A DNA stretch of 64,000 nt from a bacterium (GTDB taxonomy: Bacteria > Joyebacterota > Joyebacteria > Joyebacterales > Joyebacteraceae), in assembly GCA_025774935.1 (NCBI GenBank), contig JALGZK010000009.1:30401-94400 (forward strand), given 5' to 3'. Positions 1-64,000 of this stretch are shown here, piece after piece. Each line of letters begins with the position of its first letter. The stretch's first letter is position 1. A model generated the notes under the pieces. It was given only the letters and a program-made list of their open reading frames with translations. It searched no databases and was not told the DNA's origin. A program made the translations under genes and the position numbers.

Positions 1-810
1 AAGTGGAAGCGCTACGCGCTGAAGCAGTTCGACTGCAAGGTCGGTGAGGGGATCAACACCGACATGCTCGCGGTCAGGAAGGACTACTTCCTCGACCACG
101 ACCACAGCTCGTACGTCGACCAGTGGGACTGGGAGAAGGTCATCAGCGACGAGGACCGCACGCTCGACTATCTCAAGGACACCGTCCGGAAGATCTGGAA
201 GGTCCTCAGAGGAGCCGGCAAGCACGCGCAGGAGCTCTTCCCGGAGCTCAAGTCCGACAAGTACCCGGACTTCCCCGAGGAGCTCGAGTTCTTCCACGCG
301 GAGGAGATCCTGGAGATGTACCCCGACCTCCCGCGGAAGCAGCGCGAGACCGCCATCCTCCAGGACCACCCGGCGATCTTCATCGTAGGCATCGGCTGGG
401 TCCTCGACGACGGCTACCCGCACGAGATGCGCGCGGCCGACTACGACGACTGGGTCACCGAGACGGTCACCGAGAAGGGGAAGCCGGCACACGGTCTGAA
501 CGGCGACATCCTCGTCTGGAACCCCGTCACGAAGCGGCGTCACGAGCTGACGTCGATGGGGATCCGCGTGACGAAGGACATCCTGAAGACGCAGCTCGAG
601 CTCTCAGGACAGCTCGACTTCCTCGAGCTCCCGTACCACCAGATGATCCTGAACGACGAGATCCCGCTCTCGATCGGCGGTGGCATCGGCCAGTCGCGGA
701 CGTACATGTACTTCCTCCGCACGGCGCACCTGGGCGAGGTGAGCGTCACCGTCTGGCCCAAGGAGCTCAAGGACATCTGCGAGAAGAAGAACATCCACGT
801 GCTCAAGTAG
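1..810 (+). CDS. asnA: Aspartate-ammonia ligase (AsnA), 5' truncated
   Basis: Makes asparagine from aspartate, ammonia and ATP in the cytoplasm. The frame is open from base 1, so the start lies outside the window; 269 residues are visible against about 330 in the family, so roughly 60-75 N-terminal residues are missing. Family signatures are clear: LAKWKR-like KWKRYAL at the left edge, YVDQWDWE, the DYDDW motif, LNGDILVWNP, SSMGIRV-like TSMGIRV, and the C-terminal IGGGIGQSR. These match the AsnA (not AsnB) class II synthetase-like fold. An internal ATG at base 64 would remove conserved sequence and is not the start. A strong hairpin follows at once, so it probably ends its own transcript. Confidence 0.95.
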   Translation, partial: KWKRYALKQFDCKVGEGINTDMLAVRKDYFLDHDHSSYVDQWDWEKVISDEDRTLDYLKDTVRKIWKVLRGAGKHAQELFPELKSDKYPDFPEELEFFHAEEILEMYPDLPRKQRETAILQDHPAIFIVGIGWVLDDGYPHEMRAADYDDWVTETVTEKGKPAHGLNGDILVWNPVTKRRHELTSMGIRVTKDILKTQLELSGQLDFLELPYHQMILNDEIPLSIGGGIGQSRTYMYFLRTAHLGEVSVTVWPKELKDICEKKNIHVLK

Positions 811-833
811 TGCCGGGCACCGAACGAACGAAC

Positions 834-883
834 CCGAGGGCCACCTGCTGAGGACACACCTCTTCCGGCAGGTGGCCCCTCGG
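834..883 (+). terminator. Hairpin terminator after asnA
   Basis: A 15-base arm beginning CCGAGGGCCACCTGC at 834 pairs with GCAGGTGGCCCCTCGG ending at 883, allowing one offset base. There is no T tract. It separates asnA from the sulfatase-like gene. Confidence 0.6.
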
Positions 884-924
884 TATCCGGTCGGCGGACT
901 CCCGCCGGGAACGGAGGGACGCGA

Positions 925-3003
925 GTGACCGACGGCCGTGGCATCTCACGCACTGGTTCCGCGGCTCGAGGCTCCGGGGCCCGATGCTCTGCAGCTCGGA
1001 GCGTCTCGACGTTCCTCTATCTCGTCCTCTTCGGAGCGGCGGCCGGAGGTGTGGCGGGTTTCCTCGAGGCCGTGGTCGTGGCGGCCGTGCGCTCGGCCGA
1101 CAGCGCGCTCTCCGATCTTGTCGACTTCGTCGCCCTCTATATGATCGTGTGGGCCTCGGCGGGCGCGGCCGTCGGTCTCGTCTCGTGGGTCGCCTGCGCC
1201 GTGAGGGGCGCGGCGGACCGCGAGGACAGGAGGCGGGCATTCCACGGCTCGCTCCTCGTGAGCCTGATCGTCCTCGTGATTGTCGCAGGCTACGTCAACA
1301 TCCACCTCCTCCCGACGCACCTCTCCGCTCGCTCGCTGGTCGTCACCGGTCTCATCACGGCCGGTTGCGGGGCGCTCTGGGTTCTGATCTACCGGACGTG
1401 GCGCCGGCGTCTCGGGGCCGTCCCGCGGAGGTTCGGCCTCGCTTCCCCGCTCGCGGTCCTCGCCGTCGCGCTCGTCCTCTTCGTCGCTGTGGGCGCTCCT
1501 CTCACGCGGACCGCCGGCGAGTACCAGGCTCCTCCGGTCGACCGCGGCGCGGGGGGGCCGAGCGTCCTCTTCCTCTTCGTCGACTCGATGCGCGCCGACC
1601 ACCTCGGCTGCTACGGGTACGAGCGCGACACCTCGGAGACGATCGACAGCCTGGCGGCGGAGGGTGTCCTCTTCGCGCACGCGTACTCGCAGGGCTGCCG
1701 GACGAAGGAGGCCTCCGCGTCCGTCGTCACCTCGCTCTTCCCCTCGACGCACGGCATGCACCTGCTCTCCCACGTCCTTCCCGACGCCTACCCCACGCTG
1801 ATGGAGGGGATGCGCGACGCGGGCTACTCAACGGCGATCTTCTCCGCGAACCCGATCGTCTCGCCGGTCTTCGGGTTCGGGCGCGGCACCGACTTCTTCT
1901 ACACGGAGGCCCCGACCGCAGGCGCCAAGAGCGTGGTCAACCACGTTGCGCGCGTGCTCGGATGGGACGCGCCGCGCCTTCACTGGGTCCACACTTTCAT
2001 CGAGACGGCCGACGAGCTCGTGTCGAAGAGGCACGGCGCGCTTCCGTACGAAGGGGGAGGAGCCGACGAACTCAACGCCGCGCTCCTCGAGTGGATCGAC
2101 ATGAACCCCGACGCGCCGTTCTTCGCGTTCGTCCACTACATGGACCCGCACTACCCGTACGCCCCACCTCCGCCCTACGACGACATGTTCGATCCGGAGT
2201 ACGAAGGCCCGAAGGTCACCGAGTACCCGGGCCGGATGACGATGATGCTCCCGTTCGCTGAGGGCGAGGCGATCCCGGAGCGCGAGAGGCAGAACATGCT
2301 CGCCCAGTACGACGGGTCGATCGCCTACTTCGACCGGGAGCTGGGACTCCTCCTCGCAGCGCTCGGCGACCGCGGGCTCCTCGACGATCTCCTGATAGTC
2401 CTGACCGCCGACCATGGCGACGAGTTCTACGACCACAGGGGCTGGGGACACGGGCAGTCGCTGTACGAGGAGCTCATTCACGTGCCGCTCGTGCTCTGGC
2501 ATCCCGACGTGCTCGGGGAGGGGATGGTCGTCGACCGGACGGTCCGTCACGTCGACCTCATGCCGACGCTCCTCCGGGCCGTGGGCGGCGACGCCGGGCC
2601 CGCACCGGCCTGGGACGACGTCGACGTGGAGACAGCCCTCCTCACCGGGGTCGACCTCTGGCCGGCCATCTCTGCGGGCGCAACGACGGGGCCCGACCTG
2701 CCGGTCCTCGCGGAGCTCGACGCCGGCGGGCACGACGGCCGAGCCCTCAGGGTGGACGACTGGAAGCTGATCCGGGCGAGGTTCGCATCCGAGAGGCTCA
2801 GTATGCTCTTCGATCCGGTGGCGGACCCGCTCGAGCAGGACGACCTCGCCGGCGAGAGGCCCGACGTCGTCGACAGCCTCTCTTCCCTTCTTGACAGGAC
2901 CCTCACGGCTCTGCAGTCCCTCAGGCTTTCCGAGGATGTCGACGAGACCACGATCGACCCGGCGATGGAGGAGCGGCTGCGGGCGCTGGGATACATCGAG
3001 TAA
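925..3003 (+). CDS. Membrane-anchored sulfatase/alkaline-phosphatase superfamily hydrolase
   Basis: A 692-residue protein starting with GTG at 925 (weak GGAGGGACG ribosome site). The first ~195 residues hold about five hydrophobic segments (near 29-50, 70-95, 110-127, 138-155 and 173-193). A sulfatase-type catalytic domain follows: the metal-binding LFVDSMRADHLGCYGY (Asp220), TSLFPSTHGM, HYMDPHYPY, and LTADHGDEFYDH. The Cys/Ser-x-Pro-x-Arg site of true sulfatases is absent; Thr260 in CRTKEASAS sits where the nucleophile is expected. That resembles Thr-dependent members such as LtaS or phosphoethanolamine transferases. The substrate cannot be told from sequence, but an extracytoplasmic phospho- or sulfo-ester seems likely. 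It stands alone between a terminator and the buk-ptb pair. Confidence 0.85.
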   Translation: MTDGRGISRTGSAARGSGARCSAARSVSTFLYLVLFGAAAGGVAGFLEAVVVAAVRSADSALSDLVDFVALYMIVWASAGAAVGLVSWVACAVRGAADREDRRRAFHGSLLVSLIVLVIVAGYVNIHLLPTHLSARSLVVTGLITAGCGALWVLIYRTWRRRLGAVPRRFGLASPLAVLAVALVLFVAVGAPLTRTAGEYQAPPVDRGAGGPSVLFLFVDSMRADHLGCYGYERDTSETIDSLAAEGVLFAHAYSQGCRTKEASASVVTSLFPSTHGMHLLSHVLPDAYPTLMEGMRDAGYSTAIFSANPIVSPVFGFGRGTDFFYTEAPTAGAKSVVNHVARVLGWDAPRLHWVHTFIETADELVSKRHGALPYEGGGADELNAALLEWIDMNPDAPFFAFVHYMDPHYPYAPPPPYDDMFDPEYEGPKVTEYPGRMTMMLPFAEGEAIPERERQNMLAQYDGSIAYFDRELGLLLAALGDRGLLDDLLIVLTADHGDEFYDHRGWGHGQSLYEELIHVPLVLWHPDVLGEGMVVDRTVRHVDLMPTLLRAVGGDAGPAPAWDDVDVETALLTGVDLWPAISAGATTGPDLPVLAELDAGGHDGRALRVDDWKLIRARFASERLSMLFDPVADPLEQDDLAGERPDVVDSLSSLLDRTLTALQSLRLSEDVDETTIDPAMEERLRALGYIE

Positions 3004-3063
3004 TCCCCGGAGCGGCGCGCCCGGCGGCTCGCCGAGGGCACGTCATCGCCGCGAGCGCCGCCC

Positions 3064-3092
3064 TTCGAGAACCTTCCCGGCTGTGCTATCAT
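3064..3092 (+). promoter_or_regulatory. Possible promoter of buk-ptb
   Basis: TTCGAG, 17 bases, then TATCAT, about 50 bases before the buk start. The -10 is good and the -35 poor, so this is tentative. Confidence 0.3.
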
Positions 3093-3143
3093 GTTCCGTT
3101 CAACGCGGTGCGAAGAGCGTGTCGCGCAGGAGGTAGGTACGCC

Positions 3144-4223
3144 GTGAGCGCGTCTCCCAGGATCCTCGCCGTGAACCCGGGCGGCATGACGACGAAGATC
3201 GCCGTCTACGAGGGCGAGGAGCGCGTGTTCGAGGCGAACGTCGAGCACGCGCCCGCTGACTTCGCGGAGTTCGAGACCATCCCTGACCAGCTCGACTTCC
3301 GCCGGCTCGCGATCGAGAAGGCGCTCGAGGACGGCGGCCAGCTCGGCCGGCCGTTCGACGCGATCGCCGGTCGCGGCGGGCTCCTCCGCTCGATCCCGAG
3401 CGGCACGTACGTCGTGAACGACCTCATGCTAGAGGACGCCCGCGTGGGCTACCAGGGCCAGCACGCGTCGAACCTGGGGCCGCTCCTCGCGGACGCGCTC
3501 GCGAAGGACCTCGGAGGGACGCCGTTCATCACCGACCCGGTCTCGGTCGATGAGTTCGAGCCGCTCGCGCGGTACTCCGGACACGCGGAGATCGAGCGGA
3601 AGAGCCTCGGGCACGCGCTCAACACCAAGGCGACGGCGAAGAAGGCCGCAAAGAAGCTCGGGCGGCCGCTCGACTCGATGAACCTCATCCTCGCGCACCT
3701 CGGGAGCGGGATCTCGATCGCGCCTCTGAGGCGCGGGAAGATGATCGACGTCAACAACGCGGCTTCGGGCGGTCCGTTCTCGCCGGAGCGGACGGGCGCG
3801 CTCCCTCTCGTCGAGATGCTGAACTGGATGGCGGAGAACGACGTCGCGCCGGACCGCATGGTGAAGATCGTCATCAAAGAGGGCGGGCTCCTCTCGCTCC
3901 TCGGCACGAACGACTTCAGGGAGGTCGAGGCGAGCGCCGCCGGGGGAGACGTGAAGGCGCGCGAGGTCATCGAGGCGATGGCGTACCAGATCGCGAAGGA
4001 GATAGCCGCGATGGCCGCAACGCTGTCGGGCGACGTCGAGTCGATCGTCCTCACCGGGTCGCTCGCGCACTCGGAGCTACTCGTCGGGCTCGTCACCGGA
4101 CGCGTCTCGTTCATCGCCGACGTCATCGTGCTCCCGGGCGAGAACGAGCTCGAGTCCCTCGCGATGGGAGCGCTCGAGGTCCTGACGGGAGAGGAAGAGT
4201 CCCGGAGCTATCCGTCCGGCTGA
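3144..4223 (+). CDS. buk: Butyrate kinase
   Basis: Interconverts butyryl phosphate + ADP and butyrate + ATP. The 359-residue protein has the ASKHA acetokinase fold: NPGGMTTKIAVY at the N terminus (phosphate-binding loop), GRGGLLRSIPSGTY, HASNLGP, the LAHLGSGISIA loop, the NNAASGGPFSPERTG segment and the C-terminal LTGSLAHSE and PGENELESLAMGA. GTG at 3144 is chosen because AGGAGGT lies at 3127-3133 with good spacing; an in-frame GTG at 3108 would add 12 residues without a ribosome site. It is followed 64 bases later by phosphate butyryltransferase, so the two very likely form an operon for butyrate formation or use. Related branched-chain acyl kinases look the same, so acyl-chain preference is not certain. 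Confidence 0.93.
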   Translation: MSASPRILAVNPGGMTTKIAVYEGEERVFEANVEHAPADFAEFETIPDQLDFRRLAIEKALEDGGQLGRPFDAIAGRGGLLRSIPSGTYVVNDLMLEDARVGYQGQHASNLGPLLADALAKDLGGTPFITDPVSVDEFEPLARYSGHAEIERKSLGHALNTKATAKKAAKKLGRPLDSMNLILAHLGSGISIAPLRRGKMIDVNNAASGGPFSPERTGALPLVEMLNWMAENDVAPDRMVKIVIKEGGLLSLLGTNDFREVEASAAGGDVKAREVIEAMAYQIAKEIAAMAATLSGDVESIVLTGSLAHSELLVGLVTGRVSFIADVIVLPGENELESLAMGALEVLTGEEESRSYPSG

Positions 4224-4287
4224 GGCGCCGGCGGTCGGACGCCGCGGCAGACCGCGGCCATCGGAGCAGCATTCGAAAGGAGTCACG

Positions 4288-5232
4288 ATGGGCGACAACG
4301 GGATTGGGCCGAGGAGCTTCGACGAGCTGAAGCACAAGGCGCTCACCTACGGACACGAGAAGGGGAAGGCACGCTTGGGGGTCGCCGCGGCGTGGGACGC
4401 GAACGCGCTCGAAGCGGCGTACGACGCGTGGCAGATCGGCCTCGTGAAGCCCGTCCTGATCGGCGTGCCCGATCTCATCCAGGGGGCCGCGAAGGACGCG
4501 GGGGTGGACGTGTCGGGTTGGGAGACCGTGGAGGCCGCGGACGACATCGAGTCGACGCGGATCGCCGTCGAGCTCGTGCGCGAGGGCAAGGTCGACTTCC
4601 TCATGAAGGGGAAGGTGCAGACCGCCGACCTCATGAAGGCCGCGCTCGACAAGGAGACCGGCATCCGCGCGGGGAAGCTCATGAGCCACATCGCGCTCGT
4701 GTGGACCCCGTCGTTCGGCAGGATCCTCGCGATGTCCGACGGCGGCATCGTCCTCGCGCCGGACCTCGAGAAGAAGGCCGCCATCATAAGGAACGCCGTC
4801 GACGCCATGCACAAGCTCGGGTGGGAGAACCCGAAGGTCGCAGTCGTCGGCGCGCTCGAGCAGGTCAACCCGGCCATGCCGCACTCGATCGACGCCGCGG
4901 CGCTTGCCAAGATGAACGACCGCGGACAGATTACGGGGTGCGTGGTCGACGGCCCGTTCGGGTTCGACAACGCCGTGAGCGAGCTGGCCGCGGAGCGGAA
5001 GGGGATCGTCAGTCCCGTCGCGGGGAAGGCGGACCTCGTGACCTTCGCCGACATCGACGTGGGCAACGTCTTCTACAAGGCCCTCTACTTCATGACCGAA
5101 GGGGTCCAGAACGCGGGCGTCCTGATAGGGGCCAGGGTCCCGATCGTGATGCCTTCCAGAGCCGACGGCCCGGACACGAAGCGGAACTCGATCATCGCGG
5201 GAGCGGTGATCGCCCACGCGTCGAGGGCCTGA
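4288..5232 (+). CDS. ptb: Phosphate butyryltransferase
   Basis: Transfers the acyl group between butyryl-CoA and phosphate, feeding or draining butyrate kinase encoded just upstream. The 314 residues match the PTA/PTB family: the KPVLIG nucleotide-side strand, LMKGKVQTADLMKA, LSHI-like LMSHIALVW, the SDGGIVLAPDLEKKAAI region, VDGPFGFDNAVS, and a C-terminal ADIDVGNVFYKAL. The ATG at 4288 has GGAG six bases upstream. No phosphotransacetylase-type N-terminal extension is present. As with buk, activity on isobutyryl- or other short-chain acyl-CoA is possible. Confidence 0.93.
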   Translation: MGDNGIGPRSFDELKHKALTYGHEKGKARLGVAAAWDANALEAAYDAWQIGLVKPVLIGVPDLIQGAAKDAGVDVSGWETVEAADDIESTRIAVELVREGKVDFLMKGKVQTADLMKAALDKETGIRAGKLMSHIALVWTPSFGRILAMSDGGIVLAPDLEKKAAIIRNAVDAMHKLGWENPKVAVVGALEQVNPAMPHSIDAAALAKMNDRGQITGCVVDGPFGFDNAVSELAAERKGIVSPVAGKADLVTFADIDVGNVFYKALYFMTEGVQNAGVLIGARVPIVMPSRADGPDTKRNSIIAGAVIAHASRA

Positions 5233-5236
5233 CACC

Positions 5237-5321
5237 GCGAGAGTGGCGGAACTGGTAGACGCGCTGGATTTAGGTTCCAGTAGGGAGACCTGTGGGGGTT
5301 CGAGTCCCCCCTCTCGCACCA
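5237..5321 (+). tRNA. tRNA-Leu (anticodon UAG)
   Basis: An 85-base class II tRNA with acceptor GCGAGAG pairing CTCTCGC, encoded CCA at 5319-5321, loop TTTAGGT giving anticodon TAG, a long variable arm, and T arm GGGGGTTCGAGTCCCCC. It starts four bases after the ptb stop. Confidence 0.97.
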
Positions 5322-5398
5322 GAAGCGCCGGAACGAGCCCGTGTACAGGGAGTTATGCAGTTCCGGGCATGGTTCCTGCAAGTCACAAGGAGAATCAC

Positions 5399-6781
5399 TT
5401 GAACGTCCGACTGGAAGAACTTGACAACTGGAAAAGACGTCTGACCATCGACCTGCCCGAGGACGAGGTGGGGAAGAAGGCGGACGAGCTCTTCGAGGAG
5501 CTGGCGGCGAAGGCCGAGGCGCCGGGCTTCCGCAAGGGCAAGGTCCCGCGTGACATGCTCGAGCGGAAGTACGGCGAGCAGGTGAAGATCGAAGCGCTCG
5601 AGTCCCTCATCCCGGACGCGTACTTCGCCGCGGTGAAGGAGACGGGGATCGCGCCGATCTGCGACCCGACCGTCGAGATGGGGAGCGCCAGCCCGAGCGA
5701 CGGGAGCTACCAGGTGACCGTGACCGTCGAGGTCCGCCCGGAGATCGAGCTCAAGGACTACAAGGGGCTCGAGTTCACCGAGAAGGTCCCGATCGTCACG
5801 AACGAGGACGTCGAGAAGGCGCTCGAGGAGATCCGCGAGGGGCAGGCGGACCTCGTCGGCGTCACGCGTCCTTCCGTTCCCGGCGACTACGCGATCGTCG
5901 ACTTCGAGAGGCTCGACGAGAACGGGGAGCCGGTGCCCGACACGAAGCAGGAGGGGTTCCCGGCCGAGGTCGGGTCGGGCCGTATCCCACAGGAGCTCGA
6001 GGAGGCCATCCTCGGCGCGTCGGCGGGCGAGGAGAAGACCGTTCCCGTGACGTACCCGGCCGACTATGGCGCGGAAGAGCTCGCGGGGAAGACGATCACG
6101 CTCAGGCTCAGGGTCACCGAGGTGAAGGAGAAGCGCGTCCCGCCGCTCAGCGACGAGCTCGCCAAGAAGGCGGGCAACTTCGCGACGGTCCTCGACCTCA
6201 GGGTCGGCATCAGGAACCAGCTCGAGGCCGAGGCGAAGGCCTGGGCCAGGAGGCGTCTCGAGGAGGAGATCGTCGGGAAGCTCATCGAGGGCAACCCGTT
6301 CGAGCTCCCGGAGTGCCTCATCACAGAACGGCTCGACCGGATGCACGAGCGGTTCGCGCAGGGCCGGAAGGAAGAGGCACAGGGCGGGGACGGCGGCAAC
6401 GGCGGCGCCGACGATACGAACCGCGATGCGTTCGACCGGGTGTACAGACCGGTCGTCGAGCATCAGCTCAAGGCCGGTCTCATCCTCGGCGTGCTCTCGA
6501 AGGAGCACGGGATCGAGGTGACGCGGCAGGACATCGAACAGCGGATCGCCCTCATCGCGGAGCAGCACGGGCGCGAGCCCGCGGAGCTCCTCAAGGACCT
6601 CGAGGGGAGCGAGTCGCTCTCGGAGATCGAGAACGACATCTGGCTCGGCAAGGTGCACGAGCTCATCGTGGGGTTCTCGAAGGTGACGACCGAACCGTTC
6701 GACGTCGCGAAGGCGAGGGAAGAGGCGGAGGCACAGGCGGCGGAGGCCGCGGCGAAGGACGACGCTGAGAAGACAGACTAG
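5399..6781 (+). CDS. tig: Trigger factor (ribosome-associated chaperone / peptidyl-prolyl isomerase)
   Basis: Binds the ribosome exit tunnel and folds nascent chains. The 460-residue protein has the N-terminal ribosome-binding domain with the signature GFRKGKVPRDMLERKYG (about residues 42-58), a central FKBP-like PPIase domain (GDYAIVDFE... to TLRLRVTEVKEKRVPPL, about 160-255), and a helical C-terminal domain. The start is TTG at 5399 with AAGGAGA five bases upstream; the frame runs open back into tRNA-Leu, but no good start lies between. A Gly/Asp-rich insert near residues 325-340 (GGDGGNGGADD) makes it slightly longer than usual. It leads the tig-clpP-lon proteostasis cluster. Confidence 0.93.
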   Translation: MNVRLEELDNWKRRLTIDLPEDEVGKKADELFEELAAKAEAPGFRKGKVPRDMLERKYGEQVKIEALESLIPDAYFAAVKETGIAPICDPTVEMGSASPSDGSYQVTVTVEVRPEIELKDYKGLEFTEKVPIVTNEDVEKALEEIREGQADLVGVTRPSVPGDYAIVDFERLDENGEPVPDTKQEGFPAEVGSGRIPQELEEAILGASAGEEKTVPVTYPADYGAEELAGKTITLRLRVTEVKEKRVPPLSDELAKKAGNFATVLDLRVGIRNQLEAEAKAWARRRLEEEIVGKLIEGNPFELPECLITERLDRMHERFAQGRKEEAQGGDGGNGGADDTNRDAFDRVYRPVVEHQLKAGLILGVLSKEHGIEVTRQDIEQRIALIAEQHGREPAELLKDLEGSESLSEIENDIWLGKVHELIVGFSKVTTEPFDVAKAREEAEAQAAEAAAKDDAEKTD

Positions 6782-6850
6782 CGACACACGCCCGTACGGG
6801 CTTCACCAGTGCGGGCCCAAACGGATGCCGGAATCGGAGGGCGGAACGCA

Positions 6851-7441
6851 ATGGGACTGACCCCGTTCGTGATCGAGCAGACGCGGTACGGAGAGCGCTC
6901 CTACGACATCTTCTCGAGGCTGCTTCGTGACAACATCGTCTTCATCGGCATGCCGATCGACGACAAGGTCGCCAACATCGTCATCGCGGAGTTGCTCTTC
7001 CTCGAGGCTCAGGACCCCGAGCGGGACGTCTACCTCTACATCAACAGCCCCGGCGGGTACGTGGCGTCGGGCCTCGCCATCTACGACACGATGCAGTACA
7101 TCAGGCCGGACATCCACACCATCTGCATGGGGCAGGCGGCGAGCATGGCCGCCGTCCTCCTCGCGGCCGGGACGAAGGGCAAGCGCTCGGCGCTCCCGCA
7201 CTCGCGGATCATGATCCACCAGCCGGCCGGCGGGAGCGAGGGCCAGGCGAGCGACATCGAGATCTACGCGAAGGAGATCCTGAGGCTGAAGGACAAGCTG
7301 ACCGCCATCCTCGCCAAGCACACCGGTCAGTCGCCCGAGAGGATCCTCGAGGACTCCGACCGGAACTACTTCATGTCCGGCGAGGAGGGCGTGGAGTACG
7401 GCCTTATCGACCAGGTGATCGAGCGGAAGCAGGAGGAGTAG
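6851..7441 (+). CDS. clpP: ATP-dependent Clp protease proteolytic subunit
   Basis: Forms the tetradecameric peptidase barrel that works with a Clp ATPase. The 196-residue length is canonical. Ser98 in GQAASMAA and His123 in SRIMIHQP are the first two triad residues, but the third position (family Asp172) reads Asn in [10 protein letters not shown]; the codon is AAC. Asn172 is known in Listeria ClpP1, so the enzyme may be active but modulated. ATG at 6851 has GGAGG ten bases upstream; a GTG at 6809 would add 14 non-conserved residues. It lies between tig and lon. clpX, which usually follows clpP in this order, is absent. Confidence 0.95.
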
Positions 7442-7632
7442 CACCCGTTCGAGGGGGTTTCGCGACCCCCGCGGGGCCTTGCGGGGCTTCGGGGCGGGGT
7501 TATGTTGGACCCGGAGACGGTACTCTAGGGCCCCGACGGCCCTGTGAAACGACGATAGACGACCGAGAACGCGGGCCCAGACGCCCTCCCGCCCGTTCCG
7601 GGCGGGCCACGGACCGCATTCCAGGAGACACG
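7442..7632. other. clpP-lon intergenic spacer
   Basis: A GC-rich 191-base gap. GGGGGTTTCGCGACCCCC at 7453-7470 can fold as a short hairpin but has no T tract, so it is only a possible terminator. No clear promoter was seen. Confidence 0.4.
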
Positions 7633-10056
<2,424 letters not shown>

Positions 10057-10076
10057 AACCGGCAACAGAGCATGAG

Positions 10077-10115
10077 AGAGGGGCCTTGCGGGCGGACTGC
10101 GGGGCCCCTCTTCTT
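10077..10115 (+). terminator. Rho-independent terminator after lon
   Basis: A perfect 9-bp stem AGAGGGGCC (10077-10085) / GGCCCCTCT (10103-10111) followed by TCTTC, 20 bases after the lon stop. Confidence 0.75.
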
Positions 10116-10180
10116 CGCACGACTCAGGCCACGCCGCGCACGTGCGGGCGAAGCGCGCCGGGCTCGCCTCTGGGGGGATC

Positions 10181-10771
10181 ATGAAGGTCAAGACGGCCGA
10201 GTTCGTTCTCGGCGCCGCGAGCACGAAGCAGCTCCCGGGCGACGGACTCCCGGAGATCGCGTTCGCCGGACGGTCGAACGTCGGGAAGTCGTCGCTCATG
10301 AACAAGCTGCTCGGCAGGAAGAACCTCGCCAGGACCTCCGGGAAGCCGGGCAAGACGCGCGAGCTCAACATCTACTCGATTAACGAGAAGCTCCTGTTCG
10401 TCGACCTCCCGGGCTACGGGTTCGCCAAGGTCCCGAAGGCCATGAAGGAGAAGTGGGGGAAGCTCGTGGAGTCGTACGTGGAAGGACGCGAGGAGCTCGC
10501 GGGAGTCGTACACCTCGTCGACGCGCGGCACGTTCCGACGGCGCAGGATGTCCAGATGCAGGAGTGGCTCAGGCACCTCGGTGTCCGGACATTGATTGCG
10601 GCGACGAAGGCTGATAAGATACCGAAGGGCAAGCGAGACGCGACCCTCCGGATGATCAGGAACACACTCGAGGTCCCGGACGAGACGCCGGTCGAGTTCT
10701 TCTCCGCGATGACCGGTGAGGGTCTGCGTCCCGTCTGGAGCTGGGTCGAACAGACTGCCGGGCTCAAGTAG
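10181..10771 (+). CDS. engB: Ribosome biogenesis GTP-binding protein EngB/YsxC
   Basis: Essential GTPase acting in large-subunit assembly. The 196-residue protein has all TRAFAC GTPase motifs: G1 GRSNVGKSS, G2 region GKPGKTRELN, G3 DLPGYGFAKV, G4 TKAD and G5 SAMTGEG, and the usual small-GTPase length. ATG at 10181 has GGGGGA immediately upstream; a GTG at 10142 would add 13 residues outside the family alignment. It follows lon and precedes a class V aminotransferase by 65 bases. Confidence 0.94.
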   Translation: MKVKTAEFVLGAASTKQLPGDGLPEIAFAGRSNVGKSSLMNKLLGRKNLARTSGKPGKTRELNIYSINEKLLFVDLPGYGFAKVPKAMKEKWGKLVESYVEGREELAGVVHLVDARHVPTAQDVQMQEWLRHLGVRTLIAATKADKIPKGKRDATLRMIRNTLEVPDETPVEFFSAMTGEGLRPVWSWVEQTAGLK

Positions 10772-10836
10772 CCGGGCTGAGACGCGTGGCAGAAGACGAA
10801 CGTGCACACGAGCGACGCAACCACCGGGAGGCTCTG

Positions 10837-11976
10837 ATGAAGTCGAAGCTCTTCACGCCGGGACCGACGAAGATCCCCGGCGCCGTGCTTTCGGCCGTGG
10901 GGAAGCAGGTGCTCCATCACCGGTCGCCGGAGTTCTCCGAGAAGGTGCGGCACGTCCAGGACGAGTTCGGGAGGCTCCTCCAGACGCATCACGACGCGCT
11001 CCTCTTCACGTGCTCGGGGACCGGAATGATGGAGGCGGCCGTCGCGAACCTGCTGTCGCGGGGCGACAAGGCGATCTGCGTGAACAACGGTAACTTCGGG
11101 GAGCGGTGGGTCGAGATATGCAAGGCCTACGGTGTGGAGGTCGTCGAGCTGGTGCTCGAGTGGGGGAAGAGCGTGACCCCCGAGGAGCTCGGGAAGTCGC
11201 TCGACAATCACCCGGACGCGAAGGCGGTCTTCATCATCCACAGTGAGACCTCGACCGGAGCGCTGAACGACATCAAGTCGCTCGCGAAGGCCGCGCACGA
11301 CCACGACGCGATCGTCGTCATCGACGCGACGTCGAGCGTGGGAGTCCACGAGATCCGAATGGACGAGTGGGGGATCGACGTCATCGTCGCCGGGACGCAA
11401 AAGGCGCTCATGACCCCGCCCGGTCTCGCGTTCGTGGCGCTGAACGGTCGCGCATGGGGCCTGGTGTCGGACTCCGATCTCCCGACGTACTACTTCGACT
11501 TCACGAAGACGTGGAAGCGACTCCAGAAGAAGGGTCAGACACCGTTCACGACGGCGGTCTCGCTCGTGCACGGTCTCGAGGTCGCACTCGCGATGATGGA
11601 GGACGAGGGCTGGGACAACGTCTACGCGCGGCACGCCAGGATGGGAGCCGCGATGCGTGCGGCCGTCGAGGCCCTCGGGTTCGAGGTGCTGCCGGAGTTC
11701 CCCGTGAACGGGGTAACGGTCGCGGTCTGCCCGGATGACGTCGACGGGAACCGGCTCGTTCGTACCCTCGACGACGAGTTCGGGGTCAGAGTCGCCGGCG
11801 GCCAGAATCGACTCTCCGGCAAGGTCATCCGCATCGGGCACATGGGCGGCATCCGCGAGCGCGACCTTCCGATGATGGTCGGCGCGCTCGAGAGCGCGCT
11901 CAACACCATGGGGAAGTGCGTCGAGTGCGGCACAGGACTGGCCGCGCTCCAGAATGTGCTGATGGGCAAACGGTGA
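10837..11976 (+). CDS. Class V aminotransferase, alanine-glyoxylate / serine-pyruvate type
   Basis: A 379-residue PLP enzyme of the AGT/SPT branch of fold type I. Visible marks are the N-terminal FTPGPTKIPGAVL, the CSGTGMMEAAVANL loop, HSETSTGALNDI, the IDATSSVG aspartate motif, the Schiff-base lysine in AGTQKALMTPPGL, and RIGHMGGI near the end. ATG at 10837 has GGGAGG upstream. Such proteins often serve serine/glyoxylate or phosphoserine-like transamination, and the exact donor cannot be deduced. No serA-like neighbour is present, so pathway context is weak. The C terminus carries a CVECGTG stretch of unknown meaning. Confidence 0.85.
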   Translation: MKSKLFTPGPTKIPGAVLSAVGKQVLHHRSPEFSEKVRHVQDEFGRLLQTHHDALLFTCSGTGMMEAAVANLLSRGDKAICVNNGNFGERWVEICKAYGVEVVELVLEWGKSVTPEELGKSLDNHPDAKAVFIIHSETSTGALNDIKSLAKAAHDHDAIVVIDATSSVGVHEIRMDEWGIDVIVAGTQKALMTPPGLAFVALNGRAWGLVSDSDLPTYYFDFTKTWKRLQKKGQTPFTTAVSLVHGLEVALAMMEDEGWDNVYARHARMGAAMRAAVEALGFEVLPEFPVNGVTVAVCPDDVDGNRLVRTLDDEFGVRVAGGQNRLSGKVIRIGHMGGIRERDLPMMVGALESALNTMGKCVECGTGLAALQNVLMGKR

Positions 11977-11989
11977 ACCAGCTCTGGTT

Positions 11990-12065
11990 GGGCCGTTAGC
12001 TCAGCTGGTAGAGCACCTGCCTTTTAAGCAGGGAGTCGCTGGTTCGACCCCAGCACGGCCCACCA
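11990..12065 (+). tRNA. tRNA-Lys (anticodon UUU)
   Basis: A 76-base cloverleaf: acceptor GGGCCGT/ACGGCCC, D arm GCTCAGCTGGTAGAGC, anticodon loop CTTTTAA, T arm GCTGGTTCGACCCCAGC, encoded CCA at 12063-12065. Confidence 0.97.
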
Positions 12066-12140
12066 CTGGCGTTCAAGGGACGCCGGAATGCACGCCGCGT
12101 CGCGCGGCGGCCCGGCTCGCAGGGGGATCGGAGGAGCATC

Positions 12141-12374
12141 ATGGGTCAGTTCTGTCACTCGTGCGGCATCCCGCTCGACATGCCCGACATCAAGGTGATG
12201 GCCGAGAAGTTCTGCCAGCACTGCACCGACGACGAAGGCAACGTCAAGAATCGCGAGGACATCCAGAAGGGTATCGCGTCGTGGCTCAAGTCGTGGCTTC
12301 CGGACATCTCCGAGGAAGAGGCCATGAAGAGGGCCGACCACTACATGCGCGCGATGCCGGAGTGGGCCGAGTAG
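12141..12374 (+). CDS. Small zinc-ribbon protein
   Basis: A 77-residue cytoplasmic protein with an N-terminal CHSCG and a second CQHC about 20 residues later, together a four-Cys zinc ribbon. The rest is helical and acidic (ISEEEAMKRADHYMRAMPEW). It resembles the widespread putative zinc-ribbon family found in many bacteria, whose function is unknown. The ATG at 12141 has GGAGGA six bases upstream. It sits between tRNA-Lys and tRNA-Glu and may be co-transcribed with them. Confidence 0.8.
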   Translation: MGQFCHSCGIPLDMPDIKVMAEKFCQHCTDDEGNVKNREDIQKGIASWLKSWLPDISEEEAMKRADHYMRAMPEWAE

Positions 12375-12423
12375 CTCACACCGCGTTTGGGGTCTCCCCG
12401 ACCTCACGCGAAAGCGACATAGC

Positions 12424-12501
12424 GTCCCCATCGTCTAGCCAGGTTTAGGACACCGCCCTTTCACGGCGGCAACACGGGTTCGAATCCCGTTGGGGACGCC
12501 A
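12424..12501 (+). tRNA. tRNA-Glu (anticodon UUC)
   Basis: A 78-base tRNA with acceptor GTCCCCA/TGGGGAC, anticodon loop CTTTCAC (TTC), T arm ACGGGTTCGAATCCCGT and encoded CCA. Its 3' end is the source of the degenerate repeats scattered over the following 9 kb. Confidence 0.97.
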
Positions 12502-12542
12502 AGCACAAGAAGCCCACCCGAGAGGGTGGGCTTCTTGTGCTT
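12501..12542 (+). terminator. Long perfect hairpin after tRNA-Glu
   Basis: A 19-bp perfect inverted repeat (12501-12519 with 12524-12542) around a GAGA loop, ending TTGTGCTT. It begins at the last base of the tRNA. Confidence 0.8.
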
Positions 12543-12546
12543 CGTA

Positions 12547-12578
12547 TCCGATGGATACTGCGTTCCGTCGGGTTCGAC
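12547..12578 (+). repeat. Conserved block downstream of tRNA-Glu, copy A
   Basis: TCCGATGGATACT, six bases, then CGTCGGGTTCGAC. The same two 13-base pieces, seven bases apart, recur at 15725-15757, again just after a tRNA-end fragment and a hairpin. Confidence 0.7.
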
Positions 12579-12662
12579 TGCTGTGCGCGCTGTCCAGCGC
12601 GCGTGCGAATGAAGGCCGCGAAGCGGCCGTCCTTGGCAGGATCGCGCCCGGAGGGCGCGGGC

Positions 12663-12680
12663 AATCCCGTTGGGGACGCC
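12663..12680 (+). repeat. Copy of the tRNA-Glu 3' end (18 bases identical)
   Basis: AATCCCGTTGGGGACGCC is identical to 12483-12500 of tRNA-Glu. It is followed by an imperfect hairpin: GCTGAGACCTGCCG at 12686-12699 against CGGCAGACCTCAGC at 12704-12717. Confidence 0.8.
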
Positions 12681-12911
12681 GGCATGCTGAGACCTGCCGG
12701 GTGCGGCAGACCTCAGCGCAGGCCGGCATGCCTCCTCCCCGGACCTCATTCTCGGACCCGCACGGCGGGGCCGACTCGGCGATTGGAGAAGGTCAGGGGG
12801 ATTCCCGCCAACTTCCCGATCACTCATGTGTACCTGTCTACGGTGAACGACCCAGCCTCTGTCAGCGGTGGTCGCGCTCCTCCGTCATGGAAGCTTGTCC
12901 GCATGGGATGA

Positions 12912-12940
12912 TTGACGCTCGCTCAACAAAGTGATATGAT
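12912..12940 (+). promoter_or_regulatory. Promoter of the RCC1-repeat gene
   Basis: TTGACG (12912-12917), 17 bases, TATGAT (12935-12940). This gives a 5' leader of about 235 bases. The rest of 12,580-13,180 holds only the tRNA-end copy and its hairpin. Confidence 0.65.
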
Positions 12941-13180
12941 ATGTTCCTGCACGCACTACGAAGGATCTACCGGTTTCCTGCCGCCTCCGCCGAGATCGCG
13001 CGAGACGATCGCGTCGGTGCGGAGATCCCCTGTGAGTGCTGATGCCGCGCGGCGCGGCGTGGTTGGTTATGGCGTGGGAGGGTGCCCTTCCCCCGAACGG
13101 TTGACGCATTGCTGTCGGCTACGCGCTCCCACGAGGAGAACCTCGGCTTGCTGTCCTGCCGTGAAAGGGGGACGAGCATC

Positions 13181-15508
13181 ATGAAGCAGATGCTAGCAGT
13201 GTGGGGATTCGTATGCCTGGCCGCCCTGGTACTCGTAACCGGGGTCGCCCATGGCCAGTCGACCGGGTTCATCGTGGGATGGGGCGGTCAGGTCATTGTA
13301 GAACCGTCGGCGCTGGAGGATCTCGCGGGGGTCGCGGCGGGCTCCTCTCACAGCCTTGCCCTCAAGTCTGACGGGACGATCGTGGTCTGGGGGAGCAATG
13401 GAAGCGGTCAGTGCGATGTCCCTGCACCGAACGCCGACTTCGTAGCGATCGCGGCGGGCCATGATCACAGCATGGGTCTCAAGTCTGACGGGACAATCCT
13501 GGCCTGGGGGGCCAACTCCCAGGGCCAGTGCGACGTCCCAGCGCCGAACGCCGACTTCGTGGAGGTCGCGGGTGGCTATTCCCACAGCCTGGGCCTCAAG
13601 TCCGACGGGACGATCGTAGCCTGGGGGAGCAACGGCCTCGGCCAGTGCGACGTCCCCGCGCCGAATGCTGATTTCGTGGCAATCGCGGGAGGCGCGTGGC
13701 ACAGCCTTGGGCTCAAGTCCGACGGGACGATCGTAGCTTGGGGACGCAACGACGATGGGGAGTGCGAGATCCCCGCGCCGAACGCCGACTTCGTTGCCGT
13801 CGCGGGGGGCGGCTCTCTGGCGTACCCGACGATCTTCTGGGGTCACAGTCTGGGTCTCAAGTCCGACGGGACGATCGTGGCTTGGGGGGCCAACTACGAT
13901 GGCCAGTGCGATGTCCCCGCGCCGAACGACGGCTTCGTCGCGGTTGCCGGGGGCGGGAGATACAGTCTGGGGCTCACGTCCGACGGGACGATCGTAGGGT
14001 GGGGGAGCAACGGCTTCGGCCAGTGCGACGTCCCCGCGCCAAACGCCGACTTCGTGACGGTCGTGGCGGGCGATCGTCACAGTCTGGGCCATAAGTCCGA
14101 CGGGTCGGTCGTGGCCTGGGGGGAAGACTACTACGGACTGTGCCATGTTCCCGCGCCGGACGCCGACTTCGCTGCGGTTGCGGGGGGCCGGAATCACAGC
14201 CTGGGTCTGAGATCCGACGGGACGATCATGGTTTGGGGGCCCAATGTCAGCGGCGAGTGCGACATCCCCGCGCCGAACGCCGGCTTCGTTGCGGTTGCGG
14301 GGGGCCAGCATCACAGCTTGGGTCTCAGATCCGACGGGACGATCGTAGCCTGGGGGCACAATGAGCATGGCCAGTGCGATGTCCCCGTGCCGAACGCCGA
14401 CTTCACGGCGGTCGCGGGGGGGAGCTGGCACAGCCTGGGCGTCAAGTCCGACGGGACGATCGTAGCCTGGGGGAACAATGAGGGCGGCCAGTGCGATGTT
14501 CCCGCGCCGAACGCCGACTTCATGGCGGTCGCTGGGGGCCTTTGGCACAGCCTGGGCCTCAGGTCCGACGGGACGATCGCGGCCTGGGGGTCCAACTTCG
14601 AGGGCCAGTGCGACGTCCCCGCGCCGAACGCCGACTTCGTGGCGGTCGCGGGGAGGGTTCGTCACAGCCTGGGGCTCAAGTCCGACGGGACGATCGTAGC
14701 GTGGGGGATGAATGAGTACGGCCAGTGCGATGTTCCTGTGCCGAACACCAACTTCGTGGCGATCGCGGCGGGCTATGATCACAGTCTGGGGCTCAAGTCC
14801 GACGGGACGGTCGTAGCGTGGGGGAGGAACGAGCACGGCCAGTCCGATGTCCCCGCACTGAACGCGGACTTCGTGGCCGTCGCGGGTGGCGAGCGTCACA
14901 GCTTGGGCATCAGGAGCCCGGGCACCACGCCCGTTGAGACTGTCTTCTATGCCACGCTCGTGCCTGAGGATGACGCTGTGCTGCTCAGGTGGTCGCTCCC
15001 GAGCTGCTCCGGTGGCGTCGGTCTCATGATCCACCGGTCGCTCTCTGAGGACGGTCCCTACAGCTGTATCACGCCGGAGCCGCTGCCTGCTGCTGCACTC
15101 GGCAGCTACGTCGACGAGACCGCGTCGTCTGGCGGGACGTTCTGGTACGAGCTGCGCGCGCTCATGCCTTCCGGCGAAGAGGTCCTCGCGACAGACATAC
15201 ACGCGTCAGTTGTCGTCCCCGGAACGGTCACGTTCGGGATCCGACACGTGATGCCCAATCCTGCCACGGCGCGAACGACCATCGGTTACACGCTCCCCGA
15301 GCGGTGGCGATCAGCCCGGCTCTCGGTGCATGACGTGGCTGGCCGGCTCGTCCGGGGGTTGGACCCCGCGACGGGAGATCGCGGGTTCCTCTCGGTCGAT
15401 TGGGACGGGAGAGCCAGTTCCGGGGAATGGGTCGCATCCGGCGTGTACTTCGTTCGGCTGGAGGTCGACGGTGCGGTGGCGACGGAGAGGATGGTGTTGT
15501 TGCGGTGA
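13181..15508 (+). CDS. Secreted RCC1-like beta-propeller repeat protein with FlgD-like C-terminal module
   Basis: A 775-residue exported protein. Residues 1-26 form a signal peptide. Then come 13 full RCC1-type repeats of about 37 residues (core HSLGLKSDGTIVAWG...GQCDVPAPNADFVAVAGG) plus a truncated fourteenth; one repeat has an extra ~10 residues (SLAYPTIFWGH). A short beta-sandwich-like stretch follows, then a FlgD-like/type IX-like C-terminal module with NPATARTTIGYTLP, DVAGRLVR, WDGRASSG, SGVYFVRLEV and final MVLLR. ATG at 13181 has AAAGGGGG upstream and gives an intact signal peptide, unlike the longer frame from 13082. Its role is unknown; such propellers usually mediate binding at the cell surface. 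Confidence 0.85.
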   Translation: MKQMLAVWGFVCLAALVLVTGVAHGQSTGFIVGWGGQVIVEPSALEDLAGVAAGSSHSLALKSDGTIVVWGSNGSGQCDVPAPNADFVAIAAGHDHSMGLKSDGTILAWGANSQGQCDVPAPNADFVEVAGGYSHSLGLKSDGTIVAWGSNGLGQCDVPAPNADFVAIAGGAWHSLGLKSDGTIVAWGRNDDGECEIPAPNADFVAVAGGGSLAYPTIFWGHSLGLKSDGTIVAWGANYDGQCDVPAPNDGFVAVAGGGRYSLGLTSDGTIVGWGSNGFGQCDVPAPNADFVTVVAGDRHSLGHKSDGSVVAWGEDYYGLCHVPAPDADFAAVAGGRNHSLGLRSDGTIMVWGPNVSGECDIPAPNAGFVAVAGGQHHSLGLRSDGTIVAWGHNEHGQCDVPVPNADFTAVAGGSWHSLGVKSDGTIVAWGNNEGGQCDVPAPNADFMAVAGGLWHSLGLRSDGTIAAWGSNFEGQCDVPAPNADFVAVAGRVRHSLGLKSDGTIVAWGMNEYGQCDVPVPNTNFVAIAAGYDHSLGLKSDGTVVAWGRNEHGQSDVPALNADFVAVAGGERHSLGIRSPGTTPVETVFYATLVPEDDAVLLRWSLPSCSGGVGLMIHRSLSEDGPYSCITPEPLPAAALGSYVDETASSGGTFWYELRALMPSGEEVLATDIHASVVVPGTVTFGIRHVMPNPATARTTIGYTLPERWRSARLSVHDVAGRLVRGLDPATGDRGFLSVDWDGRASSGEWVASGVYFVRLEVDGAVATERMVLLR
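13349..14920 (+). repeat. Tandem ~111-bp coding repeats (RCC1 units)
   Basis: About 14 head-to-tail units of 111 bp within the gene, with long shared DNA words such as AAGTCCGACGGGACGATCGT. DNA-level similarity is high enough to allow unit gain or loss by recombination. Confidence 0.85.
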
Positions 15509-15654
15509 GCCAGATGACTCGTGCGGGACTGATCGCGCGACGTAGCTGGCCAGCTAGCGAATGCAGCCGCTACCGCGCATGCACTGTGAACGTAAGCTCT
15601 GCCGCCCACAACCAGTTCCGAGGCAAGTCACCAGCCGAAGCCATGTGAGGAGCC

Positions 15655-15683
15655 GGTTCCAACTCCCGAGCATTAGGGACGCC
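15655..15683 (+). repeat. Degenerate tRNA-Glu 3'-end copy
   Basis: Starts GGTTCCAACTCCCG and ends TTAGGGACGCC, matching the T arm and acceptor end of tRNA-Glu (GGTTCGAATCCCG ... TTGGGGACGCC) with a short insertion. Confidence 0.65.
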
Positions 15684-15686
15684 GGA

Positions 15687-15718
15687 TCAACGGGGGCCCC
15701 GCTGTGGGCCCCCGTTGA
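15687..15718 (+). terminator. Perfect hairpin after the RCC1 gene
   Basis: A 13-bp perfect stem, TCAACGGGGGCCC (15687-15699) with GGGCCCCCGTTGA (15706-15718), four bases after a tRNA-end fragment. This repeats the tRNA-Glu plus hairpin layout. Confidence 0.7.
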
Positions 15719-15724
15719 CCTGTC

Positions 15725-15757
15725 TCCGATGGATACTCCGCACACGTCGGGTTCGAC
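15725..15757 (+). repeat. Conserved block downstream of tRNA-Glu, copy B
   Basis: TCCGATGGATACT, seven bases, CGTCGGGTTCGAC; the second copy of the block at 12547-12578. The remainder of 15,509-15,882 shows no gene. Confidence 0.7.
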
Positions 15758-15882
15758 GGGCATGGCGCCCCGCTCCGACAGAGACGTCGCAGCGGCCTCC
15801 TCCAGACGCTGCCTGTCCCGCTGGATCTGAGGATTGATCGGAGGCTTCGGAGTTCGGTGCACACCCGACCGCCGCGTCCGCA

Positions 15883-16284
15883 CTACGCGCGGAACCTGAC
15901 GAATGCGCCGGTCGCTGCCTCGAAGACTCGTATCTCGAGGATCACATCTGGCCGATGGTTGTCGTACACAGAGACGTCGACGTAACGCGCATCGTCGGCG
16001 GGCCGGTGGAGCAACCACGCGCCCGGTGGGACGTCGAACGCGAGCGACTCGCAATCCCCCGGTTGGGGCTGTTGTCCCGGAGGTCTCCCGGGAAACCAGA
16101 TGCGGCAGGATCCTGGCGGCGGCAGGTGGCCGGGAGGGATCTTCAGCGGTGGATGCTCCGTTGCGCCGACATCCGTGTCTTCGACTCCTCCACCTGGGTG
16201 TCGGTACTCCAGCATCACAGATGAGCAGCCATTCAGCAGCAGTGCACATAGAATCCCGGTGAAGGCGGCGACAGGAGGTCTCAT
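15883..16284 (-). CDS. Small lipoprotein of unknown function
   Basis: A 133-residue protein with a lipoprotein signal (hydrophobic residues 5-17, lipobox LNGC, Cys20). The middle is Pro/Gly-rich with a motif of the type PPGxLPPPGxCRxWxPGRPPG and a following QPxPGDC, a pattern I recall from small hypothetical envelope proteins in other bacteria. The C-terminal half reads as a beta-rich domain (WLLHRPADDARYVDVSVYD). A strong ribosome site (GGAGGAGAGG) directly precedes the ATG. It is the only minus-strand gene in the tRNA-Glu-associated region. Function unknown. Confidence 0.7.
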   Translation of the reverse strand: MRPPVAAFTGILCALLLNGCSSVMLEYRHPGGGVEDTDVGATEHPPLKIPPGHLPPPGSCRIWFPGRPPGQQPQPGDCESLAFDVPPGAWLLHRPADDARYVDVSVYDNHRPDVILEIRVFEAATGAFVRFRA

Positions 16285-16586
16285 TCCTCTCCTCCTCGCT
16301 GGGGCTCACCCCGCCCACCGACCGATGCATGCGGTGTGCCAGGCTCGGCGTTTCCCCCTTTCCCGTGCGTTGACGGCCCGAAGGTTCACCCTGGGGATTC
16401 CAGTTACATTGCGCAACGGGGCCTGCGACGCGGCCAGGGCTGGTTTCACGTGGTCCAGCACGCCTTCCAAAGACTCGAAGCGGACCGTGGGACCCTGACG
16501 AAGAAGGGTATCCTGCTTCAGCCGGGGAGTTGGCGGGTGCCCGCGCGGTCACAAATCGGCAACGCGCCGAAGCCGCCGAGCGAGCG

Positions 16587-16616
16587 GGTTCCAGGTCTCA
16601 GACACTAGGGACGCCA
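16587..16616 (+). repeat. Degenerate tRNA-Glu 3'-end copy
   Basis: Starts GGTTCCAGGTCTCAG and ends CTAGGGACGCCA; closest to the 15655 and 21329 copies. No strong hairpin follows this one. Confidence 0.55.
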
Positions 16617-16659
16617 AGTTCACCTTCTGAGAAGCCGGAGCGTGTGACCCGACTCGCCC

Positions 16660-16689
16660 TTGACATTGTACCCCCTGAGGAGATAGAGT
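16660..16689 (+). promoter_or_regulatory. Possible promoter upstream of the fasciclin gene
   Basis: TTGACA (16660-16665), 18 bases, TAGAGT (16684-16689). The leader to the fasciclin start would be about 320 bases. Apart from this and the tRNA-end copy, I see nothing in 16,285-17,013. Confidence 0.5.
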
Positions 16690-17013
16690 TTCTCCGTTCA
16701 AGGCATCGGCATCAACACCTCGGACGCCGGCGGCCGGTACCCCGGGTGCCGTGTGGTCGGTCTCGGCACTGCTGCTCCGTCATACTTGGCTTGGCATCCG
16801 AGCCTCCCTGAGGCTCGCGAACAGCTCCGGAGGCACCCGTGCGGGCGCCCCGGAACCATAGCGAGCCCCTGCAAGGGAACGCCGATCGCGGCGGCTGTCA
16901 GTCGGCACGAATCCCCGGATGAGCCGCGGCATCCAAAATCGCGTGTTCGCTGGGCTGTCCTGGGGCGGGACCCAGGTGGTCCGTAAATGTGAGGGAAAGA
17001 AAGGAGAAGAACC

Positions 17014-17955
17014 ATGAAGCGGATTCTGAGCCTCATCGTCGTTATCTCGGCTCTCGTCGTCGTTGCTGCTCCGATCGCTTTCGCCGACTGCGGCAAAGAC
17101 CATGATCACAAGGCTCACGAGGGTGCGAAGGCGATGGACGACATCGTCGACACGGCAGTGAAGGCCGGCAGCTTCGGCACTCTTGCCACGGCGCTGACGG
17201 AGGCCGGACTGGTCGAGGCGCTTAAGGGCGAGGGACCGTTCACGGTGTTCGCCCCGACGGATGATGCCTTCGCGAAGCTTCCGGAGGGCACCGTCGAGAG
17301 CCTGCTCAAGCCCGAAAACCGCGATCAGCTGGTCGCGGTGCTGACGTATCACGTGGTCCCCGGAAGTGTTCAGGCCAAGAAGGTGGTCGAACTCGATGCG
17401 GCGGAGACGCTCAACGGTCAGCGCGTCGACATCAAGGTGGCCGACGGGACCGTCATGGTCGACGGCGCGAAGGTGATCAAGGCCGATGTCATGGCGAGCA
17501 ACGGTGTGATCCACGTGATCGACAAGGTGATCCTCCCGACCTCCGATACAATTGCGGAAGTCGCGGAAGGTGCCGGGACGTTCGGCACTCTCCTGGCAGC
17601 CGTGAAGGCTGCTGGCCTGGCCGACGTGCTCATGGGGGAGGGACCTCTCACGGTCTTCGCTCCGACCGACGAGGCCTTCGCGAAGCTCCCCGAGGGCACC
17701 GTCGAGTCGCTGCTCGAGAAAGAGAACATCGAGAAGCTCCAGAAGATCCTCACGTATCACGTGGTGAGTGGACGAGTGTTCTCGGACGCCGTTCTTAAGA
17801 GCCAGAGCCTCGAGACGCTTGCGGGCGTGGGCGTCGCGGTGAGCCTCAAGGACGGCAGCGCCATGGTCAACGACTCAGTGATCGTGGCGACGGACATCGA
17901 TGCATCGAACGGTGTTGTCCACGTCATTGATGCCGTCTTGCTTCCTCCCATGTAG
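17014..17955 (+). CDS. Secreted protein with two fasciclin (FAS1) domains
   Basis: A 313-residue exported protein. A signal peptide covers residues 1-24 (ending IAFADC), followed by a short His/Lys-rich segment ([10 protein letters not shown]). Two FAS1 domains then cover about 38-172 and 182-313; each shows [22 protein letters not shown], ILTYHVV and a terminal NGVxHVIDxVLLP. FAS1 proteins act in adhesion at the cell surface. The two domains are very similar to each other, pointing to internal duplication. AAAGGAG lies before the ATG. A strong terminator follows and there is no C-terminal sorting module. Confidence 0.92.
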
Positions 17956-18033
17956 CAGTCTCCTGCGGATCGGCCGCCCCAGGGTCGCGCCCCGCTGTGC
18001 CCGGGCCGCCGTCGATTCGGAGTGGGGTTCGCT

Positions 18034-18079
18034 CTGCAGCAAGAAGGGCTCGTTCGTCTCGAACGAGCCCCTTCTGCAG
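18034..18079 (+). terminator. Terminator after the fasciclin gene
   Basis: CTGCAGCAAGAAGGGCTCGTTCG against CGAACGAGCCCCTTCTGCAG with a TCT loop. Stem of about 18-20 bp with small bulges. Confidence 0.75.
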
Positions 18080-18486
18080 TGCCCGGCGGATGCCTGGAGT
18101 CGGTGGACGCCATCCGCTCTTCAATACCTCACAACGTCGCTCTGATTCCGCCGAAGGACTTGAACCTATTCAGGGCTCTGGAACTCCGCTGGGTAGACAC
18201 CTTCCTGCTGAGACGCTCCAGTTCGAGTGGGACCTCGACGAGCTCGGGGTAGGAACCGGCGGACTCTCTTTCCTTCGCGTTGCGGCTGAAGGCTCGGCCG
18301 CGTCGGTCAGGGCCACCCTCATCCGATGGCCCACCGCGCGCGTCCATCTGGCTGCTGCGTCGAGGATCAACCGCCGCACCGCGTTAGGCTGGCTGGGTCC
18401 CAACGACGACCCGCGCGGGGACGGAGGGAGTCTGCTCTGCCGCGGGCAGTACACCGGAAGGCTGGGCACGCGGCGAAGCCGCATGC

Positions 18487-18523
18487 GGTTCCAGCTTCGA
18501 GCAATCAGGATTGGGGGGCGCCA
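18487..18523 (+). repeat. Degenerate tRNA-Glu 3'-end copy
   Basis: Starts GGTTCCAGCTTCGAGCA and ends TTGGGGGGCGCCA, with a 7-base insertion. A small CACCGG/CCGGTG hairpin follows at about 18528. The rest of 18,080-18,677 shows no gene. Confidence 0.5.
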
Positions 18524-18677
18524 AGAACACCGGTGTCCGCCGGTGATGGCGGGCATTCCGCGGGGGGAGGAGCCCTGCCGGATTCGATGTGGACGGGCGT
18601 GTTTGGAAGGGAGTACGCTTCTCAAGCCATAGCCTGGCGGCGGCCGGCGACGCGTCAGTCGGAGAGGAGGAGTCCGC

Positions 18678-19181
18678 GTGGAGAAGAGCACGCGACAGGG
18701 CTTTACCGTCAAGCGTATCGGCGGCTATCTCCACAAGATCGTCCCCGTGGTGGACGGTGCCGGCAAGGTGATCAGCTACGCCGTGAGCCCGCTCATGTGG
18801 GAACTCCGCCCGCGCGACGTCATGCAGATCATCGTCGGAGCTTCCGTGCTGGCGGTGCCCGTTGCTTTCACTGAGGAAACCTGGGTCCTGGGGCAGATAC
18901 TTCCTCTGGGGAACGTCCTCGCCCTGGGAGCGGTGTCAGTGGCGTTCATCGCTCTCTTCGTCTACTACAACTTCTACCGGGGAGCCATGAAGGGTCACGT
19001 CATGGAGTACGTGAAGCGCGTCGTCGCTATCTACGTGCTGTCCCTGGTCGTCGTCGGCGGACTGCTGACGCTGATCCAGAAGTGCCCATGGCGCGCGGAC
19101 GTGCTTCTGGCGTTCAAGCGGGTCGTGATCGTGGCGTTCCCAGCCTCTATGAGCGCGGCGATCAGCGACATGCTGAAGTAA
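18678..19181 (+). CDS. Four-helix integral membrane protein, unrecognised
   Basis: A 167-residue inner-membrane protein. About 45 N-terminal residues are soluble and basic, followed by four hydrophobic stretches (roughly 50-65, 75-97, 113-131 and 145-160). The GTG start at 18678 has AGGAGGAG six bases upstream. A Cys-Pro-Trp (KCPWRAD) lies in the last loop, and the end FPASMSAAISDMLK faintly recalls small DUF2391-type proteins, but I would not assign it. It lies upstream of a kinase-like gene on the same strand, with a 148-base gap that contains a possible -10 (TAGAAT at 19233). Confidence 0.7.
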   Translation: MEKSTRQGFTVKRIGGYLHKIVPVVDGAGKVISYAVSPLMWELRPRDVMQIIVGASVLAVPVAFTEETWVLGQILPLGNVLALGAVSVAFIALFVYYNFYRGAMKGHVMEYVKRVVAIYVLSLVVVGGLLTLIQKCPWRADVLLAFKRVVIVAFPASMSAAISDMLK

Positions 19182-19329
19182 GCCTGCGGGATCGCCAGCG
19201 CGCAGTGCTTCCCAGAGGACAAACGAACGCGCTAGAATGGTGTGGGGTGGCCCCGGCGGGTACCTTGGCGGCTGGCGGTCAGAACTGTGGAAGACCGAGC
19301 GTCCGACGTCCGAACCAGGAGCATGCGAG

Positions 19330-20070
19330 ATGGCCGCACAGAGGCGGTTCGTGATCGACACCTTCGACTTCGAGGAAGGTGACGTACTGGCCGGGAAGTA
19401 TGAGGTTGTTTCCTCGCTCGGGTCTGGGTGGGAGGGCGAGGTCCTCCTGGTCTGCGAGCTGAACACGGGGATCGAACGGGCGGCGAAGTTCTTCTTCCCG
19501 CAGCGCAACCCGAGCAACCGAACGCTCGCATACTACGCGAAGAAACTCCACCGTCTCCGCCACTGTCCGATCCTCATCCAGTATCACACGCAGGAGACGA
19601 TCAGCTACCGCGGCATCCCCGTGACGTTCCTCGTCTCCGAGTATGTCGAAGGGGAGCTCCTGAGTGAGTTCCTCAAGCGACAGCCGGGCCAGCGTCTCGA
19701 CCCGTTCCAGGCGATGCACCTGCTCCACGCGCTCGCCAACGGGATGGAGAGCATCCATCATCTTCGCGAGTACCACGGCGACCTCCACACCGAGAACATC
19801 ATCGTCAAGCGCGCCGGCGTGGGCTTCGATGTGAAGCTCGTCGATCTCTACAGGTGGCGAGCACCCACACGTCAGAACATCCAGGACGACGTATGCGATC
19901 TCGTTCGGATCTTCTACGATGCCGTCGGCGGGAAGGAGCGCTACTCGCGCCAGCCCCCGGAGGTGAAACGCATCTGCTGCGGCCTCAAGCGCTCACTCAT
20001 CCTCAAGAAGTTCTCGACCGCCGGACAACTCAGGCAGTGGCTCGAGACAATGCCCTGGGAGTCGCGGTAA
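19330..20070 (+). CDS. Atypical protein-kinase-like protein
   Basis: A 246-residue cytoplasmic protein with the protein-kinase-like fold. Visible are a glycine-rich loop variant (YEVVSSLGSGWEGEVLL), the ATP-binding Lys in ERAAKFFF, hinge region VSEYVEGELL, and catalytic loop HGDLHTEN. That loop has Gly for Arg and His for Lys relative to HRDLKxxN, as in aminoglycoside-phosphotransferase-like and LPS-kinase-like families. Where DFG is expected the sequence reads VDLYRW, and no activation segment or APE motif follows. It is much shorter than a normal Ser/Thr kinase. The ATG at 19330 has AGGAG upstream. Substrate unknown; activity is possible but not assured. Confidence 0.75.
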   Translation: MAAQRRFVIDTFDFEEGDVLAGKYEVVSSLGSGWEGEVLLVCELNTGIERAAKFFFPQRNPSNRTLAYYAKKLHRLRHCPILIQYHTQETISYRGIPVTFLVSEYVEGELLSEFLKRQPGQRLDPFQAMHLLHALANGMESIHHLREYHGDLHTENIIVKRAGVGFDVKLVDLYRWRAPTRQNIQDDVCDLVRIFYDAVGGKERYSRQPPEVKRICCGLKRSLILKKFSTAGQLRQWLETMPWESR

Positions 20071-20222
20071 GCCACTTCGCTGGCGGCTCGCAGGCCCGCA
20101 TGAACAGGCACCTGTTGCCCGAGTCGCCGACGGCCCCAAACGCGGTCCTTCTGCCCCTTCCGCGGGTCCACAGAGTAGCCTGCAGGCGGCCGTCCCCGCT
20201 TCCGCGGACACGCATTTCCTGT

Positions 20223-20253
20223 TCGACAGCACTGGATTCCGAAGTGGTATAAT
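20223..20253 (+). promoter_or_regulatory. Possible promoter of the RRM gene
   Basis: TCGACA (20223-20228), 19 bases, and a perfect TATAAT (20248-20253). The leader to 20570 would be about 310 bases, long enough for autoregulation by the RNA-binding product. Nothing else was seen in 20,071-20,569. Confidence 0.45.
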
Positions 20254-20569
20254 CGGTGTGGAGGAGTGGCGAGAGGCGGCTACTGGCCATGTTCTCCGCG
20301 ACTCCGAGAGCGAGAACCCTGCCGCGGGTTTGTGCAGTTGGGCCTGTGTGTGGAAGAGGAGGACTCGAAGAAGCGCCCGGCGCATCTCGGTTACATCTGA
20401 ACCGAAGCCGGGACTGGGTGGTTCTTTGACAGTAGCGTTGTGTTGGTAGCGGGTTGTCCGTCCTGGCGTGGAGGAGGCGCGACGTGCGGGCGGCAGGGAC
20501 GTCGGCGACCCGCCTCCTGCCGGGCAGGGGAGCGGGCGGAGCTCCGCTCCTGGCGGAGGCACTGACGCG

Positions 20570-21031
20570 ATGGCCACAACCATCTATGTCGGCAACCTGC
20601 CGTTCGAATCGAGCGAGGCAGACGTCGAGGCCCTGTTCGCTCCGTTCGGCGAGGTGCGGTCGATCAGATTCGTGATCGACCACAGCAGCAGTCCTGGCCA
20701 GTGCTACGCTTTCGTCAGCATGAAGGAAGAGGAGGCGAGAGAAGCGGCGAGCTTCCTGGATAGTATGGACTTCAGGGGACAGACTCTCGTCGTGAATCTC
20801 GACAGAACCAGGGAGCGACGCAGCAAGAGAGACCATCGTCGCGATCGGGAGGAGGCCAGGCAACTGAAGCGTCGTAAGCCGCCCAGGCACCCGAGCTGGG
20901 CGGACGACGACGAGGACGAAGAGGACAGCAAGGACGATCGCGAGGACGACGGCTGGTGGGGAGATGAGGAAGACACCGGCTGGTACGGACTGCGCGGCTG
21001 GAGAGTCGAGGACGACGAGGCCGGCTCCTAA
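20570..21031 (+). CDS. RRM-type RNA-binding protein with acidic tail
   Basis: A 153-residue protein. Residues 2-80 are one RNA recognition motif with RNP2 TIYVGNLPFE and RNP1 CYAFVSM. A basic linker follows (about 84-110, RRSKRDHRRDREEARQLKRR), then a strongly acidic Trp/Tyr-containing tail (DDDEDEEDSKDDREDD, GWWGDEEDTGWYG). Bacterial RRM proteins of this size usually have short Gly-rich or basic tails, so the acidic tail is notable. The ATG at 20570 is chosen because the RRM begins exactly there; GGCGGAGG lies 12 bases upstream. Expected to bind single-stranded RNA in the cytoplasm, perhaps under cold or stress. Confidence 0.88.
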   Translation: MATTIYVGNLPFESSEADVEALFAPFGEVRSIRFVIDHSSSPGQCYAFVSMKEEEAREAASFLDSMDFRGQTLVVNLDRTRERRSKRDHRRDREEARQLKRRKPPRHPSWADDDEDEEDSKDDREDDGWWGDEEDTGWYGLRGWRVEDDEAGS

Positions 21032-21197
21032 GTCCGCGGAGGAACGCGATAGTCGCTGACAAGGCGCCCCTTGCCGGCGCGCTCGAATCGCCGGGCATCG
21101 GTGGTTCGGAGACCGCGCCGGTGGGGGGCGTCGCTCTATCACGGAGTGGGGTGGTGCTTCCTTCGGACGTCAAGCCGCAGGTACTGGACGCACGTGA

Positions 21198-21220
21198 CGG
21201 GTTCGAATCCCCTCGGGGAG
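21198..21220 (+). repeat. tRNA T-arm-like fragment
   Basis: CGGGTTCGAATCCCCTCGGGG keeps an intact T-loop and acceptor-like end but lacks the rest of a tRNA. It may be another tRNA-end remnant, 130 bases before the next copy. Confidence 0.4.
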
Positions 21221-21328
21221 AACGGAGTAGCACGGCGATCGCGGCCTGGGAGCGGTACTTCCGCTCTCAGGCCGCCCTCATGAGCGCCTGCCTGAGCGCA
21301 TCCATATCCTCAAGCCACTGATCGAGGT

Positions 21329-21358
21329 GTTTCGAACTAGCACGCATTAGGGACGCCA
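21329..21358 (+). repeat. Degenerate tRNA-Glu 3'-end copy
   Basis: GTTTCGAACTAGCACG followed by CATTAGGGACGCCA, nearly the same end as the 15655 copy, and again followed by a perfect hairpin. Confidence 0.6.
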
Positions 21359-21370
21359 GATCTGAGAAGA

Positions 21371-21404
21371 GACGACGCGGGTCGCATTGAGCGACCCGCG
21401 CCGT
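21371..21404. terminator. Hairpin between convergent genes
   Basis: CGCGGGTCGC (21376-21385) pairs perfectly with GCGACCCGCG (21391-21400) around ATTGA, with flanking GACG/CGTC extending it. It lies between the RRM gene and a minus-strand gene and can serve both. Confidence 0.6.
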
Positions 21405-21443
21405 CACATCCGCTACTCGAGATCCTACTGCAGACCGCTCAAT

Positions 21444-22067
21444 CTACCGGAAGAGGCCCTTGATCGTGCTCCAGGTCATGCTCTCGATCGAGGTCTGCGG
21501 GCTGCCATAGATCCTGGCCATCCAGCGGAAGTAGGAGCCGGGTCCGTCCCAGGTCACGCAGTCAAAGGACCAGTCGTGAGGGATGATGACTCCGGATGCA
21601 GCCGTCGCCATGTCGGCGCCCACCACCACCTGGTACTTGATGTAGTAGAGCGTTCCCTCCGTGACGTAGACGGCCGGAACCAGGTTCTCCCCCTGCCAAC
21701 CGTGTGTCGCCGACTCCGTATACGACACGGTCGCGAGGACCGGCCCGGTCGGCGCGCCGCTGCCATCGTCTTCGAGCAGCGAGACGGCCACGGAACCGCC
21801 GACTCCGCCAGCGTAGAACTCGATCCTCTCGAAGGCAAAGCTCGTACTGGGAACGTACGCAAACCCGAAACACTCGGCCGCGTATTGCCCCCACGGTTCG
21901 TAGGGTTGGCCGTCGTTCCAACCCTCGATGTACTCCTCTCTGGGCGCATCTGTGGGTATTGCCTCCCCTCCCGGAGACGCGGGCTCGGCACCACCCACTG
22001 TCAGTGCCAGAGCCAAGCCAGGCACCACGATGAGGAGAACGGCCAGGAAAAGAGCGAGGCTTCTCAT
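21444..22067 (-). CDS. Exported protein of unknown function with C-terminal WSTIKGLFR tag
   Basis: A 207-residue protein with a signal peptide (residues 1-22, LALFLAVLLIVVPGLALA). The mature part is a single beta-rich domain (FAFERIEFYAGGVGGSVAVSLLEDD, GPVLATVSY, TLYYIKYQVVV), resembling a jelly-roll that binds or measures something at the cell surface; no catalytic motif was seen. The last residues, SMTWSTIKGLFR, match the tag shared with five other exported proteins in this window. The ATG at 22067 has GGAGGG upstream. A good minus-strand promoter lies 134 bases upstream. Confidence 0.8.
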   Translation of the reverse strand: MRSLALFLAVLLIVVPGLALALTVGGAEPASPGGEAIPTDAPREEYIEGWNDGQPYEPWGQYAAECFGFAYVPSTSFAFERIEFYAGGVGGSVAVSLLEDDGSGAPTGPVLATVSYTESATHGWQGENLVPAVYVTEGTLYYIKYQVVVGADMATAASGVIIPHDWSFDCVTWDGPGSYFRWMARIYGSPQTSIESMTWSTIKGLFR

Positions 22068-22200
22068 GTGCCCTCCGTCCTGCAGTTGGATCCCATGGCA
22101 CGAATTCCCTGCCACGCCAGCGCGCAGCACCGCTCGAGTTCGGCGGGCACAAGCTCGGCTGTCACCGACAGGCACAGAGACAGCACCCGCTGGTGCGCCG

Positions 22201-22229
22201 AGTATACCACAGACGAGCCGGCGTGTCGA
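22201..22229 (-). promoter_or_regulatory. Promoter of the 21444-22067 gene
   Basis: On the minus strand, TCGACA (22229-22224), 17 bases, TATACT (22206-22201). Confidence 0.6.
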
Positions 22230-22456
22230 GAATGACCCGCCGGCAGCCTCTCCGGCCTGTCGTGCGGCTCACTCGCCCAGTGGCGCTCAGGTGATGGCGT
22301 CCCAATCACGCTCGGAGCGAGAGGAAGCTCAACATCCTCTGCCTGCCGAGGGGACAGAACTCGGGAGTCAAGCCGCAGTGGCTTGCTTGCGGATCGTCTC
22401 CGCATCCAGGAGCCGCTCCTCAGTGTGGTTCCAGCTGAGGTGCTGAGGGACTGTCA

Positions 22457-22511
22457 CCTCACAAGGTGTCCGCAGATATGGGCTCCTTGTGGGGTCCTAT
22501 CAGCGGACACC
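22457..22511 (+). promoter_or_regulatory. Possible structured leader before msrBA
   Basis: GGTGTCCGC (22465-22473) is the exact complement of GCGGACACC (22503-22511). CCTCACAAGG (22457-22466) can pair with CCTTGTGGGG (22485-22494). The two pairings overlap and interleave, so they would be alternative or form a pseudoknot. The rest of 22,068-22,585 has only the divergent promoter. Confidence 0.3.
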
Positions 22512-22585
22512 GCACCTCGAATCCCACCCACCTCACGTGCGTCCAAACAGCAGGCACGTAGGCTGGTCTGGGCAGGGAGGGGACT

Positions 22586-23527
22586 ATGCGGAAGCTCGTG
22601 GCGGCAATCGCCTTGTTGGCCATGCCGCTGGTCTTCGGGCTCGTCTGGGCGGGAGAGGAGACCGGCATGAGCACCAAGGAGTATCGCGAACTCACGCCTG
22701 AAGAGGAGGCGGTGATCGTCGACAAGGGGACGGAGTTTCCCTTCTCCGGGGAGTACTACGACCATTTCGAGAAGGGCACCTATCACTGCAGGCGCTGCGA
22801 CGCGCCGCTCTATCGGTCGAGCCATAAGTTCGCGACGTCCTGCGGATGGCCGAGCTTCGACGACGAGATTGAGGGCGCGGTGAGGCATGAGACGGACGCG
22901 GACGGGATGAGGACCGAGATCCTCTGCGCCGACTGCGGCGCTCACCTGGGGCACGTGTTCGAGGGGGAGATGCTGACGGACAAGAACGTCCGACACTGCG
23001 TGAACTCGATCTCCCTCGTCTTCGTGCCCGATGAGGAGACTGTGGACACAGCACGCGCGTACTTCGCCGGAGGGTGCTTCTGGGGAGTCGAGCACCTCTT
23101 CGAAGGTCAGGAGGGAGTGATCTCCGCCGCCTCTGGCTACATGGGCGGTTCGACAGAGAACCCCACGTACGAGGAAGTGATCTCCGGCATCACGGGCCAC
23201 ATGGAGACCGTCGAGGTCGAGTACGATCCTGAGAAGGTCACCTACGAGGAACTCGCCCGCTACTTCTTCGAGATCCACGACCCGACGCAGGCAGGCGGTC
23301 AGGGTCCCGACATCGGCGAGCAGTACCTGTCGGCGGTCTTCTACCGGAACGACGAGGAGAAAGAGACGGCAGAGAGGCTCATCGGCATCCTCAGGGACAA
23401 GGGGTACGACGTCGTGACGAAGGTGCTCCCCGCGGGGCAGTTCTGGGAGGCCGAAGGCTACCACCAGGACTACTACGCTCGCACGGGGCGTCAGTCCTAC
23501 TGCCATGTCTACACGAAGAGATTCTAG
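22586..23527 (+). CDS. Secreted bifunctional methionine sulfoxide reductase (MsrB-MsrA fusion)
   Basis: Repairs oxidised methionine of both stereoisomers outside the cytoplasm. The 313-residue protein has a signal peptide (1-22, AAIALLAMPLVFGLVWA), then an MsrB domain (about 30-152) with zinc-binding CRRC and CADC, GWPSF and catalytic Cys in NVRHCVNSISL, then an MsrA domain (about 158-313) with catalytic GGCFWGVEHLF, GHMETVEVEYDP and HDPTQ. The order is MsrB then MsrA, the reverse of PilB-type fusions, and there is no thioredoxin domain. A reductant would have to come from another exported thiol protein. A terminator follows. Confidence 0.95.
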   Translation: MRKLVAAIALLAMPLVFGLVWAGEETGMSTKEYRELTPEEEAVIVDKGTEFPFSGEYYDHFEKGTYHCRRCDAPLYRSSHKFATSCGWPSFDDEIEGAVRHETDADGMRTEILCADCGAHLGHVFEGEMLTDKNVRHCVNSISLVFVPDEETVDTARAYFAGGCFWGVEHLFEGQEGVISAASGYMGGSTENPTYEEVISGITGHMETVEVEYDPEKVTYEELARYFFEIHDPTQAGGQGPDIGEQYLSAVFYRNDEEKETAERLIGILRDKGYDVVTKVLPAGQFWEAEGYHQDYYARTGRQSYCHVYTKRF

Positions 23528-23616
23528 TCTCCCCGCGACTTGACACTCGCACGCTCGTCAGCACCGCTCGCAGGAGGCGGTGAGGAGAGAGACGTCCTGA
23601 CAGGTGACACCAACTT

Positions 23617-23645
23617 GAGAAGGCCCGCGGGAGCGGGCCTTTCTC
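23617..23645. terminator. Bidirectional terminator between msrBA and the cupredoxin gene
   Basis: GAGAAGGCCCGC against GCGGGCCTTTCTC with a GGGA loop, flanked by T and A runs on either side, between convergent genes. Confidence 0.75.
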
Positions 23646-23684
23646 ATCGTACGGATGCTTGAAGTCGGTCGAGTCCGCTCCCGA

Positions 23685-24119
23685 TCAGCGGTAGAGTTCC
23701 TTGATGCGTCCCCAGGACACCGCCTCGTCCGGCGCCCTGGTGTCGATTCCGACGCCAACGGAACCCACCATGCCGAAGAGAGAGCCGTGCGGCTGGCAGA
23801 AGTAGTCGTAGACCCCTCCAGGAACCGGATTCGCGATGAGGAATGCAGCGTCGAACACCACATCGAAGGTGGTTCCCGCGAGATCTGGGGGGCCAGAGGA
23901 GAAGTAGGGTGTGGGCGATCCCGGAACGCCCGAGACGACGTTGTGCCCACCGCTGTCCCATACCCAGTGTACCGTGTCACCCACAGCTACAGTGACGTCC
24001 GCGGGCGAGAACGTGAACAGTCCGCCGGGGCCAACAGTGACGTTATGCGTCACGGCGGTCGCCGAGAAGGCAGTGAACACAAGAGCCGCCGCAACCAGAG
24101 CTACACTGGTCATCTTCAT
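23685..24119 (-). CDS. Exported plastocyanin-like cupredoxin with C-terminal tag
   Basis: A 144-residue protein: signal peptide 1-22, then a cupredoxin domain with FSPADVTVAVGDTVHWVW and the four type-1 copper ligands His59 (GGHNVV), Cys108, His111 and Met117 (FCQPHGSLFGM). The His-to-Met spacing is one residue longer than in plastocyanin. It should carry electrons or copper outside the membrane. The protein ends SWGRIKELYR, the tag shared with other exported proteins here. AAGGAAGG precedes the ATG at 24119. It is convergent with the Msr fusion gene, and both could belong to an oxidative or copper-stress response. Confidence 0.9.
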   Translation of the reverse strand: MKMTSVALVAAALVFTAFSATAVTHNVTVGPGGLFTFSPADVTVAVGDTVHWVWDSGGHNVVSGVPGSPTPYFSSGPPDLAGTTFDVVFDAAFLIANPVPGGVYDYFCQPHGSLFGMVGSVGVGIDTRAPDEAVSWGRIKELYR

Positions 24120-24427
24120 TGCTGGACCTTCCTTTGCAGGAGGCTCACGACCGGTTGACCGGAGCATGCAACTCCCCCCTCACCAGCTGTTTAGATGACG
24201 TTTCCTCCCTCGGGTTGCCTGCCGAGGGTCGGGTGGGACCCGTGGGGTCCCTTCTGTGTGATGTGGCCGTCCAGCATGGCCGCAGATCACGTGGCGGCTC
24301 GTGATTCCGAGATGTCCTGGCTCGAGAGGAGAGCGCTGCGACGCCACCTTCGGGGGAGACTGCCCAGCTCTGCGAGCCACCTCCAGCACGGGCGCCATAC
24401 AGAGGACGGCAGGCCTCCCGTGTGAAG

Positions 24428-24456
24428 TTGACCCACCCTCTCTGATGCGGTAGCTT
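24428..24456 (+). promoter_or_regulatory. Possible promoter of the 24524-26056 gene
   Basis: TTGACC (24428-24433), 17 bases, TAGCTT (24451-24456). The 24,120-24,427 stretch holds two small hairpins (CCCTCGG/CCGAGGG near 24210-24231 and GGGACCC/GGGTCCC near 24236-24252) and no gene. Confidence 0.4.
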
Positions 24457-24523
24457 CGGGGTGCCGTCCCCGCAGTCTCACCTCCGTGAGCACGTCGTCC
24501 GCGATTCGCAGAGAGGCAATCAC

Positions 24524-26056
24524 ATGGCCGTGACTCCCCCCGCCCGTCCTACCCAGCTTCCCGCAGCCCTTGTCGTCGTCTTGTGTCTGCTCCAGCCCGC
24601 CATTCCCCTGGGCGACGACACCGCGCACGCGCAGGCGTCGCGCGTCGCTCGGATCGCCGACCCGTGTTGCGAGATTGCGGACGTCCCGGGTGTGGTCTGG
24701 TACGGGATGGACTCCACGCTGACGGTCGATAGACTCGCCGCCTACTGTGCCCCCATTCTCTGGTTCTCGCCCGACGAACCGCTCCTCGACGACAGGACGG
24801 GAGAGGACATCCGTCTCCCCGAGCCCTTTCCGTTCGAGGACGCACCCGACGCGCCGGTGGTCTACTACCGCCTGCGCAAGGTGTACGCGCGCGACGACAA
24901 CGAGGCGCCGCCGTACGTCCCGGCCGGAGACGACCGCGGGGCTGCGCTCGTTGACCTCGAGAACGCGTCCGCCGTGGAGCTGGACTTCTTCTTCTACTAC
25001 TCCGGCGAAGAGGGGTTCGGCGGCCACGCGCACGACGTCGAATCGGTCGAGATGAAGATCGGGATTGGCGACCGCGATTGCGAGAACTGCAAGTTCGGGT
25101 TCGCGGTAATGCGCGTGAATGCCAAGGCGCATGGCGTCCTCTGGTACGACAACACGCTCACTTCGGACGTCCACACCGTGTTCCCGATGACCATCCTAGT
25201 GGAGGAGGGGAAGCACGCGAGCTGCACCGACAAGAACGGCGACGGTTACTACACCCCGGGCTATGACGTCAGCGAGCGGATCAACGACGCGTGGGGGGTA
25301 CGCGACGTGATCAGAAGCGGCATGCTGGCGTCGGGCGGTTTCGAGAGCTGGATGGCCAAGGTGCGGAGGCCCGACACCCGGGTCTTTCCCCCGCTTCCCG
25401 AGGACAGCCCGCTCCTTGCGGCGCATCACGGGAACGAGTGGTACGAGAGCAGTGACCACGCTGTCTACGAGCTGCGCGAGTTTCCGCGGCCCGAGATGGC
25501 CGAGCACGACGAGCATCTCTACCCGTTCATCGAGAACAAGGGGAATCCCGACTGGCCGGAGGTGGACGAGGACGTCCAGTTCAAAGAGGTCACCGACTGG
25601 CTCTACGACGGGAGCGCGCGACGGTCGCTCTCGGTCGCGTACCGCTACGACGGCGATCACGGTGTCTCCTTCGTGTTCCCGTTCTTCATCATCAAGAACC
25701 TGGAAGTGAAGGTGACGGGGGGATGGCTCGTCCAGCGCGTGATCCTCTCGGACTATCGCCTGCGGGACATCACGTGGCAGGGCATGTACACGACGTCGGC
25801 GTCGCGGTGGGTCTCCGGCTACTTCGCCGCCGGCGCCAAGTGGGACAAAGACGACAGCGGGCACCGGGCCACGTATTTCGCCAGCGAGACCGGACTCAAG
25901 TTCCGGGCGAACATCGGGAGCACGCCGCTCCGGTTCCTGAGACACCTCGGGACCGACTTCTGGGGGCTCCGCGCGGGCATTCGATACGTCGGCGCCGGTG
26001 CGTGGAGCTTCGACGACATCGGCTACGTGATCGAGTTCGGCGCGGGAGCGTTCTAG
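24524..26056 (+). CDS. Exported protein of unknown function, possibly Vps62-related
   Basis: A 510-residue protein with a signal peptide (about 1-38). An N-terminal domain includes YCAPILWFSPDEPLL, VVYYRLRKVY, ELDFFFYYSGEEGFGGHAHDVESVEMKI and HASCTDKNGDGYYTPGYD. The order of a W/FSP opening, an aromatic-rich strand and a GGHxHDxExVE motif recalls the Vps62/DUF946 group, but this is a faint match. The C-terminal 150 residues (SVAYRYDGDHGVSFVFPFFIIK ... FRANIGSTPL ... DIGYVIEFGAGAF) read like amphipathic strands ending in Phe, as in outer-membrane barrels. Neither sorting tag is present. The ATG at 24524 follows GAGAGG. Confidence 0.6.
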   Translation: MAVTPPARPTQLPAALVVVLCLLQPAIPLGDDTAHAQASRVARIADPCCEIADVPGVVWYGMDSTLTVDRLAAYCAPILWFSPDEPLLDDRTGEDIRLPEPFPFEDAPDAPVVYYRLRKVYARDDNEAPPYVPAGDDRGAALVDLENASAVELDFFFYYSGEEGFGGHAHDVESVEMKIGIGDRDCENCKFGFAVMRVNAKAHGVLWYDNTLTSDVHTVFPMTILVEEGKHASCTDKNGDGYYTPGYDVSERINDAWGVRDVIRSGMLASGGFESWMAKVRRPDTRVFPPLPEDSPLLAAHHGNEWYESSDHAVYELREFPRPEMAEHDEHLYPFIENKGNPDWPEVDEDVQFKEVTDWLYDGSARRSLSVAYRYDGDHGVSFVFPFFIIKNLEVKVTGGWLVQRVILSDYRLRDITWQGMYTTSASRWVSGYFAAGAKWDKDDSGHRATYFASETGLKFRANIGSTPLRFLRHLGTDFWGLRAGIRYVGAGAWSFDDIGYVIEFGAGAF

Positions 26057-26174
26057 CGGTCGGCGGCCTTGCCGGGTGCTGGGAGGCCTCGCAGCCAGCG
26101 ACTCTCGCTCTGTGCGGCTGACCCGTGGCCGCGGATGGGGTTGAGATCACGGATTCCCAGCCGCCCGGGGGATC

Positions 26175-26348
26175 ATGCTGAGCGGCACGGTCATAGCGGC
26201 GCTGGTCGCTTCCCTCTTCGGGGGAGAGGCCAGCGCCGTCTCAGGTGATGCCCTTGACAACAGGCTGGCTCTTCAGCCGACCGCCGATCGCTCTGGACCG
26301 CTCGGATCACTTCCTTCGCCGACGCATCTGATAGTGAGTAGGGAGTGA
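26175..26348 (+). CDS. Possible 57-residue exported peptide
   Basis: ATG at 26175 opens a short frame with a signal-peptide-like start (TVIAALVASLFGGEASA) and a polar remainder ending TGA. GGGGGA lies four bases before the ATG, which is close for a ribosome site. No homology recognised; it may be chance. Outside it, 26,057-26,448 holds no gene. Confidence 0.25.
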   Translation: MLSGTVIAALVASLFGGEASAVSGDALDNRLALQPTADRSGPLGSLPSPTHLIVSRE

Positions 26349-26448
26349 GTCCGAATGTGGGTGCACGCCCCGCAGGCGCCCGAGGTTGACTTGCGGTTCT
26401 CGCGACGGAGTGTTCGCGGGACCGCAGATCACAGAGGAGGAGGATAGA

Positions 26449-26850
26449 GTGGCAACATCAACGGTGGCAACGTCAGCGGAGGTGTTCCAGGAGGTCGAGA
26501 AGGCCCTCGGTGTTGTTCCCACGTTTCTGAAGGAGCTCGACTACGACCCGGTGGCACTGGAGCACAGCTGGGCGCTGATACAGAAGTTCATTCTGGGGGA
26601 GTCTGAGATCCCGCCCAAGTACAGGGAGCTCATGGGCGTCGCTGTCGCGTCGGCGGTGCACTGTCGCTTCTGCGTCACGTTCCACGCGGCGGTCGCGAAG
26701 CTGTACGGAGCCACGGACGAGGAGATCAAGGAAGCGTCCTTCCTGGCCAAGCATACCGTCGGGTGGAGTTCCTTCGTGGATGGACGCCTCGCCGACATCG
26801 GGCAGCTGGAGAAGGAGCTGGCGATGATAGGGGAGCACATGTCGAAGTAG
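26449..26850 (+). CDS. Carboxymuconolactone decarboxylase / AhpD-like protein
   Basis: A 133-residue all-helical protein of the CMD/AhpD family. The redox or proton-relay motif is HCRFCVTFHAA (CxxC followed by a His three residues on), preceded by ELMGVAVASAVHC and followed by GATDEEIKEA. Such proteins act as alkylhydroperoxidase partners or simple peroxidases. GTG at 26449 has GAGGAGG about nine bases upstream; an upstream ATG at 26386 would add an unconserved extension. Cytoplasmic, no signal peptide. A terminator follows. Confidence 0.88.
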   Translation: MATSTVATSAEVFQEVEKALGVVPTFLKELDYDPVALEHSWALIQKFILGESEIPPKYRELMGVAVASAVHCRFCVTFHAAVAKLYGATDEEIKEASFLAKHTVGWSSFVDGRLADIGQLEKELAMIGEHMSK

Positions 26851-26878
26851 GTCGCATCCCCGGAGCTCAGGAACAACG

Positions 26879-26912
26879 AAGAAACCCGCCCCTCAGGGAC
26901 GGGTTTCTTGTT
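26879..26912. terminator. Terminator between convergent genes
   Basis: AAGAAACCCGCCCC pairs with GGGACGGGTTTCTT (one mismatch) around TCA, then TTGTT. Symmetric enough to serve both strands. Confidence 0.8.
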
Positions 26913-26964
26913 ACGCACTGGCACGTCAGGGCGGCGAGGACGGGGCGCTCGATCCCTGCGACGA

Positions 26965-27699
26965 TCACCTATAGAGCGCCTTGATCGTTCCCCAGGTGGT
27001 CCCCTCGACGATCGATGCGCTCCAGCACACCTGGAGCGTCGCGTCCCTTCCTGTTGTCGTCCCTACCTGGTCTTGCAGGACACTCCCCAACGCACCCACG
27101 AACTCGATCTGGTACGACAGGTCGAAGAAGCTGTCGACCTGGAAGTCGGTTCCTGGTCCCCCCAGGCGCGTGAGAGTGGTCGTTCCGGACGCCGGGAGGC
27201 TGAGGTCGGAGCCCGTACGGAACTGGAGCAGATCGAAGTCAGGGTCGTTGAGTATCTCTCCCTCAAGCTCCACGAGCTCACCCGCGTACGGCTGCACGGC
27301 ATCGTTCAGGACCCGCGGCCCCCACTCTGCGACACCGGACACCGGCATGTGGAGCATGCGACTGAATCCACCCAGGTTACCGGTCCCGGACATCTCCAGC
27401 AGGAGCATCGCGTCGAAGGTCGACTGCGTCCCGCCGAGTCCGCCTCCGATGATCTCGAGCACGTTGCCCACATCGAACAGAGTCGCGTCGATCTCGATCG
27501 TGGCGTTGGTGAGCCCGTTCACGATCTCCAGATCGCCTCGGTACCCGTCGAGGCAGTTCGGCGGCATCGTCACCGTCCCGGCGCCGTTATCAGGAAGCTG
27601 GCACGGGCAAGGCTCCTGTGCGACCGCTGAGTCGATGGCCCCCGCGAAGGCCACGACGGCCATGGCAGCGGTCGTTGCGAGTCTGGCAGCTGTTCTCAT
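26965..27699 (-). CDS. Exported protein of unknown function with C-terminal WGTIKALYR tag
   Basis: A 244-residue protein with a signal peptide (1-27, ending SAVAQ). A Cys-Pro-Cys near the mature N terminus (EPCPCQLP) and one further Cys (PPNCLDG) may form a disulfide. The mature chain is beta-rich and polar (TIEIDATLFDVGNVLEI, MLLLEMSGTGNLGGFSR, LVELEGEIL), like a lipid- or sugar-binding sandwich; no catalytic pattern was seen. It ends EGTTWGTIKALYR. AAGGAGG precedes the ATG. No known family recognised. Confidence 0.8.
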   Translation of the reverse strand: MRTAARLATTAAMAVVAFAGAIDSAVAQEPCPCQLPDNGAGTVTMPPNCLDGYRGDLEIVNGLTNATIEIDATLFDVGNVLEIIGGGLGGTQSTFDAMLLLEMSGTGNLGGFSRMLHMPVSGVAEWGPRVLNDAVQPYAGELVELEGEILNDPDFDLLQFRTGSDLSLPASGTTTLTRLGGPGTDFQVDSFFDLSYQIEFVGALGSVLQDQVGTTTGRDATLQVCWSASIVEGTTWGTIKALYR

Positions 27700-28394
27700 T
27701 GCGCTCCTCCTTGCTGTTCGCGCTCACCGAGATAGTCTCTGGCCAGCCCCGGGCTGCCGCTCTGGTGGTCAAGGCCTGCCCCGACCGGGACCAGGCACGC
27801 GGCCATGTACTTCCTACGTATGCTACGTGGATATCACCTTCTGATGAACGACGACGACAACGGGTTCTTCCTCAGTCTGGCCTCTCGTGGAAAGAGAACG
27901 AGCTTGACGCCGCCCCCGCTTCCCTGCATACTCGCAACTGGCGCGCACCCGCGCGTCACCCATCACGGTCGTCAGTCTGTTCAGGTCACCGACTCTGAAC
28001 GAGGATCGTGCGAGAGCTCCCGTGTCCGACTGACGTCCGCCGGGGCCGTCCACCTCATCTCTGCTCCGGTTTGCCTTCCCTATCCACATAGGCTTCGAAG
28101 GGCCAGGCAGCAGTCCGTCGAACGACGGGATTGCCCACCTTCGGGCAGGATTACAGACGTCCTCGGGCCCGCCCCAAGGGTCTTTAGGGCCATTCGGAAC
28201 GGTTGGCTGGGCGAGGCATCTATAGAGGAGAAGGACGAGCCAGGGACGCCGGCCGATCTTGACACCCTCGGTCGAGGCGATTCGCGATACTGCGCGTCAT
28301 CCAGCCCCAGCGAGTTCGACGGCACGTGTGAGTCGCCAACCTGCCCAGCAACCGTATTCACTCAGGACCGCTCGTTCACATCGAGGCCAAGTGA
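27700..28394. other. Gene-free stretch upstream of the kinase cluster
   Basis: I see no supported gene, terminator or RNA in these 695 bases. AGGGACGCCGG at 28241-28251 equals the end of one tRNA-Glu-derived repeat but lacks the T-arm part. TTGACA at 28260 has no good -10 at proper spacing. Confidence 0.5.
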
Positions 28395-31034
28395 ATGGAG
28401 AAGAGACTCCTCCACTACGAGATCCTCCACCGCATCGGGAAGGGCGGGATGGGGGACGTCTACGCTGCCGAGGACACCAAGCTCGGGCGCACGGTCGCGT
28501 TGAAGATCCTACCTCCGGAGATGGCTGCGGACCCCGAACGGCGCGCGCGCTTCGAGCGCGAGGCGAGGGCGGTCGCGGCTCTCAACCACCCGAACATCGT
28601 GACGATCCACTCGGTCGAGGAAGCGGACGGCGTGCACTTCATCACGATGGAGCTGGTTGAAGGCAAGACCCTCTCGGAGTTGATCCCGAAGGGCGGCTCC
28701 GAACTGGCGCAGTTCCTCGATCGGGCCGTCGCCTTGACCGACGCCGTCAGCGCAGCCCACAAGAGGGGAATCACGCACCGGGACCTGAAGCCGGACAACG
28801 TCATGCTGAGCGACGACGGCCGCGTCAAGGTGCTGGACTTCGGACTGGCGAAACTAAGGGGGGCGGCCACGGACGATGCCGCCGCGACGCGGCTTGCAGG
28901 CCACGAGCAGACAGCAGAGGGCAAGATTCTCGGAACGGTGGCCTACATGTCACCGGAGCAGGCTGAGGGGAAGGCGGTCGACCCACGGTCCGACGTCTTC
29001 TCGCTCGGGATCATCCTCTACGAAATGGCCACAGGACAACGCCCGTTCAAGGGCGACACTCCCATATCGACAGTCTCATCTATTCTCAGGGACACGCCCA
29101 CCGCCGTAACTGAGCTCAAGGCGTCCCTGCCGCGACATCTCGGCAGGATCGTGAAGCGGTGTCTGGCCAAGGACCCCGACCGCCGATACCAGACCGCCGT
29201 TGATCTGAGGAATGACCTAGAGGGATTAAAGGAGGAGATCGAGTCCGGCGAGATCCTGCTCGAGAGGCCTGGGGCGTCTGTCGGCGCGGGCGGATTCCGG
29301 GGACGACGTCTCGTCCTTGGAATCGCGGTGCTCGCGGTGGCCGTCGTCGGTGTGAGCTACGGGGTCTACGGGCTCGTAGGCCTCGGCGCGGGGGAACCCG
29401 GCACGACCGCTCCCTTCCAGCAGATGGAGATGACGCGGCTGACGAGCAAGCAGGGAGGTCCCTGGAACCCGGCCGTCTCCCCCGATGGCAAGTATGTGGT
29501 CTACGTGCAGGACGATGGAGGAAGAGACAGCCTGTGGCTCCTGCAGACGGGCACGGCGCGCAGCGTCCAGATCGTCCCCACCTCCGGCGCCGGTATCTGG
29601 GGTCCGAGCTTCTCTCCCGACGGAGATCTCATCTACTACGTCAGCCGGGTGGGCGACGCGGACCCCGGCACGCTGTATCGCGTGCCCGTGCTGGGCGGCC
29701 CCTCCACACGGGTTCTCGAGGACGTGGATGGGAGGATCTCGTTCTCGCCGGACGGGAGCCAGTTCGTCTTCCTGCGCACCGAGGGAGTCCAGAGATACAT
29801 GCTGGTGGTGGCGGATGCGGACGGCAGAAACGAGCACGTGATAGCGAGCCGCACCAGTCCGGATGAGTATCATCGGGCTCCGGCCTGGTCTCCGGACGGC
29901 AGTGTCGTCGCCGTGGCAGCCCTTACGCGCGCCGACGGTGACGAGTACAGCCTCGTCGTGGTGCCTTCCGAAGGTGGAACCGAGCGGACGATCTCCTCGA
30001 GGACCTGGGGACATATTGACAATCCGGCGTGGCTTCCCGACGGAAGCGGACTCGTCGTCACCGAGTCATTTCAGCTGTGGGAGCAGCCATATCCGGAAGG
30101 GACAGCGCGGAGGATCACCAACGATCTGAACTCCTACAGCGCTGTCAGCCTGGCGGCCGATGGCCAGTCGCTGGTCACTCAGGTGATGGAGAGGCAACAG
30201 ACGCTGTGGGTCACGTCCGTCGGGGAGTCCGGCGAGCCGCAGCAGATTACGTCCGGGGACCTGAGGGTCCACAGCAGGGGGGTCTCCTGGACCCGCGACG
30301 GCAGGATCGTCTACGGGGTCCGGTCCGGGCAGTCCGTCGATCTGTGGATCACGGGAGTGGGCGGGGGGAAAGCGACGCAGCTCACGTTTGGCGGTGCGGA
30401 CACGCATCCCTCGGTCTCCTCCGACGGCCGGTATGTCGTCTTCAACAGCCGCCCCCCATCTGAGAGACACATCTGGAGGATCGGTCTCGATGGAGGAGAC
30501 CCGGTTCAGCTGACCTTCGGTGAGGGCGAACGCCTACCGCAGTGTCATCCCGAAGGACGCTGGGTGCTCTACCTCGGCGACACTCCCGATGGAGACGCGC
30601 TCTACAGGGTGCCGATCGAGGGGGGAGAGCCCGAACTGCTCAGCGAGATGATCCTGGCGAGAACGTCCCCGGCCATCTCTCCCGACGGGGAGATGGTAGC
30701 CGTTCAGGTCGGCGACGAGAGCACGGATGAGACGTTGACGGGGATCCTCCGAATCGAAGGAGGGGAACCGGTACGAACGCTCGGTCTCGATACCAGCGCA
30801 TATCGATCGTCTCTTCGATGGTCCCCTGATGGTGATGCCCTTGATTATGTCGATGTCAAAGGGGGAGTCGGCAACATCTGGTCTCGGCCTCTCGACGGCG
30901 GCCCACCCCGGCAGCTGACGCACTTCGAGGACAAGTACATAGACGACTTCGCGTGGGCGCCGGACGGGAAGACCGTCGCTGCGATAAGGCGGAACCACAC
31001 TTGGTCAGTGGTCCTCCTGAAGAACTTCCGGTGA
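28395..31034 (+). CDS. Ser/Thr protein kinase with TolB/WD40-like beta-propeller (paralog 1)
   Basis: An 879-residue membrane kinase. The cytoplasmic kinase domain (8-275) is complete: GKGGMGDV loop (15-22), Lys37 in VALKIL, catalytic HRDLKPDN (Asp130), DFG (148-150), GTVAYMSPEQ activation segment and DPRSDVFSLG. One transmembrane helix runs about 306-328. The outer ~540 residues contain repeated SPDG-type strands (WNPAVSPDGKYVVYVQDDG, WGPSFSPDGDLIYYVS), a TolB/DPP-like propeller probably sensing an extracellular ligand. The closest relative is the gene at 33031; their leaders and first codons are nearly identical at DNA level. The ATG has only a weak GAGGC ribosome site. Confidence 0.93.
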   Translation: MEKRLLHYEILHRIGKGGMGDVYAAEDTKLGRTVALKILPPEMAADPERRARFEREARAVAALNHPNIVTIHSVEEADGVHFITMELVEGKTLSELIPKGGSELAQFLDRAVALTDAVSAAHKRGITHRDLKPDNVMLSDDGRVKVLDFGLAKLRGAATDDAAATRLAGHEQTAEGKILGTVAYMSPEQAEGKAVDPRSDVFSLGIILYEMATGQRPFKGDTPISTVSSILRDTPTAVTELKASLPRHLGRIVKRCLAKDPDRRYQTAVDLRNDLEGLKEEIESGEILLERPGASVGAGGFRGRRLVLGIAVLAVAVVGVSYGVYGLVGLGAGEPGTTAPFQQMEMTRLTSKQGGPWNPAVSPDGKYVVYVQDDGGRDSLWLLQTGTARSVQIVPTSGAGIWGPSFSPDGDLIYYVSRVGDADPGTLYRVPVLGGPSTRVLEDVDGRISFSPDGSQFVFLRTEGVQRYMLVVADADGRNEHVIASRTSPDEYHRAPAWSPDGSVVAVAALTRADGDEYSLVVVPSEGGTERTISSRTWGHIDNPAWLPDGSGLVVTESFQLWEQPYPEGTARRITNDLNSYSAVSLAADGQSLVTQVMERQQTLWVTSVGESGEPQQITSGDLRVHSRGVSWTRDGRIVYGVRSGQSVDLWITGVGGGKATQLTFGGADTHPSVSSDGRYVVFNSRPPSERHIWRIGLDGGDPVQLTFGEGERLPQCHPEGRWVLYLGDTPDGDALYRVPIEGGEPELLSEMILARTSPAISPDGEMVAVQVGDESTDETLTGILRIEGGEPVRTLGLDTSAYRSSLRWSPDGDALDYVDVKGGVGNIWSRPLDGGPPRQLTHFEDKYIDDFAWAPDGKTVAAIRRNHTWSVVLLKNFR

Positions 31035-31173
31035 CATCGGCGTCGGTGATGTCCGGCGTCATCTCCGCTTCCGCCTGAGGCGTACGCGTCCGAAACCTGG
31101 CAGACGAGGGCTGTTTCGGATAGAATCACGAATGCCATTCGCGAGCCGGATCGATCCGAAGGAGCGACCGCCC

Positions 31174-32958
31174 ATGATCTGCAGGACCCTCGCCCACTAC
31201 GAGATCATCGAGAAGATCGGCGCCGGCGGCATGGGCGAGGTGTACCGCGCCCGTGATCAGCAGCTGGATCGTGATGTGGCCCTCAAGCTCCTTCCCGAGG
31301 CCTGGTCCAGCGATTCCAGTCGCCTGAGTCGTTTCGAGCGTGAAGCCAAGGTGCTCGCCTCCCTCAATCATCCCCACATCGCGGCCGTGTACGGATTCCA
31401 CACAGAGAACCATGTGCACTTCATTGCGATGGAGTTGCTGGAAGGCGAGACCCTCGCGTCAAGCATCGTCGAGGGAGGGCTCTCCCTCGACCGGTTACTT
31501 GAGATCGGGATTCCGCTCGCCGACGCGATTGCGTTCGCCCACGACAAGGGCGTGATTCATCGCGATCTCAAACCCTCAAACGTCATGTTGGACGCGTCCG
31601 GCAGAATCCGCGTACTCGACTTCGGCGTGGCCGGCCTGAGACAGGTGGAGTCGGACATCGATGCTGACGCGACCCTCGACGCACTGACCGGGGTGGGTGA
31701 GGTCGTGGGGACCGTCGCCTACATGCCGCCCGAGCAGTTGGAAGGGCGCATTGTGGATGCGCGCGCAGACGTGTTCTCGATCGGCGTGGTGCTCTACGAG
31801 CTGGCAACCGGCAAGAGACCCTTCCGCGCCGACAGCACCGCCGGCCTCATCTCGACCATACTCCGCGGCGACTTCGCCCCACTGACCGAGGTCCGCCCGG
31901 ATCTCCCCGCGGATCTGGCCCGCGTGGTTCGACGCTGTCTGGAGAAGAAGGCCGAGAGACGAATGCAGACGGCGGCGGACGTTCGCAACGAGCTTGAGGA
32001 TCTCCAAGCGGGGATGTACACGGACGAGCCATCGCGGTCAGTCCGCATTTCGGTGAATTCCCAGTCGCCTGCTGAGCACCGCATGGTGATCACGACCGAG
32101 CATGTGCGGCAGTTGTCCACACAGATCCCGCGCATGATCGGCGACTCGATGACATATCTTGACAACGAGCGCAACTCTGATGTGCTGGTCTTCTTCCTGC
32201 ACGGTATCGGTGGCGACCAGGATCAATTCGGAGAGATCCTCCGGCAGACGCCGTTCCGGGCCGTCGCCCCTTCCCTCTACGGTTTCGGGCAGGAGGCCCG
32301 CGTGAGGCCTCCGCTCCACTTCACCGATCACAACCTGCTTGTAGCGATCCTGTTGAAAGAAGTGGGTCGGCGAGTCCGGCCGCGGATCCAGGTGCTGGTG
32401 GGTCACTCGTCCGGCGCGGATCAGATGCTCCGGATCGTTGCGTCGGAGGAGGGCGAACGAGTCCGTCCCGACGGTCTCATCCTGGGGGGTCTGCAGGTCA
32501 GACCGGGCGCCGGGTTCGTGAGCGGCCCGCTCTCCAGATTGACGGACGATCCGACTGACATCCTGAATGTGGCCCGGGCGGTGGCGGCGGCTGCAGAAGA
32601 CCTGGACACCTGGCTCCACCTTCACGACTACCTGGTCCGTGCGCTCGGCAAGTTTGGCAAGGACACGGACGCACTGCGGACGTTCGCCCAGGAGCTCATC
32701 GCCGTCTACGGCGATGATGAGTTCTTTGAGCTCTTCCGGACAGTAACGGAGCGTGTGCAGCACGTTCGGTGCGTATTCAGCTCAGATGAGCGCGAGGATG
32801 TCGACTATGTTCTGGAGCGGCATATCGGCGACAATGTACTCGGAGACCGCTACTCCGAAGAGATGATCGTGATGGAGTCGGTAGGACACGTGCAGCTAAG
32901 AAGCGCTTCGATTCTCCTTCCCTATGTCGAGGAGATCGTGCAGAGCACGCGGGGGTAA
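31174..32958 (+). CDS. Ser/Thr protein kinase fused to an alpha/beta-hydrolase-like domain
   Basis: A 594-residue protein. Residues ~8-285 are a complete Pkn-type kinase: GAGGMGEVYRA loop, VALKLL, HRDLKPSN, DFGVAGL, GTVAYMPPEQ. Then comes a linker, and from about 325 an alpha/beta-hydrolase domain: LVFFLHGIGGDQDQF (oxyanion HG), nucleophile elbow GHSSG (Ser412), a possible acid in FSSDEREDVD and a possible catalytic His in ESVGHVQLR. There is no transmembrane helix, unlike its neighbours, so it should be cytoplasmic. ATG at 31174 is preferred (AAGGAG ten bases upstream) over ATG at 31132. Kinase and hydrolase in one chain, between two receptor kinases, suggests a signalling output, but the substrate is unknown. 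Confidence 0.85.
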   Translation: MICRTLAHYEIIEKIGAGGMGEVYRARDQQLDRDVALKLLPEAWSSDSSRLSRFEREAKVLASLNHPHIAAVYGFHTENHVHFIAMELLEGETLASSIVEGGLSLDRLLEIGIPLADAIAFAHDKGVIHRDLKPSNVMLDASGRIRVLDFGVAGLRQVESDIDADATLDALTGVGEVVGTVAYMPPEQLEGRIVDARADVFSIGVVLYELATGKRPFRADSTAGLISTILRGDFAPLTEVRPDLPADLARVVRRCLEKKAERRMQTAADVRNELEDLQAGMYTDEPSRSVRISVNSQSPAEHRMVITTEHVRQLSTQIPRMIGDSMTYLDNERNSDVLVFFLHGIGGDQDQFGEILRQTPFRAVAPSLYGFGQEARVRPPLHFTDHNLLVAILLKEVGRRVRPRIQVLVGHSSGADQMLRIVASEEGERVRPDGLILGGLQVRPGAGFVSGPLSRLTDDPTDILNVARAVAAAAEDLDTWLHLHDYLVRALGKFGKDTDALRTFAQELIAVYGDDEFFELFRTVTERVQHVRCVFSSDEREDVDYVLERHIGDNVLGDRYSEEMIVMESVGHVQLRSASILLPYVEEIVQSTRG

Positions 32959-33030
32959 GACCGGGGGCAGTGGAGCTGTCTCCAGTGCGAGACCGGATTC
33001 ATAGCACCCGTTCACATCGAGGCTAAGCGA

Positions 33031-35721
33031 ATGAAGAAGAAGCTGCTTCACTACGAGATCCTCCACCGCATCGGGAAGGGCGGAATGGGCGAGGTCTACA
33101 GTGCCCGAGACACGAAGCTCGGACGCGAGGTCGCGTTGAAGGTCCTGCCTTCGGAGATGGCTGCCGACCCGGAGCGACGACAGCGCTTCGAACGGGAGGC
33201 CAAGGCTGTGGCCAGCCTCCAGCACCCCCACATCGTGACGATCCACTCGATCGAGGAGGCCGAAGGCACGCACTTCCTCACGATGGAGATAGTGCGGGGC
33301 AAGACGCTTCACGAGGTCATCCCAAAGGACGGCGTGACGCTCGACCAGCTCTTCGAGATCGGCATTCCCCTGGCGGATGCCGTGCATGCCGCCCACGAAC
33401 AAGGCGTCATCCATCGTGATCTCAAACCCGGCAATGTGATGATCGACGACGCCGGTCACCTCAAGGTCCTCGACTTCGGCCTCTCGAAACTGCTCACGGT
33501 CGCAGAAGACGGCGCCGACGCGGAGACCATGGCCGCCCAGGACTCCACACAGGATGGGCGCGTTCTCGGGACGGTGGCGTACATGTCACCCGAGCAGGCC
33601 GAGGGCAAGGAGCTCGACCGCCGATCGGACATCTTCTCCCTTGGCATCCTGCTTTACGAGGCGGCCACCGGGAAGCGTCCGTTCACCGGCGACACACCGA
33701 TCTCCACGATGTCCGCGATACTCCGGGAGACACCACCGTCGGTCACGTCGCTCAAGCCGTTGCCCCGACATCTCGGACGGATCATCCAGCGTTGCCTAGA
33801 GAAGAACCCGGACAAGCGCTTCCAGACGGCGCGCGACGTCGGCAACGCGCTGGAGGGTCTGCAGAAAGAGGTGGACTCGGGGGAGGTGGAGCCTGCGTCC
33901 GGCGTGTCGGGGAGCGCGATGACACCAGCGGCACGACCCGGTCTCGGCCGCCGCAAGCTCGTGTGGCTCGTACCCGCCGCAGTGGCAGTCGTCGCCGCGA
34001 TTGCGCTCTATGTGACGGTGTCGAACCGCACCTCCGGGGCGCCCGGAGGTGCGACCGGCACAAGCATCCGCCCGCTGACCGGCACGGTGGGCATGGCGGG
34101 TGACGCCAATTGGTCGCCGGACGGGAACTTCTTTGCGTACTCTCATTCGGCGAATGGCCCGGCAGACATCTTCATCCGGGCGACCGCCGGAGGCGATCCG
34201 GTGCGTCTCGTGGAGAGCCCTTACGATGACGAGAGCCCGGTGTGGTCCCCCGACAATCGCTGGATTGCCTTTCTTTCAGGTCAGGAGAATGGGCGGGGAG
34301 CGCTGTATCTGGTCCCCCCGCTGGGCGGTGCGATCCGCCGCCTCACCGGCGTCGGCTTTGAGCGGCTGGACAACATGGGCGGCTGGGTCAGACCTCTGGG
34401 GCCTTCAGCGTGGTCGCCGGATGGCGAGCGGCTCGTGTTCGCCCGGATGCACGACGGACTGAGCTCGTTGTGGACGATCGACCTCGCCACCGGCCGGGAG
34501 ACTCGGCTTACCCAACGGGTTGACGCCAGCGACGGAGGCGCCTCCTGGTCGCCGGACGGGCGGCAGATAGCGTTCTTCCGCATGACCGGGGAAGGGCGGT
34601 CGCTGTGGACTGTTCCCGCCGACGGCGGCGAGGAACGGAGGATTCTCCCTGGAGACGACTTCTGGTTCATGACGACCGACTGGTCCCCCGACAGTCGGAG
34701 CATCGTGTTCCTGTCTCCCACGGGGGACCATGGCGTCAACCTCTTGTCGGTCGACGTCGACTCGGGAGCCCTTCGCCGGCTGACATCGGGGACATCCAGT
34801 TTCACGGCTGCGTGCGTTGGACGCGACGGACGCATCCTGGTCAACGACTTCAGACACCAGACCGATCTGTATCTCCAGCAGATCGACAGCGGGGATGCAC
34901 GGCGACTGACATTCAACACGGGGACGAACTTCTGTGCGCGCGTTGCTCCTCAGGGAGATCGCGTCGCGTATCACTCGGACCGCACCGGGAACAACGACAT
35001 ATGGGTCCTCGACCTCGAATCCGGCAGAGAACTCCAGGTCACGGACCGTGAGGGCTACGATAGCTACCCGTGCTGGTCACCGGACGGGAAGACGATCATC
35101 TTCAGTGCGGGGTATCCCAGCAGCTCCGTGTTGTCGGCGGTGGACGCGGTCGGAGGTGCGCTCCGACCACTCTTCGACGGCGAAGACACAGGGCTGCCCC
35201 GGTGGAGCCCCGACGGGAGCACGATTGGCGTCCTCTCGCTATCGGGCGGAGCAAGTTCGCTGTGGCTGCTTGACCCGGACGGGAGTCGTCCGCGCATGGT
35301 GATGGAAGGAGTAAGCGACTTCGGGTGGTATCGCGACAGCAGGCGCGTGATCTACACGCCGGCTGCGGAACAGGCCACGCAGATCCGGGCCTTCGATCTG
35401 GAGACCGGGCAGGACGCGCTGGTTCTTGACGAGCCGCACATCGAGCTGGCCGTGGCCGACGACGGGAGCGCGCTCACCTACTGCTCCGCTACCAGCCACT
35501 ACAACATGAACCTGCACCTGCTGCGGCTTGAGCCGGGCGAAGACGGGCTGCCGCGAGCGGTCGGCGAGCCGATCGCCCTCACCGCGGGCGACGGTGAGTG
35601 GCACGTCCACAACGGCGGGTTCACGCCCGACGGTGAGAGCGTGGTCTACACTCGAGACACCGACACCGGGAACATCTACCTGGTCGAAGGGGCATTCGCG
35701 GGGGTTGAGACTGCCCGCTGA
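33031..35721 (+). CDS. Ser/Thr protein kinase with TolB/WD40-like beta-propeller (paralog 2)
   Basis: An 896-residue membrane kinase with the same layout as the gene at 28395. The kinase domain has GKGGMGEV, VALKVL, HRDLKPGN, DFGLSKL and GTVAYMSPEQAEG; a transmembrane helix runs about 309-330; the outer propeller has many SPDG strands (NWSPDGNFFAYS, VWSPDNRWIAFLS, CWSPDGKTIIFS). The kinase halves are much more alike than the propellers, so the sensing part has diverged. The 5' leader GTTCACATCGAGGCTAAG matches that of paralog 1 almost exactly. It lies 72 bases after the kinase-hydrolase gene. Confidence 0.93.
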   Translation: MKKKLLHYEILHRIGKGGMGEVYSARDTKLGREVALKVLPSEMAADPERRQRFEREAKAVASLQHPHIVTIHSIEEAEGTHFLTMEIVRGKTLHEVIPKDGVTLDQLFEIGIPLADAVHAAHEQGVIHRDLKPGNVMIDDAGHLKVLDFGLSKLLTVAEDGADAETMAAQDSTQDGRVLGTVAYMSPEQAEGKELDRRSDIFSLGILLYEAATGKRPFTGDTPISTMSAILRETPPSVTSLKPLPRHLGRIIQRCLEKNPDKRFQTARDVGNALEGLQKEVDSGEVEPASGVSGSAMTPAARPGLGRRKLVWLVPAAVAVVAAIALYVTVSNRTSGAPGGATGTSIRPLTGTVGMAGDANWSPDGNFFAYSHSANGPADIFIRATAGGDPVRLVESPYDDESPVWSPDNRWIAFLSGQENGRGALYLVPPLGGAIRRLTGVGFERLDNMGGWVRPLGPSAWSPDGERLVFARMHDGLSSLWTIDLATGRETRLTQRVDASDGGASWSPDGRQIAFFRMTGEGRSLWTVPADGGEERRILPGDDFWFMTTDWSPDSRSIVFLSPTGDHGVNLLSVDVDSGALRRLTSGTSSFTAACVGRDGRILVNDFRHQTDLYLQQIDSGDARRLTFNTGTNFCARVAPQGDRVAYHSDRTGNNDIWVLDLESGRELQVTDREGYDSYPCWSPDGKTIIFSAGYPSSSVLSAVDAVGGALRPLFDGEDTGLPRWSPDGSTIGVLSLSGGASSLWLLDPDGSRPRMVMEGVSDFGWYRDSRRVIYTPAAEQATQIRAFDLETGQDALVLDEPHIELAVADDGSALTYCSATSHYNMNLHLLRLEPGEDGLPRAVGEPIALTAGDGEWHVHNGGFTPDGESVVYTRDTDTGNIYLVEGAFAGVETAR

Positions 35722-35777
35722 TTCGTTCTCCGCGGGCAGCCCTGAGAAGCTCTGACCGTCCAGAGCACATCGCGCTC

Positions 35778-38273
35778 TCACTTCAGAAGCGTCATCTTCC
35801 GGAAGACGTTCTCGCCGCCGGTCGCTAGGCGCGCGAAGTAGATGCCAGAGCCAAGATCTGCTCCGTTCTCGTCAGCTCCGTCCCACACGACCACATGCTG
35901 CCCCGCCCCGACGGCCTCGTCGATGAGCGTCCTCACGAGCCGTCCGTTCACGCTGTAGATCGAGAGCCTCACGTGCTCCGTGCCGGCGGGGACGGCGAAC
36001 TCGATCGTCGTCTTCGGGTTGAACGGATTCGGGAAGTTCTGCTTCAGGGCGAGCCGGCCGAGCGGATCGTCCCCGTCCGGGATTCCCGTCTCCTCGCCGA
36101 ACCAGTCGAGCACTCTCCCCATCAGCGTCATCTGGTTGTTGGGGTCCGGCTGGTCCGTCTTGACGAGCTCGAACGGGAAGCACTGGAAGACGAGCCTGTG
36201 TCCGCTCTCGTCTACCTTGACGGCCTTCCCGCCGTTCGCGGCGTAGAAGACCGTGTCGGCCGGCGCCGCTGACTCCATGCTGTCAGTGTTCCCGGACGGG
36301 AACGGACCTCCCAGCAGCGGGAGGACCATCCCGTCGCCGATCGGATCGCCCGAGACCCCCGTCACGCTGAAGGCGCCGTTGTTGTTGCTCCACGAGTTCA
36401 CGTGGAGGTAGTCCGTCGTGAACGTGTTCGCCGAGGCTCGCGAGCTCAGGTAGTCCATGCTGGCGAGGAAGAGGTTCCCGCCCCCGTCGAGGTAGTCCAT
36501 CAGGTTCTCTTCGTCCTCGTCGGTGACGTAGAGGGCGTCCCCGTCCGCCGTAGTCCAGAGGACGGCCCAGTACGACGCGAGCTGGCCCTGACTCGGCCTG
36601 CCGAGCGCGTCACCGTCCCAGATCCTCACGGCGTAGCCGTTCTCCACGACGGCCGTCGCCATGTGAGTCTCGTAGGTCCCACCGTCGTCGTCGTCGACGA
36701 GCAGGATCGAGGGAAGGTCCACGAAGGTCGCGAACGAGTTCGACGTGATCGTCCGGGCGTCCTGCCCCGAGGCCGTGAGCGTGGTCAGGGCCATGCCCTG
36801 GACCGTCCCGATGACGTCGGCGCACTCGATCTCGAACTCCGCCTGCTCGCCGACGCCCAGGATGTACTCCGCCGGCTCCGTGTGCCAGATCATGTCCGGC
36901 CCGCGGAACCGCGCCGTCCACTCCGACGGATCGACGCCTTCCGGGAGAACCTCCTGAGCGACGTCAACGGTGACCGTGCTGGTCGCGACGCCGATGTTCT
37001 CGAGCACCGTGTGGTAGACGGCCTCACCGAGGTAGTCGATCTCGTCGGCGTACTGGTCCGTCGACACGAAGTCGAGCGTCGGGAACTCCAGCGAGAACGA
37101 GTCGATGATGTCGCCCTCGGGGGTCACTGCTTCGAAATCGAGGCCGTAGCCGTCGATGCTGATCTTGCAGTAGTGGTGCACCTCGGCGGTCGTGACCACG
37201 TACGGGTAGCTCGGGATGGGGGAGTAGAGCGGCGCGCCCCCTCCGCCGGTGGTGACGTGCTGGACACCGTTTACTTCCGCTCGCGCGTAGTAGTGGTTGT
37301 GCCCCCCGAAGATGATCGACACGCCGTACTGCTCGCAGAGGGGCTGGATGTAGTTCTGAACGGGGATCTCGTTGCTGTGGCCACCGGCGCTCCAGCCGGG
37401 TTCGTGCAGCTGAATGAACTTCCAGAGCTTGGTCGACGCGGCGAGGTCGCTCTCGATCCACAGAAGCTGGGCCGAGCCCGGAGCGTAGCTCGTATACTGA
37501 TCGACCACGACGAAGTGGGCCGGGCCGTAGTCGTACGACCAGTACCGTCCGCTCACGTACGGGTACGGGAAGTACTTCATGAACAGCACTCCGGACTCCT
37601 CGTGGTTTCCCATGGCCGAGTGGTACGGAACGCTTCGGAGGAACTCCTGGATGCCGGAGTACGCCGGGTCGAAGAACTCGTCCCGCCAGTCACCTTCCAG
37701 GTCGCCGTCCGAGACTAGGTCACCCACCACGGCGACGATCGACTGGTAGGCCGGATCGTCCGTGAAAGTCGAGATCATCGCCGACGCCACCTGGTCGTGG
37801 TCGGCGGGGTAGGTGCGCGTGTCGCCGTACGCCAGGAACTTGACCGCGGTCGCCGAGGGGTCGGGCGCCGCGGTGAAGGTACCCACGTGCTGCGCGTCCG
37901 GTGCGATGACGCGGTAGTAGTAGTAAGTCCCGGGCACGAGGCCCGGAATCGTGAAGGTGTGCTGGTGGTCGGTCCCGTACTCGGTGGTCTCGGCGCTTCC
38001 GAGCGCGTACGTCGTGTCGAGCCCCCACTCGATCTCGCAGGTGTCCGGTCCGTCGAGCTGCCAGAGGACCTGCATCTCGGCGGGGTTCCCGGGCCAGATG
38101 AGATACGGCGCCTTCTCCGTCTGAACCGGCCGCCCGCGGGGCGCGGCGGACGCCGCAGTGTCGGGCTGGATGCTGTCGTCCGCGCCGTACAGTAGGAGGG
38201 GCAGGAGGGTGATCATCAGTGCCGCGAGCGCACTCGCGGCGACGGCGGTGCGTCTTCGATCGTTCGCCCGCAT
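35778..38273 (-). CDS. Secreted metallophosphoesterase (purple acid phosphatase-like) with FlgD-like C-terminal module
   Basis: An 831-residue exported enzyme. After a signal peptide (1-33) comes a fibronectin-like N-terminal domain of the purple acid phosphatase type (MQVLWQLDGPDTCEIEWG ... GLVPGTYYYYRV), then the calcineurin-like catalytic domain with YGDTRTYP, VVGDLVSDGD, GNHEESG, a central His and GGHNHYYAR. About 300 residues of further beta domains follow, then a module starting NFPNPFNPKTTIEFAVP and ending SGIYFARLATGG and MTLLK. ATG at 38273 has AGGAGG nine bases upstream. It probably hydrolyses phosphate esters outside the cell. Confidence 0.93.
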   Translation of the reverse strand: MRANDRRRTAVAASALAALMITLLPLLLYGADDSIQPDTAASAAPRGRPVQTEKAPYLIWPGNPAEMQVLWQLDGPDTCEIEWGLDTTYALGSAETTEYGTDHQHTFTIPGLVPGTYYYYRVIAPDAQHVGTFTAAPDPSATAVKFLAYGDTRTYPADHDQVASAMISTFTDDPAYQSIVAVVGDLVSDGDLEGDWRDEFFDPAYSGIQEFLRSVPYHSAMGNHEESGVLFMKYFPYPYVSGRYWSYDYGPAHFVVVDQYTSYAPGSAQLLWIESDLAASTKLWKFIQLHEPGWSAGGHSNEIPVQNYIQPLCEQYGVSIIFGGHNHYYARAEVNGVQHVTTGGGGAPLYSPIPSYPYVVTTAEVHHYCKISIDGYGLDFEAVTPEGDIIDSFSLEFPTLDFVSTDQYADEIDYLGEAVYHTVLENIGVATSTVTVDVAQEVLPEGVDPSEWTARFRGPDMIWHTEPAEYILGVGEQAEFEIECADVIGTVQGMALTTLTASGQDARTITSNSFATFVDLPSILLVDDDDGGTYETHMATAVVENGYAVRIWDGDALGRPSQGQLASYWAVLWTTADGDALYVTDEDEENLMDYLDGGGNLFLASMDYLSSRASANTFTTDYLHVNSWSNNNGAFSVTGVSGDPIGDGMVLPLLGGPFPSGNTDSMESAAPADTVFYAANGGKAVKVDESGHRLVFQCFPFELVKTDQPDPNNQMTLMGRVLDWFGEETGIPDGDDPLGRLALKQNFPNPFNPKTTIEFAVPAGTEHVRLSIYSVNGRLVRTLIDEAVGAGQHVVVWDGADENGADLGSGIYFARLATGGENVFRKMTLLK

Positions 38274-38398
38274 GGTTCGGCACCTCCTCTTCAGGAAGGA
38301 GCTCCCTGAGTGAGACCAGTGCTCGGGGTTCCGTCCCTGCCTCCGGGATGGCTCCGAGGCCTGCACTGCGCGGAGCGAATCCCGCGCTCCGCACCTCC

Positions 38399-38427
38399 AT
38401 GCTACACAGTGGTCGACTAGCAGTCAA
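38399..38427 (-). promoter_or_regulatory. Promoter of the metallophosphoesterase gene
   Basis: On the minus strand, TTGACT (38427-38422), 17 bases, TAGCAT (38404-38399), about 125 bases before the start. Confidence 0.65.
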
Positions 38428-38509
38428 GAAGACAGAGGTCGCGCCCGCGCTCGGGACGCGGGGGAGGTTCAGATTCGAGCGACGTCCAGCAGCCGGTCTC
38501 ATACAGACA

Positions 38510-38536
38510 AGAGCCCGACCTTCTCGGCCGGGCTCT
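38510..38536 (-). terminator. Terminator after the MBL hydrolase gene
   Basis: GAGCCCGACC pairs with GGCCGGGCTC (9 of 10) around a short loop. It lies 43 bases past the stop of the minus-strand gene at 38579. Confidence 0.65.
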
Positions 38537-38578
38537 CGTCACTCCACCTCTGTCGCAATCGGGGAGAGGTTCCCTAGA

Positions 38579-39823
38579 CTACTGAAGGCCGTGCTTAGCC
38601 TTGAACTCCTGGATCATCTCCGCCATGACCTCGCTCACGTCCCATCGGCCCGCGAGCATCTCCTCCGATAGCTGATCGGGTACCGTCCTGTCCGGGTCGG
38701 GGGGCGGGTTGGGGCCCTTGACGCCCCACGCGTCCTCCGGAGAGACAGCCGTGCGCTCCGTGATGCCGTCCTTCGTGATGTTCCAGACGAGCATGTCCTC
38801 GGCGAGGGAGAGCGGACCATCGTAGGTCTCGCGGATCGCCTCCAGCATGATGTCGTGCGTACCGGCCTCGTTGAAGAAGTGGTAAGCGATCGCGAGCTTC
38901 GGCTTGACCTCGCTCATGATCTTGCCGAAGGCCTGGGGCGCCGTGTGCACGTAGGTGCCGACGCCGAGTGCAGTCGTCGGCGACTGGTTGTAGAACTCCA
39001 CCAGAAGCTCGGGCGTCATGAACGCCTCGTGGATGGCCACGTCGGCGTTCGTCGCGTACTTCCGGTACCACGTGTTCGGCATCGAGTCTCCGCCGATCAC
39101 GAGCTTCATGCCCTTCCACTCGAGCGCAAAGCTGACCGCGCCGTCGCCGGCGTGAATCGCGGGGAACGAGCGGATCGTGACGCCGTTCTCCTGATAGACG
39201 ATCTCGTTCTCGGCGGTGTAGTCGAACTCGTGTACGGTGATCTTGCCGGGCGCGGACGCCAGGTTCGCAAGACGCGTCATCCGGTCCCAGTTGTACGCCT
39301 TGAGGAAGTGCTCGACCGCGTAGGCCGTGCCCATCTCCTTCGTGGCCCCGCTCGGACCCCATATCTCGAGCGGAGCCGTGCGGCCGGAGGTCCATCCGCC
39401 GGCCCAGAGCCCCGGAAGGTCGCCCCAGTGGTCTGTGTGGAGGTGCGTCAGGAAAACCTTCTTCGTGAAGTCGAAGGGGATCATGAGCGCGGAAAGGTTC
39501 GCGTTCGCACCGGTTCCGATGTCGAACAGGAACTTGTCGCCGTTTCCGAGTTCCACGAGCCAGCACGTGGCCGCCTGGCCGCGTCGTGCAGCGGGCATGC
39601 CCGTCCCGAGCGCGATGAGACGGATTTCCTCGGCCCCGAGCTCCTCCGTGCCCGGGTAGTAGACGTACCGATCGGGGGCGGTCCCGGTGCGCTCGGAGAC
39701 AACGCCGCCGGCGGCGTTCGCCGAGGGGACGGTCGTCTCCCAGCCCAGATAGCCGAACAAGCAGACTCCGAGTGCGACAGCGCCCACGGTCACCGTGTAC
39801 CTCATCGTTCTGCGCCGAGTCAT
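38579..39823 (-). CDS. Exported MBL-fold metallo-hydrolase
   Basis: A 414-residue protein with an N-terminal signal peptide or anchor (about 8-37, ending SANAAG). The metallo-beta-lactamase fold is complete: IALGTGMPAARRGQAATC, FDIGTGANANL, zinc motif THLHTDHWGD, AIHAGDGAVSFALEW, IGGDSMP and a late AYHFFNE His. It resembles the MBL family that includes GntH-like proteins, known from a few secondary-metabolite clusters, but no other such gene is nearby, so no pathway is implied. It has no C-terminal sorting module. GGAGGTAAAGG precedes the ATG. Confidence 0.87.
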   Translation of the reverse strand: MTRRRTMRYTVTVGAVALGVCLFGYLGWETTVPSANAAGGVVSERTGTAPDRYVYYPGTEELGAEEIRLIALGTGMPAARRGQAATCWLVELGNGDKFLFDIGTGANANLSALMIPFDFTKKVFLTHLHTDHWGDLPGLWAGGWTSGRTAPLEIWGPSGATKEMGTAYAVEHFLKAYNWDRMTRLANLASAPGKITVHEFDYTAENEIVYQENGVTIRSFPAIHAGDGAVSFALEWKGMKLVIGGDSMPNTWYRKYATNADVAIHEAFMTPELLVEFYNQSPTTALGVGTYVHTAPQAFGKIMSEVKPKLAIAYHFFNEAGTHDIMLEAIRETYDGPLSLAEDMLVWNITKDGITERTAVSPEDAWGVKGPNPPPDPDRTVPDQLSEEMLAGRWDVSEVMAEMIQEFKAKHGLQ

Positions 39824-39846
39824 TTCCTTTACCTCCGTACTGGCCC

Positions 39847-39872
39847 TGTCCCGGGAATCGCTTGTCCCGGGA
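39847..39872. repeat. Paired palindromes in the MBL gene leader
   Basis: TGTCCCGGGA occurs twice (39847-39856, 39863-39872), each containing the palindrome TCCCGGGA, 16 bases centre to centre. They lie between the promoter and the start of the MBL gene and could be an operator. Confidence 0.35.
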
Positions 39873-39965
39873 CGTCATCGATCCGTGCATTACGCCCTCT
39901 GGAGGGTCTCCTTCCCTGACTCCTCCCGAGGGACTGATTCGTCGTAGATGCGAGTGCGTGCTGGC

Positions 39966-39994
39966 AGTTGAGCACTTGTCTCCGATGATGTCAA
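39966..39994 (-). promoter_or_regulatory. Promoter of the MBL hydrolase gene
   Basis: On the minus strand, TTGACA (39994-39989), 17 bases, TCAACT (39971-39966). Confidence 0.55.
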
Positions 39995-40132
39995 GTGCGG
40001 ATTGAGTGTTGCTCGGGTGTCAGGCGTACTCCGCGCCCGAGATGCCTGATTCCTGTTGTCTCGTTCTGCATCCAAAGAATCACGTCGGCCGGAATCTTGA
40101 CGGTTCGATTCGGAACAGGGAGGGAGACGGTG

Positions 40133-41164
40133 ATGAAGAAAACGTTGGTGCGAGGCTTCGCGACTGCGGCGGTTCTCATGTCCGCGCTCCTTGCTCCCGC
40201 TGGAGCGTCTCAGTGCCATCCGGCAGAGGATCCCACCAGTGGGATGGCCGGCCCGTCCGCCGTGGAGCTGAATCTCATCGGCGGGTTCGACACGCCGGGC
40301 AGCGCCAGGGCGGTAGCCGTTGCTGGAGGACTTGCTTTCGTTGCGGATGGGAGCTCCGGGCTTCACGTGCTTGACGTGACCGATCCGGCGACTCCTGCGC
40401 ACGTGTCGAGCTACGACACGCCGGGCACTGCGATGGGCGCGACCGCTGCCGGCGACTTCGTCTTCGTCGCGGACGGTCGTTCAGGAGTGCTGGTGCTGGA
40501 TGTGAGCGATCCCACGATGCCTGCGTTCGTTGCGGAGTACGACACCGATGGATCAGCCCGCGTCATAGACATCTACGGGCACTACGCCTACGTGGCCGAC
40601 TTTGACTCCGGTCTCTGGATCCTCGATGTCTCCAACCCCGCGAGACCCGAACTCGCTGCAGTCTACGAAACGCCGGGGGATGCATACGGTGTGGCGGTCG
40701 CCGGCGGATACGCCTACGTTGCGAACTTCGATTCGGGATTGCAGATCGTCGATGTGAGCGAACCGACGGAGCCGTTCCTTGCTGCCAACCTAGATACTCC
40801 GGGGCTCGCGGTTCGCGTCGCGCTCGACGGCGACCTCGTCTACGTGGCGGACGAGGCCGCCGGACTCCAGGTAATCGACGTTCGCGATCCGACGACTCCC
40901 GTCATCGTGGGGAACCACCCCGTGTCGCACTACGCGTACGGTGTCGCCATCGACGGCCAACGGGTCTATCTGGCGGAGGGTTCTGAAGGCGTGCAGGTCG
41001 TGGACGTCGCGGATGCCTCGAACCCGGCGACGCTCTCGACCTCCAGCGCACCAGGCACCTCCGTCGATGTTGCCGTGGCCGGTGTCTACGCTTACGTAGC
41101 GGCCACTCGATCCGGCGTCCATGTGTTCCAGGCAACCCGGCCCGACGAGAAGAGAGGCGAATGA
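40133..41164 (+). CDS. Exported LVIVD-repeat beta-propeller protein
   Basis: A 343-residue protein: signal peptide 1-25 (FATAAVLMSALLAPAGAS), then about seven repeats of ~43 residues with the pattern GGxAYVADxxSGLxVLDVSDPxxPxxVxxYDTPG. This is the LVIVD family, predicted to fold as a single propeller on the cell surface. It lacks both the FlgD-like module and the WGxIK tag; it simply ends in a charged tail (RPDEKRGE). ATG at 40133 follows GGGAGGGAG. The same repeat type forms the N-terminal part of the selenoprotein at 58699. No promoter was evident in 39,995-40,132. Confidence 0.88.
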   Translation: MKKTLVRGFATAAVLMSALLAPAGASQCHPAEDPTSGMAGPSAVELNLIGGFDTPGSARAVAVAGGLAFVADGSSGLHVLDVTDPATPAHVSSYDTPGTAMGATAAGDFVFVADGRSGVLVLDVSDPTMPAFVAEYDTDGSARVIDIYGHYAYVADFDSGLWILDVSNPARPELAAVYETPGDAYGVAVAGGYAYVANFDSGLQIVDVSEPTEPFLAANLDTPGLAVRVALDGDLVYVADEAAGLQVIDVRDPTTPVIVGNHPVSHYAYGVAIDGQRVYLAEGSEGVQVVDVADASNPATLSTSSAPGTSVDVAVAGVYAYVAATRSGVHVFQATRPDEKRGE

Positions 41165-41224
41165 GCCGTCGTCTTCCGCGCGACCACGGCACGTCCGCCT
41201 CTGTCGTCAGTGTGGATCGGAGCG

Positions 41225-44200
41225 CTACCGCAGGAACACGACCTTCCTCGAGGCGACGTTCGCTCCCGCCTCGACCCTCACGAAGTAGACGCCGCTGGCC
41301 ACGCGGCTTCCCCTCCCGTGAGCGCCGTCCCACCGGATCGCGTGCTCGCCCGCCAGCAGCTCGGCGTCGACGAGCGTCCGCACGAGGCGGCCCGCTGCGC
41401 TGTAGATTCTGACCGTCACGTTCTCCGGAGCGGGCAGCGAGAGCGTCATCCTCGTGTCGCCCGAGAACGGGTTCGGGCGCGCCGGGTGGAACCTGAAGAT
41501 CGCCGCCGGCTCTCCGTCTTCGATTCCCGTCCCCGTCAGGTCTATGTGAACGTCGATGCGCGCGGCGGTCGCGTACCCGCCGGCGTTCGCCGTCACGTTC
41601 GCCCAGAGCGTCGCGACGGTGTCGGAGACGGCCTCTGACACCATGAACGTGAGCGGGTCGATCGTGTTCTGAGCGGAAGCGCCCGCGGGAACGTCCGGGA
41701 ACGCCGACGTGCTGTCGACGACCGTCAGCTCGCTCCCGCTCGAGGTCAGAACGACCGACACGCCCTCGGCCGCATCCCCGCCCTGGTTGTCCAGGGTCAG
41801 GGTGACCGAGACCGTCTCGCCGGGCTGCGGCAGCCCGTCGCCGTTCCCGCCCCCCGCGTCATCCAGGACGACGCTTTCCAGGACGAGCCAGGGAATGTCG
41901 GGGTCCTCCGGCGCGATCGTCGTGAAGAGGATCGCCGTGCCGTCGTCGATCGTCGGCGCTCCTGAGGCGTAGGTACCGTCGTAGACCCACTGGATCCCGC
42001 CGGTCTGCGCCGGGTTCTCGATCCCGACCGTGCACGCGCCCGGGTCCGACACGTCCTGGTACTGGACAAGGATCATCCCGTCGCCCGTGGGGGTGGGGTA
42101 GTACTCCGGGTTCAGCAGCATCACCTGGAACGTCTCCGTCGCCAGGCTGTCCCAGTGCCTGACCTCGTCGAACTGGACGACGTAACGGTGGTTCGCCGCG
42201 TCGAGGAACCGGTAGATCTCCCCGCCAGCCGACGGATCGAGGTCGTCCCAGAACGGCGCGATCATCCGGGCCGGCCCGTGCGGGTCCGGGATCGGCGAGT
42301 TGTCTCCGAAACGGTAGTCGGTGTACCCCATAGCCGCGAAACCGTTCGAGCAGACCGAGATCTCGTTGTAGGTGGTCCCGTAGTAGGGGAAGTCGAAGAA
42401 GAAGAAGAGGGTCGTCGTCGCCGCGTCCTCGTCGGTGATCTCGGTCACGAGGGTGCCGGGCCCCGGGGGCGCGATGTCGGACCATTCGAACGTCGGGGCC
42501 GGTCCGTACTCCGAGTCCCCCTGGTCGTAGGCGAAGTACCCGTACCCGTCCGGTCCCGTCGGGCCCGACGACGAGGGGCCGGAGAGCGTGAGCTCGACGT
42601 CGGCGGTCGTGGCGTACTGGTAGGAGTGTCCGTCCGCTTCCAGCGCGAGTGAGAACGAAGCGACGTGGCCGTTCGGGGCGATCGGGGAGACGGACACGGC
42701 GAACGGGAGACTCGCGTTGTCGCACGTCGACCCCGCACCCGCGTCGGTGAACGCTGAGTATCCAGATGTCACCGCGACGTACTCGTCCGAGCTCGCGAGC
42801 GTGCCCTCGATGGACTCGAGTGCGCACTCGCCGTCGTTGGCGAGCGTGACGACGAGGGAGACGGTCTCGCCCGCTTCCGCCACTCCGTCGCCGTCGCCTC
42901 CGGGCGGGTCGTCGACCACTTCCACCGATGCGGGGGAGAGGTGTCCGGCTGCGATCTCGATCGCCGGCGGATGCACGACCCTCGTCGTACCGCCGTACGC
43001 GAGCGAGAGCGCGAAGGGCACGACATGGTCTCCCTGGCAGTCTGCCGAGACGGTCAACTCGAACTCGTCCTGCCCCCACACGGTCGCGTCGGGGGAGATG
43101 TCACCGAAGTAGGCGAGGCTGTCGACGAGCGTCGTGTGGACCTCGTCCGTTCTGAACGTAGCCGTGAGCGAGGGGGCGGGCTCGTTCCCGATGTTCGTGA
43201 GCGCAACCGAGACGAGCGCGGTCTCACCGGGGCTCAGGAGGCCGTCCCCGTTTCCGCCGGCCGAGTCGTCGATCGCGGTCTCCGAGTGTGTGACGAACGG
43301 GCCGCTCGGCAGAACGACGACAGTGCCCTCGTAGGGCAGTGCGTTCCTTGCCGTCACGGTGACCGAGAGATCGCCGGGCGACGAGGGAGAGATGGGCAGG
43401 ACGGCCGCGCCGAGGGCGTCGGTGTACTGCCACGAGTAGACGTCGCTCCCCATGACACAGGCGACGAGAGCGTCCTCCACCGGCGCACCGTCCTTGAGGA
43501 CCGTGACCCCCAGGTCCGACGGCCCCGTCGACGCACCCTCGTCGTGGTAGACCGTCAGGTGAGAGGGCGTCCCGGTCCAGAGATTGAGCTCTGGATCCCC
43601 GAGGAGGTTCCAGGCCTGGTACTCCTGGTGGTTCTCGTCGTGCATGAAGAGGTTGAGCTTGCCCGCGAGACACGCTTCACCCAGCGTGAGTGCGTCAGGC
43701 CCGAAGGCGTTCGCCATGAACCCCTCGTCAACGTACCCGCGCCTGAGCGAGAGCGCCTGGCTGGCGCCTATGATCGTGTTGCTGCCGAAGAAGGCGACGC
43801 CCCCTGCGGGGTCCGTCGCCGAGCCTGCCCGCACCCAGGTCTCGCAGACGTATCCGTCGACGTCGAACACGCCGGTCCCGCAGGTCGCCGACACGACGAC
43901 CGGCAGGCGCCAGCCGCTGGTCGTGGCGTTGGGGTTGATGTCGAAGGGGGGATTCCAGTTGAAGAGGGCCTGCCCCCTGAAGTTCAGGAAGCCCCTTCCC
44001 TCGTTCACTGAGTTGTAGACGTCCTGTGTCGAGACGGGGTTCCGCCTGAAGAGCGTGTCGACGGGAGCGAACTCCGCGGACTGCATCAGGTCGTATACGA
44101 ACCACGTGTTCGCGTAGTAGATCCAGTCACCGTCGTCGAAGTCGTCGGCGATCATGAGGGTCGCCGACGTAGGCCACGCCGGATCGTCCTCGACGGGCGT

Positions 44201-45130
44201 GCGCTCGTAGCCCAGGATCTTCGCCACCTGCGTGGTGCAGTGGCCCGGCGAATCCGCCGTGATGCGGCCGACCATGACGTCGGCGAGGTAGTCGCTGCCC
44301 TCGAGCGTCGCGTAGTAGTTGTCCGTGTGAGTGAGCCCGTAGTGGACGGGAATCTGTTCGGTGTCGCCGACCAGGAGGACGTACTCCGGCGGGACCTCCC
44401 AGGTGTTGTACGCATCGAGGACGTAGTTCCTGATGTCGTCCGGAGTCGAGCCGACGTCGCTCAACCTCACGACCTTCGTCTGAATGCCCTTCGTGTGCTT
44501 CCACTCCGCCAGAGGCTCGATGTACTCCTCGTACAGGTCCCACACGATGATGAGGTAGCGCCCGCCGAAGGGGATCGATTCCCCGTCCCGGCGGAGCGAG
44601 GCAGCCGGTGGCGCCGCGTCGCCGTCCGCGTCGTCGTAGTTGACCACCGTGCTCTCGTACAGACGACGGAAGGCGGGGGAGACCTGACCGCGGCGGTGGT
44701 GCTTCTCGTTCAGCCCGGGCCCGTCGAGCGCGCGGAGTTCGACCTCGACGGAGAGCGCGCCGTCCGCGAGCATCGGCCACAGCAACGAGGGCGAGAACGT
44801 GATCTGGACGACTCGGAGGTCCCGGAGGATGGCGGGTTCGGAGACTGTTACGCACGCGGCAACGTCGGGAGGTGTGATCTCGGTGACGATCCTCCCGGTG
44901 TCCGGTACTCGGACGAGCGTCGAGAGGGGACCGACGGGGACTTCGTCTGCGTCGAAGTCCGCTTCGAACCTGAGCGAGACGCCCTGCGGCGTATCGGTGA
45001 CGACCTCGACGGTCGGACGGGCGTCGACGTGCACCGGAAGGCAGGCACAGACGGCGAGAGCAAGGACCGCGACCGCGGTGGTCTTCCGAATGCCGGCACG
45101 TGTGAAGGACGGACTCAAGTGCTGCTCCAC
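41225..45130 (-). CDS. Large secreted gingipain-like (C25) protein with FlgD-like C-terminal module
   Basis: A 1,301-residue exported protein. After a signal peptide (about 10-37) and an N-terminal prodomain-like region, residues ~195-530 follow peptidase C25 layout: YLIIVWDLYEEYIEPLAEWKHTKGI, VLLVGDTEQIP, YYATLEGSDYLADVMVGRI, the candidate nucleophile Cys417 in SATCGTGVFD, and MHDENHQEYQAWNLLGDPELNLW. The usual catalytic His in a G-H-G loop is replaced: RGQALFNW has Gln387. Several beta-sandwich repeats with the pattern DDxxGGNGDGxxxPGETVSV follow, then the C-terminal module ending SGVYFVRVEAG and VVFLR. The start used is GTG at 45130; it lacks a good ribosome site, so a slightly different start is possible. 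Confidence 0.85.
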   Translation of the reverse strand: MEQHLSPSFTRAGIRKTTAVAVLALAVCACLPVHVDARPTVEVVTDTPQGVSLRFEADFDADEVPVGPLSTLVRVPDTGRIVTEITPPDVAACVTVSEPAILRDLRVVQITFSPSLLWPMLADGALSVEVELRALDGPGLNEKHHRRGQVSPAFRRLYESTVVNYDDADGDAAPPAASLRRDGESIPFGGRYLIIVWDLYEEYIEPLAEWKHTKGIQTKVVRLSDVGSTPDDIRNYVLDAYNTWEVPPEYVLLVGDTEQIPVHYGLTHTDNYYATLEGSDYLADVMVGRITADSPGHCTTQVAKILGYERTPVEDDPAWPTSATLMIADDFDDGDWIYYANTWFVYDLMQSAEFAPVDTLFRRNPVSTQDVYNSVNEGRGFLNFRGQALFNWNPPFDINPNATTSGWRLPVVVSATCGTGVFDVDGYVCETWVRAGSATDPAGGVAFFGSNTIIGASQALSLRRGYVDEGFMANAFGPDALTLGEACLAGKLNLFMHDENHQEYQAWNLLGDPELNLWTGTPSHLTVYHDEGASTGPSDLGVTVLKDGAPVEDALVACVMGSDVYSWQYTDALGAAVLPISPSSPGDLSVTVTARNALPYEGTVVVLPSGPFVTHSETAIDDSAGGNGDGLLSPGETALVSVALTNIGNEPAPSLTATFRTDEVHTTLVDSLAYFGDISPDATVWGQDEFELTVSADCQGDHVVPFALSLAYGGTTRVVHPPAIEIAAGHLSPASVEVVDDPPGGDGDGVAEAGETVSLVVTLANDGECALESIEGTLASSDEYVAVTSGYSAFTDAGAGSTCDNASLPFAVSVSPIAPNGHVASFSLALEADGHSYQYATTADVELTLSGPSSSGPTGPDGYGYFAYDQGDSEYGPAPTFEWSDIAPPGPGTLVTEITDEDAATTTLFFFFDFPYYGTTYNEISVCSNGFAAMGYTDYRFGDNSPIPDPHGPARMIAPFWDDLDPSAGGEIYRFLDAANHRYVVQFDEVRHWDSLATETFQVMLLNPEYYPTPTGDGMILVQYQDVSDPGACTVGIENPAQTGGIQWVYDGTYASGAPTIDDGTAILFTTIAPEDPDIPWLVLESVVLDDAGGGNGDGLPQPGETVSVTLTLDNQGGDAAEGVSVVLTSSGSELTVVDSTSAFPDVPAGASAQNTIDPLTFMVSEAVSDTVATLWANVTANAGGYATAARIDVHIDLTGTGIEDGEPAAIFRFHPARPNPFSGDTRMTLSLPAPENVTVRIYSAAGRLVRTLVDAELLAGEHAIRWDGAHGRGSRVASGVYFVRVEAGANVASRKVVFLR

Positions 45131-45169
45131 GAGGCCCGCGGGCGTGGGGAGTTTCGAGTCATTTCATCC

Positions 45170-45198
45170 ACTTTATCACAGTTCAGGGCGTTCGTCAA
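45170..45198 (-). promoter_or_regulatory. Promoter of the C25-like gene
   Basis: On the minus strand, TTGACG (45198-45193), 17 bases, TAAAGT (45175-45170), about 40 bases before the GTG. Confidence 0.7.
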
Positions 45199-45407
45199 TG
45201 TCCGCAGGATCCCGGGATCCTCCTCAGCTCTCAGGCAGGTTCCCTCCGTGGGGGCGACGCGAAGACGGGGCTCCAGTGCGTCCAGCAGATTTGGTATGAT
45301 GGCAAGAGAAGGACGCGGTCCGGGATGCCGGACCGACCGTCTCGTGGCTTCACTGAGCTCGCCGGCTCGCGTACCGCAGTCCCACCGACCCGAAGGGGGC
45401 CTCGATC

Positions 45408-47126
45408 ATGCGGACACTGTCAACCGCCTGTCTTCTCCTCCTCCTCGCGCTCGCCACCGTCACTCACGCCCAGTGGTCGTCGGATCCCGCCGCGAACCTC
45501 GCAATCACGGACGCAGCGCTCGACCAGGTGCAGCCCAAGGTGGCCCCGACGGCCGACGGCGGCTGCTACATCAGCTGGTTCGACGGCCTCGGGAACGGGT
45601 TCGACGTGCGCCTGCAGAAGCTGGACGCCGGGGGCAACGAGCTCCTCGCGCACAACGGGGTCCTCGTCGCCGACCGCGGTTTCAGCTGGACGCAGGACTA
45701 CGGCCTCGACGTCGACGTCGAAGGAAACGCGCTGCTCACGTTCCGCGACGACCGCGGGACGGGTGAGCAGATCACGGCGTCGAAGGTCTCGCCGACAGGG
45801 ATGCTCCTCTGGGGAACGATGGGCGTCCAGCTCACGAACACCGGCAGCTTCGTCGCGTCGCCGAAGATCGCAGGTACGAGCGACGGCGGCGTCGTGGTCA
45901 CCTGGACCCAGGACTCGGACGCGCGTCTGATGAAGCTCGACACGACCGGAGCCCCGGTGTGGCTCTCCGACGTCGTGCTCACGCCGCCCGAGGGCACCTA
46001 CACCGCGAGCGACCTGCACGACGCGGGCACCGATGTCATCCTCTCCATCGTCCACCAGATCGGGCCCGAGTTCTGGCAGCCGAAGCAGCTCCGGGCGCAG
46101 AAGCTGGATTCCGCCGGCGCGTCCCTCTGGGGCGGTGGCAGCCCGGTCGCGGTCTTCGACAGCGGCTCGCTCCAGTTCGGGAACTACCCCGAGTTCGTGC
46201 CGGACGGGTCCGGCGGCGCTGTCTTCAGCTGGTACGACACGAGCTCGCAGCTCCAGTGCTACGCGCAGCACATACTCGCGGACGGGAGCGATGCGTTCCC
46301 GCACAATGGTTCGGCGACGTCGACGAACGCCACGCGCGTGCGCGTCTCGCCGTCGGCCGCGTTCAACCCTTCGACGGGCGAGACGTTCGTCTTCTGGCGG
46401 GAACAGAACTCGTCCCAGTCCCAGCACGGCGTCTACGGGCAGAAGTTCAACGCAACGGGCACCCGCCAGTGGACCGACTCTGGCGCCGTGGTCGTGCCGG
46501 TCGGTTCCGACGAGACCGGTCTCGTCCGGTGCGTGACGCAGGGGACCGGCGCGTTCGTGTTCTGGGCGCAGGCCCCGGGCTTCGGGCAGGACCGGCTCTA
46601 CGGAGCGCGCCTCGACGCGTTGGGGTCGATCGACATCTCCCAGTTCGACGTTGCGTCGACACCGAGCGGCAAGTCGCGCCTCGACATCGGACGGAGCACC
46701 GCGAGCCACGTGATCCTCGCGTGGCAGGACACCCGCGACGACGCTGGCGACATCTTCGCGCAGAACGTCAACGGCGACGGGACCCTCGGGACGCCTATGG
46801 TCGGGGTCCCTGAGGGCGAGGGAGAGGGAGAGGGAGAGGGAGAGGGAGAGGTCTCGATTCTCTTCCTCGGCGCTGCCCGGCCGAACCCCACGGCCGTCGG
46901 GACGTGGTTTGAGTACTCGGCATCCGGCGCCGGCGAAGTCGTCTTCGACCTCTACGATGCCGGCGGCCGCGTCGTCCGATCCGGTCTGGAGGCGACGGCA
47001 GCGCAGGGACTCGTGACATGGGACGGACGCGACGACATCGGCCAGCCCGTCGCGAGCGGAGTCTACCTTCTCATGATGAGGCGCGGCGAAGAGGTGCGCA
47101 CGAGCAAGGTCACCGTCATCAGATAG
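45408..47126 (+). CDS. Exported repeat (propeller-like) protein with Gly-Glu linker and FlgD-like C-terminal module
   Basis: A 572-residue protein with a signal peptide (1-21, ending THAQ). Residues ~30-465 contain repeats of the form GGxxISWxDxxxGxDVRLQKLDAGG and VFSWYDTSSQLQCYAQHI, an eight-odd-bladed propeller by appearance, with no catalytic motif. A linker of six Gly-Glu pairs follows, encoded by a hexanucleotide repeat, then the C-terminal module (FLGAARPNPTAVGTWFEY ... WDGRDDIGQPVASGVYLL ... VTVIR). AAGGGGG precedes the ATG. TATGAT at about 45295 may be a -10, but no -35 was found. Function unknown. Confidence 0.82.
   Translation: MRTLSTACLLLLLALATVTHAQWSSDPAANLAITDAALDQVQPKVAPTADGGCYISWFDGLGNGFDVRLQKLDAGGNELLAHNGVLVADRGFSWTQDYGLDVDVEGNALLTFRDDRGTGEQITASKVSPTGMLLWGTMGVQLTNTGSFVASPKIAGTSDGGVVVTWTQDSDARLMKLDTTGAPVWLSDVVLTPPEGTYTASDLHDAGTDVILSIVHQIGPEFWQPKQLRAQKLDSAGASLWGGGSPVAVFDSGSLQFGNYPEFVPDGSGGAVFSWYDTSSQLQCYAQHILADGSDAFPHNGSATSTNATRVRVSPSAAFNPSTGETFVFWREQNSSQSQHGVYGQKFNATGTRQWTDSGAVVVPVGSDETGLVRCVTQGTGAFVFWAQAPGFGQDRLYGARLDALGSIDISQFDVASTPSGKSRLDIGRSTASHVILAWQDTRDDAGDIFAQNVNGDGTLGTPMVGVPEGEGEGEGEGEGEVSILFLGAARPNPTAVGTWFEYSASGAGEVVFDLYDAGGRVVRSGLEATAAQGLVTWDGRDDIGQPVASGVYLLMMRRGEEVRTSKVTVIR
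46812..46851 (+). repeat. In-frame GGGAGA microsatellite
   Basis: About six tandem 6-bp units (GAGGGC then GAGGGA) encode Gly-Glu repeats. The unit is a multiple of three, so slippage would change linker length and keep the frame. Confidence 0.85.
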
Positions 47127-47151
47127 GTTCGAGAAGAGAGTCGAGTTTCGC

Positions 47152-47183
47152 GAAGCCTGGCCCGGATGGGCGGGGCTTCTTCA
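47152..47183 (+). terminator. Terminator after the propeller gene
   Basis: GAAGCC ... GCCC / GGGC ... GGCTTC with a 2-base internal loop and GGAT apex, then TTC. Confidence 0.55.
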
Positions 47184-47312
47184 TACGTTCACGGAACATC
47201 AGGTTCCACTTGACGCAGGCACCGCCCGTGAGGCAAGAATGTCTCGCAACAGACAGAGGCAGCAGCCAGCGGAGCGAGGCTACGCTCCGCGCGTCGCACC
47301 AGGGAGGGATGC

Positions 47313-47915
47313 GTGCACCAGCGATTCAGATGGTTGCCCGTGGCAGTGGCCGCGATCTTCGTCATCGCGGGAGGCATCGCCGTCACGGGACCGGCCGGCG
47401 GCACCGGCCACGGAGAAGCAGCCTACGCAGCAGGCGGCGAGAGGTTGCCCGACCTGGCCGGTAGCTGGCTCGGGACTTGGGAGGACACGATCTACGTGGG
47501 CTTCTCCGGCGACTTGTCCTGGACGATCTACATCGACGGATCGACCATGACCGCGAACGGCATCATCGATCTGTCGGACCTGGGACTCGGGCTCATGCCC
47601 GGGAGTGCCGAGGGCACGATCTCGGGGGAGCCCGGACGCAGCACCCTCGACTTCACCTTCACCGCCGGCAGCGTGGGCGGCGGCGTGGGGACGATCACGG
47701 GGAACCTCGCCTCCGGGTCAGGGAACGTGATACCTCCGCTCGACTTCGGAGCCTTCACCTTCCAGGCGACGGTCTCCGACACGCAGATGCGCGGGACCTT
47801 CGACTTCACGTCTCCCGGAGGAGGCGCCGGCAAGGTCCTCATGACCAAGGACACGCCTGTCGAGGCTTCGTCCTGGGGTGTTGTCAAGGACCGGTACCGC
47901 GCGGGGAACGAGTAG
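47313..47915 (+). CDS. Exported protein of unknown function with near-C-terminal WGVVKDRYR tag
   Basis: A 200-residue protein with a signal peptide (about 1-30), a Gly/Ala-rich spacer, and a beta-rich domain (AGSWLGTWEDTIYVGFSGDLSWTI, TFTAGSVGGGVGTITGNL, FTFQATVSDTQMRGTFDF). Alternating Gly-rich strands suggest a small barrel or sandwich like lipocalin-type stress proteins; no family is certain. It ends with SSWGVVKDRYR plus AGNE, so the shared tag is present but followed by four extra residues. The GTG start at 47313 has AGGGAGGG upstream. Confidence 0.78.
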   Translation: MHQRFRWLPVAVAAIFVIAGGIAVTGPAGGTGHGEAAYAAGGERLPDLAGSWLGTWEDTIYVGFSGDLSWTIYIDGSTMTANGIIDLSDLGLGLMPGSAEGTISGEPGRSTLDFTFTAGSVGGGVGTITGNLASGSGNVIPPLDFGAFTFQATVSDTQMRGTFDFTSPGGGAGKVLMTKDTPVEASSWGVVKDRYRAGNE

Positions 47916-48007
47916 CCCCGCCCGGCAGGTGGGCGAACGGCCTCGCGAGGCGCCGTGAAGGCCGCCTGAGGCCGTTCGAGACGGGTTCGGGGGCCGCACG
48001 ATTGCCC

Positions 48008-48035
48008 TTGACATCTCACCGGAATGGGCTATACT
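48008..48035 (+). promoter_or_regulatory. Promoter of the cold-shock gene
   Basis: TTGACA (48008-48013), 16 bases, TATACT (48030-48035). The leader to the GTG at 48309 would be about 265 bases, typical for cold-shock mRNAs. Confidence 0.75.
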
Positions 48036-48090
48036 TATGCCCAGCAGTCGCAGCCACGTCGGTATGGTGACATATCCGTAGACTCTGAAG

Positions 48091-48120
48091 AGGGGCCTGG
48101 CGCACGAGCCGGTCCCTTTT
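48091..48120 (+). promoter_or_regulatory. Terminator-like hairpin in the cold-shock leader
   Basis: AGGGGCCTGG (48091-48100) pairs with CCGGTCCCT (48109-48117) with one G-U pair and one bulge, followed by TTTT. Transcription from 48042 could stop here, giving an ~80-nt RNA, or read through. Confidence 0.5.
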
Positions 48121-48308
48121 GCGCGACTAGGACGCAACGAGGGTCAGGCGGTGAGGAGCCTCCGGCGATCGGTGGTGGCGAGGGCTGCGGGGGCGGTCAT
48201 GCCCTGTTCAGTAGAAGCCGGAAGGGACGAATGCGCGTCCCCCGGCAGTACCAGACCGGACAGAACGGGAGAGCCGTTCACCGGCGGAACAAGAGAGGTA
48301 GAGATACA

Positions 48309-48524
48309 GTGAGTACGACAGGCAGAGTGAAGTGGTTCAATGACAGCAAGGGCTTCGGGTTCATCACGCCCGACGACGAGTCCAAGGACGTCTTCGTTCA
48401 CTTCTCGGCTATCCAGAGTGGTGGCGATTTCAAGACCCTGAACGAGGGCGATCACGTGCAGTTCGATATCGTCCAGGGCGAGAAGGGCCCCGCCGCGGAG
48501 AACGTCACGATCATCCAGGAGTAG
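48309..48524 (+). CDS. Cold-shock protein (CspA family)
   Basis: A 71-residue single CSD-domain RNA chaperone. RNP1 KGFGFITP and RNP2 VFVHFSAI are intact, with the usual N-terminal [11 protein letters not shown] and C-terminal [13 protein letters not shown] at 48309 is chosen because the domain begins there and GAGAGGT lies just upstream; a longer open frame runs back through the leader. It probably melts RNA structure and acts as an antiterminator. Confidence 0.96.
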
Positions 48525-48551
48525 CGGCCAGCCACTTCGATCGAAACACAG

Positions 48552-48591
48552 AGCAGGGCCATTCCGGGTCACCGGTCTGGCCCTGCTTTTT
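48552..48591 (+). terminator. Rho-independent terminator after the cold-shock gene
   Basis: A perfect 10-bp stem AGCAGGGCCA / TGGCCCTGCT followed by a T run. Confidence 0.92.
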
Positions 48592-48622
48592 CGTGCCTCG
48601 GAACGGTCTCGGCCGCCGTGCG

Positions 48623-49825
48623 CTACCTGAACATCCCCTTCAGGACGCCCCAGCTCGTCTCGTTCGTCTGCTCCCCGGTGCCCGATTCGGAGCAGCCGGG
48701 TCCCCACGCTCCGATCTGTCCGCAGTGAGGCGTGCCGCCAGGCAGGCAGGATGACCCCGCCTCGAGCGTGTATGGCTGCGCCGGGTTGTGCGCTCCACAG
48801 AAGAGCGGGTCCTCGCTGATGTTCCCGCCGACGCCCTCGTATGCCGCAATGCACCCGACCCAGTCCCCGCCTGCGTTCCCGTAGACGTCCGAGCACGTGA
48901 CGGTTGGGGCAGAGGAAGCGTCGCAGTCGATGGCCTCGCCCGCAGTGCTGAACGCGATGATGCTGTGCATGATGAACGGGCTCGAGTCCGTCCTGCAATA
49001 GAGCGCCCCGCCTGCAACGGCGGAGTTCTCCGCGAACGTCGCGCCCACGATCATGGGGGAGGAGAAGTCCTCGCAGAACATGCCACCCCCGTAGACGCTC
49101 GCAGAGTTCCCTCCGAACGTGACGTACGTCAGCGATGGCTCCGAGTACGTTCTGCACGCGAGAGCGCCCCCGGAGTCGCCCGCCATGTTGGCGGTGAAGA
49201 CGACGTCCATGAGCGACGGATCGGAGTGGCCCTTGCACAGCATCGCTCCTCCGTCGTTGTCCGACGTGTTCCCGATGAAGCTCACACGCTCAAACGACGG
49301 GGAGGAGGAGTCGCAGCACACAGCGCCTCCCTCTACGGCGGTGTTGCTATGGAACTTGACGTCGGAGAGCATCGGGGCTGAGTTCGCGCAGAAGAGCGCA
49401 CCACCGAGCGTCCCGCTGTTGTCCACGAACGTGACGTCGGTGATCTTCAGGAACGAGAACTGGCAGACCATCCCCCCGCCGCCCACGCCCGGATTGTCGA
49501 GATGCGAGCCGCCGGTGATGGTGATGCCCCGGATGTTCGTCGCGGCGTCGAGGCTCCAGCACATGAAGACCGGCTCACCCGCGTGCTCCCCGTCGACCGT
49601 GACGCACTCCGGCTCCCCCGTCTCGCTCGTGAGCGTGACCCCGGACTTCATGTCGATGTCGTGTTCGTAGTAGGTGCCGCACGCGACGACGACGGTGTCG
49701 CCGGCTGCTGCGGCGTCGATGCCCGCCTGGATGGTCGGTTGCTGGGAGGGGACGTGGATGGTCGCTGCGCCGGCGATTGCGGCGAACCCCAGGCACACGA
49801 ATGCTGCCGGCACGGAAGGCCTCAT
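48623..49825 (-). CDS. Exported right-handed beta-helix protein with C-terminal WGVLKGMFR tag
   Basis: A 400-residue protein: signal peptide 1-20, then the opening strand of a parallel beta-helix (TIHVPSQQPTIQAGIDAAAAGD, typical of pectin-lyase-like folds) and about nine coils with the repeated GGALxC/FxxNxA pattern. Each coil carries one or two Cys, pointing to a disulfide ladder. The end is NETSWGVLKGMFR, the shared tag. GGAGG precedes the ATG. It is a paralog in layout of the protein at 60782. No catalytic residues are apparent; a structural or adhesive role is likely. Confidence 0.88.
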   Translation of the reverse strand: MRPSVPAAFVCLGFAAIAGAATIHVPSQQPTIQAGIDAAAAGDTVVVACGTYYEHDIDMKSGVTLTSETGEPECVTVDGEHAGEPVFMCWSLDAATNIRGITITGGSHLDNPGVGGGGMVCQFSFLKITDVTFVDNSGTLGGALFCANSAPMLSDVKFHSNTAVEGGAVCCDSSSPSFERVSFIGNTSDNDGGAMLCKGHSDPSLMDVVFTANMAGDSGGALACRTYSEPSLTYVTFGGNSASVYGGGMFCEDFSSPMIVGATFAENSAVAGGALYCRTDSSPFIMHSIIAFSTAGEAIDCDASSAPTVTCSDVYGNAGGDWVGCIAAYEGVGGNISEDPLFCGAHNPAQPYTLEAGSSCLPGGTPHCGQIGAWGPGCSESGTGEQTNETSWGVLKGMFR

Positions 49826-49876
49826 GCTGCACCTCCGGAGGGCGCGTTGTTCCTCATCCGGGAGATATTCTCAGTG

Positions 49877-49905
49877 ATTATATGGTACTTTTCGCCATCA
49901 GTCAA
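49877..49905 (-). promoter_or_regulatory. Promoter of the beta-helix gene
   Basis: On the minus strand, TTGACT (49905-49900), 17 bases, perfect TATAAT (49882-49877). Confidence 0.8.
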
Positions 49906-50094
49906 GAATAGAGCATCCCGGTTGCCCTTGGTGCGAAGCACCGTCGAAGTGGCGGTGCCATCTGGACGTCACGTCACGTGTCGGGTAGCCGGGTGCACTA
50001 GGGGGATAGGGGCCCGATTGCCTGCGCGAGGGGCGATCCATGAGGAGACGACGGCTCGCGCATCTGGGGCAAGCGATTGGATCACCCCTTGGAC

Positions 50095-50123
50095 TTGATA
50101 ATCCGTGTGAATCGTGCTAAACT
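50095..50123 (+). promoter_or_regulatory. Promoter of the M6 metalloprotease gene
   Basis: TTGATA (50095-50100), 17 bases, TAAACT (50118-50123), about 80 bases before the start and divergent from the promoter at 49877. Confidence 0.65.
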
Positions 50124-50202
50124 TGTATAGGATGCGAAGATATATGTTCACGAGCACGTGACCGGACGCGCCTCGGACCCGTGCGCGAAAGAGGGGAACT
50201 GA

Positions 50203-53200
50203 ATGACTGCTCAGAGGAGGGGTGTGGTGAGGACGGCTCTGTGGCTCACAGCAGCGATTCTGATGATTGCGGCGATCCCGGCGAGCGGACGTCCGTACAA
50301 TGGCGAGGTCGTCTCCATCCGGCAGCCCGACGGTTCGTTCGTCGACGTCCGGGTCTGGGGCGACGAGTTCTACGCCGTCGGCGAGACGCTCGACGGCTAC
50401 ACTGTGACGCGCGACCCCGAGAGCGGGATGCACTCGTACGCCCGGCTCTCGGCGGACGGGGCGTCGCTCGTCTCGACGGGCGTTCCGGCAGCGGAGTCCC
50501 CGCCCGCGGGTCTTGAGAAGCACATACGGATCTCCGACGACGCGAGGAGAGACCAGGCGCGCACGTCGCGAGAGGGCTTCGAGCAGCGCGCATTCGAGGG
50601 GCCGTTCGCGCCGCGCGCGCGCGCGGCAGGTCGGCCCACGGCGGGGGCCGTGCAGGGCATCACACTCATCATCGATTTCGACGACGACCCCGCGACCATC
50701 GCGTCATCTGCGATCGAGGATTACTGCAATCTCCCGGGCTACACGGGCTACGGGAACCACGGCTCGGTCCGCGACTACTTCTTCGAAGTCTCCGACGAGA
50801 ACCTGGAGTACACGAACTTCGTCCCGGACCACTACTTCCGCGCCAGCCGATCGAAGGCATACTATACGGACCCGCTCGCTCCCTACGGCCAGCGGGCGCG
50901 CGAGCTCATCCACGAGGCGCTGGTCGATCTCAATAACAGCGGCTTCGACTTCAGCCTCTACGACGCCGACGACAATGGCATCATCGACGCGCTGAACTGC
51001 TTCTACGCCGGCGGCATCTGGAACAACTGGGCCCAGGGGCTCTGGCCGCACGCCGGCTGGATGGAGTACTGCGCAGACGGGGTGTGCACACAGCGCTATC
51101 AGATTACGAACCTCGGGAACACCCTCGCCCTCGGAACATTCTGTCACGAGAACGGTCACATGCTGATGGGCTGGCCAGACCTCTACGACTACGACGGCGA
51201 CTCCTCCGGGGTCGGCGTGTACTGCCTCATGTCAGGAGGCGGCTTCGGCACGAACCCGGTCGAGCCGTGCGCCTACATGAAGTACATCGCGGGTTGGGGT
51301 GACGTGACCGAGCCGACCCAGCTTCAGAGCGACCTCCCCGTCGCCTCGGACAGCAACGTCATCTACAAGTTCAATCACCCGACGCTATCGAACGAGTACT
51401 ACCTCATCGAGAATCGGCAGCGTGTCGACCGTGACGCCAATCTGACCGACGATGGCATCGCCATCTGGCACATCGACACCGACGGCAACAACAGCAACCA
51501 GCAGCAGACGCCGGAGTTGCACTACCTTGTCACGCTCGTCCAGGCGGACGGCCGCTGGGACCTCGAGCACGACGCGAACAACGGAGACGGCACCGATCTC
51601 TACGCCGCCCCTCAGTTCACGGACTGCACGCCGTACACACACCCGAACACGCACTGGTGGGACGGGAGCCCCTCGGGCCTGTCGTTCACCAATATCAGCA
51701 CTTCCGGGACCGTGATGACCTTCGACTTCGAGGACCAGCCGCCGCCCATCCCGCAGAACGTAACGGCTGTCGGCGAGGAGCTCTCGGTCTCCCTGAAGTG
51801 GAACTCGGTACCGGTCGCGGATCTCGATCGCTACGTCGTCGAGCGCGACACGACCGACCTCTTCGGGGCCGGAACGGTATCGGCGTCGGTCGTGGACACC
51901 GCCTACGTGGACGGTCCCCTGCCGAGCGGCGTCGAGCACTACTACCGCGTCTCGGCCGTCGACCTCGCGGGCCAGGCGGGAGACCCGAGCGCCACGGTCT
52001 CCGCGGTGCCGCTCCCGGATGTCGCGCCCTCGGCGCCTGTCGACCTCGAGGCGCTTGGCGGCGGCGGAGTGATCACGCTCAAGTGGCCGGAGAACCCCGA
52101 GGTGGACGTCATCGGTTACCACGTTCTGAGATGCATCGAGCCCTCGTTCGCGGAACCCGACACGCTCGAGGTTGCGACCGCAGGGACCTGCACGGACTCC
52201 ACCTGCGCGCCGGGCACCTCCTACTGGTACAGTCTCATCGCGGAGGACGCGGCGGGCAATCTGAGCGAGCCGAGCGCCCCGGCCGCCGGCATCGGCGTCT
52301 CGGGAGACGCCGTCTTCGTCGATCAGACGAACTCGGGGGCGCAGAACGGCTCGTACACGAATCCGTTCCGGACCCTGCCGATCGCGATCTTCGCGGCGGA
52401 TCCCAACGATGTCGTCATCGTCTATCCGGGCGAGTACACCCTCCCCATCGAGCTCAAGGACCAGGTGCCTGTGATCGGCATGCGGGGAGCGGCAACGACG
52501 TCGATGACAGCGGCCGTCACAGCGATCGGAATCGGCGCTGAGACAGTGTTCAAGGGGTTCAGGCTCGACGGAGGCGGCGCCATCGCCACAGGACTCGACC
52601 TCTTCGGATGCGACCTGTCCGTCGAGGACTGCGAGTTCGCGAACATGACGAACGCCGGAGTCAGTACCCACGGCGGCGGTTCGCCGCTCATCGTCCGGAG
52701 CTTGTTCGCCGGCAGCCAGACCGGCCTCACGTGCTCCGACACGTCGGCGCCGATCCTCAACTCGAACACGTTCCAGGGGAATTCGCTCGCGCACATCTTC
52801 ACGTCCGGGGATCCAGGACCGTACGTCGGCATCGGTCTCGCCGGCGCGAACGACTTCCTGGATCATGGCTCCTTCACGATCTTCAACACCGGCGCGGCGA
52901 CGATCGCCGCGGAGTACAACTACTGGGGTGACAACTGCGCCGAATCGTCATGGTTCACAGGGCCGGTCGACTACACGCCGTGGACGGACGCGACGCACAC
53001 GGCCGAGTTCTTCGAGTGCGGGACGGGAGTGCCGGAGGACGTGATCCCGCGTGTGGCGTTCGCCGGCCCGAGCTTCCCGAACCCGTCGCGTCACGAGACG
53101 AGCATCGCATTCGGGCTGCCGTCTCCTGAAGGGGCGACGAGCCTTCGGATCTACAGTGCCGCCGGCAGGCTCGTCCGGACGCTCGTGGACGGACCGGTCC

Positions 53201-53331
53201 CGGCGGGACGCCACGTCGCGCACTGGGACGGGAACGACGACCGCGGGAAGAGGGTGTCATCCGGGGTCTACTTCTTCAGGCTCACGGCGGGCGGGTTCGA
53301 GGGCACCGGGAAGATGGTCCGCCTGAGGTAG
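50203..53331 (+). CDS. Secreted M6-family metalloprotease with Fn3 repeats and FlgD-like C-terminal module
   Basis: A 1,042-residue exported protease. Signal peptide 1-29; a prodomain-like start (PYNGEVVSIRQPDGSFVDVRVWGDEF) typical of M6 proteins; catalytic domain with the zinc motif HENGH (His315, Glu316, His319) followed by WPDLYD. Two fibronectin type III domains follow (about 518-605 and 610-700), then a beta-helix-like stretch (VFVDQTNSGAQNGSYTNPFRTL ...), then the C-terminal module (PSFPNPSRHETSIAFGLP, SAAGRLVRTLVDG, WDGNDDRGKRVSSGVYFFRL, MVRLR). AGAGGGG precedes the ATG. It degrades extracellular protein. It heads a + strand pair with the GH13 gene 83 bases on. Confidence 0.95.
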   Translation: MTAQRRGVVRTALWLTAAILMIAAIPASGRPYNGEVVSIRQPDGSFVDVRVWGDEFYAVGETLDGYTVTRDPESGMHSYARLSADGASLVSTGVPAAESPPAGLEKHIRISDDARRDQARTSREGFEQRAFEGPFAPRARAAGRPTAGAVQGITLIIDFDDDPATIASSAIEDYCNLPGYTGYGNHGSVRDYFFEVSDENLEYTNFVPDHYFRASRSKAYYTDPLAPYGQRARELIHEALVDLNNSGFDFSLYDADDNGIIDALNCFYAGGIWNNWAQGLWPHAGWMEYCADGVCTQRYQITNLGNTLALGTFCHENGHMLMGWPDLYDYDGDSSGVGVYCLMSGGGFGTNPVEPCAYMKYIAGWGDVTEPTQLQSDLPVASDSNVIYKFNHPTLSNEYYLIENRQRVDRDANLTDDGIAIWHIDTDGNNSNQQQTPELHYLVTLVQADGRWDLEHDANNGDGTDLYAAPQFTDCTPYTHPNTHWWDGSPSGLSFTNISTSGTVMTFDFEDQPPPIPQNVTAVGEELSVSLKWNSVPVADLDRYVVERDTTDLFGAGTVSASVVDTAYVDGPLPSGVEHYYRVSAVDLAGQAGDPSATVSAVPLPDVAPSAPVDLEALGGGGVITLKWPENPEVDVIGYHVLRCIEPSFAEPDTLEVATAGTCTDSTCAPGTSYWYSLIAEDAAGNLSEPSAPAAGIGVSGDAVFVDQTNSGAQNGSYTNPFRTLPIAIFAADPNDVVIVYPGEYTLPIELKDQVPVIGMRGAATTSMTAAVTAIGIGAETVFKGFRLDGGGAIATGLDLFGCDLSVEDCEFANMTNAGVSTHGGGSPLIVRSLFAGSQTGLTCSDTSAPILNSNTFQGNSLAHIFTSGDPGPYVGIGLAGANDFLDHGSFTIFNTGAATIAAEYNYWGDNCAESSWFTGPVDYTPWTDATHTAEFFECGTGVPEDVIPRVAFAGPSFPNPSRHETSIAFGLPSPEGATSLRIYSAAGRLVRTLVDGPVPAGRHVAHWDGNDDRGKRVSSGVYFFRLTAGGFEGTGKMVRLR

Positions 53332-53414
53332 GCACAGGAGTCTGACGAGTCCCGCGGGCGCAGGCGTCGGTGGACGGCGCGTTCGTCCCGACCGCCGCTC
53401 GAGGAGAGACATCC

Positions 53415-55916
53415 ATGCATCGTGCCGCGACATCACTGACGATCGTGCTCCTCACGGGGGTATTCGCCCTCGGAGCGTGGGCCGCCGGACCCGACAACAG
53501 CGTCGAGTGGAACGGCGTGTCGCACTTCCCGTCGCTCGACCGAAGGCCGCTCTGTCCCCTGGACGGCGAGTCGTTCGAGGTCCGGTTCCAGACCTACTCG
53601 AACGACATCACGTCCGCGCGCCTGCACGCGGACGACGGGAGCACGACGTGGGTCACCGCCCTCCTCACCGACGCGCGAGGGCCGTACGACGTCTGGACGG
53701 CGGACGTTCCGGCGACTGCCTCCTCGACGCTCTCGTACTACCTCGAGATCACCGACGGCACGGACACCGACTACCTGAGTCGGACCGGGATGTCGTCGGG
53801 CGTGCCCGCGGACGGCGGCTTCGAGATCGACTACGACACGCTCGAGCACGCACCGATCGGCGCAACGCCGCATCCTGATGGCGGGACAGTCTTCAAGGTC
53901 TGGTCGCCTGACCGGACCGCGTGCCACGTGCGCGGGCAGTTCAACGGGTGGAGCACGAGCGATCCGATGGACAAGGTCGGCGAGCACTTCATCCTGTACG
54001 TCCCGAACGCGTCCCCCGGGCAGGAGTACAAGTTCTACTTCCAGAACACCCACTGGGTCACCGACGCGCGCGGCAAGGCGCTCCTTGCCGGCGACAACTA
54101 CAACGCGGTCATCCAGGATCCCTTCGCGTACGTCTGGCAGGTGGGCGACTTCGACGCTCCCGAACTCGGTGAGATGGTGATCTATCAGCTGCACGTCGGG
54201 ACGTTCGCGGGACGGAACGACCCCCACGGCTCGACTCCGTTCCCGTCGCGCTACGTCGACGTCGGCGATCGGGCGCAGCACCTCGCCGACCTCGGCGTGA
54301 ACGCCGTCATGCTGAACCCGATCAACGAGTTCCCCGGCGACTACTCCGCGGGCTACAACCCGGTCTCGCAGTGGGCGCCCGAGGGGAAGTACGGCACGCC
54401 CGACGATCTCAAGTGGATGATCGACCAGCTCCACGCGCACGGCATCGCGGTCCTCCTCGACATCGTCTGGAATCATTTCTCGTTCACCGACAACTTCATG
54501 TGGTTCTACGACGGGACGCAGATCTACTTCGACGATCCCGCCGTCGAGACCCCGTGGGGGAGCCAGGCGGACTTCGACCGGGCGGCGGTGCGCGGTTATT
54601 TCGCCGACAGCGCCCACTACTGGCTCGAGGAACTCAGGTTCGACGGCTTCCGGATGGACGCGACGAGCTACATGAACATCGCCCCGCAGGAGGCATCGGG
54701 CTGGAGCCTGATGCAGCGCCTGAACGACGAGGTCGACAACCGCTCGGTCGACAAGCCGATGATCGCTGAACAGCTGCCCGACAACTCGTGGGTCACGCGT
54801 CCGACCTCGCTCGGGGGCGCAGGGTTCGACTCGCAGTACCACGACAACTTCACCGACCGCCTCCGCGAGGTCGTCTACGGCGCCGCCTTCGGCTCGGCCG
54901 ACATGTGGAAGATCCAGAACATCGTGAACGGCAGCGGGACGTATCTCGAGAACAGGTACGCCACGAACTACCTCGAGCTCCACGACGAGGCGTGGCCCTC
55001 GAGCGGCGGACAGCGGATCGTGAAGACGATCGACACCACGTTCCCGCACGACGACATCTTCGCGAAGGGGCGCTCGAAGCTCGCGCAGGGCGTCGTCATG
55101 GGAGCGCCCGGAGTGCCCGCGATGCTCCAGGGCACCGAGTGGCTCGAGGATTCCGACTTCGGGACCGATCCCGCGAACCGCATCGACTGGTCGAAGAAGA
55201 CGACTTACGCGGGTATCTTCGAGTACTACCGCGATCTCATCACCCTCCGGCGTCTGAGCCCGGCTCTCAGGGCCGACGCTGGCCACCAGGTCTTCCACGT
55301 GAACGAGAGCGGGGACGTCATCGCGTGGCAGCGCTACGACGACTCGGGGAACGTCCTCGTCGTGATAGCGAGCTTCTGGAACGGCAACTACGGGAGCTAT
55401 CGGATCGGTCTCCCGCAGGGCGGCAACTGGTTCGAGGTCCTGAACAGCCAGGCGAGCGAATACGAGGGCAACGGCCTCACGAACCCCGGCACGATCGTGC
55501 CCGACGCGATCCCACAGGACGGGTTCGTGCAGTCGGCGGAGATCACGATTCCGCAGATGGGGTTCATCGTGCTGTCGTGGGGCGAGTCGACGTCGGTGCC
55601 GGGCGGGTCCGAAGACCCGACCGAGGTCGGGGAGGGGCGCCGTCTCAGGGCGTTCCCCAACCCGCTCCGTCCGGGAATCGGGCGGACGACGATCGAGTTC
55701 TCGCTTCCCTCTGAAGAGCGGGTCAGCATCGCGGTCTACGACGTCACCGGCAGAAAGGTGCGCGTGCTCCTCGACGGGACGCTCCCGGCCGGCGTGCACG
55801 AGAGCGCGTGGGACGGGACGGACGGGCGCGGGCGGCCGCTCGCGTCGGGCGTCTACTTCCTCCGCCTCGCGTCGGGCGCCGACGCGAAGTCGGCCAAGCT
55901 CGTGCTCATGAGATAG
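53415..55916 (+). CDS. Secreted GH13 alpha-glucan-active enzyme with FlgD-like C-terminal module
   Basis: An 833-residue exported protein. Signal peptide 1-23; N-terminal beta domains including a CBM48-like module (GGTVFKVWSPDRTACHVRGQFNGW); then a (beta/alpha)8 GH13 domain with VIYQLHVGTF, GVNAVMLNPINEF, VLLDIVWNH, nucleophile Asp415 in FDGFRMDAT, acid/base Glu452 in MIAEQLPD, and LELHDE with the transition-state Asp. The CBM48 plus this layout resembles branching enzymes or maltooligosyl-trehalose hydrolases, but surface location argues for starch or glycogen breakdown. The end module has FPNPLRPGIGRTTIEFSLP, WDGTDGRGRPLASGVYFLRL and LVLMR. GGAGAG precedes the ATG. A strong terminator follows. 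Confidence 0.92.
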   Translation: MHRAATSLTIVLLTGVFALGAWAAGPDNSVEWNGVSHFPSLDRRPLCPLDGESFEVRFQTYSNDITSARLHADDGSTTWVTALLTDARGPYDVWTADVPATASSTLSYYLEITDGTDTDYLSRTGMSSGVPADGGFEIDYDTLEHAPIGATPHPDGGTVFKVWSPDRTACHVRGQFNGWSTSDPMDKVGEHFILYVPNASPGQEYKFYFQNTHWVTDARGKALLAGDNYNAVIQDPFAYVWQVGDFDAPELGEMVIYQLHVGTFAGRNDPHGSTPFPSRYVDVGDRAQHLADLGVNAVMLNPINEFPGDYSAGYNPVSQWAPEGKYGTPDDLKWMIDQLHAHGIAVLLDIVWNHFSFTDNFMWFYDGTQIYFDDPAVETPWGSQADFDRAAVRGYFADSAHYWLEELRFDGFRMDATSYMNIAPQEASGWSLMQRLNDEVDNRSVDKPMIAEQLPDNSWVTRPTSLGGAGFDSQYHDNFTDRLREVVYGAAFGSADMWKIQNIVNGSGTYLENRYATNYLELHDEAWPSSGGQRIVKTIDTTFPHDDIFAKGRSKLAQGVVMGAPGVPAMLQGTEWLEDSDFGTDPANRIDWSKKTTYAGIFEYYRDLITLRRLSPALRADAGHQVFHVNESGDVIAWQRYDDSGNVLVVIASFWNGNYGSYRIGLPQGGNWFEVLNSQASEYEGNGLTNPGTIVPDAIPQDGFVQSAEITIPQMGFIVLSWGESTSVPGGSEDPTEVGEGRRLRAFPNPLRPGIGRTTIEFSLPSEERVSIAVYDVTGRKVRVLLDGTLPAGVHESAWDGTDGRGRPLASGVYFLRLASGADAKSAKLVLMR

Positions 55917-55952
55917 AGGACGAGACGGGCGCACACGTCATCCCGCAGTTCC

Positions 55953-55985
55953 GAAGGCCCCGCCAGCAGGCGGGGCCTTCTTCAC
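55953..55985. terminator. Terminator after the GH13 gene
   Basis: A perfect 12-bp stem GAAGGCCCCGCC / GGCGGGGCCTTC around AGCA, followed by TTC; also usable by the convergent minus-strand gene. Confidence 0.85.
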
Positions 55986-56012
55986 GTTGCGGCCCGCTCC
56001 TCCGGGGGAACG

Positions 56013-56864
56013 TCAGCCTCCGGCGCGACCGCACGTCCCGCCCTCCCGGAGCTCGCGCGCCATCACCTCGCCGAGCGGCGCGAAGGAGAAGTCCGAGAGG
56101 AGCTGCTCGAGCTTCGCGCGCGAGGAGCTCAGGTTCCAGTAGTGCGTCAGATGCGGCCTCCATTCGAAGGCGATGCGCGGGTGTTCGGGATCGAGCTCCC
56201 ACGGATGGATGTAGAAGACCGTCGGAAGACCGGCGCGCTCCAGGCGCGTCATGTGGGCACGCGTGACGCAGTAGGGGTAGACCCGGAAGTAGGCGCCTCC
56301 CGTGGCGGGCAGGCTGCGGCCGGCGTAGTCGACGACGGGAAGCGGGAACTCGAAGATCGGGCCCGGGCCCGTCGGCACGAGACGGGGCCTCGGCTCGAAG
56401 CCGGGGATGCCGTACCTCCAGTTCCTGACCGGGAAGACGCTCGAATCGCACCGGAACCCGAGCTGCACGAGCTCCCTCAGGGCCCAGATCGACTGCCCGG
56501 TGATCGAGAAGTATGCGGCGCGGTAGGAGGTGACCGGTCTCCCGGAGATCCCCTCGAGGAGCACCCTCGCGTCGAGGGTCTCGCACCGAAACCGTTCGGG
56601 ACCCATCGCGTAGAGCAGATCGTGCGACCAGCCGTGGCAGCCGATCTCGTGTCCGAGGTTCACGAGCTCCCTGAGGAGCTGCGGATACTCGAGGGCGACA
56701 GGCCCGAGGAAAAAGAAGGTCCCCCTGAGGGACCTGTCTTCGAGCATCCGGAGCAGGACTTTCATTCCTCTGCGCAGGCGGCGCTCGGCGCTGCGTCTGG
56801 TCTCGCCGGGGATCGGGATCCCGTGGAACCAGTCCTCGACGTCGACGGTGAAGGCGTTCAGCAT
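56013..56864 (-). CDS. Polysaccharide deacetylase, XrtA-associated (DUF3473) type
   Basis: A 283-residue protein of carbohydrate esterase family 4. It starts at once with the signature FTVDVEDWFH (metal-binding and catalytic Asp), then RGTFFFLGPVA, HEIGCHGWSHDLLY (metal His pair), YRAAYFSI, and a C-terminal YIHPWELDPEHPR. The last ~100 residues fit the DUF3473 extension found in deacetylases of exosortase (PEP-CTERM/EpsH) polysaccharide loci. No exosortase or glycosyltransferase is nearby. There is no signal peptide, as is normal in this group. GGGAGGG precedes the ATG at 56864. Confidence 0.92.
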   Translation of the reverse strand: MLNAFTVDVEDWFHGIPIPGETRRSAERRLRRGMKVLLRMLEDRSLRGTFFFLGPVALEYPQLLRELVNLGHEIGCHGWSHDLLYAMGPERFRCETLDARVLLEGISGRPVTSYRAAYFSITGQSIWALRELVQLGFRCDSSVFPVRNWRYGIPGFEPRPRLVPTGPGPIFEFPLPVVDYAGRSLPATGGAYFRVYPYCVTRAHMTRLERAGLPTVFYIHPWELDPEHPRIAFEWRPHLTHYWNLSSSRAKLEQLLSDFSFAPLGEVMARELREGGTCGRAGG

Positions 56865-57237
56865 CGCACCCTCCCGGAGCCCTGTCGGCTCCACACACGG
56901 GAGGACGATGCCTCGTGACGCGCTTGTCCGGCGGCTCTGGGGGTGGCGCCTTAGCTGTGAGGCTTGTCGGTGTCCCGGGACCGGCCTCGGGCAGGTCGGC
57001 CGCTGTGGGGCAGCGGGGGTGGGCGGGTCGCGAACGGGGATGTGACCCACAAGACAAGACACCGGAAGCGGGCCGGGTATTCAAGCGCGGTCTGGCGGAT
57101 GGCTCGCTCTTCGAGGAGGCAGGCCCGGGTGGATCCCCGCGCGCCGCGCTTCGGTGTTTGCGGAGCGGCGGCGTTCGCTGTACTCTTCCCGGGTCAACAG
57201 TCACGCCGTGAGTCAGCCCCTCGAGGTGGAGGTTCTC
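56865..57237. other. Divergent intergenic region
   Basis: Between the deacetylase (minus) and the DUF418 gene (plus). I see no clear promoter, terminator or RNA in these 373 GC-rich bases. Confidence 0.4.
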
Positions 57238-58533
57238 GTGCCCTACGAAGACGAACCGTCGGCCGCCAGCACCGACGCGCCCGAGGCGCCGGTCGCGCCC
57301 GACGCGCGCACAGCACAAGCGGCGGCCGCCCCCGTCACCGGATCCGAGCGCATCGTCTCGCTCGACGTCCTGCGGGGCGTCGCGATCCTCGGCATCCTCG
57401 TCATGAACATCCAGAGCTTCTCCATGATAGAGGCCGCCTACCTCAACCCGACGGCGTACGGGGACCTCACGGGGATGAACCGACTGGTGTGGACGCTCAG
57501 CCACCTGTTCGCCGATCTCAAGTTCATCTCCATCTTCTCGATGCTCTTCGGTGCCGGGATCGTGCTCTTCTCCACCCGCTTGGACGCTGGGGGGCGGAGC
57601 CCGGCTGGTCTGCACTACCGCCGCGTGTTCTGGCTTCTCGTCATCGGGCTCGCGCACGGGTTCCTCCTGTGGTTCGGGGACATTCTTACGGCCTACGCAC
57701 TCATCGCGCTCGTCGCGTTCCTCTTCCGAAGGCTCAAGCCGGTTCCGCTCCTCGTCGTTGGTCTGATCGTCTTCACGGTCTCGTCTCTCCTCTACCTTCT
57801 CGGCGGAGTCTCGATGCAGTACGCGCCTCCCGAGGCGTGGGAGGGAGTCGCGGTCTTCTGGCAACCGGGCGCGGACTCGGTCGCCTCGGAGCTCGCGGCC
57901 TACCGCGGGTCGTGGGTCGAGCAGATGTCGCACCGTGTGCCGTCGATGATCGCGACCCTCACGATCGTCTTCTGGATGAACTTCGTGTGGCGGGTGGGCG
58001 GGCTCATGCTCGTGGGCATGGCGCTCTTCAAGTGGGGCGTCCTCTCCGCGGAGCGGTCGCGCCGCTTCTACGCGATCCTCGCGGCGGTCGGTCTCGTCGT
58101 CGGTGTTCCGCTCATCTGGCTCGGCGTGGCGCGCCGGTTCGCCGACGGCTGGACGATCCAGTACTCCTTCTTCGCAGGCGCGCAGTACAACTACTGGGGA
58201 AGTCTGTTCGTGGCCCTGGCGTTCGTCGGACTCGTCATGCTGTGGGCGAAGTCCGACGTGCTCGGCCGGCTCAGGGACTTCTTCGCCGCGGCGGGAAGGA
58301 TGGCGTTCACGAACTACATCATGCAGACCGTCATCTGCACCGCCGTCTTCTACGGACACGGATTCGGGCTCTTCGGGAGCGTCGAACGGACGGTACAGAT
58401 CCTCATCGTCTTCGCGGTGTGGGTCTTCCAGCTCTGGTTCTCGACGGTGTGGCTCGCGAGGTTCAGGTTCGGCCCGGTCGAGTGGCTCTGGCGTACGCTG
58501 ACCTACCTCAAGCCGCAGCCGATGCGCCGGTAG
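57238..58533 (+). CDS. DUF418 (YeiB-type) polytopic membrane protein
   Basis: A 431-residue inner-membrane protein. A ~40-residue Ala/Pro-rich soluble start is followed by the family opening RIVSLDVLRGVAILGILVMNIQSF and about ten membrane spans, with the C-terminal DUF418 signature (GRMAFTNYIMQTVIC ... FGLFGSV ... QLWFSTVWLARFRFGPVEWLWRTLTY). Members are thought to transport or modify small molecules; no function is established. The chosen start is GTG at 57238, with GGTGGAGG five bases upstream; GTG at 57208 is an alternative adding 10 residues. Confidence 0.9.
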   Translation: MPYEDEPSAASTDAPEAPVAPDARTAQAAAAPVTGSERIVSLDVLRGVAILGILVMNIQSFSMIEAAYLNPTAYGDLTGMNRLVWTLSHLFADLKFISIFSMLFGAGIVLFSTRLDAGGRSPAGLHYRRVFWLLVIGLAHGFLLWFGDILTAYALIALVAFLFRRLKPVPLLVVGLIVFTVSSLLYLLGGVSMQYAPPEAWEGVAVFWQPGADSVASELAAYRGSWVEQMSHRVPSMIATLTIVFWMNFVWRVGGLMLVGMALFKWGVLSAERSRRFYAILAAVGLVVGVPLIWLGVARRFADGWTIQYSFFAGAQYNYWGSLFVALAFVGLVMLWAKSDVLGRLRDFFAAAGRMAFTNYIMQTVICTAVFYGHGFGLFGSVERTVQILIVFAVWVFQLWFSTVWLARFRFGPVEWLWRTLTYLKPQPMRR

Positions 58534-58698
58534 CCGTTCCGCAGCGTCAGCTTCGTTTCATTGACCTCCGGGACGCGTCCCGGGCTCCAGACGACCTGCG
58601 TGCCCGACACCTCCCGCGAACCGCGCACCCCCCTTCTGAATCTAAACAGCTGACGTGTGACGGCGGGGGTGGTCCCCGCCTGGGAGGAGGAGGGGTAG

Positions 58699-60729
58699 AT
58701 GACTCGCCTACTGGCGGCCCTGGCCGCCTTTTTCGCAATCTTGAGCTTCGCGCTCCCGGACGGCGCCGCCCTCGCACAGGACGGCGTCGACGGTTTGCGG
58801 CTCCTCGGACGGAACGAGGATGAGTTCGCTCACCAGATGGACTTCCACGTGGCGGGCGACGTGGCGTACGCCTCGGTCGGGCTCGGGCTCGGGTTCCATG
58901 CGTACGACATCTCCGACCCGGACAACATCACGCGGGGAAGCACCGTGGGCCACGCGGCCTGGAGGTCGCACGTAGAGGGGAACCTGGCGTACAGCTTCGC
59001 TCACGACCTGGGAGTGCAGGTATTCGACGTCAGCGGCGGGGGTGCGGCGATCCTGGTGGACTCGTACAACCCGCCTGGGGTCGACACCTCCTACGAGGGC
59101 GGCGTTCCCGTCGGCGACCGCTTGTACGTCGCGGCGCATCAGAAGGGTATCGACATCCTCAATCTGAATCCCGCGGAGACGTTCGCTCCAATCGGCCGGA
59201 TCGTGCTCGAGGACAACGCGTGCTGGAACGTCGTCGAGTCGGGGGGCTACCTCTACGTAGCGAACGGTCGCTTCGGCCTCTCGGTCGTGCACCTCTCGGG
59301 GTCGGACACGGAGGTGGCCGCGCTCGATCTCCCGGGGCTCGCGAACGACGTCGAGGTGTCGGGTGACGTGGTGTTCCTGTCGCTCGCCGCTGAAGGCATA
59401 GCGTCCGTCGACGTGTCGGACCCCGTGAACCCCGTGCTCCTCGACATCGCGCCGACGCTCGGGAACGCGTTCAGCATGGGACTCGTCGGGGACGTCCTCG
59501 CGGTCGGCTCGTATCCATACCTCGAGCGCTTCGACGTGAGTGACCCCGTGAAGATCCAGCGCTCCGGCTGGGACGCGACGCTCGTCTACGCGATGGGCGC
59601 CGACGTCGGCGTTACCTCGAGCGGCGACACTGTCATCGTCGTCGCCGACTGGCGCGGAATGGGAGTCTACGCTCCGGAACATGACCCGGAAGGCGACATC
59701 GAAGTGTGGCCGGCGCGCCTCGACTTCGGAGCGGTGAACGCGGCCACGCGCGACAGCGCGGTGATCGTCAGGAACAACGGAGCGGGCTCGCTCACCGTCA
59801 GCTCGATCAACACCCCGGCCGGGATCACCGCAAGCACAGGCGGATTCACGCTGGGCCCCGGCGAGTCGCGGAGCGTGGTCGTGTCGGCGACCGGACCTGA
59901 CATGGTGAGGAGCACGATTGAGTACGTCTCGAACGACCCTGACGAACCGTCGACCATCCAGTTCGTGTACAAGAACAACACGACGTTCCCTCAGATGGGC
60001 TCGGTGGCCCCCGACTTCACACTCCTCGGGACCGACATGCAGATGCACTCGCTCTCGGACTTCCGCGGGAAGGTGGTCTACCTCGAGTTCGGAGCGAGTT
60101 GGTGACCCATCTGTCCGCTGCAGGCTGCAGCGACAGACGGTTCGATCCACGAGAGGTACAGCTCCGAGGACGTCGTCGTCATCGGGATAGCGAGGACGCT
60201 CTCGCAGCTCGAGGAGTTCAGGGACACCTACGGGGTGAGGTTCCTCGGTCTGGAGGACTCGGACTCGTCCGTCTATCTGGAGTACCGCGTCCCCGATCCC
60301 GAGGCGCCCTATCCCCAGGACTACGTCATCGACCAGGACGGCATCGTTCGGTACTGGTCGTGGGAGTACGACCCGCAGGAGGTCAAGCTGGTCATCGACA
60401 CGCTCCTCTCGAGCGCCGGGATCGGCAACTGGGATCCTGGTCAGGGCGGCACGGGGCTCAGGTTCGCGCCGCCGGCCCCGAATCCCTTCCGCGAGGAGAC
60501 CGACCTCCGGTACGTGCTGCCCGAGCGGGCGCGCGTGGAGATCAGGGTGTACGCGGTGAACGGGAGCCTCGTTCGGACGGTTCTCGACCGCAAGCAACCG
60601 GCGGGGGAGTACCTCACGCGGTGGGACGGCAGGGACGACGCGGGCACGGAGGTCGCGAGCGGGGTCTACTTCATCGAGCTCGAGGCCGGAGGCGTCCGCC
60701 AGTCCAGGAGGGCGGTTCTTCTTCGTTAG
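58699..60729 (+). CDS. Probable selenoprotein: exported LVIVD propeller + thioredoxin-like (UxxC) domain + FlgD-like C-terminal module
   Basis: Read as one 676-residue protein with in-frame TGA (60103-60105) decoded as selenocysteine 469. Residues 1-27 are a signal peptide; ~30-335 are LVIVD repeats (DISDPDNI, VDVSDPVNPVLL, ERFDVSDPVKI); ~335-430 a beta-sandwich (LDFGAVNAATRDSAVIVRNNG). Then a redoxin/TlpA domain: MGSVAPDFTLLGTD, LSDFRGKVVYLEFGASW, then TGA-P-I-C in the place of CxxC, VVVIGIARTLSQLEEF and YPQDYVIDQDG. The end module has PAPNPFREETDLRYVLP, WDGRDDAGTEVASGVYFI and AVLLR. The frame is unbroken except for this TGA, and a SECIS-like hairpin follows it. If TGA were a stop, the protein would end just before its active site. 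The ATG follows GGGAGGAGGAGGGG. It probably performs exported thiol-disulfide or peroxide chemistry. Confidence 0.85.
60103..60136 (+). promoter_or_regulatory. Sec codon TGA and bacterial SECIS-like hairpin
   Basis: Five bases after TGA, CTGTC-C-GCTGCA (60111-60122) pairs with TGCAGC-GACAG (60126-60136), leaving GGC as the loop and one bulged C at 60116. The loop GG (60123-60124) lies 17 bases after the TGA, within the spacing known for bacterial SECIS elements, and the bulge plus GG resembles the E. coli fdhF element. Confidence 0.8.
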
Positions 60730-60781
60730 AGCGTCGGCCGCGCTCGGCCGGCGATCGATTCGAGGGTGAGGGGGGGAGGAG

Positions 60782-62146
60782 ATGCGCACTATTGTCAGGA
60801 CCAGGACTCGGGGCACGAGCTCCGTCCTCATCGCAGCGGCAGCGGCGGTGTTGGCGGCTCTCGCGGTGCTCGCGATCTCGGCGGGTCCAGCGGGGGCAGG
60901 CACGTGGGTCGTTCACGCGGACGGTTCCGGAGACGCCCCGACCATCCAGGCGGCGGTCGACGCTTCCGCGGCGGGCGACACCGTGCTCGTGACGGCGGGC
61001 GTCTACACCGATGCGAGCCCGGACATCAGCGGCACGCCGACCGTGGTCGAGATGAAGTCCGGCGTCGCGCTCCGTTCTGTCGACGGGCCCGCTCTCACCG
61101 TGCTGGACGTGAGCGCCGAGGAGTTCGGACGTGGGATCGCGTGCAGGGGCTGCGACTCGAACACACTCGTCGAGGGCTTCACCCTGAAGGGCGGGGAGGC
61201 CTTCGCGGGCGCGGGCATCCTGGTAGAGGGCGGCGCGCCCGAGATCGCCGGAAACAAGTTCACCGCGAACCCGGGCGGCATGGGAGGCGGGCTGTACGTG
61301 ACCGCCGGGGCGACGTCCGATGTTCACGACAACCTGTTCGACGACAACGAGGCGTGCTGCGGGCCGGGGGGGGCGATCCTGATCGACGCCGGATCGGAGC
61401 CGCACGTCTTCGACAACGTCTTCGTCGGGAACCACGGGTTCGCGGGCGGCGCAGTGGCGGTCCAGAGCGCGGGCGGGCTCATCGAGCGGAACGAGTTCAC
61501 CGGAAACGGCGGGACCGACGGCGGAGCGCTCTCCCTGTGGTCGGCGACAGCCGATGTACGCGAGAACACGTTCGTCGGCAACACCGCGACGACGGGGGGC
61601 GGCGCCGTGCTGTTCAAGTTCGGAAGCACGGGACAGTTCCACGACAACCTCGTCGCCGGCAACGTCGCCGAGGGCAACGGCGGCGGCATCCTTGTGAGCG
61701 CGTCGTCACCCGAGATCTCGCGGAGCACGGTGGCCGGGAACTCGGCGGCCCAGGGCGGAGGGGTCTTCGTCGCGGGGTCCTCGGAGCCCGTCTTCGACCG
61801 GGTGATCGTGGCGATGAACACCGGCGCCGGGGGGATCGTCTGCGAGAGCACAGGCTCGCAGCCGAGCTTCAGCTGCACGAACGCGTTCGGGAACGAGGGC
61901 GGCGATTACGGGGGGCAGTGTGCGGATCCGACCGGTTCCGACGGCAACTTCTCGGAGGACCCCAAGTTCTGCAACGGGGAGGCGGGCGACTACGCGCTCT
62001 GCAGCACCTCTCCGTGCGCCCCGGGGGGCCATCCCGACGGCTGGGAGTGCGGCCTCATCGGGGCCGTCGAGGTCGACTGCACCTGCGAGCAGACCGCGAT
62101 CGAGGACGAGGCGACGTGGGGGGCGATCAAGGCGCTTTTTCGCTGA
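60782..62146 (+). CDS. Exported right-handed beta-helix protein with C-terminal WGAIKALFR tag
   Basis: A 454-residue protein with a signal peptide (about 1-40), a pectin-lyase-like opening strand (TWVVHADGSGDAPTIQAAVDASAAGD), and about ten coils with GGGLYV/GGAVAV-type turns and FxGNxA repeats. A Cys-rich segment follows (CESTGSQPSFSC ... CSTSPCAPGGHPDGWECGLIG ... CTCEQ), then the tag ATWGAIKALFR. It closely parallels the protein at 48623 in layout, including the SEDPxFC and PGGxPxCGxIG pieces near the end. GGGGGAGGAG precedes the ATG. It starts 52 bases after the selenoprotein stop and may share its transcript. Confidence 0.9.
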   Translation: MRTIVRTRTRGTSSVLIAAAAAVLAALAVLAISAGPAGAGTWVVHADGSGDAPTIQAAVDASAAGDTVLVTAGVYTDASPDISGTPTVVEMKSGVALRSVDGPALTVLDVSAEEFGRGIACRGCDSNTLVEGFTLKGGEAFAGAGILVEGGAPEIAGNKFTANPGGMGGGLYVTAGATSDVHDNLFDDNEACCGPGGAILIDAGSEPHVFDNVFVGNHGFAGGAVAVQSAGGLIERNEFTGNGGTDGGALSLWSATADVRENTFVGNTATTGGGAVLFKFGSTGQFHDNLVAGNVAEGNGGGILVSASSPEISRSTVAGNSAAQGGGVFVAGSSEPVFDRVIVAMNTGAGGIVCESTGSQPSFSCTNAFGNEGGDYGGQCADPTGSDGNFSEDPKFCNGEAGDYALCSTSPCAPGGHPDGWECGLIGAVEVDCTCEQTAIEDEATWGAIKALFR

Positions 62147-62264
62147 ACGGAGGCGATTTCGCTCGGGGCGGCACCGGACCTTCCGAAGTGACGTCCCGGG
62201 GCAGTCTCGCTCCCGGACCCCGTTCCGGGAGTACCTGCCTGAGCGCCGTCTGATGAAGAAGCGC

Positions 62265-62292
62265 TTGACTGGCGTTGTCACGCGGGTAAGAC
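62265..62292 (+). promoter_or_regulatory. Possible promoter of the radical SAM gene
   Basis: TTGACT (62265-62270), 16 bases, TAAGAC (62287-62292), about 95 bases before the start. A CTCCCGG/CCGGGAG hairpin without T tract lies at 62211-62231. Confidence 0.45.
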
Positions 62293-62386
62293 TTGAGATT
62301 CCATCCGGACATCTGTCCAATCGAACCCACCATCGGTTCCCTGGGGCACCTGCCCGGCTTCCACCGCTCACCTGTTGGGAGGCCGC

Positions 62387-63865
62387 ATGAACGCCCTGCT
62401 GATCTACCCCGAGGTCCCGGATACGTTCTGGAGCTTCAAGCACGCCTTAAGACTCATCCGCAAGAGAGCCGGTTCCCCTCCGCTCGGGCTTCTGACCGTC
62501 GCCGCCATGCTTCCAGACGACTGGGACCTCCGTCTCGTCGACCTGAACATTGGGCAGCTGGGCGATGACGACCTCGCGTGGGCCGACTGTGCCCTCGTGA
62601 GCGCCATGGTCGTCCAGAAGGAAGCGGCGCGTCGAGTCATCTCGCGCTGCAAGGCGGCCGGTCTCACGGTCATCGCCGGCGGTCCCCTCTTCACCTGCCC
62701 GGAAGGGGATATCCCGGAAGTCGACCACTTCGTTCTGAATGAGGCCGAGCGCACGCTTCCCTCGTTCCTCGCGGACTTCGCGGAGGGACGGGCGGAGCGT
62801 GTCTACAGGTCGGACGAGTTCGCCGATCTGCGGCAGACCCCGCCACCTCGATGGGACCTGATCGACGGGCGAGCGTACTCGTCGAGGAACATCCAGTATT
62901 CGCGTGGCTGTCCGTTTAACTGCGACTTCTGCAGTGTGACGGAGCTCTTCGGACACGCCTGGCGAACGAAATCCGCCGACCAGATCCTCGCCGAACTCGA
63001 CAGCCTCTACGGCGTGGGCTGGCGCGGGACCGTCGGGTTCGTCGACGACAACCTGATCGGGAACAAGGAGCTACTGCGGACCGAGCTCCTTCCGGCGCTC
63101 ATCGAGTGGCGGAAGGGCAAGTGGGGAATGACGTTCGGCACTCAGGTGACGATCGGTCTCGCGGACGACCCGGAGCTCATGGCTCTCATGGTGAAGGCGG
63201 GGTTCCAGACCGTATTCGTCGGGATCGAGAGCGTCGACGAGGGCGCCCTCACTGAGTGCAACAAGAAGCAGAACGAGAACCGCGACATGCTCGAGGACGT
63301 GAAGCGCATCCAGCGCGCCGGGCTCCAGGTGCAGGGAGGGTTCATCGTCGGATTCGACCACGACACGCCGGCGGTCTTCCAGAGGATGGCCGAGTTCATC
63401 CAGAGAAGCGGGATCACGACCGCGATGGTCGGGCTCCTGCAGGCGCCTGTGGGTACGAGTCTGTACAAGAGGCTCGAGCGCGAGGGGCGGATCAACAACC
63501 TCATGACCGGCGACAACACGGACGGCACGACGAACGTGGTGCCCGTCATGGGCCTCGAAGCCCTGCAGAAGGGATACCGGCAGATCCTGATGGATCTCTA
63601 CTCCCCGCGGAACTACTACAAGAGGCTGAGGACCTTCCTCCGGGAGTACCGGCCACCTCGCACGAGCGCCCGGCTCCGCGGGTGGCACATCCTCGCCTTC
63701 TTCCGCTCGCTGTACTACCTCGGCATCGTTGGGAAGGAGCGCTTCGAGTATCCGGGGCTCCTGCTCTGGACCCTCCTTAATCGACCGAAGGCGTTCCCGA
63801 CCGCGATCGTGCTCGCGATCTCCGGGTATCACTTCCGGAAGTGCGGGGAGCTCCTGGCTTCCTGA
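62387..63865 (+). CDS. B12-binding radical SAM protein (DUF4070 type)
   Basis: A 492-residue cytoplasmic enzyme. Residues ~1-140 form a cobalamin-binding-like Rossmann domain (LLIYPEVPDTFWSF, PPLGLLTVAAMLP, LRLVDLNI). The radical SAM core has SRGCPFNCDFC (Cys175, Cys179, Cys182) binding a 4Fe-4S cluster, VDDNLIGNK, FVGIESVDE and GGFIVGFDHD. The C-terminal ~110 residues (YSPRNYYKRLRTFLREY ... FEYPGLLLWTLLNRPKAFPTAI) fit DUF4070. Relatives methylate or rearrange unactivated carbons, some in lipid or hopanoid tailoring; the substrate here is unknown. ATG at 62387 has GGGAGG just upstream. Confidence 0.92.
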   Translation: MNALLIYPEVPDTFWSFKHALRLIRKRAGSPPLGLLTVAAMLPDDWDLRLVDLNIGQLGDDDLAWADCALVSAMVVQKEAARRVISRCKAAGLTVIAGGPLFTCPEGDIPEVDHFVLNEAERTLPSFLADFAEGRAERVYRSDEFADLRQTPPPRWDLIDGRAYSSRNIQYSRGCPFNCDFCSVTELFGHAWRTKSADQILAELDSLYGVGWRGTVGFVDDNLIGNKELLRTELLPALIEWRKGKWGMTFGTQVTIGLADDPELMALMVKAGFQTVFVGIESVDEGALTECNKKQNENRDMLEDVKRIQRAGLQVQGGFIVGFDHDTPAVFQRMAEFIQRSGITTAMVGLLQAPVGTSLYKRLEREGRINNLMTGDNTDGTTNVVPVMGLEALQKGYRQILMDLYSPRNYYKRLRTFLREYRPPRTSARLRGWHILAFFRSLYYLGIVGKERFEYPGLLLWTLLNRPKAFPTAIVLAISGYHFRKCGELLAS

Positions 63866-64000
63866 GCATCTCCCCAGAAGCCGCAGACACCCGGAGTCCT
63901 GTGTTACACAGGGACCGAGTCGCCGCTCATTCCTGAGCGGCAACCCCGAGTGAATGCTGTTCACCGCGCCGGGCCCTCGGACCCCTCTGCGTCCCCCTAA
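63866..64000. other. Right edge, no gene seen
   Basis: Contains a possible hairpin CCGCTCA/TGAGCGG near 63927-63944, without a T tract. Confidence 0.3.

Follow-up and report, generated by a model that had tools for sequence, protein, structure and literature searches.

The window analysed here is a 64,000-nucleotide stretch of a genome (G000; 3.24 Mb, 96% complete) that carries on its forward strand a gene for a 676-residue protein closed by a TAG stop. The sole interior stop of this gene is a TGA at the codon for residue 469, in the context GASW-TGA-CCC-ATC-TGT, which reads GASW-U-PIC if the TGA is translated as selenocysteine (Sec). The original prediction had described the frame as open from end to end save for that one TGA, and re-reading returned the same frame. 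A gene for a right-handed beta-helix protein follows directly downstream (Table 1).

Table 1. Features of the selenoprotein locus, in coordinates of the window, with the evidence for each.
Feature	Positions	Strand	Basis
Purine-rich ribosome-binding stretch GGGAGGAGGAGGGG	58682-58695	+	Precedes ATG; read from sequence
Selenoprotein gene	58699-60729	+	One interior TGA; homologs share frame and TGA
Likely signal peptide, residues 1-26, ends ALA before QDG	58699-58776	+	Translation by eye; helix 2-17 in model
LVIVD beta-propeller, about residues 33-325	58795-59673	+	Pfam LVIVD; AlphaFold all-beta repeats; Foldseek
Choice-of-anchor D / HYDIN-ASH-like Ig domain, about residues 331-425	59689-59973	+	NCBIfam NF012200 below cut-off; homologs match PF22544 above cut-off
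AhpC-TSA/TlpA-like redoxin, about residues 432-575, UxxC, putative cis-Pro 539	59992-60423	+	Pfam; PDB ResA/TlpA-like matches; TlpA/ResA alignment
Selenocysteine codon TGA, Sec469	60103-60105	+	TGA in 14/14 members; Cys in ordinary homologs
Bacterial SECIS hairpin, apical AGGCU at 60122-60126	60110-60137	+	Fold, covariation, synonymous constraint
FlgD_ig / T9SS type A sorting-like C-terminal module, residues 594-671	60478-60711	+	TIGR04183; FlgD_ig
Neighbour, right-handed beta-helix (PF13229/NosD-like) exported protein	60782-62146	+	Pfam; recurrent partner gene

Profile searches of the read-through protein revealed four domains where three had been foreseen, since the propeller, redoxin and FlgD-like module of the original prediction were all present and a choice-of-anchor D domain had been missed. 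The LVIVD repeats exceeded the cut-off of PF08309 (22.8 versus 20.2 bits), which identifies the N-terminal region as an LVIVD propeller by profile, and its AlphaFold model consists of all-beta repeats that Foldseek matched to designed 8-bladed propellers, WD40 proteins and BamB. Elsewhere in the window, positions 40319-41128 encode a further propeller protein of the LVIVD (choice-of-anchor B) type, which shares 30% identity with the propeller described here. The choice-of-anchor D match at residues 331-397 (NF012200, E 4e-6) lies under that model's own cut-off, and homologs of the selenoprotein matched the related HYDIN-like Ig domain PF22544 above cut-off. The redoxin was recognised by AhpC-TSA (PF00578) at residues 434-552 (68.6 bits against a cut-off of 26, E 6e-19) and by PF08534 (46.5 bits against 26.6), the first of these matches spanning the TGA, as expected from the claim that the redoxin fold continues past it. 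At the C-terminus, Pfam placed a FlgD_ig domain at residues 601-663 (37.5 bits against 27, E 2e-9).

Searching 386 genomes and GTDB contigs for relatives revealed a family of 14 genes in 11 genomes, found both in the window's own taxonomic family and in families that share with it only the domain Bacteria. Eight of these genes form clade A, with 56-89% identity to the window protein across the anchor-D/redoxin region, and the other six form a distant clade B at about 30% identity. A profile of the two domains separated the family (E 2e-37 or better) from the next matches, which fell to 1e-25 and covered the redoxin alone. In the closest homolog (L022/L050, G002:C85; 88%) the reading frame is broken near query residues 201-236, probably through an error in assembly, and the TGA and hairpin are intact. 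The family gene of G217 is interrupted in its assembly, and the member G136b has no recognisable propeller upstream. The gene is patchy in its distribution, because G001, a genome of the same genus, possesses SelB and lacks the family gene. Against plasmid records, all matches were partial and confined to single domains.

Relatives of the beta-helix gene adjoin the family gene in G000, G002, G003, L051, L052 and G226 (upstream in G226), and in G136 the beta-helix and the Sec protein occupy one frame (L084:7634-11095, 1154 codons) in which another C-terminus replaces the FlgD tail. It is reasonable to infer that the two proteins share a function. The minus strand of the window holds, at 48626-49816, another beta-helix gene paralogous to this neighbour.

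The original prediction also held that the protein is exported and ends in a sorting module; export gained a signal-like N-terminus in its favour, and the module is more precisely described as T9SS-like. We consider it likely that the type IX system delivers the protein to the surface or the outside of the cell, because the tail (residues 594-671) exceeded the cut-off of the type A model TIGR04183, albeit by a narrow margin (24.7 versus 23 bits), because SprA, the T9SS part searched for, was found in G000 with its pieces joined (529.8 bits against a cut-off of 200), and because similar tails occur on dozens of G000 proteins. Within the window, the same FlgD/T9SS-like tail was seen on genes at 15218-15505, 35781-36032, 41228-41557, 46881-47123, 53068-53328 and 55509-55913. 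Across the family, TIGR04183 matched above cut-off in G000, G003, G226a, G074 and G008, as well as in the paralog L052b, with L051 and L052a under the report limit and several members under or barely over the cut-off. Those low scores would suit a Sec-containing protein that is retained in the periplasm or outer membrane, and whose FlgD-like tail is a structural Ig domain and not a T9SS signal, as would the overlap of FlgD_ig and type A tails in the models and the access to CcdA/DsbD-type reductants that the periplasm gives. Such a location is unlikely in our view, if still a serious contender, given the above-cut-off tails in five genomes, the SprA match and a tail carried by dozens of proteins per genome.

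Turning to the catalytic domain, AlphaFold modelled the redoxin with low confidence both in the full chain and alone, and the Foldseek ranking obtained from this weak model, led by ResA/TlpA-like proteins and extracellular thioredoxins, serves as support only. A phmmer search of the PDB likewise returned ResA/TlpA-like matches for the domain. In an alignment with TlpA/ResA, Sec469 falls on the first, nucleophilic Cys of WCxxC, just as the TGA had been proposed to replace the first Cys of a CxxC, with Cys472 on the second Cys, Pro539 on the cis-Pro loop and Gln475 in the position of the Glu that follows CxxC in ResA. The domain falls outside ResA proper, with 49 bits for NF002854 against a cut-off of 170 and Gln475 instead of Glu, and it lacks the peroxiredoxin PxxxTxxC motif, having Ala466 three residues before Sec (GASWUPIC). 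Because of this Gln and the missing motif, we read the domain from its sequence as a putative ResA/TlpA-like thiol or selenol oxidoreductase, not a peroxiredoxin, whose chemistry may differ from that of ResA, as Gln replaces Glu three residues after the second Cys. If Sec is inserted, the enzyme might instead be a peroxidase of the PrxQ/BCP-like kind, a suggestion that can draw on the AhpC-TSA score, on weak scores with thiol peroxidase and PrxQ models and on the suitability of selenols for peroxide reduction. We hold this to be rather improbable in view of the absent motif, the alignment of Sec with the first Cys of WCxxC and the lead of ResA/TlpA-like proteins among the solved-structure matches. 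The active-site alignment and the export signals together favour the exported redox enzyme of the original prediction, although export and redox activity both remain predictions.

The genome of the window possesses the complete Sec-decoding trait (selA, selB, selC and selD), so that the sel genes proposed for checking the original prediction were all found above cut-off: tRNA-Sec at 71.5 bits (called SeC with anticodon tca by ARAGORN), SelB at 344.6, SelA at 533 and SelD at 371 bits. The selD gene (L015/L001, G000:C14:177978-179137) itself contains an in-frame TGA (ECAG-U-ASK) and lies directly upstream of the tRNA-Sec gene. Among the other carriers of the family gene, SelB was above cut-off in G003, G074, G136, G226 and G217, SelA in G002, G003, G008, G074, G136 and G226, and tRNA-Sec was found in G002, G003, G008, G009, G074, G136 and G226, so that each carrier genome searched has at least one Sec marker. 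The tRNA-Sec search had no match in G217, and in G009 tRNA-Sec was the only Sec marker matched; both assemblies are fragmented. G000 also encodes a second Sec redoxin (L056, G000:C38:19459-19800, minus strand), whose frame of 561 codons has a single TGA, in FTUGPC, behind a long N-terminal part that appears repeat-like.

A TGA stands at the Sec469 codon in all 14 family members, and at the same position about 20 of 20 next-best TlpA/ResA homologs have Cys, for the most part within WATWCxPC. This is the Sec/Cys pairing of a bacterial selenoprotein gene, and it answers the question that the original prediction had raised about residue 469 in homologs. No Cys-containing ortholog with the same domains was found in the 386 genomes. 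A tandem paralog (L052:6257-8281) has His-Pro-Ser-Gly in place of the Sec motif, lacks the hairpin and shows no excess of synonymous conservation after the site (4/8 versus 0.50), and it is a natural Sec-loss copy, probably redox-dead. The UxxC motif is not universal in the family, because L051 (5327-5338) kept Sec and lost the resolving Cys (UPVV); in this member a Cys has appeared two positions ahead of Sec, which may make a CxU motif.

Folding of the DNA after the TGA revealed a hairpin of 12 bp with one bulge and an AGGCU apex (core about -17 kcal/mol, -22 with flanks, z -3.8), confirming the claim of a GG-loop hairpin just behind the TGA. The published bSECIS consensus (PMC13188914, Fig. 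2) has an apical loop of 3-9 nt on an upper stem of 4-16 bp, a G among the first two loop positions (pattern N1-G-[G/U]-N-N2), 16-37 nt from UGA to loop and an MFE of at most -7.5 kcal/mol, and the hairpin agrees with it on all four counts. Its loop is a 3-nt GGC (or AGGCU with the A-U pair open) on a 6-bp upper stem over 6 further pairs, the loop G is present here in AGGCU and in relatives in GGUC or AGUUG, the loop begins 16-17 nt from the UGA, and the energy is -17.1 kcal/mol.

Hairpin and open frame are weak evidence by themselves, because the GC-rich window (66% GC) yields many of both: some 25-30 of its 1,584 TGAs precede an equally stable G-loop hairpin, and about two dozen have more than 150 open codons on each side. 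Where other frames of the window are interrupted by a TGA close to a Cys, they made no coding sense by eye. The case therefore rests on comparative data and on domain homology across the TGA. In clade A the DNA 3' of the TGA is nearly invariant though identity between most of the proteins is only about 57-63%. The fully conserved amino-acid columns are codon-invariant in 7 of 11 cases after the TGA but in 19 of 174 at other positions (P 1e-4), and the top codon-conservation windows of the gene all lie on the hairpin. Across clades A and B, four of the six stem pairs changed on both sides with pairing kept at 100% in nine sequences, and pairing dropped strongly in a control in which the partner was slid by 1-3 columns; in G008, G009 and G003b the stem register is shifted by one and the loop is GGUC. 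Behind the TGA, purifying selection acts on the sequence as protein, given a dN/dS of about 0.4 there (about 0.35 ahead of the TGA). These nucleotide tests (codon conservation, covariation and dN/dS) draw on few independent lineages and are to be taken jointly.

Were the TGA an ordinary stop, the gene would encode a 468-residue propeller protein, and the redoxin and FlgD parts downstream would be a remnant or a separate short gene. Neighbouring genes do terminate in TGA, so this codon is a stop elsewhere, and the chance controls show that in this window a TGA followed by an open frame and a stable hairpin is no rarity. We nevertheless consider a stop very improbable, because the redoxin match spans the TGA, the TGA is kept in 14 genes, the downstream dN/dS is that of a protein, and the SECIS covariation and synonymous constraint speak against it; moreover, the only downstream start in the ORF list is a GTG at 60235, which would remove the beginning of the thioredoxin fold. 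A sequencing or assembly error of TGC or TGT, which single-window MAG data might have suggested, has a negligible chance, as the same TGA occurs in 14 genes of 11 independent genomes with conserved SECIS nucleotides after it.

Reading of the UGA at 60103 as Sec469 is very well supported by comparative sequence analysis, and the insertion claimed in the original prediction gains from the sel genes, the 14 of 14 TGAs, the SECIS covariation, the synonymous constraint and the dN/dS. We put the probability of the whole proposal, an exported selenoprotein with Sec469 inserted by SelB and SECIS, a T9SS route and thiol/selenol oxidoreductase activity, at roughly 0.85. SelB carrying Sec-tRNA would bind the hairpin and recode the UGA, the signal peptide would take the protein out through the Sec pathway, and the FlgD-like/type A tail would most likely direct it to the type IX system and so to the surface or outside. 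There the Sec469 selenolate may attack a disulfide or an oxidised substrate and Cys472 may resolve the bond, judging by the TlpA/ResA alignment, with the LVIVD propeller and the Ig domain acting as binding or spacing modules, perhaps together with the neighbouring beta-helix protein. That this is in addition a Sec-only family without a Cys ortholog, exported by T9SS on a propeller scaffold with a beta-helix partner, and the first selenoprotein among T9SS cargo, we advance tentatively, at somewhat under even odds.

If correct, the proposal adds a multidomain and probably surface-exposed family to the selenoproteins, which are mostly single-domain redox proteins, and extends Sec use to uncultured lineages for which no selenoprotein paper was found. 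The family has likely stayed hidden because annotation pipelines would cut each gene at the TGA, leaving a shortened propeller protein and a redoxin that lacks its beginning. With no Cys version among the genomes searched, and a paralog in which Sec and SECIS are both gone, the family lends itself to the question of why certain redox enzymes depend on selenium. The domain combination had been called undescribed in the original prediction; the UxxC redoxin within it is already known, and the architecture is absent from the literature found. An inventory from 2026 that covers 119 families of prokaryotic selenoproteins includes several UxxC redoxins, entered by domain ID, and no LVIVD, anchor-D or T9SS architecture, and our searches, mostly of papers outside subscription, returned none joining LVIVD with selenocysteine and none usefully joining type IX secretion with selenoproteins or describing a selenoprotein as T9SS cargo. 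The catalytic domain is of a known kind; what would be new, provisionally because of that literature coverage, is the arrangement of domains, the way the protein is exported and the apparent absence of orthologs with Cys.

Compared with known systems, LVIVD repeat/choice-of-anchor B proteins likewise carry an N-terminal LVIVD beta-propeller on exported proteins, and to our knowledge none of them is known with a redoxin or Sec. Type A cargo of T9SS shares the C-terminal FlgD/Por_Secre-like tail, with SprA in the genome. The UxxC redoxin selenoproteins of PMC13188914, whose Table 1 lists Prx-like thiol:disulfide oxidoreductase, thiol-disulfide isomerase-like and Redoxin families (PF00578, cd02966, PF08534), have the same AhpC-TSA/redoxin fold, Sec for the first Cys of CxxC and a SECIS directly after the UGA, but no described propeller, anchor-D or T9SS tail; this comparison is by domain ID and motif, and one entry, such as that represented by HEU0032618.1, might share the architecture. 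The WAxxUGC/UGC ResA-like selenoproteins (NF041054) are also ResA-like Sec redoxins, with weak similarity seen in two members, but they differ in their UGC motif and architecture, and scores lay far under the cut-off of 300. ResA, TlpA and extracellular thioredoxins (1st9, 4txv, 2yp6) share the fold, the WxxC active-site position, the cis-Pro loop and an extracytoplasmic place, whereas the selenoprotein has Sec for Cys, Gln or Ala at the position of ResA Glu80, and a four-domain chain.
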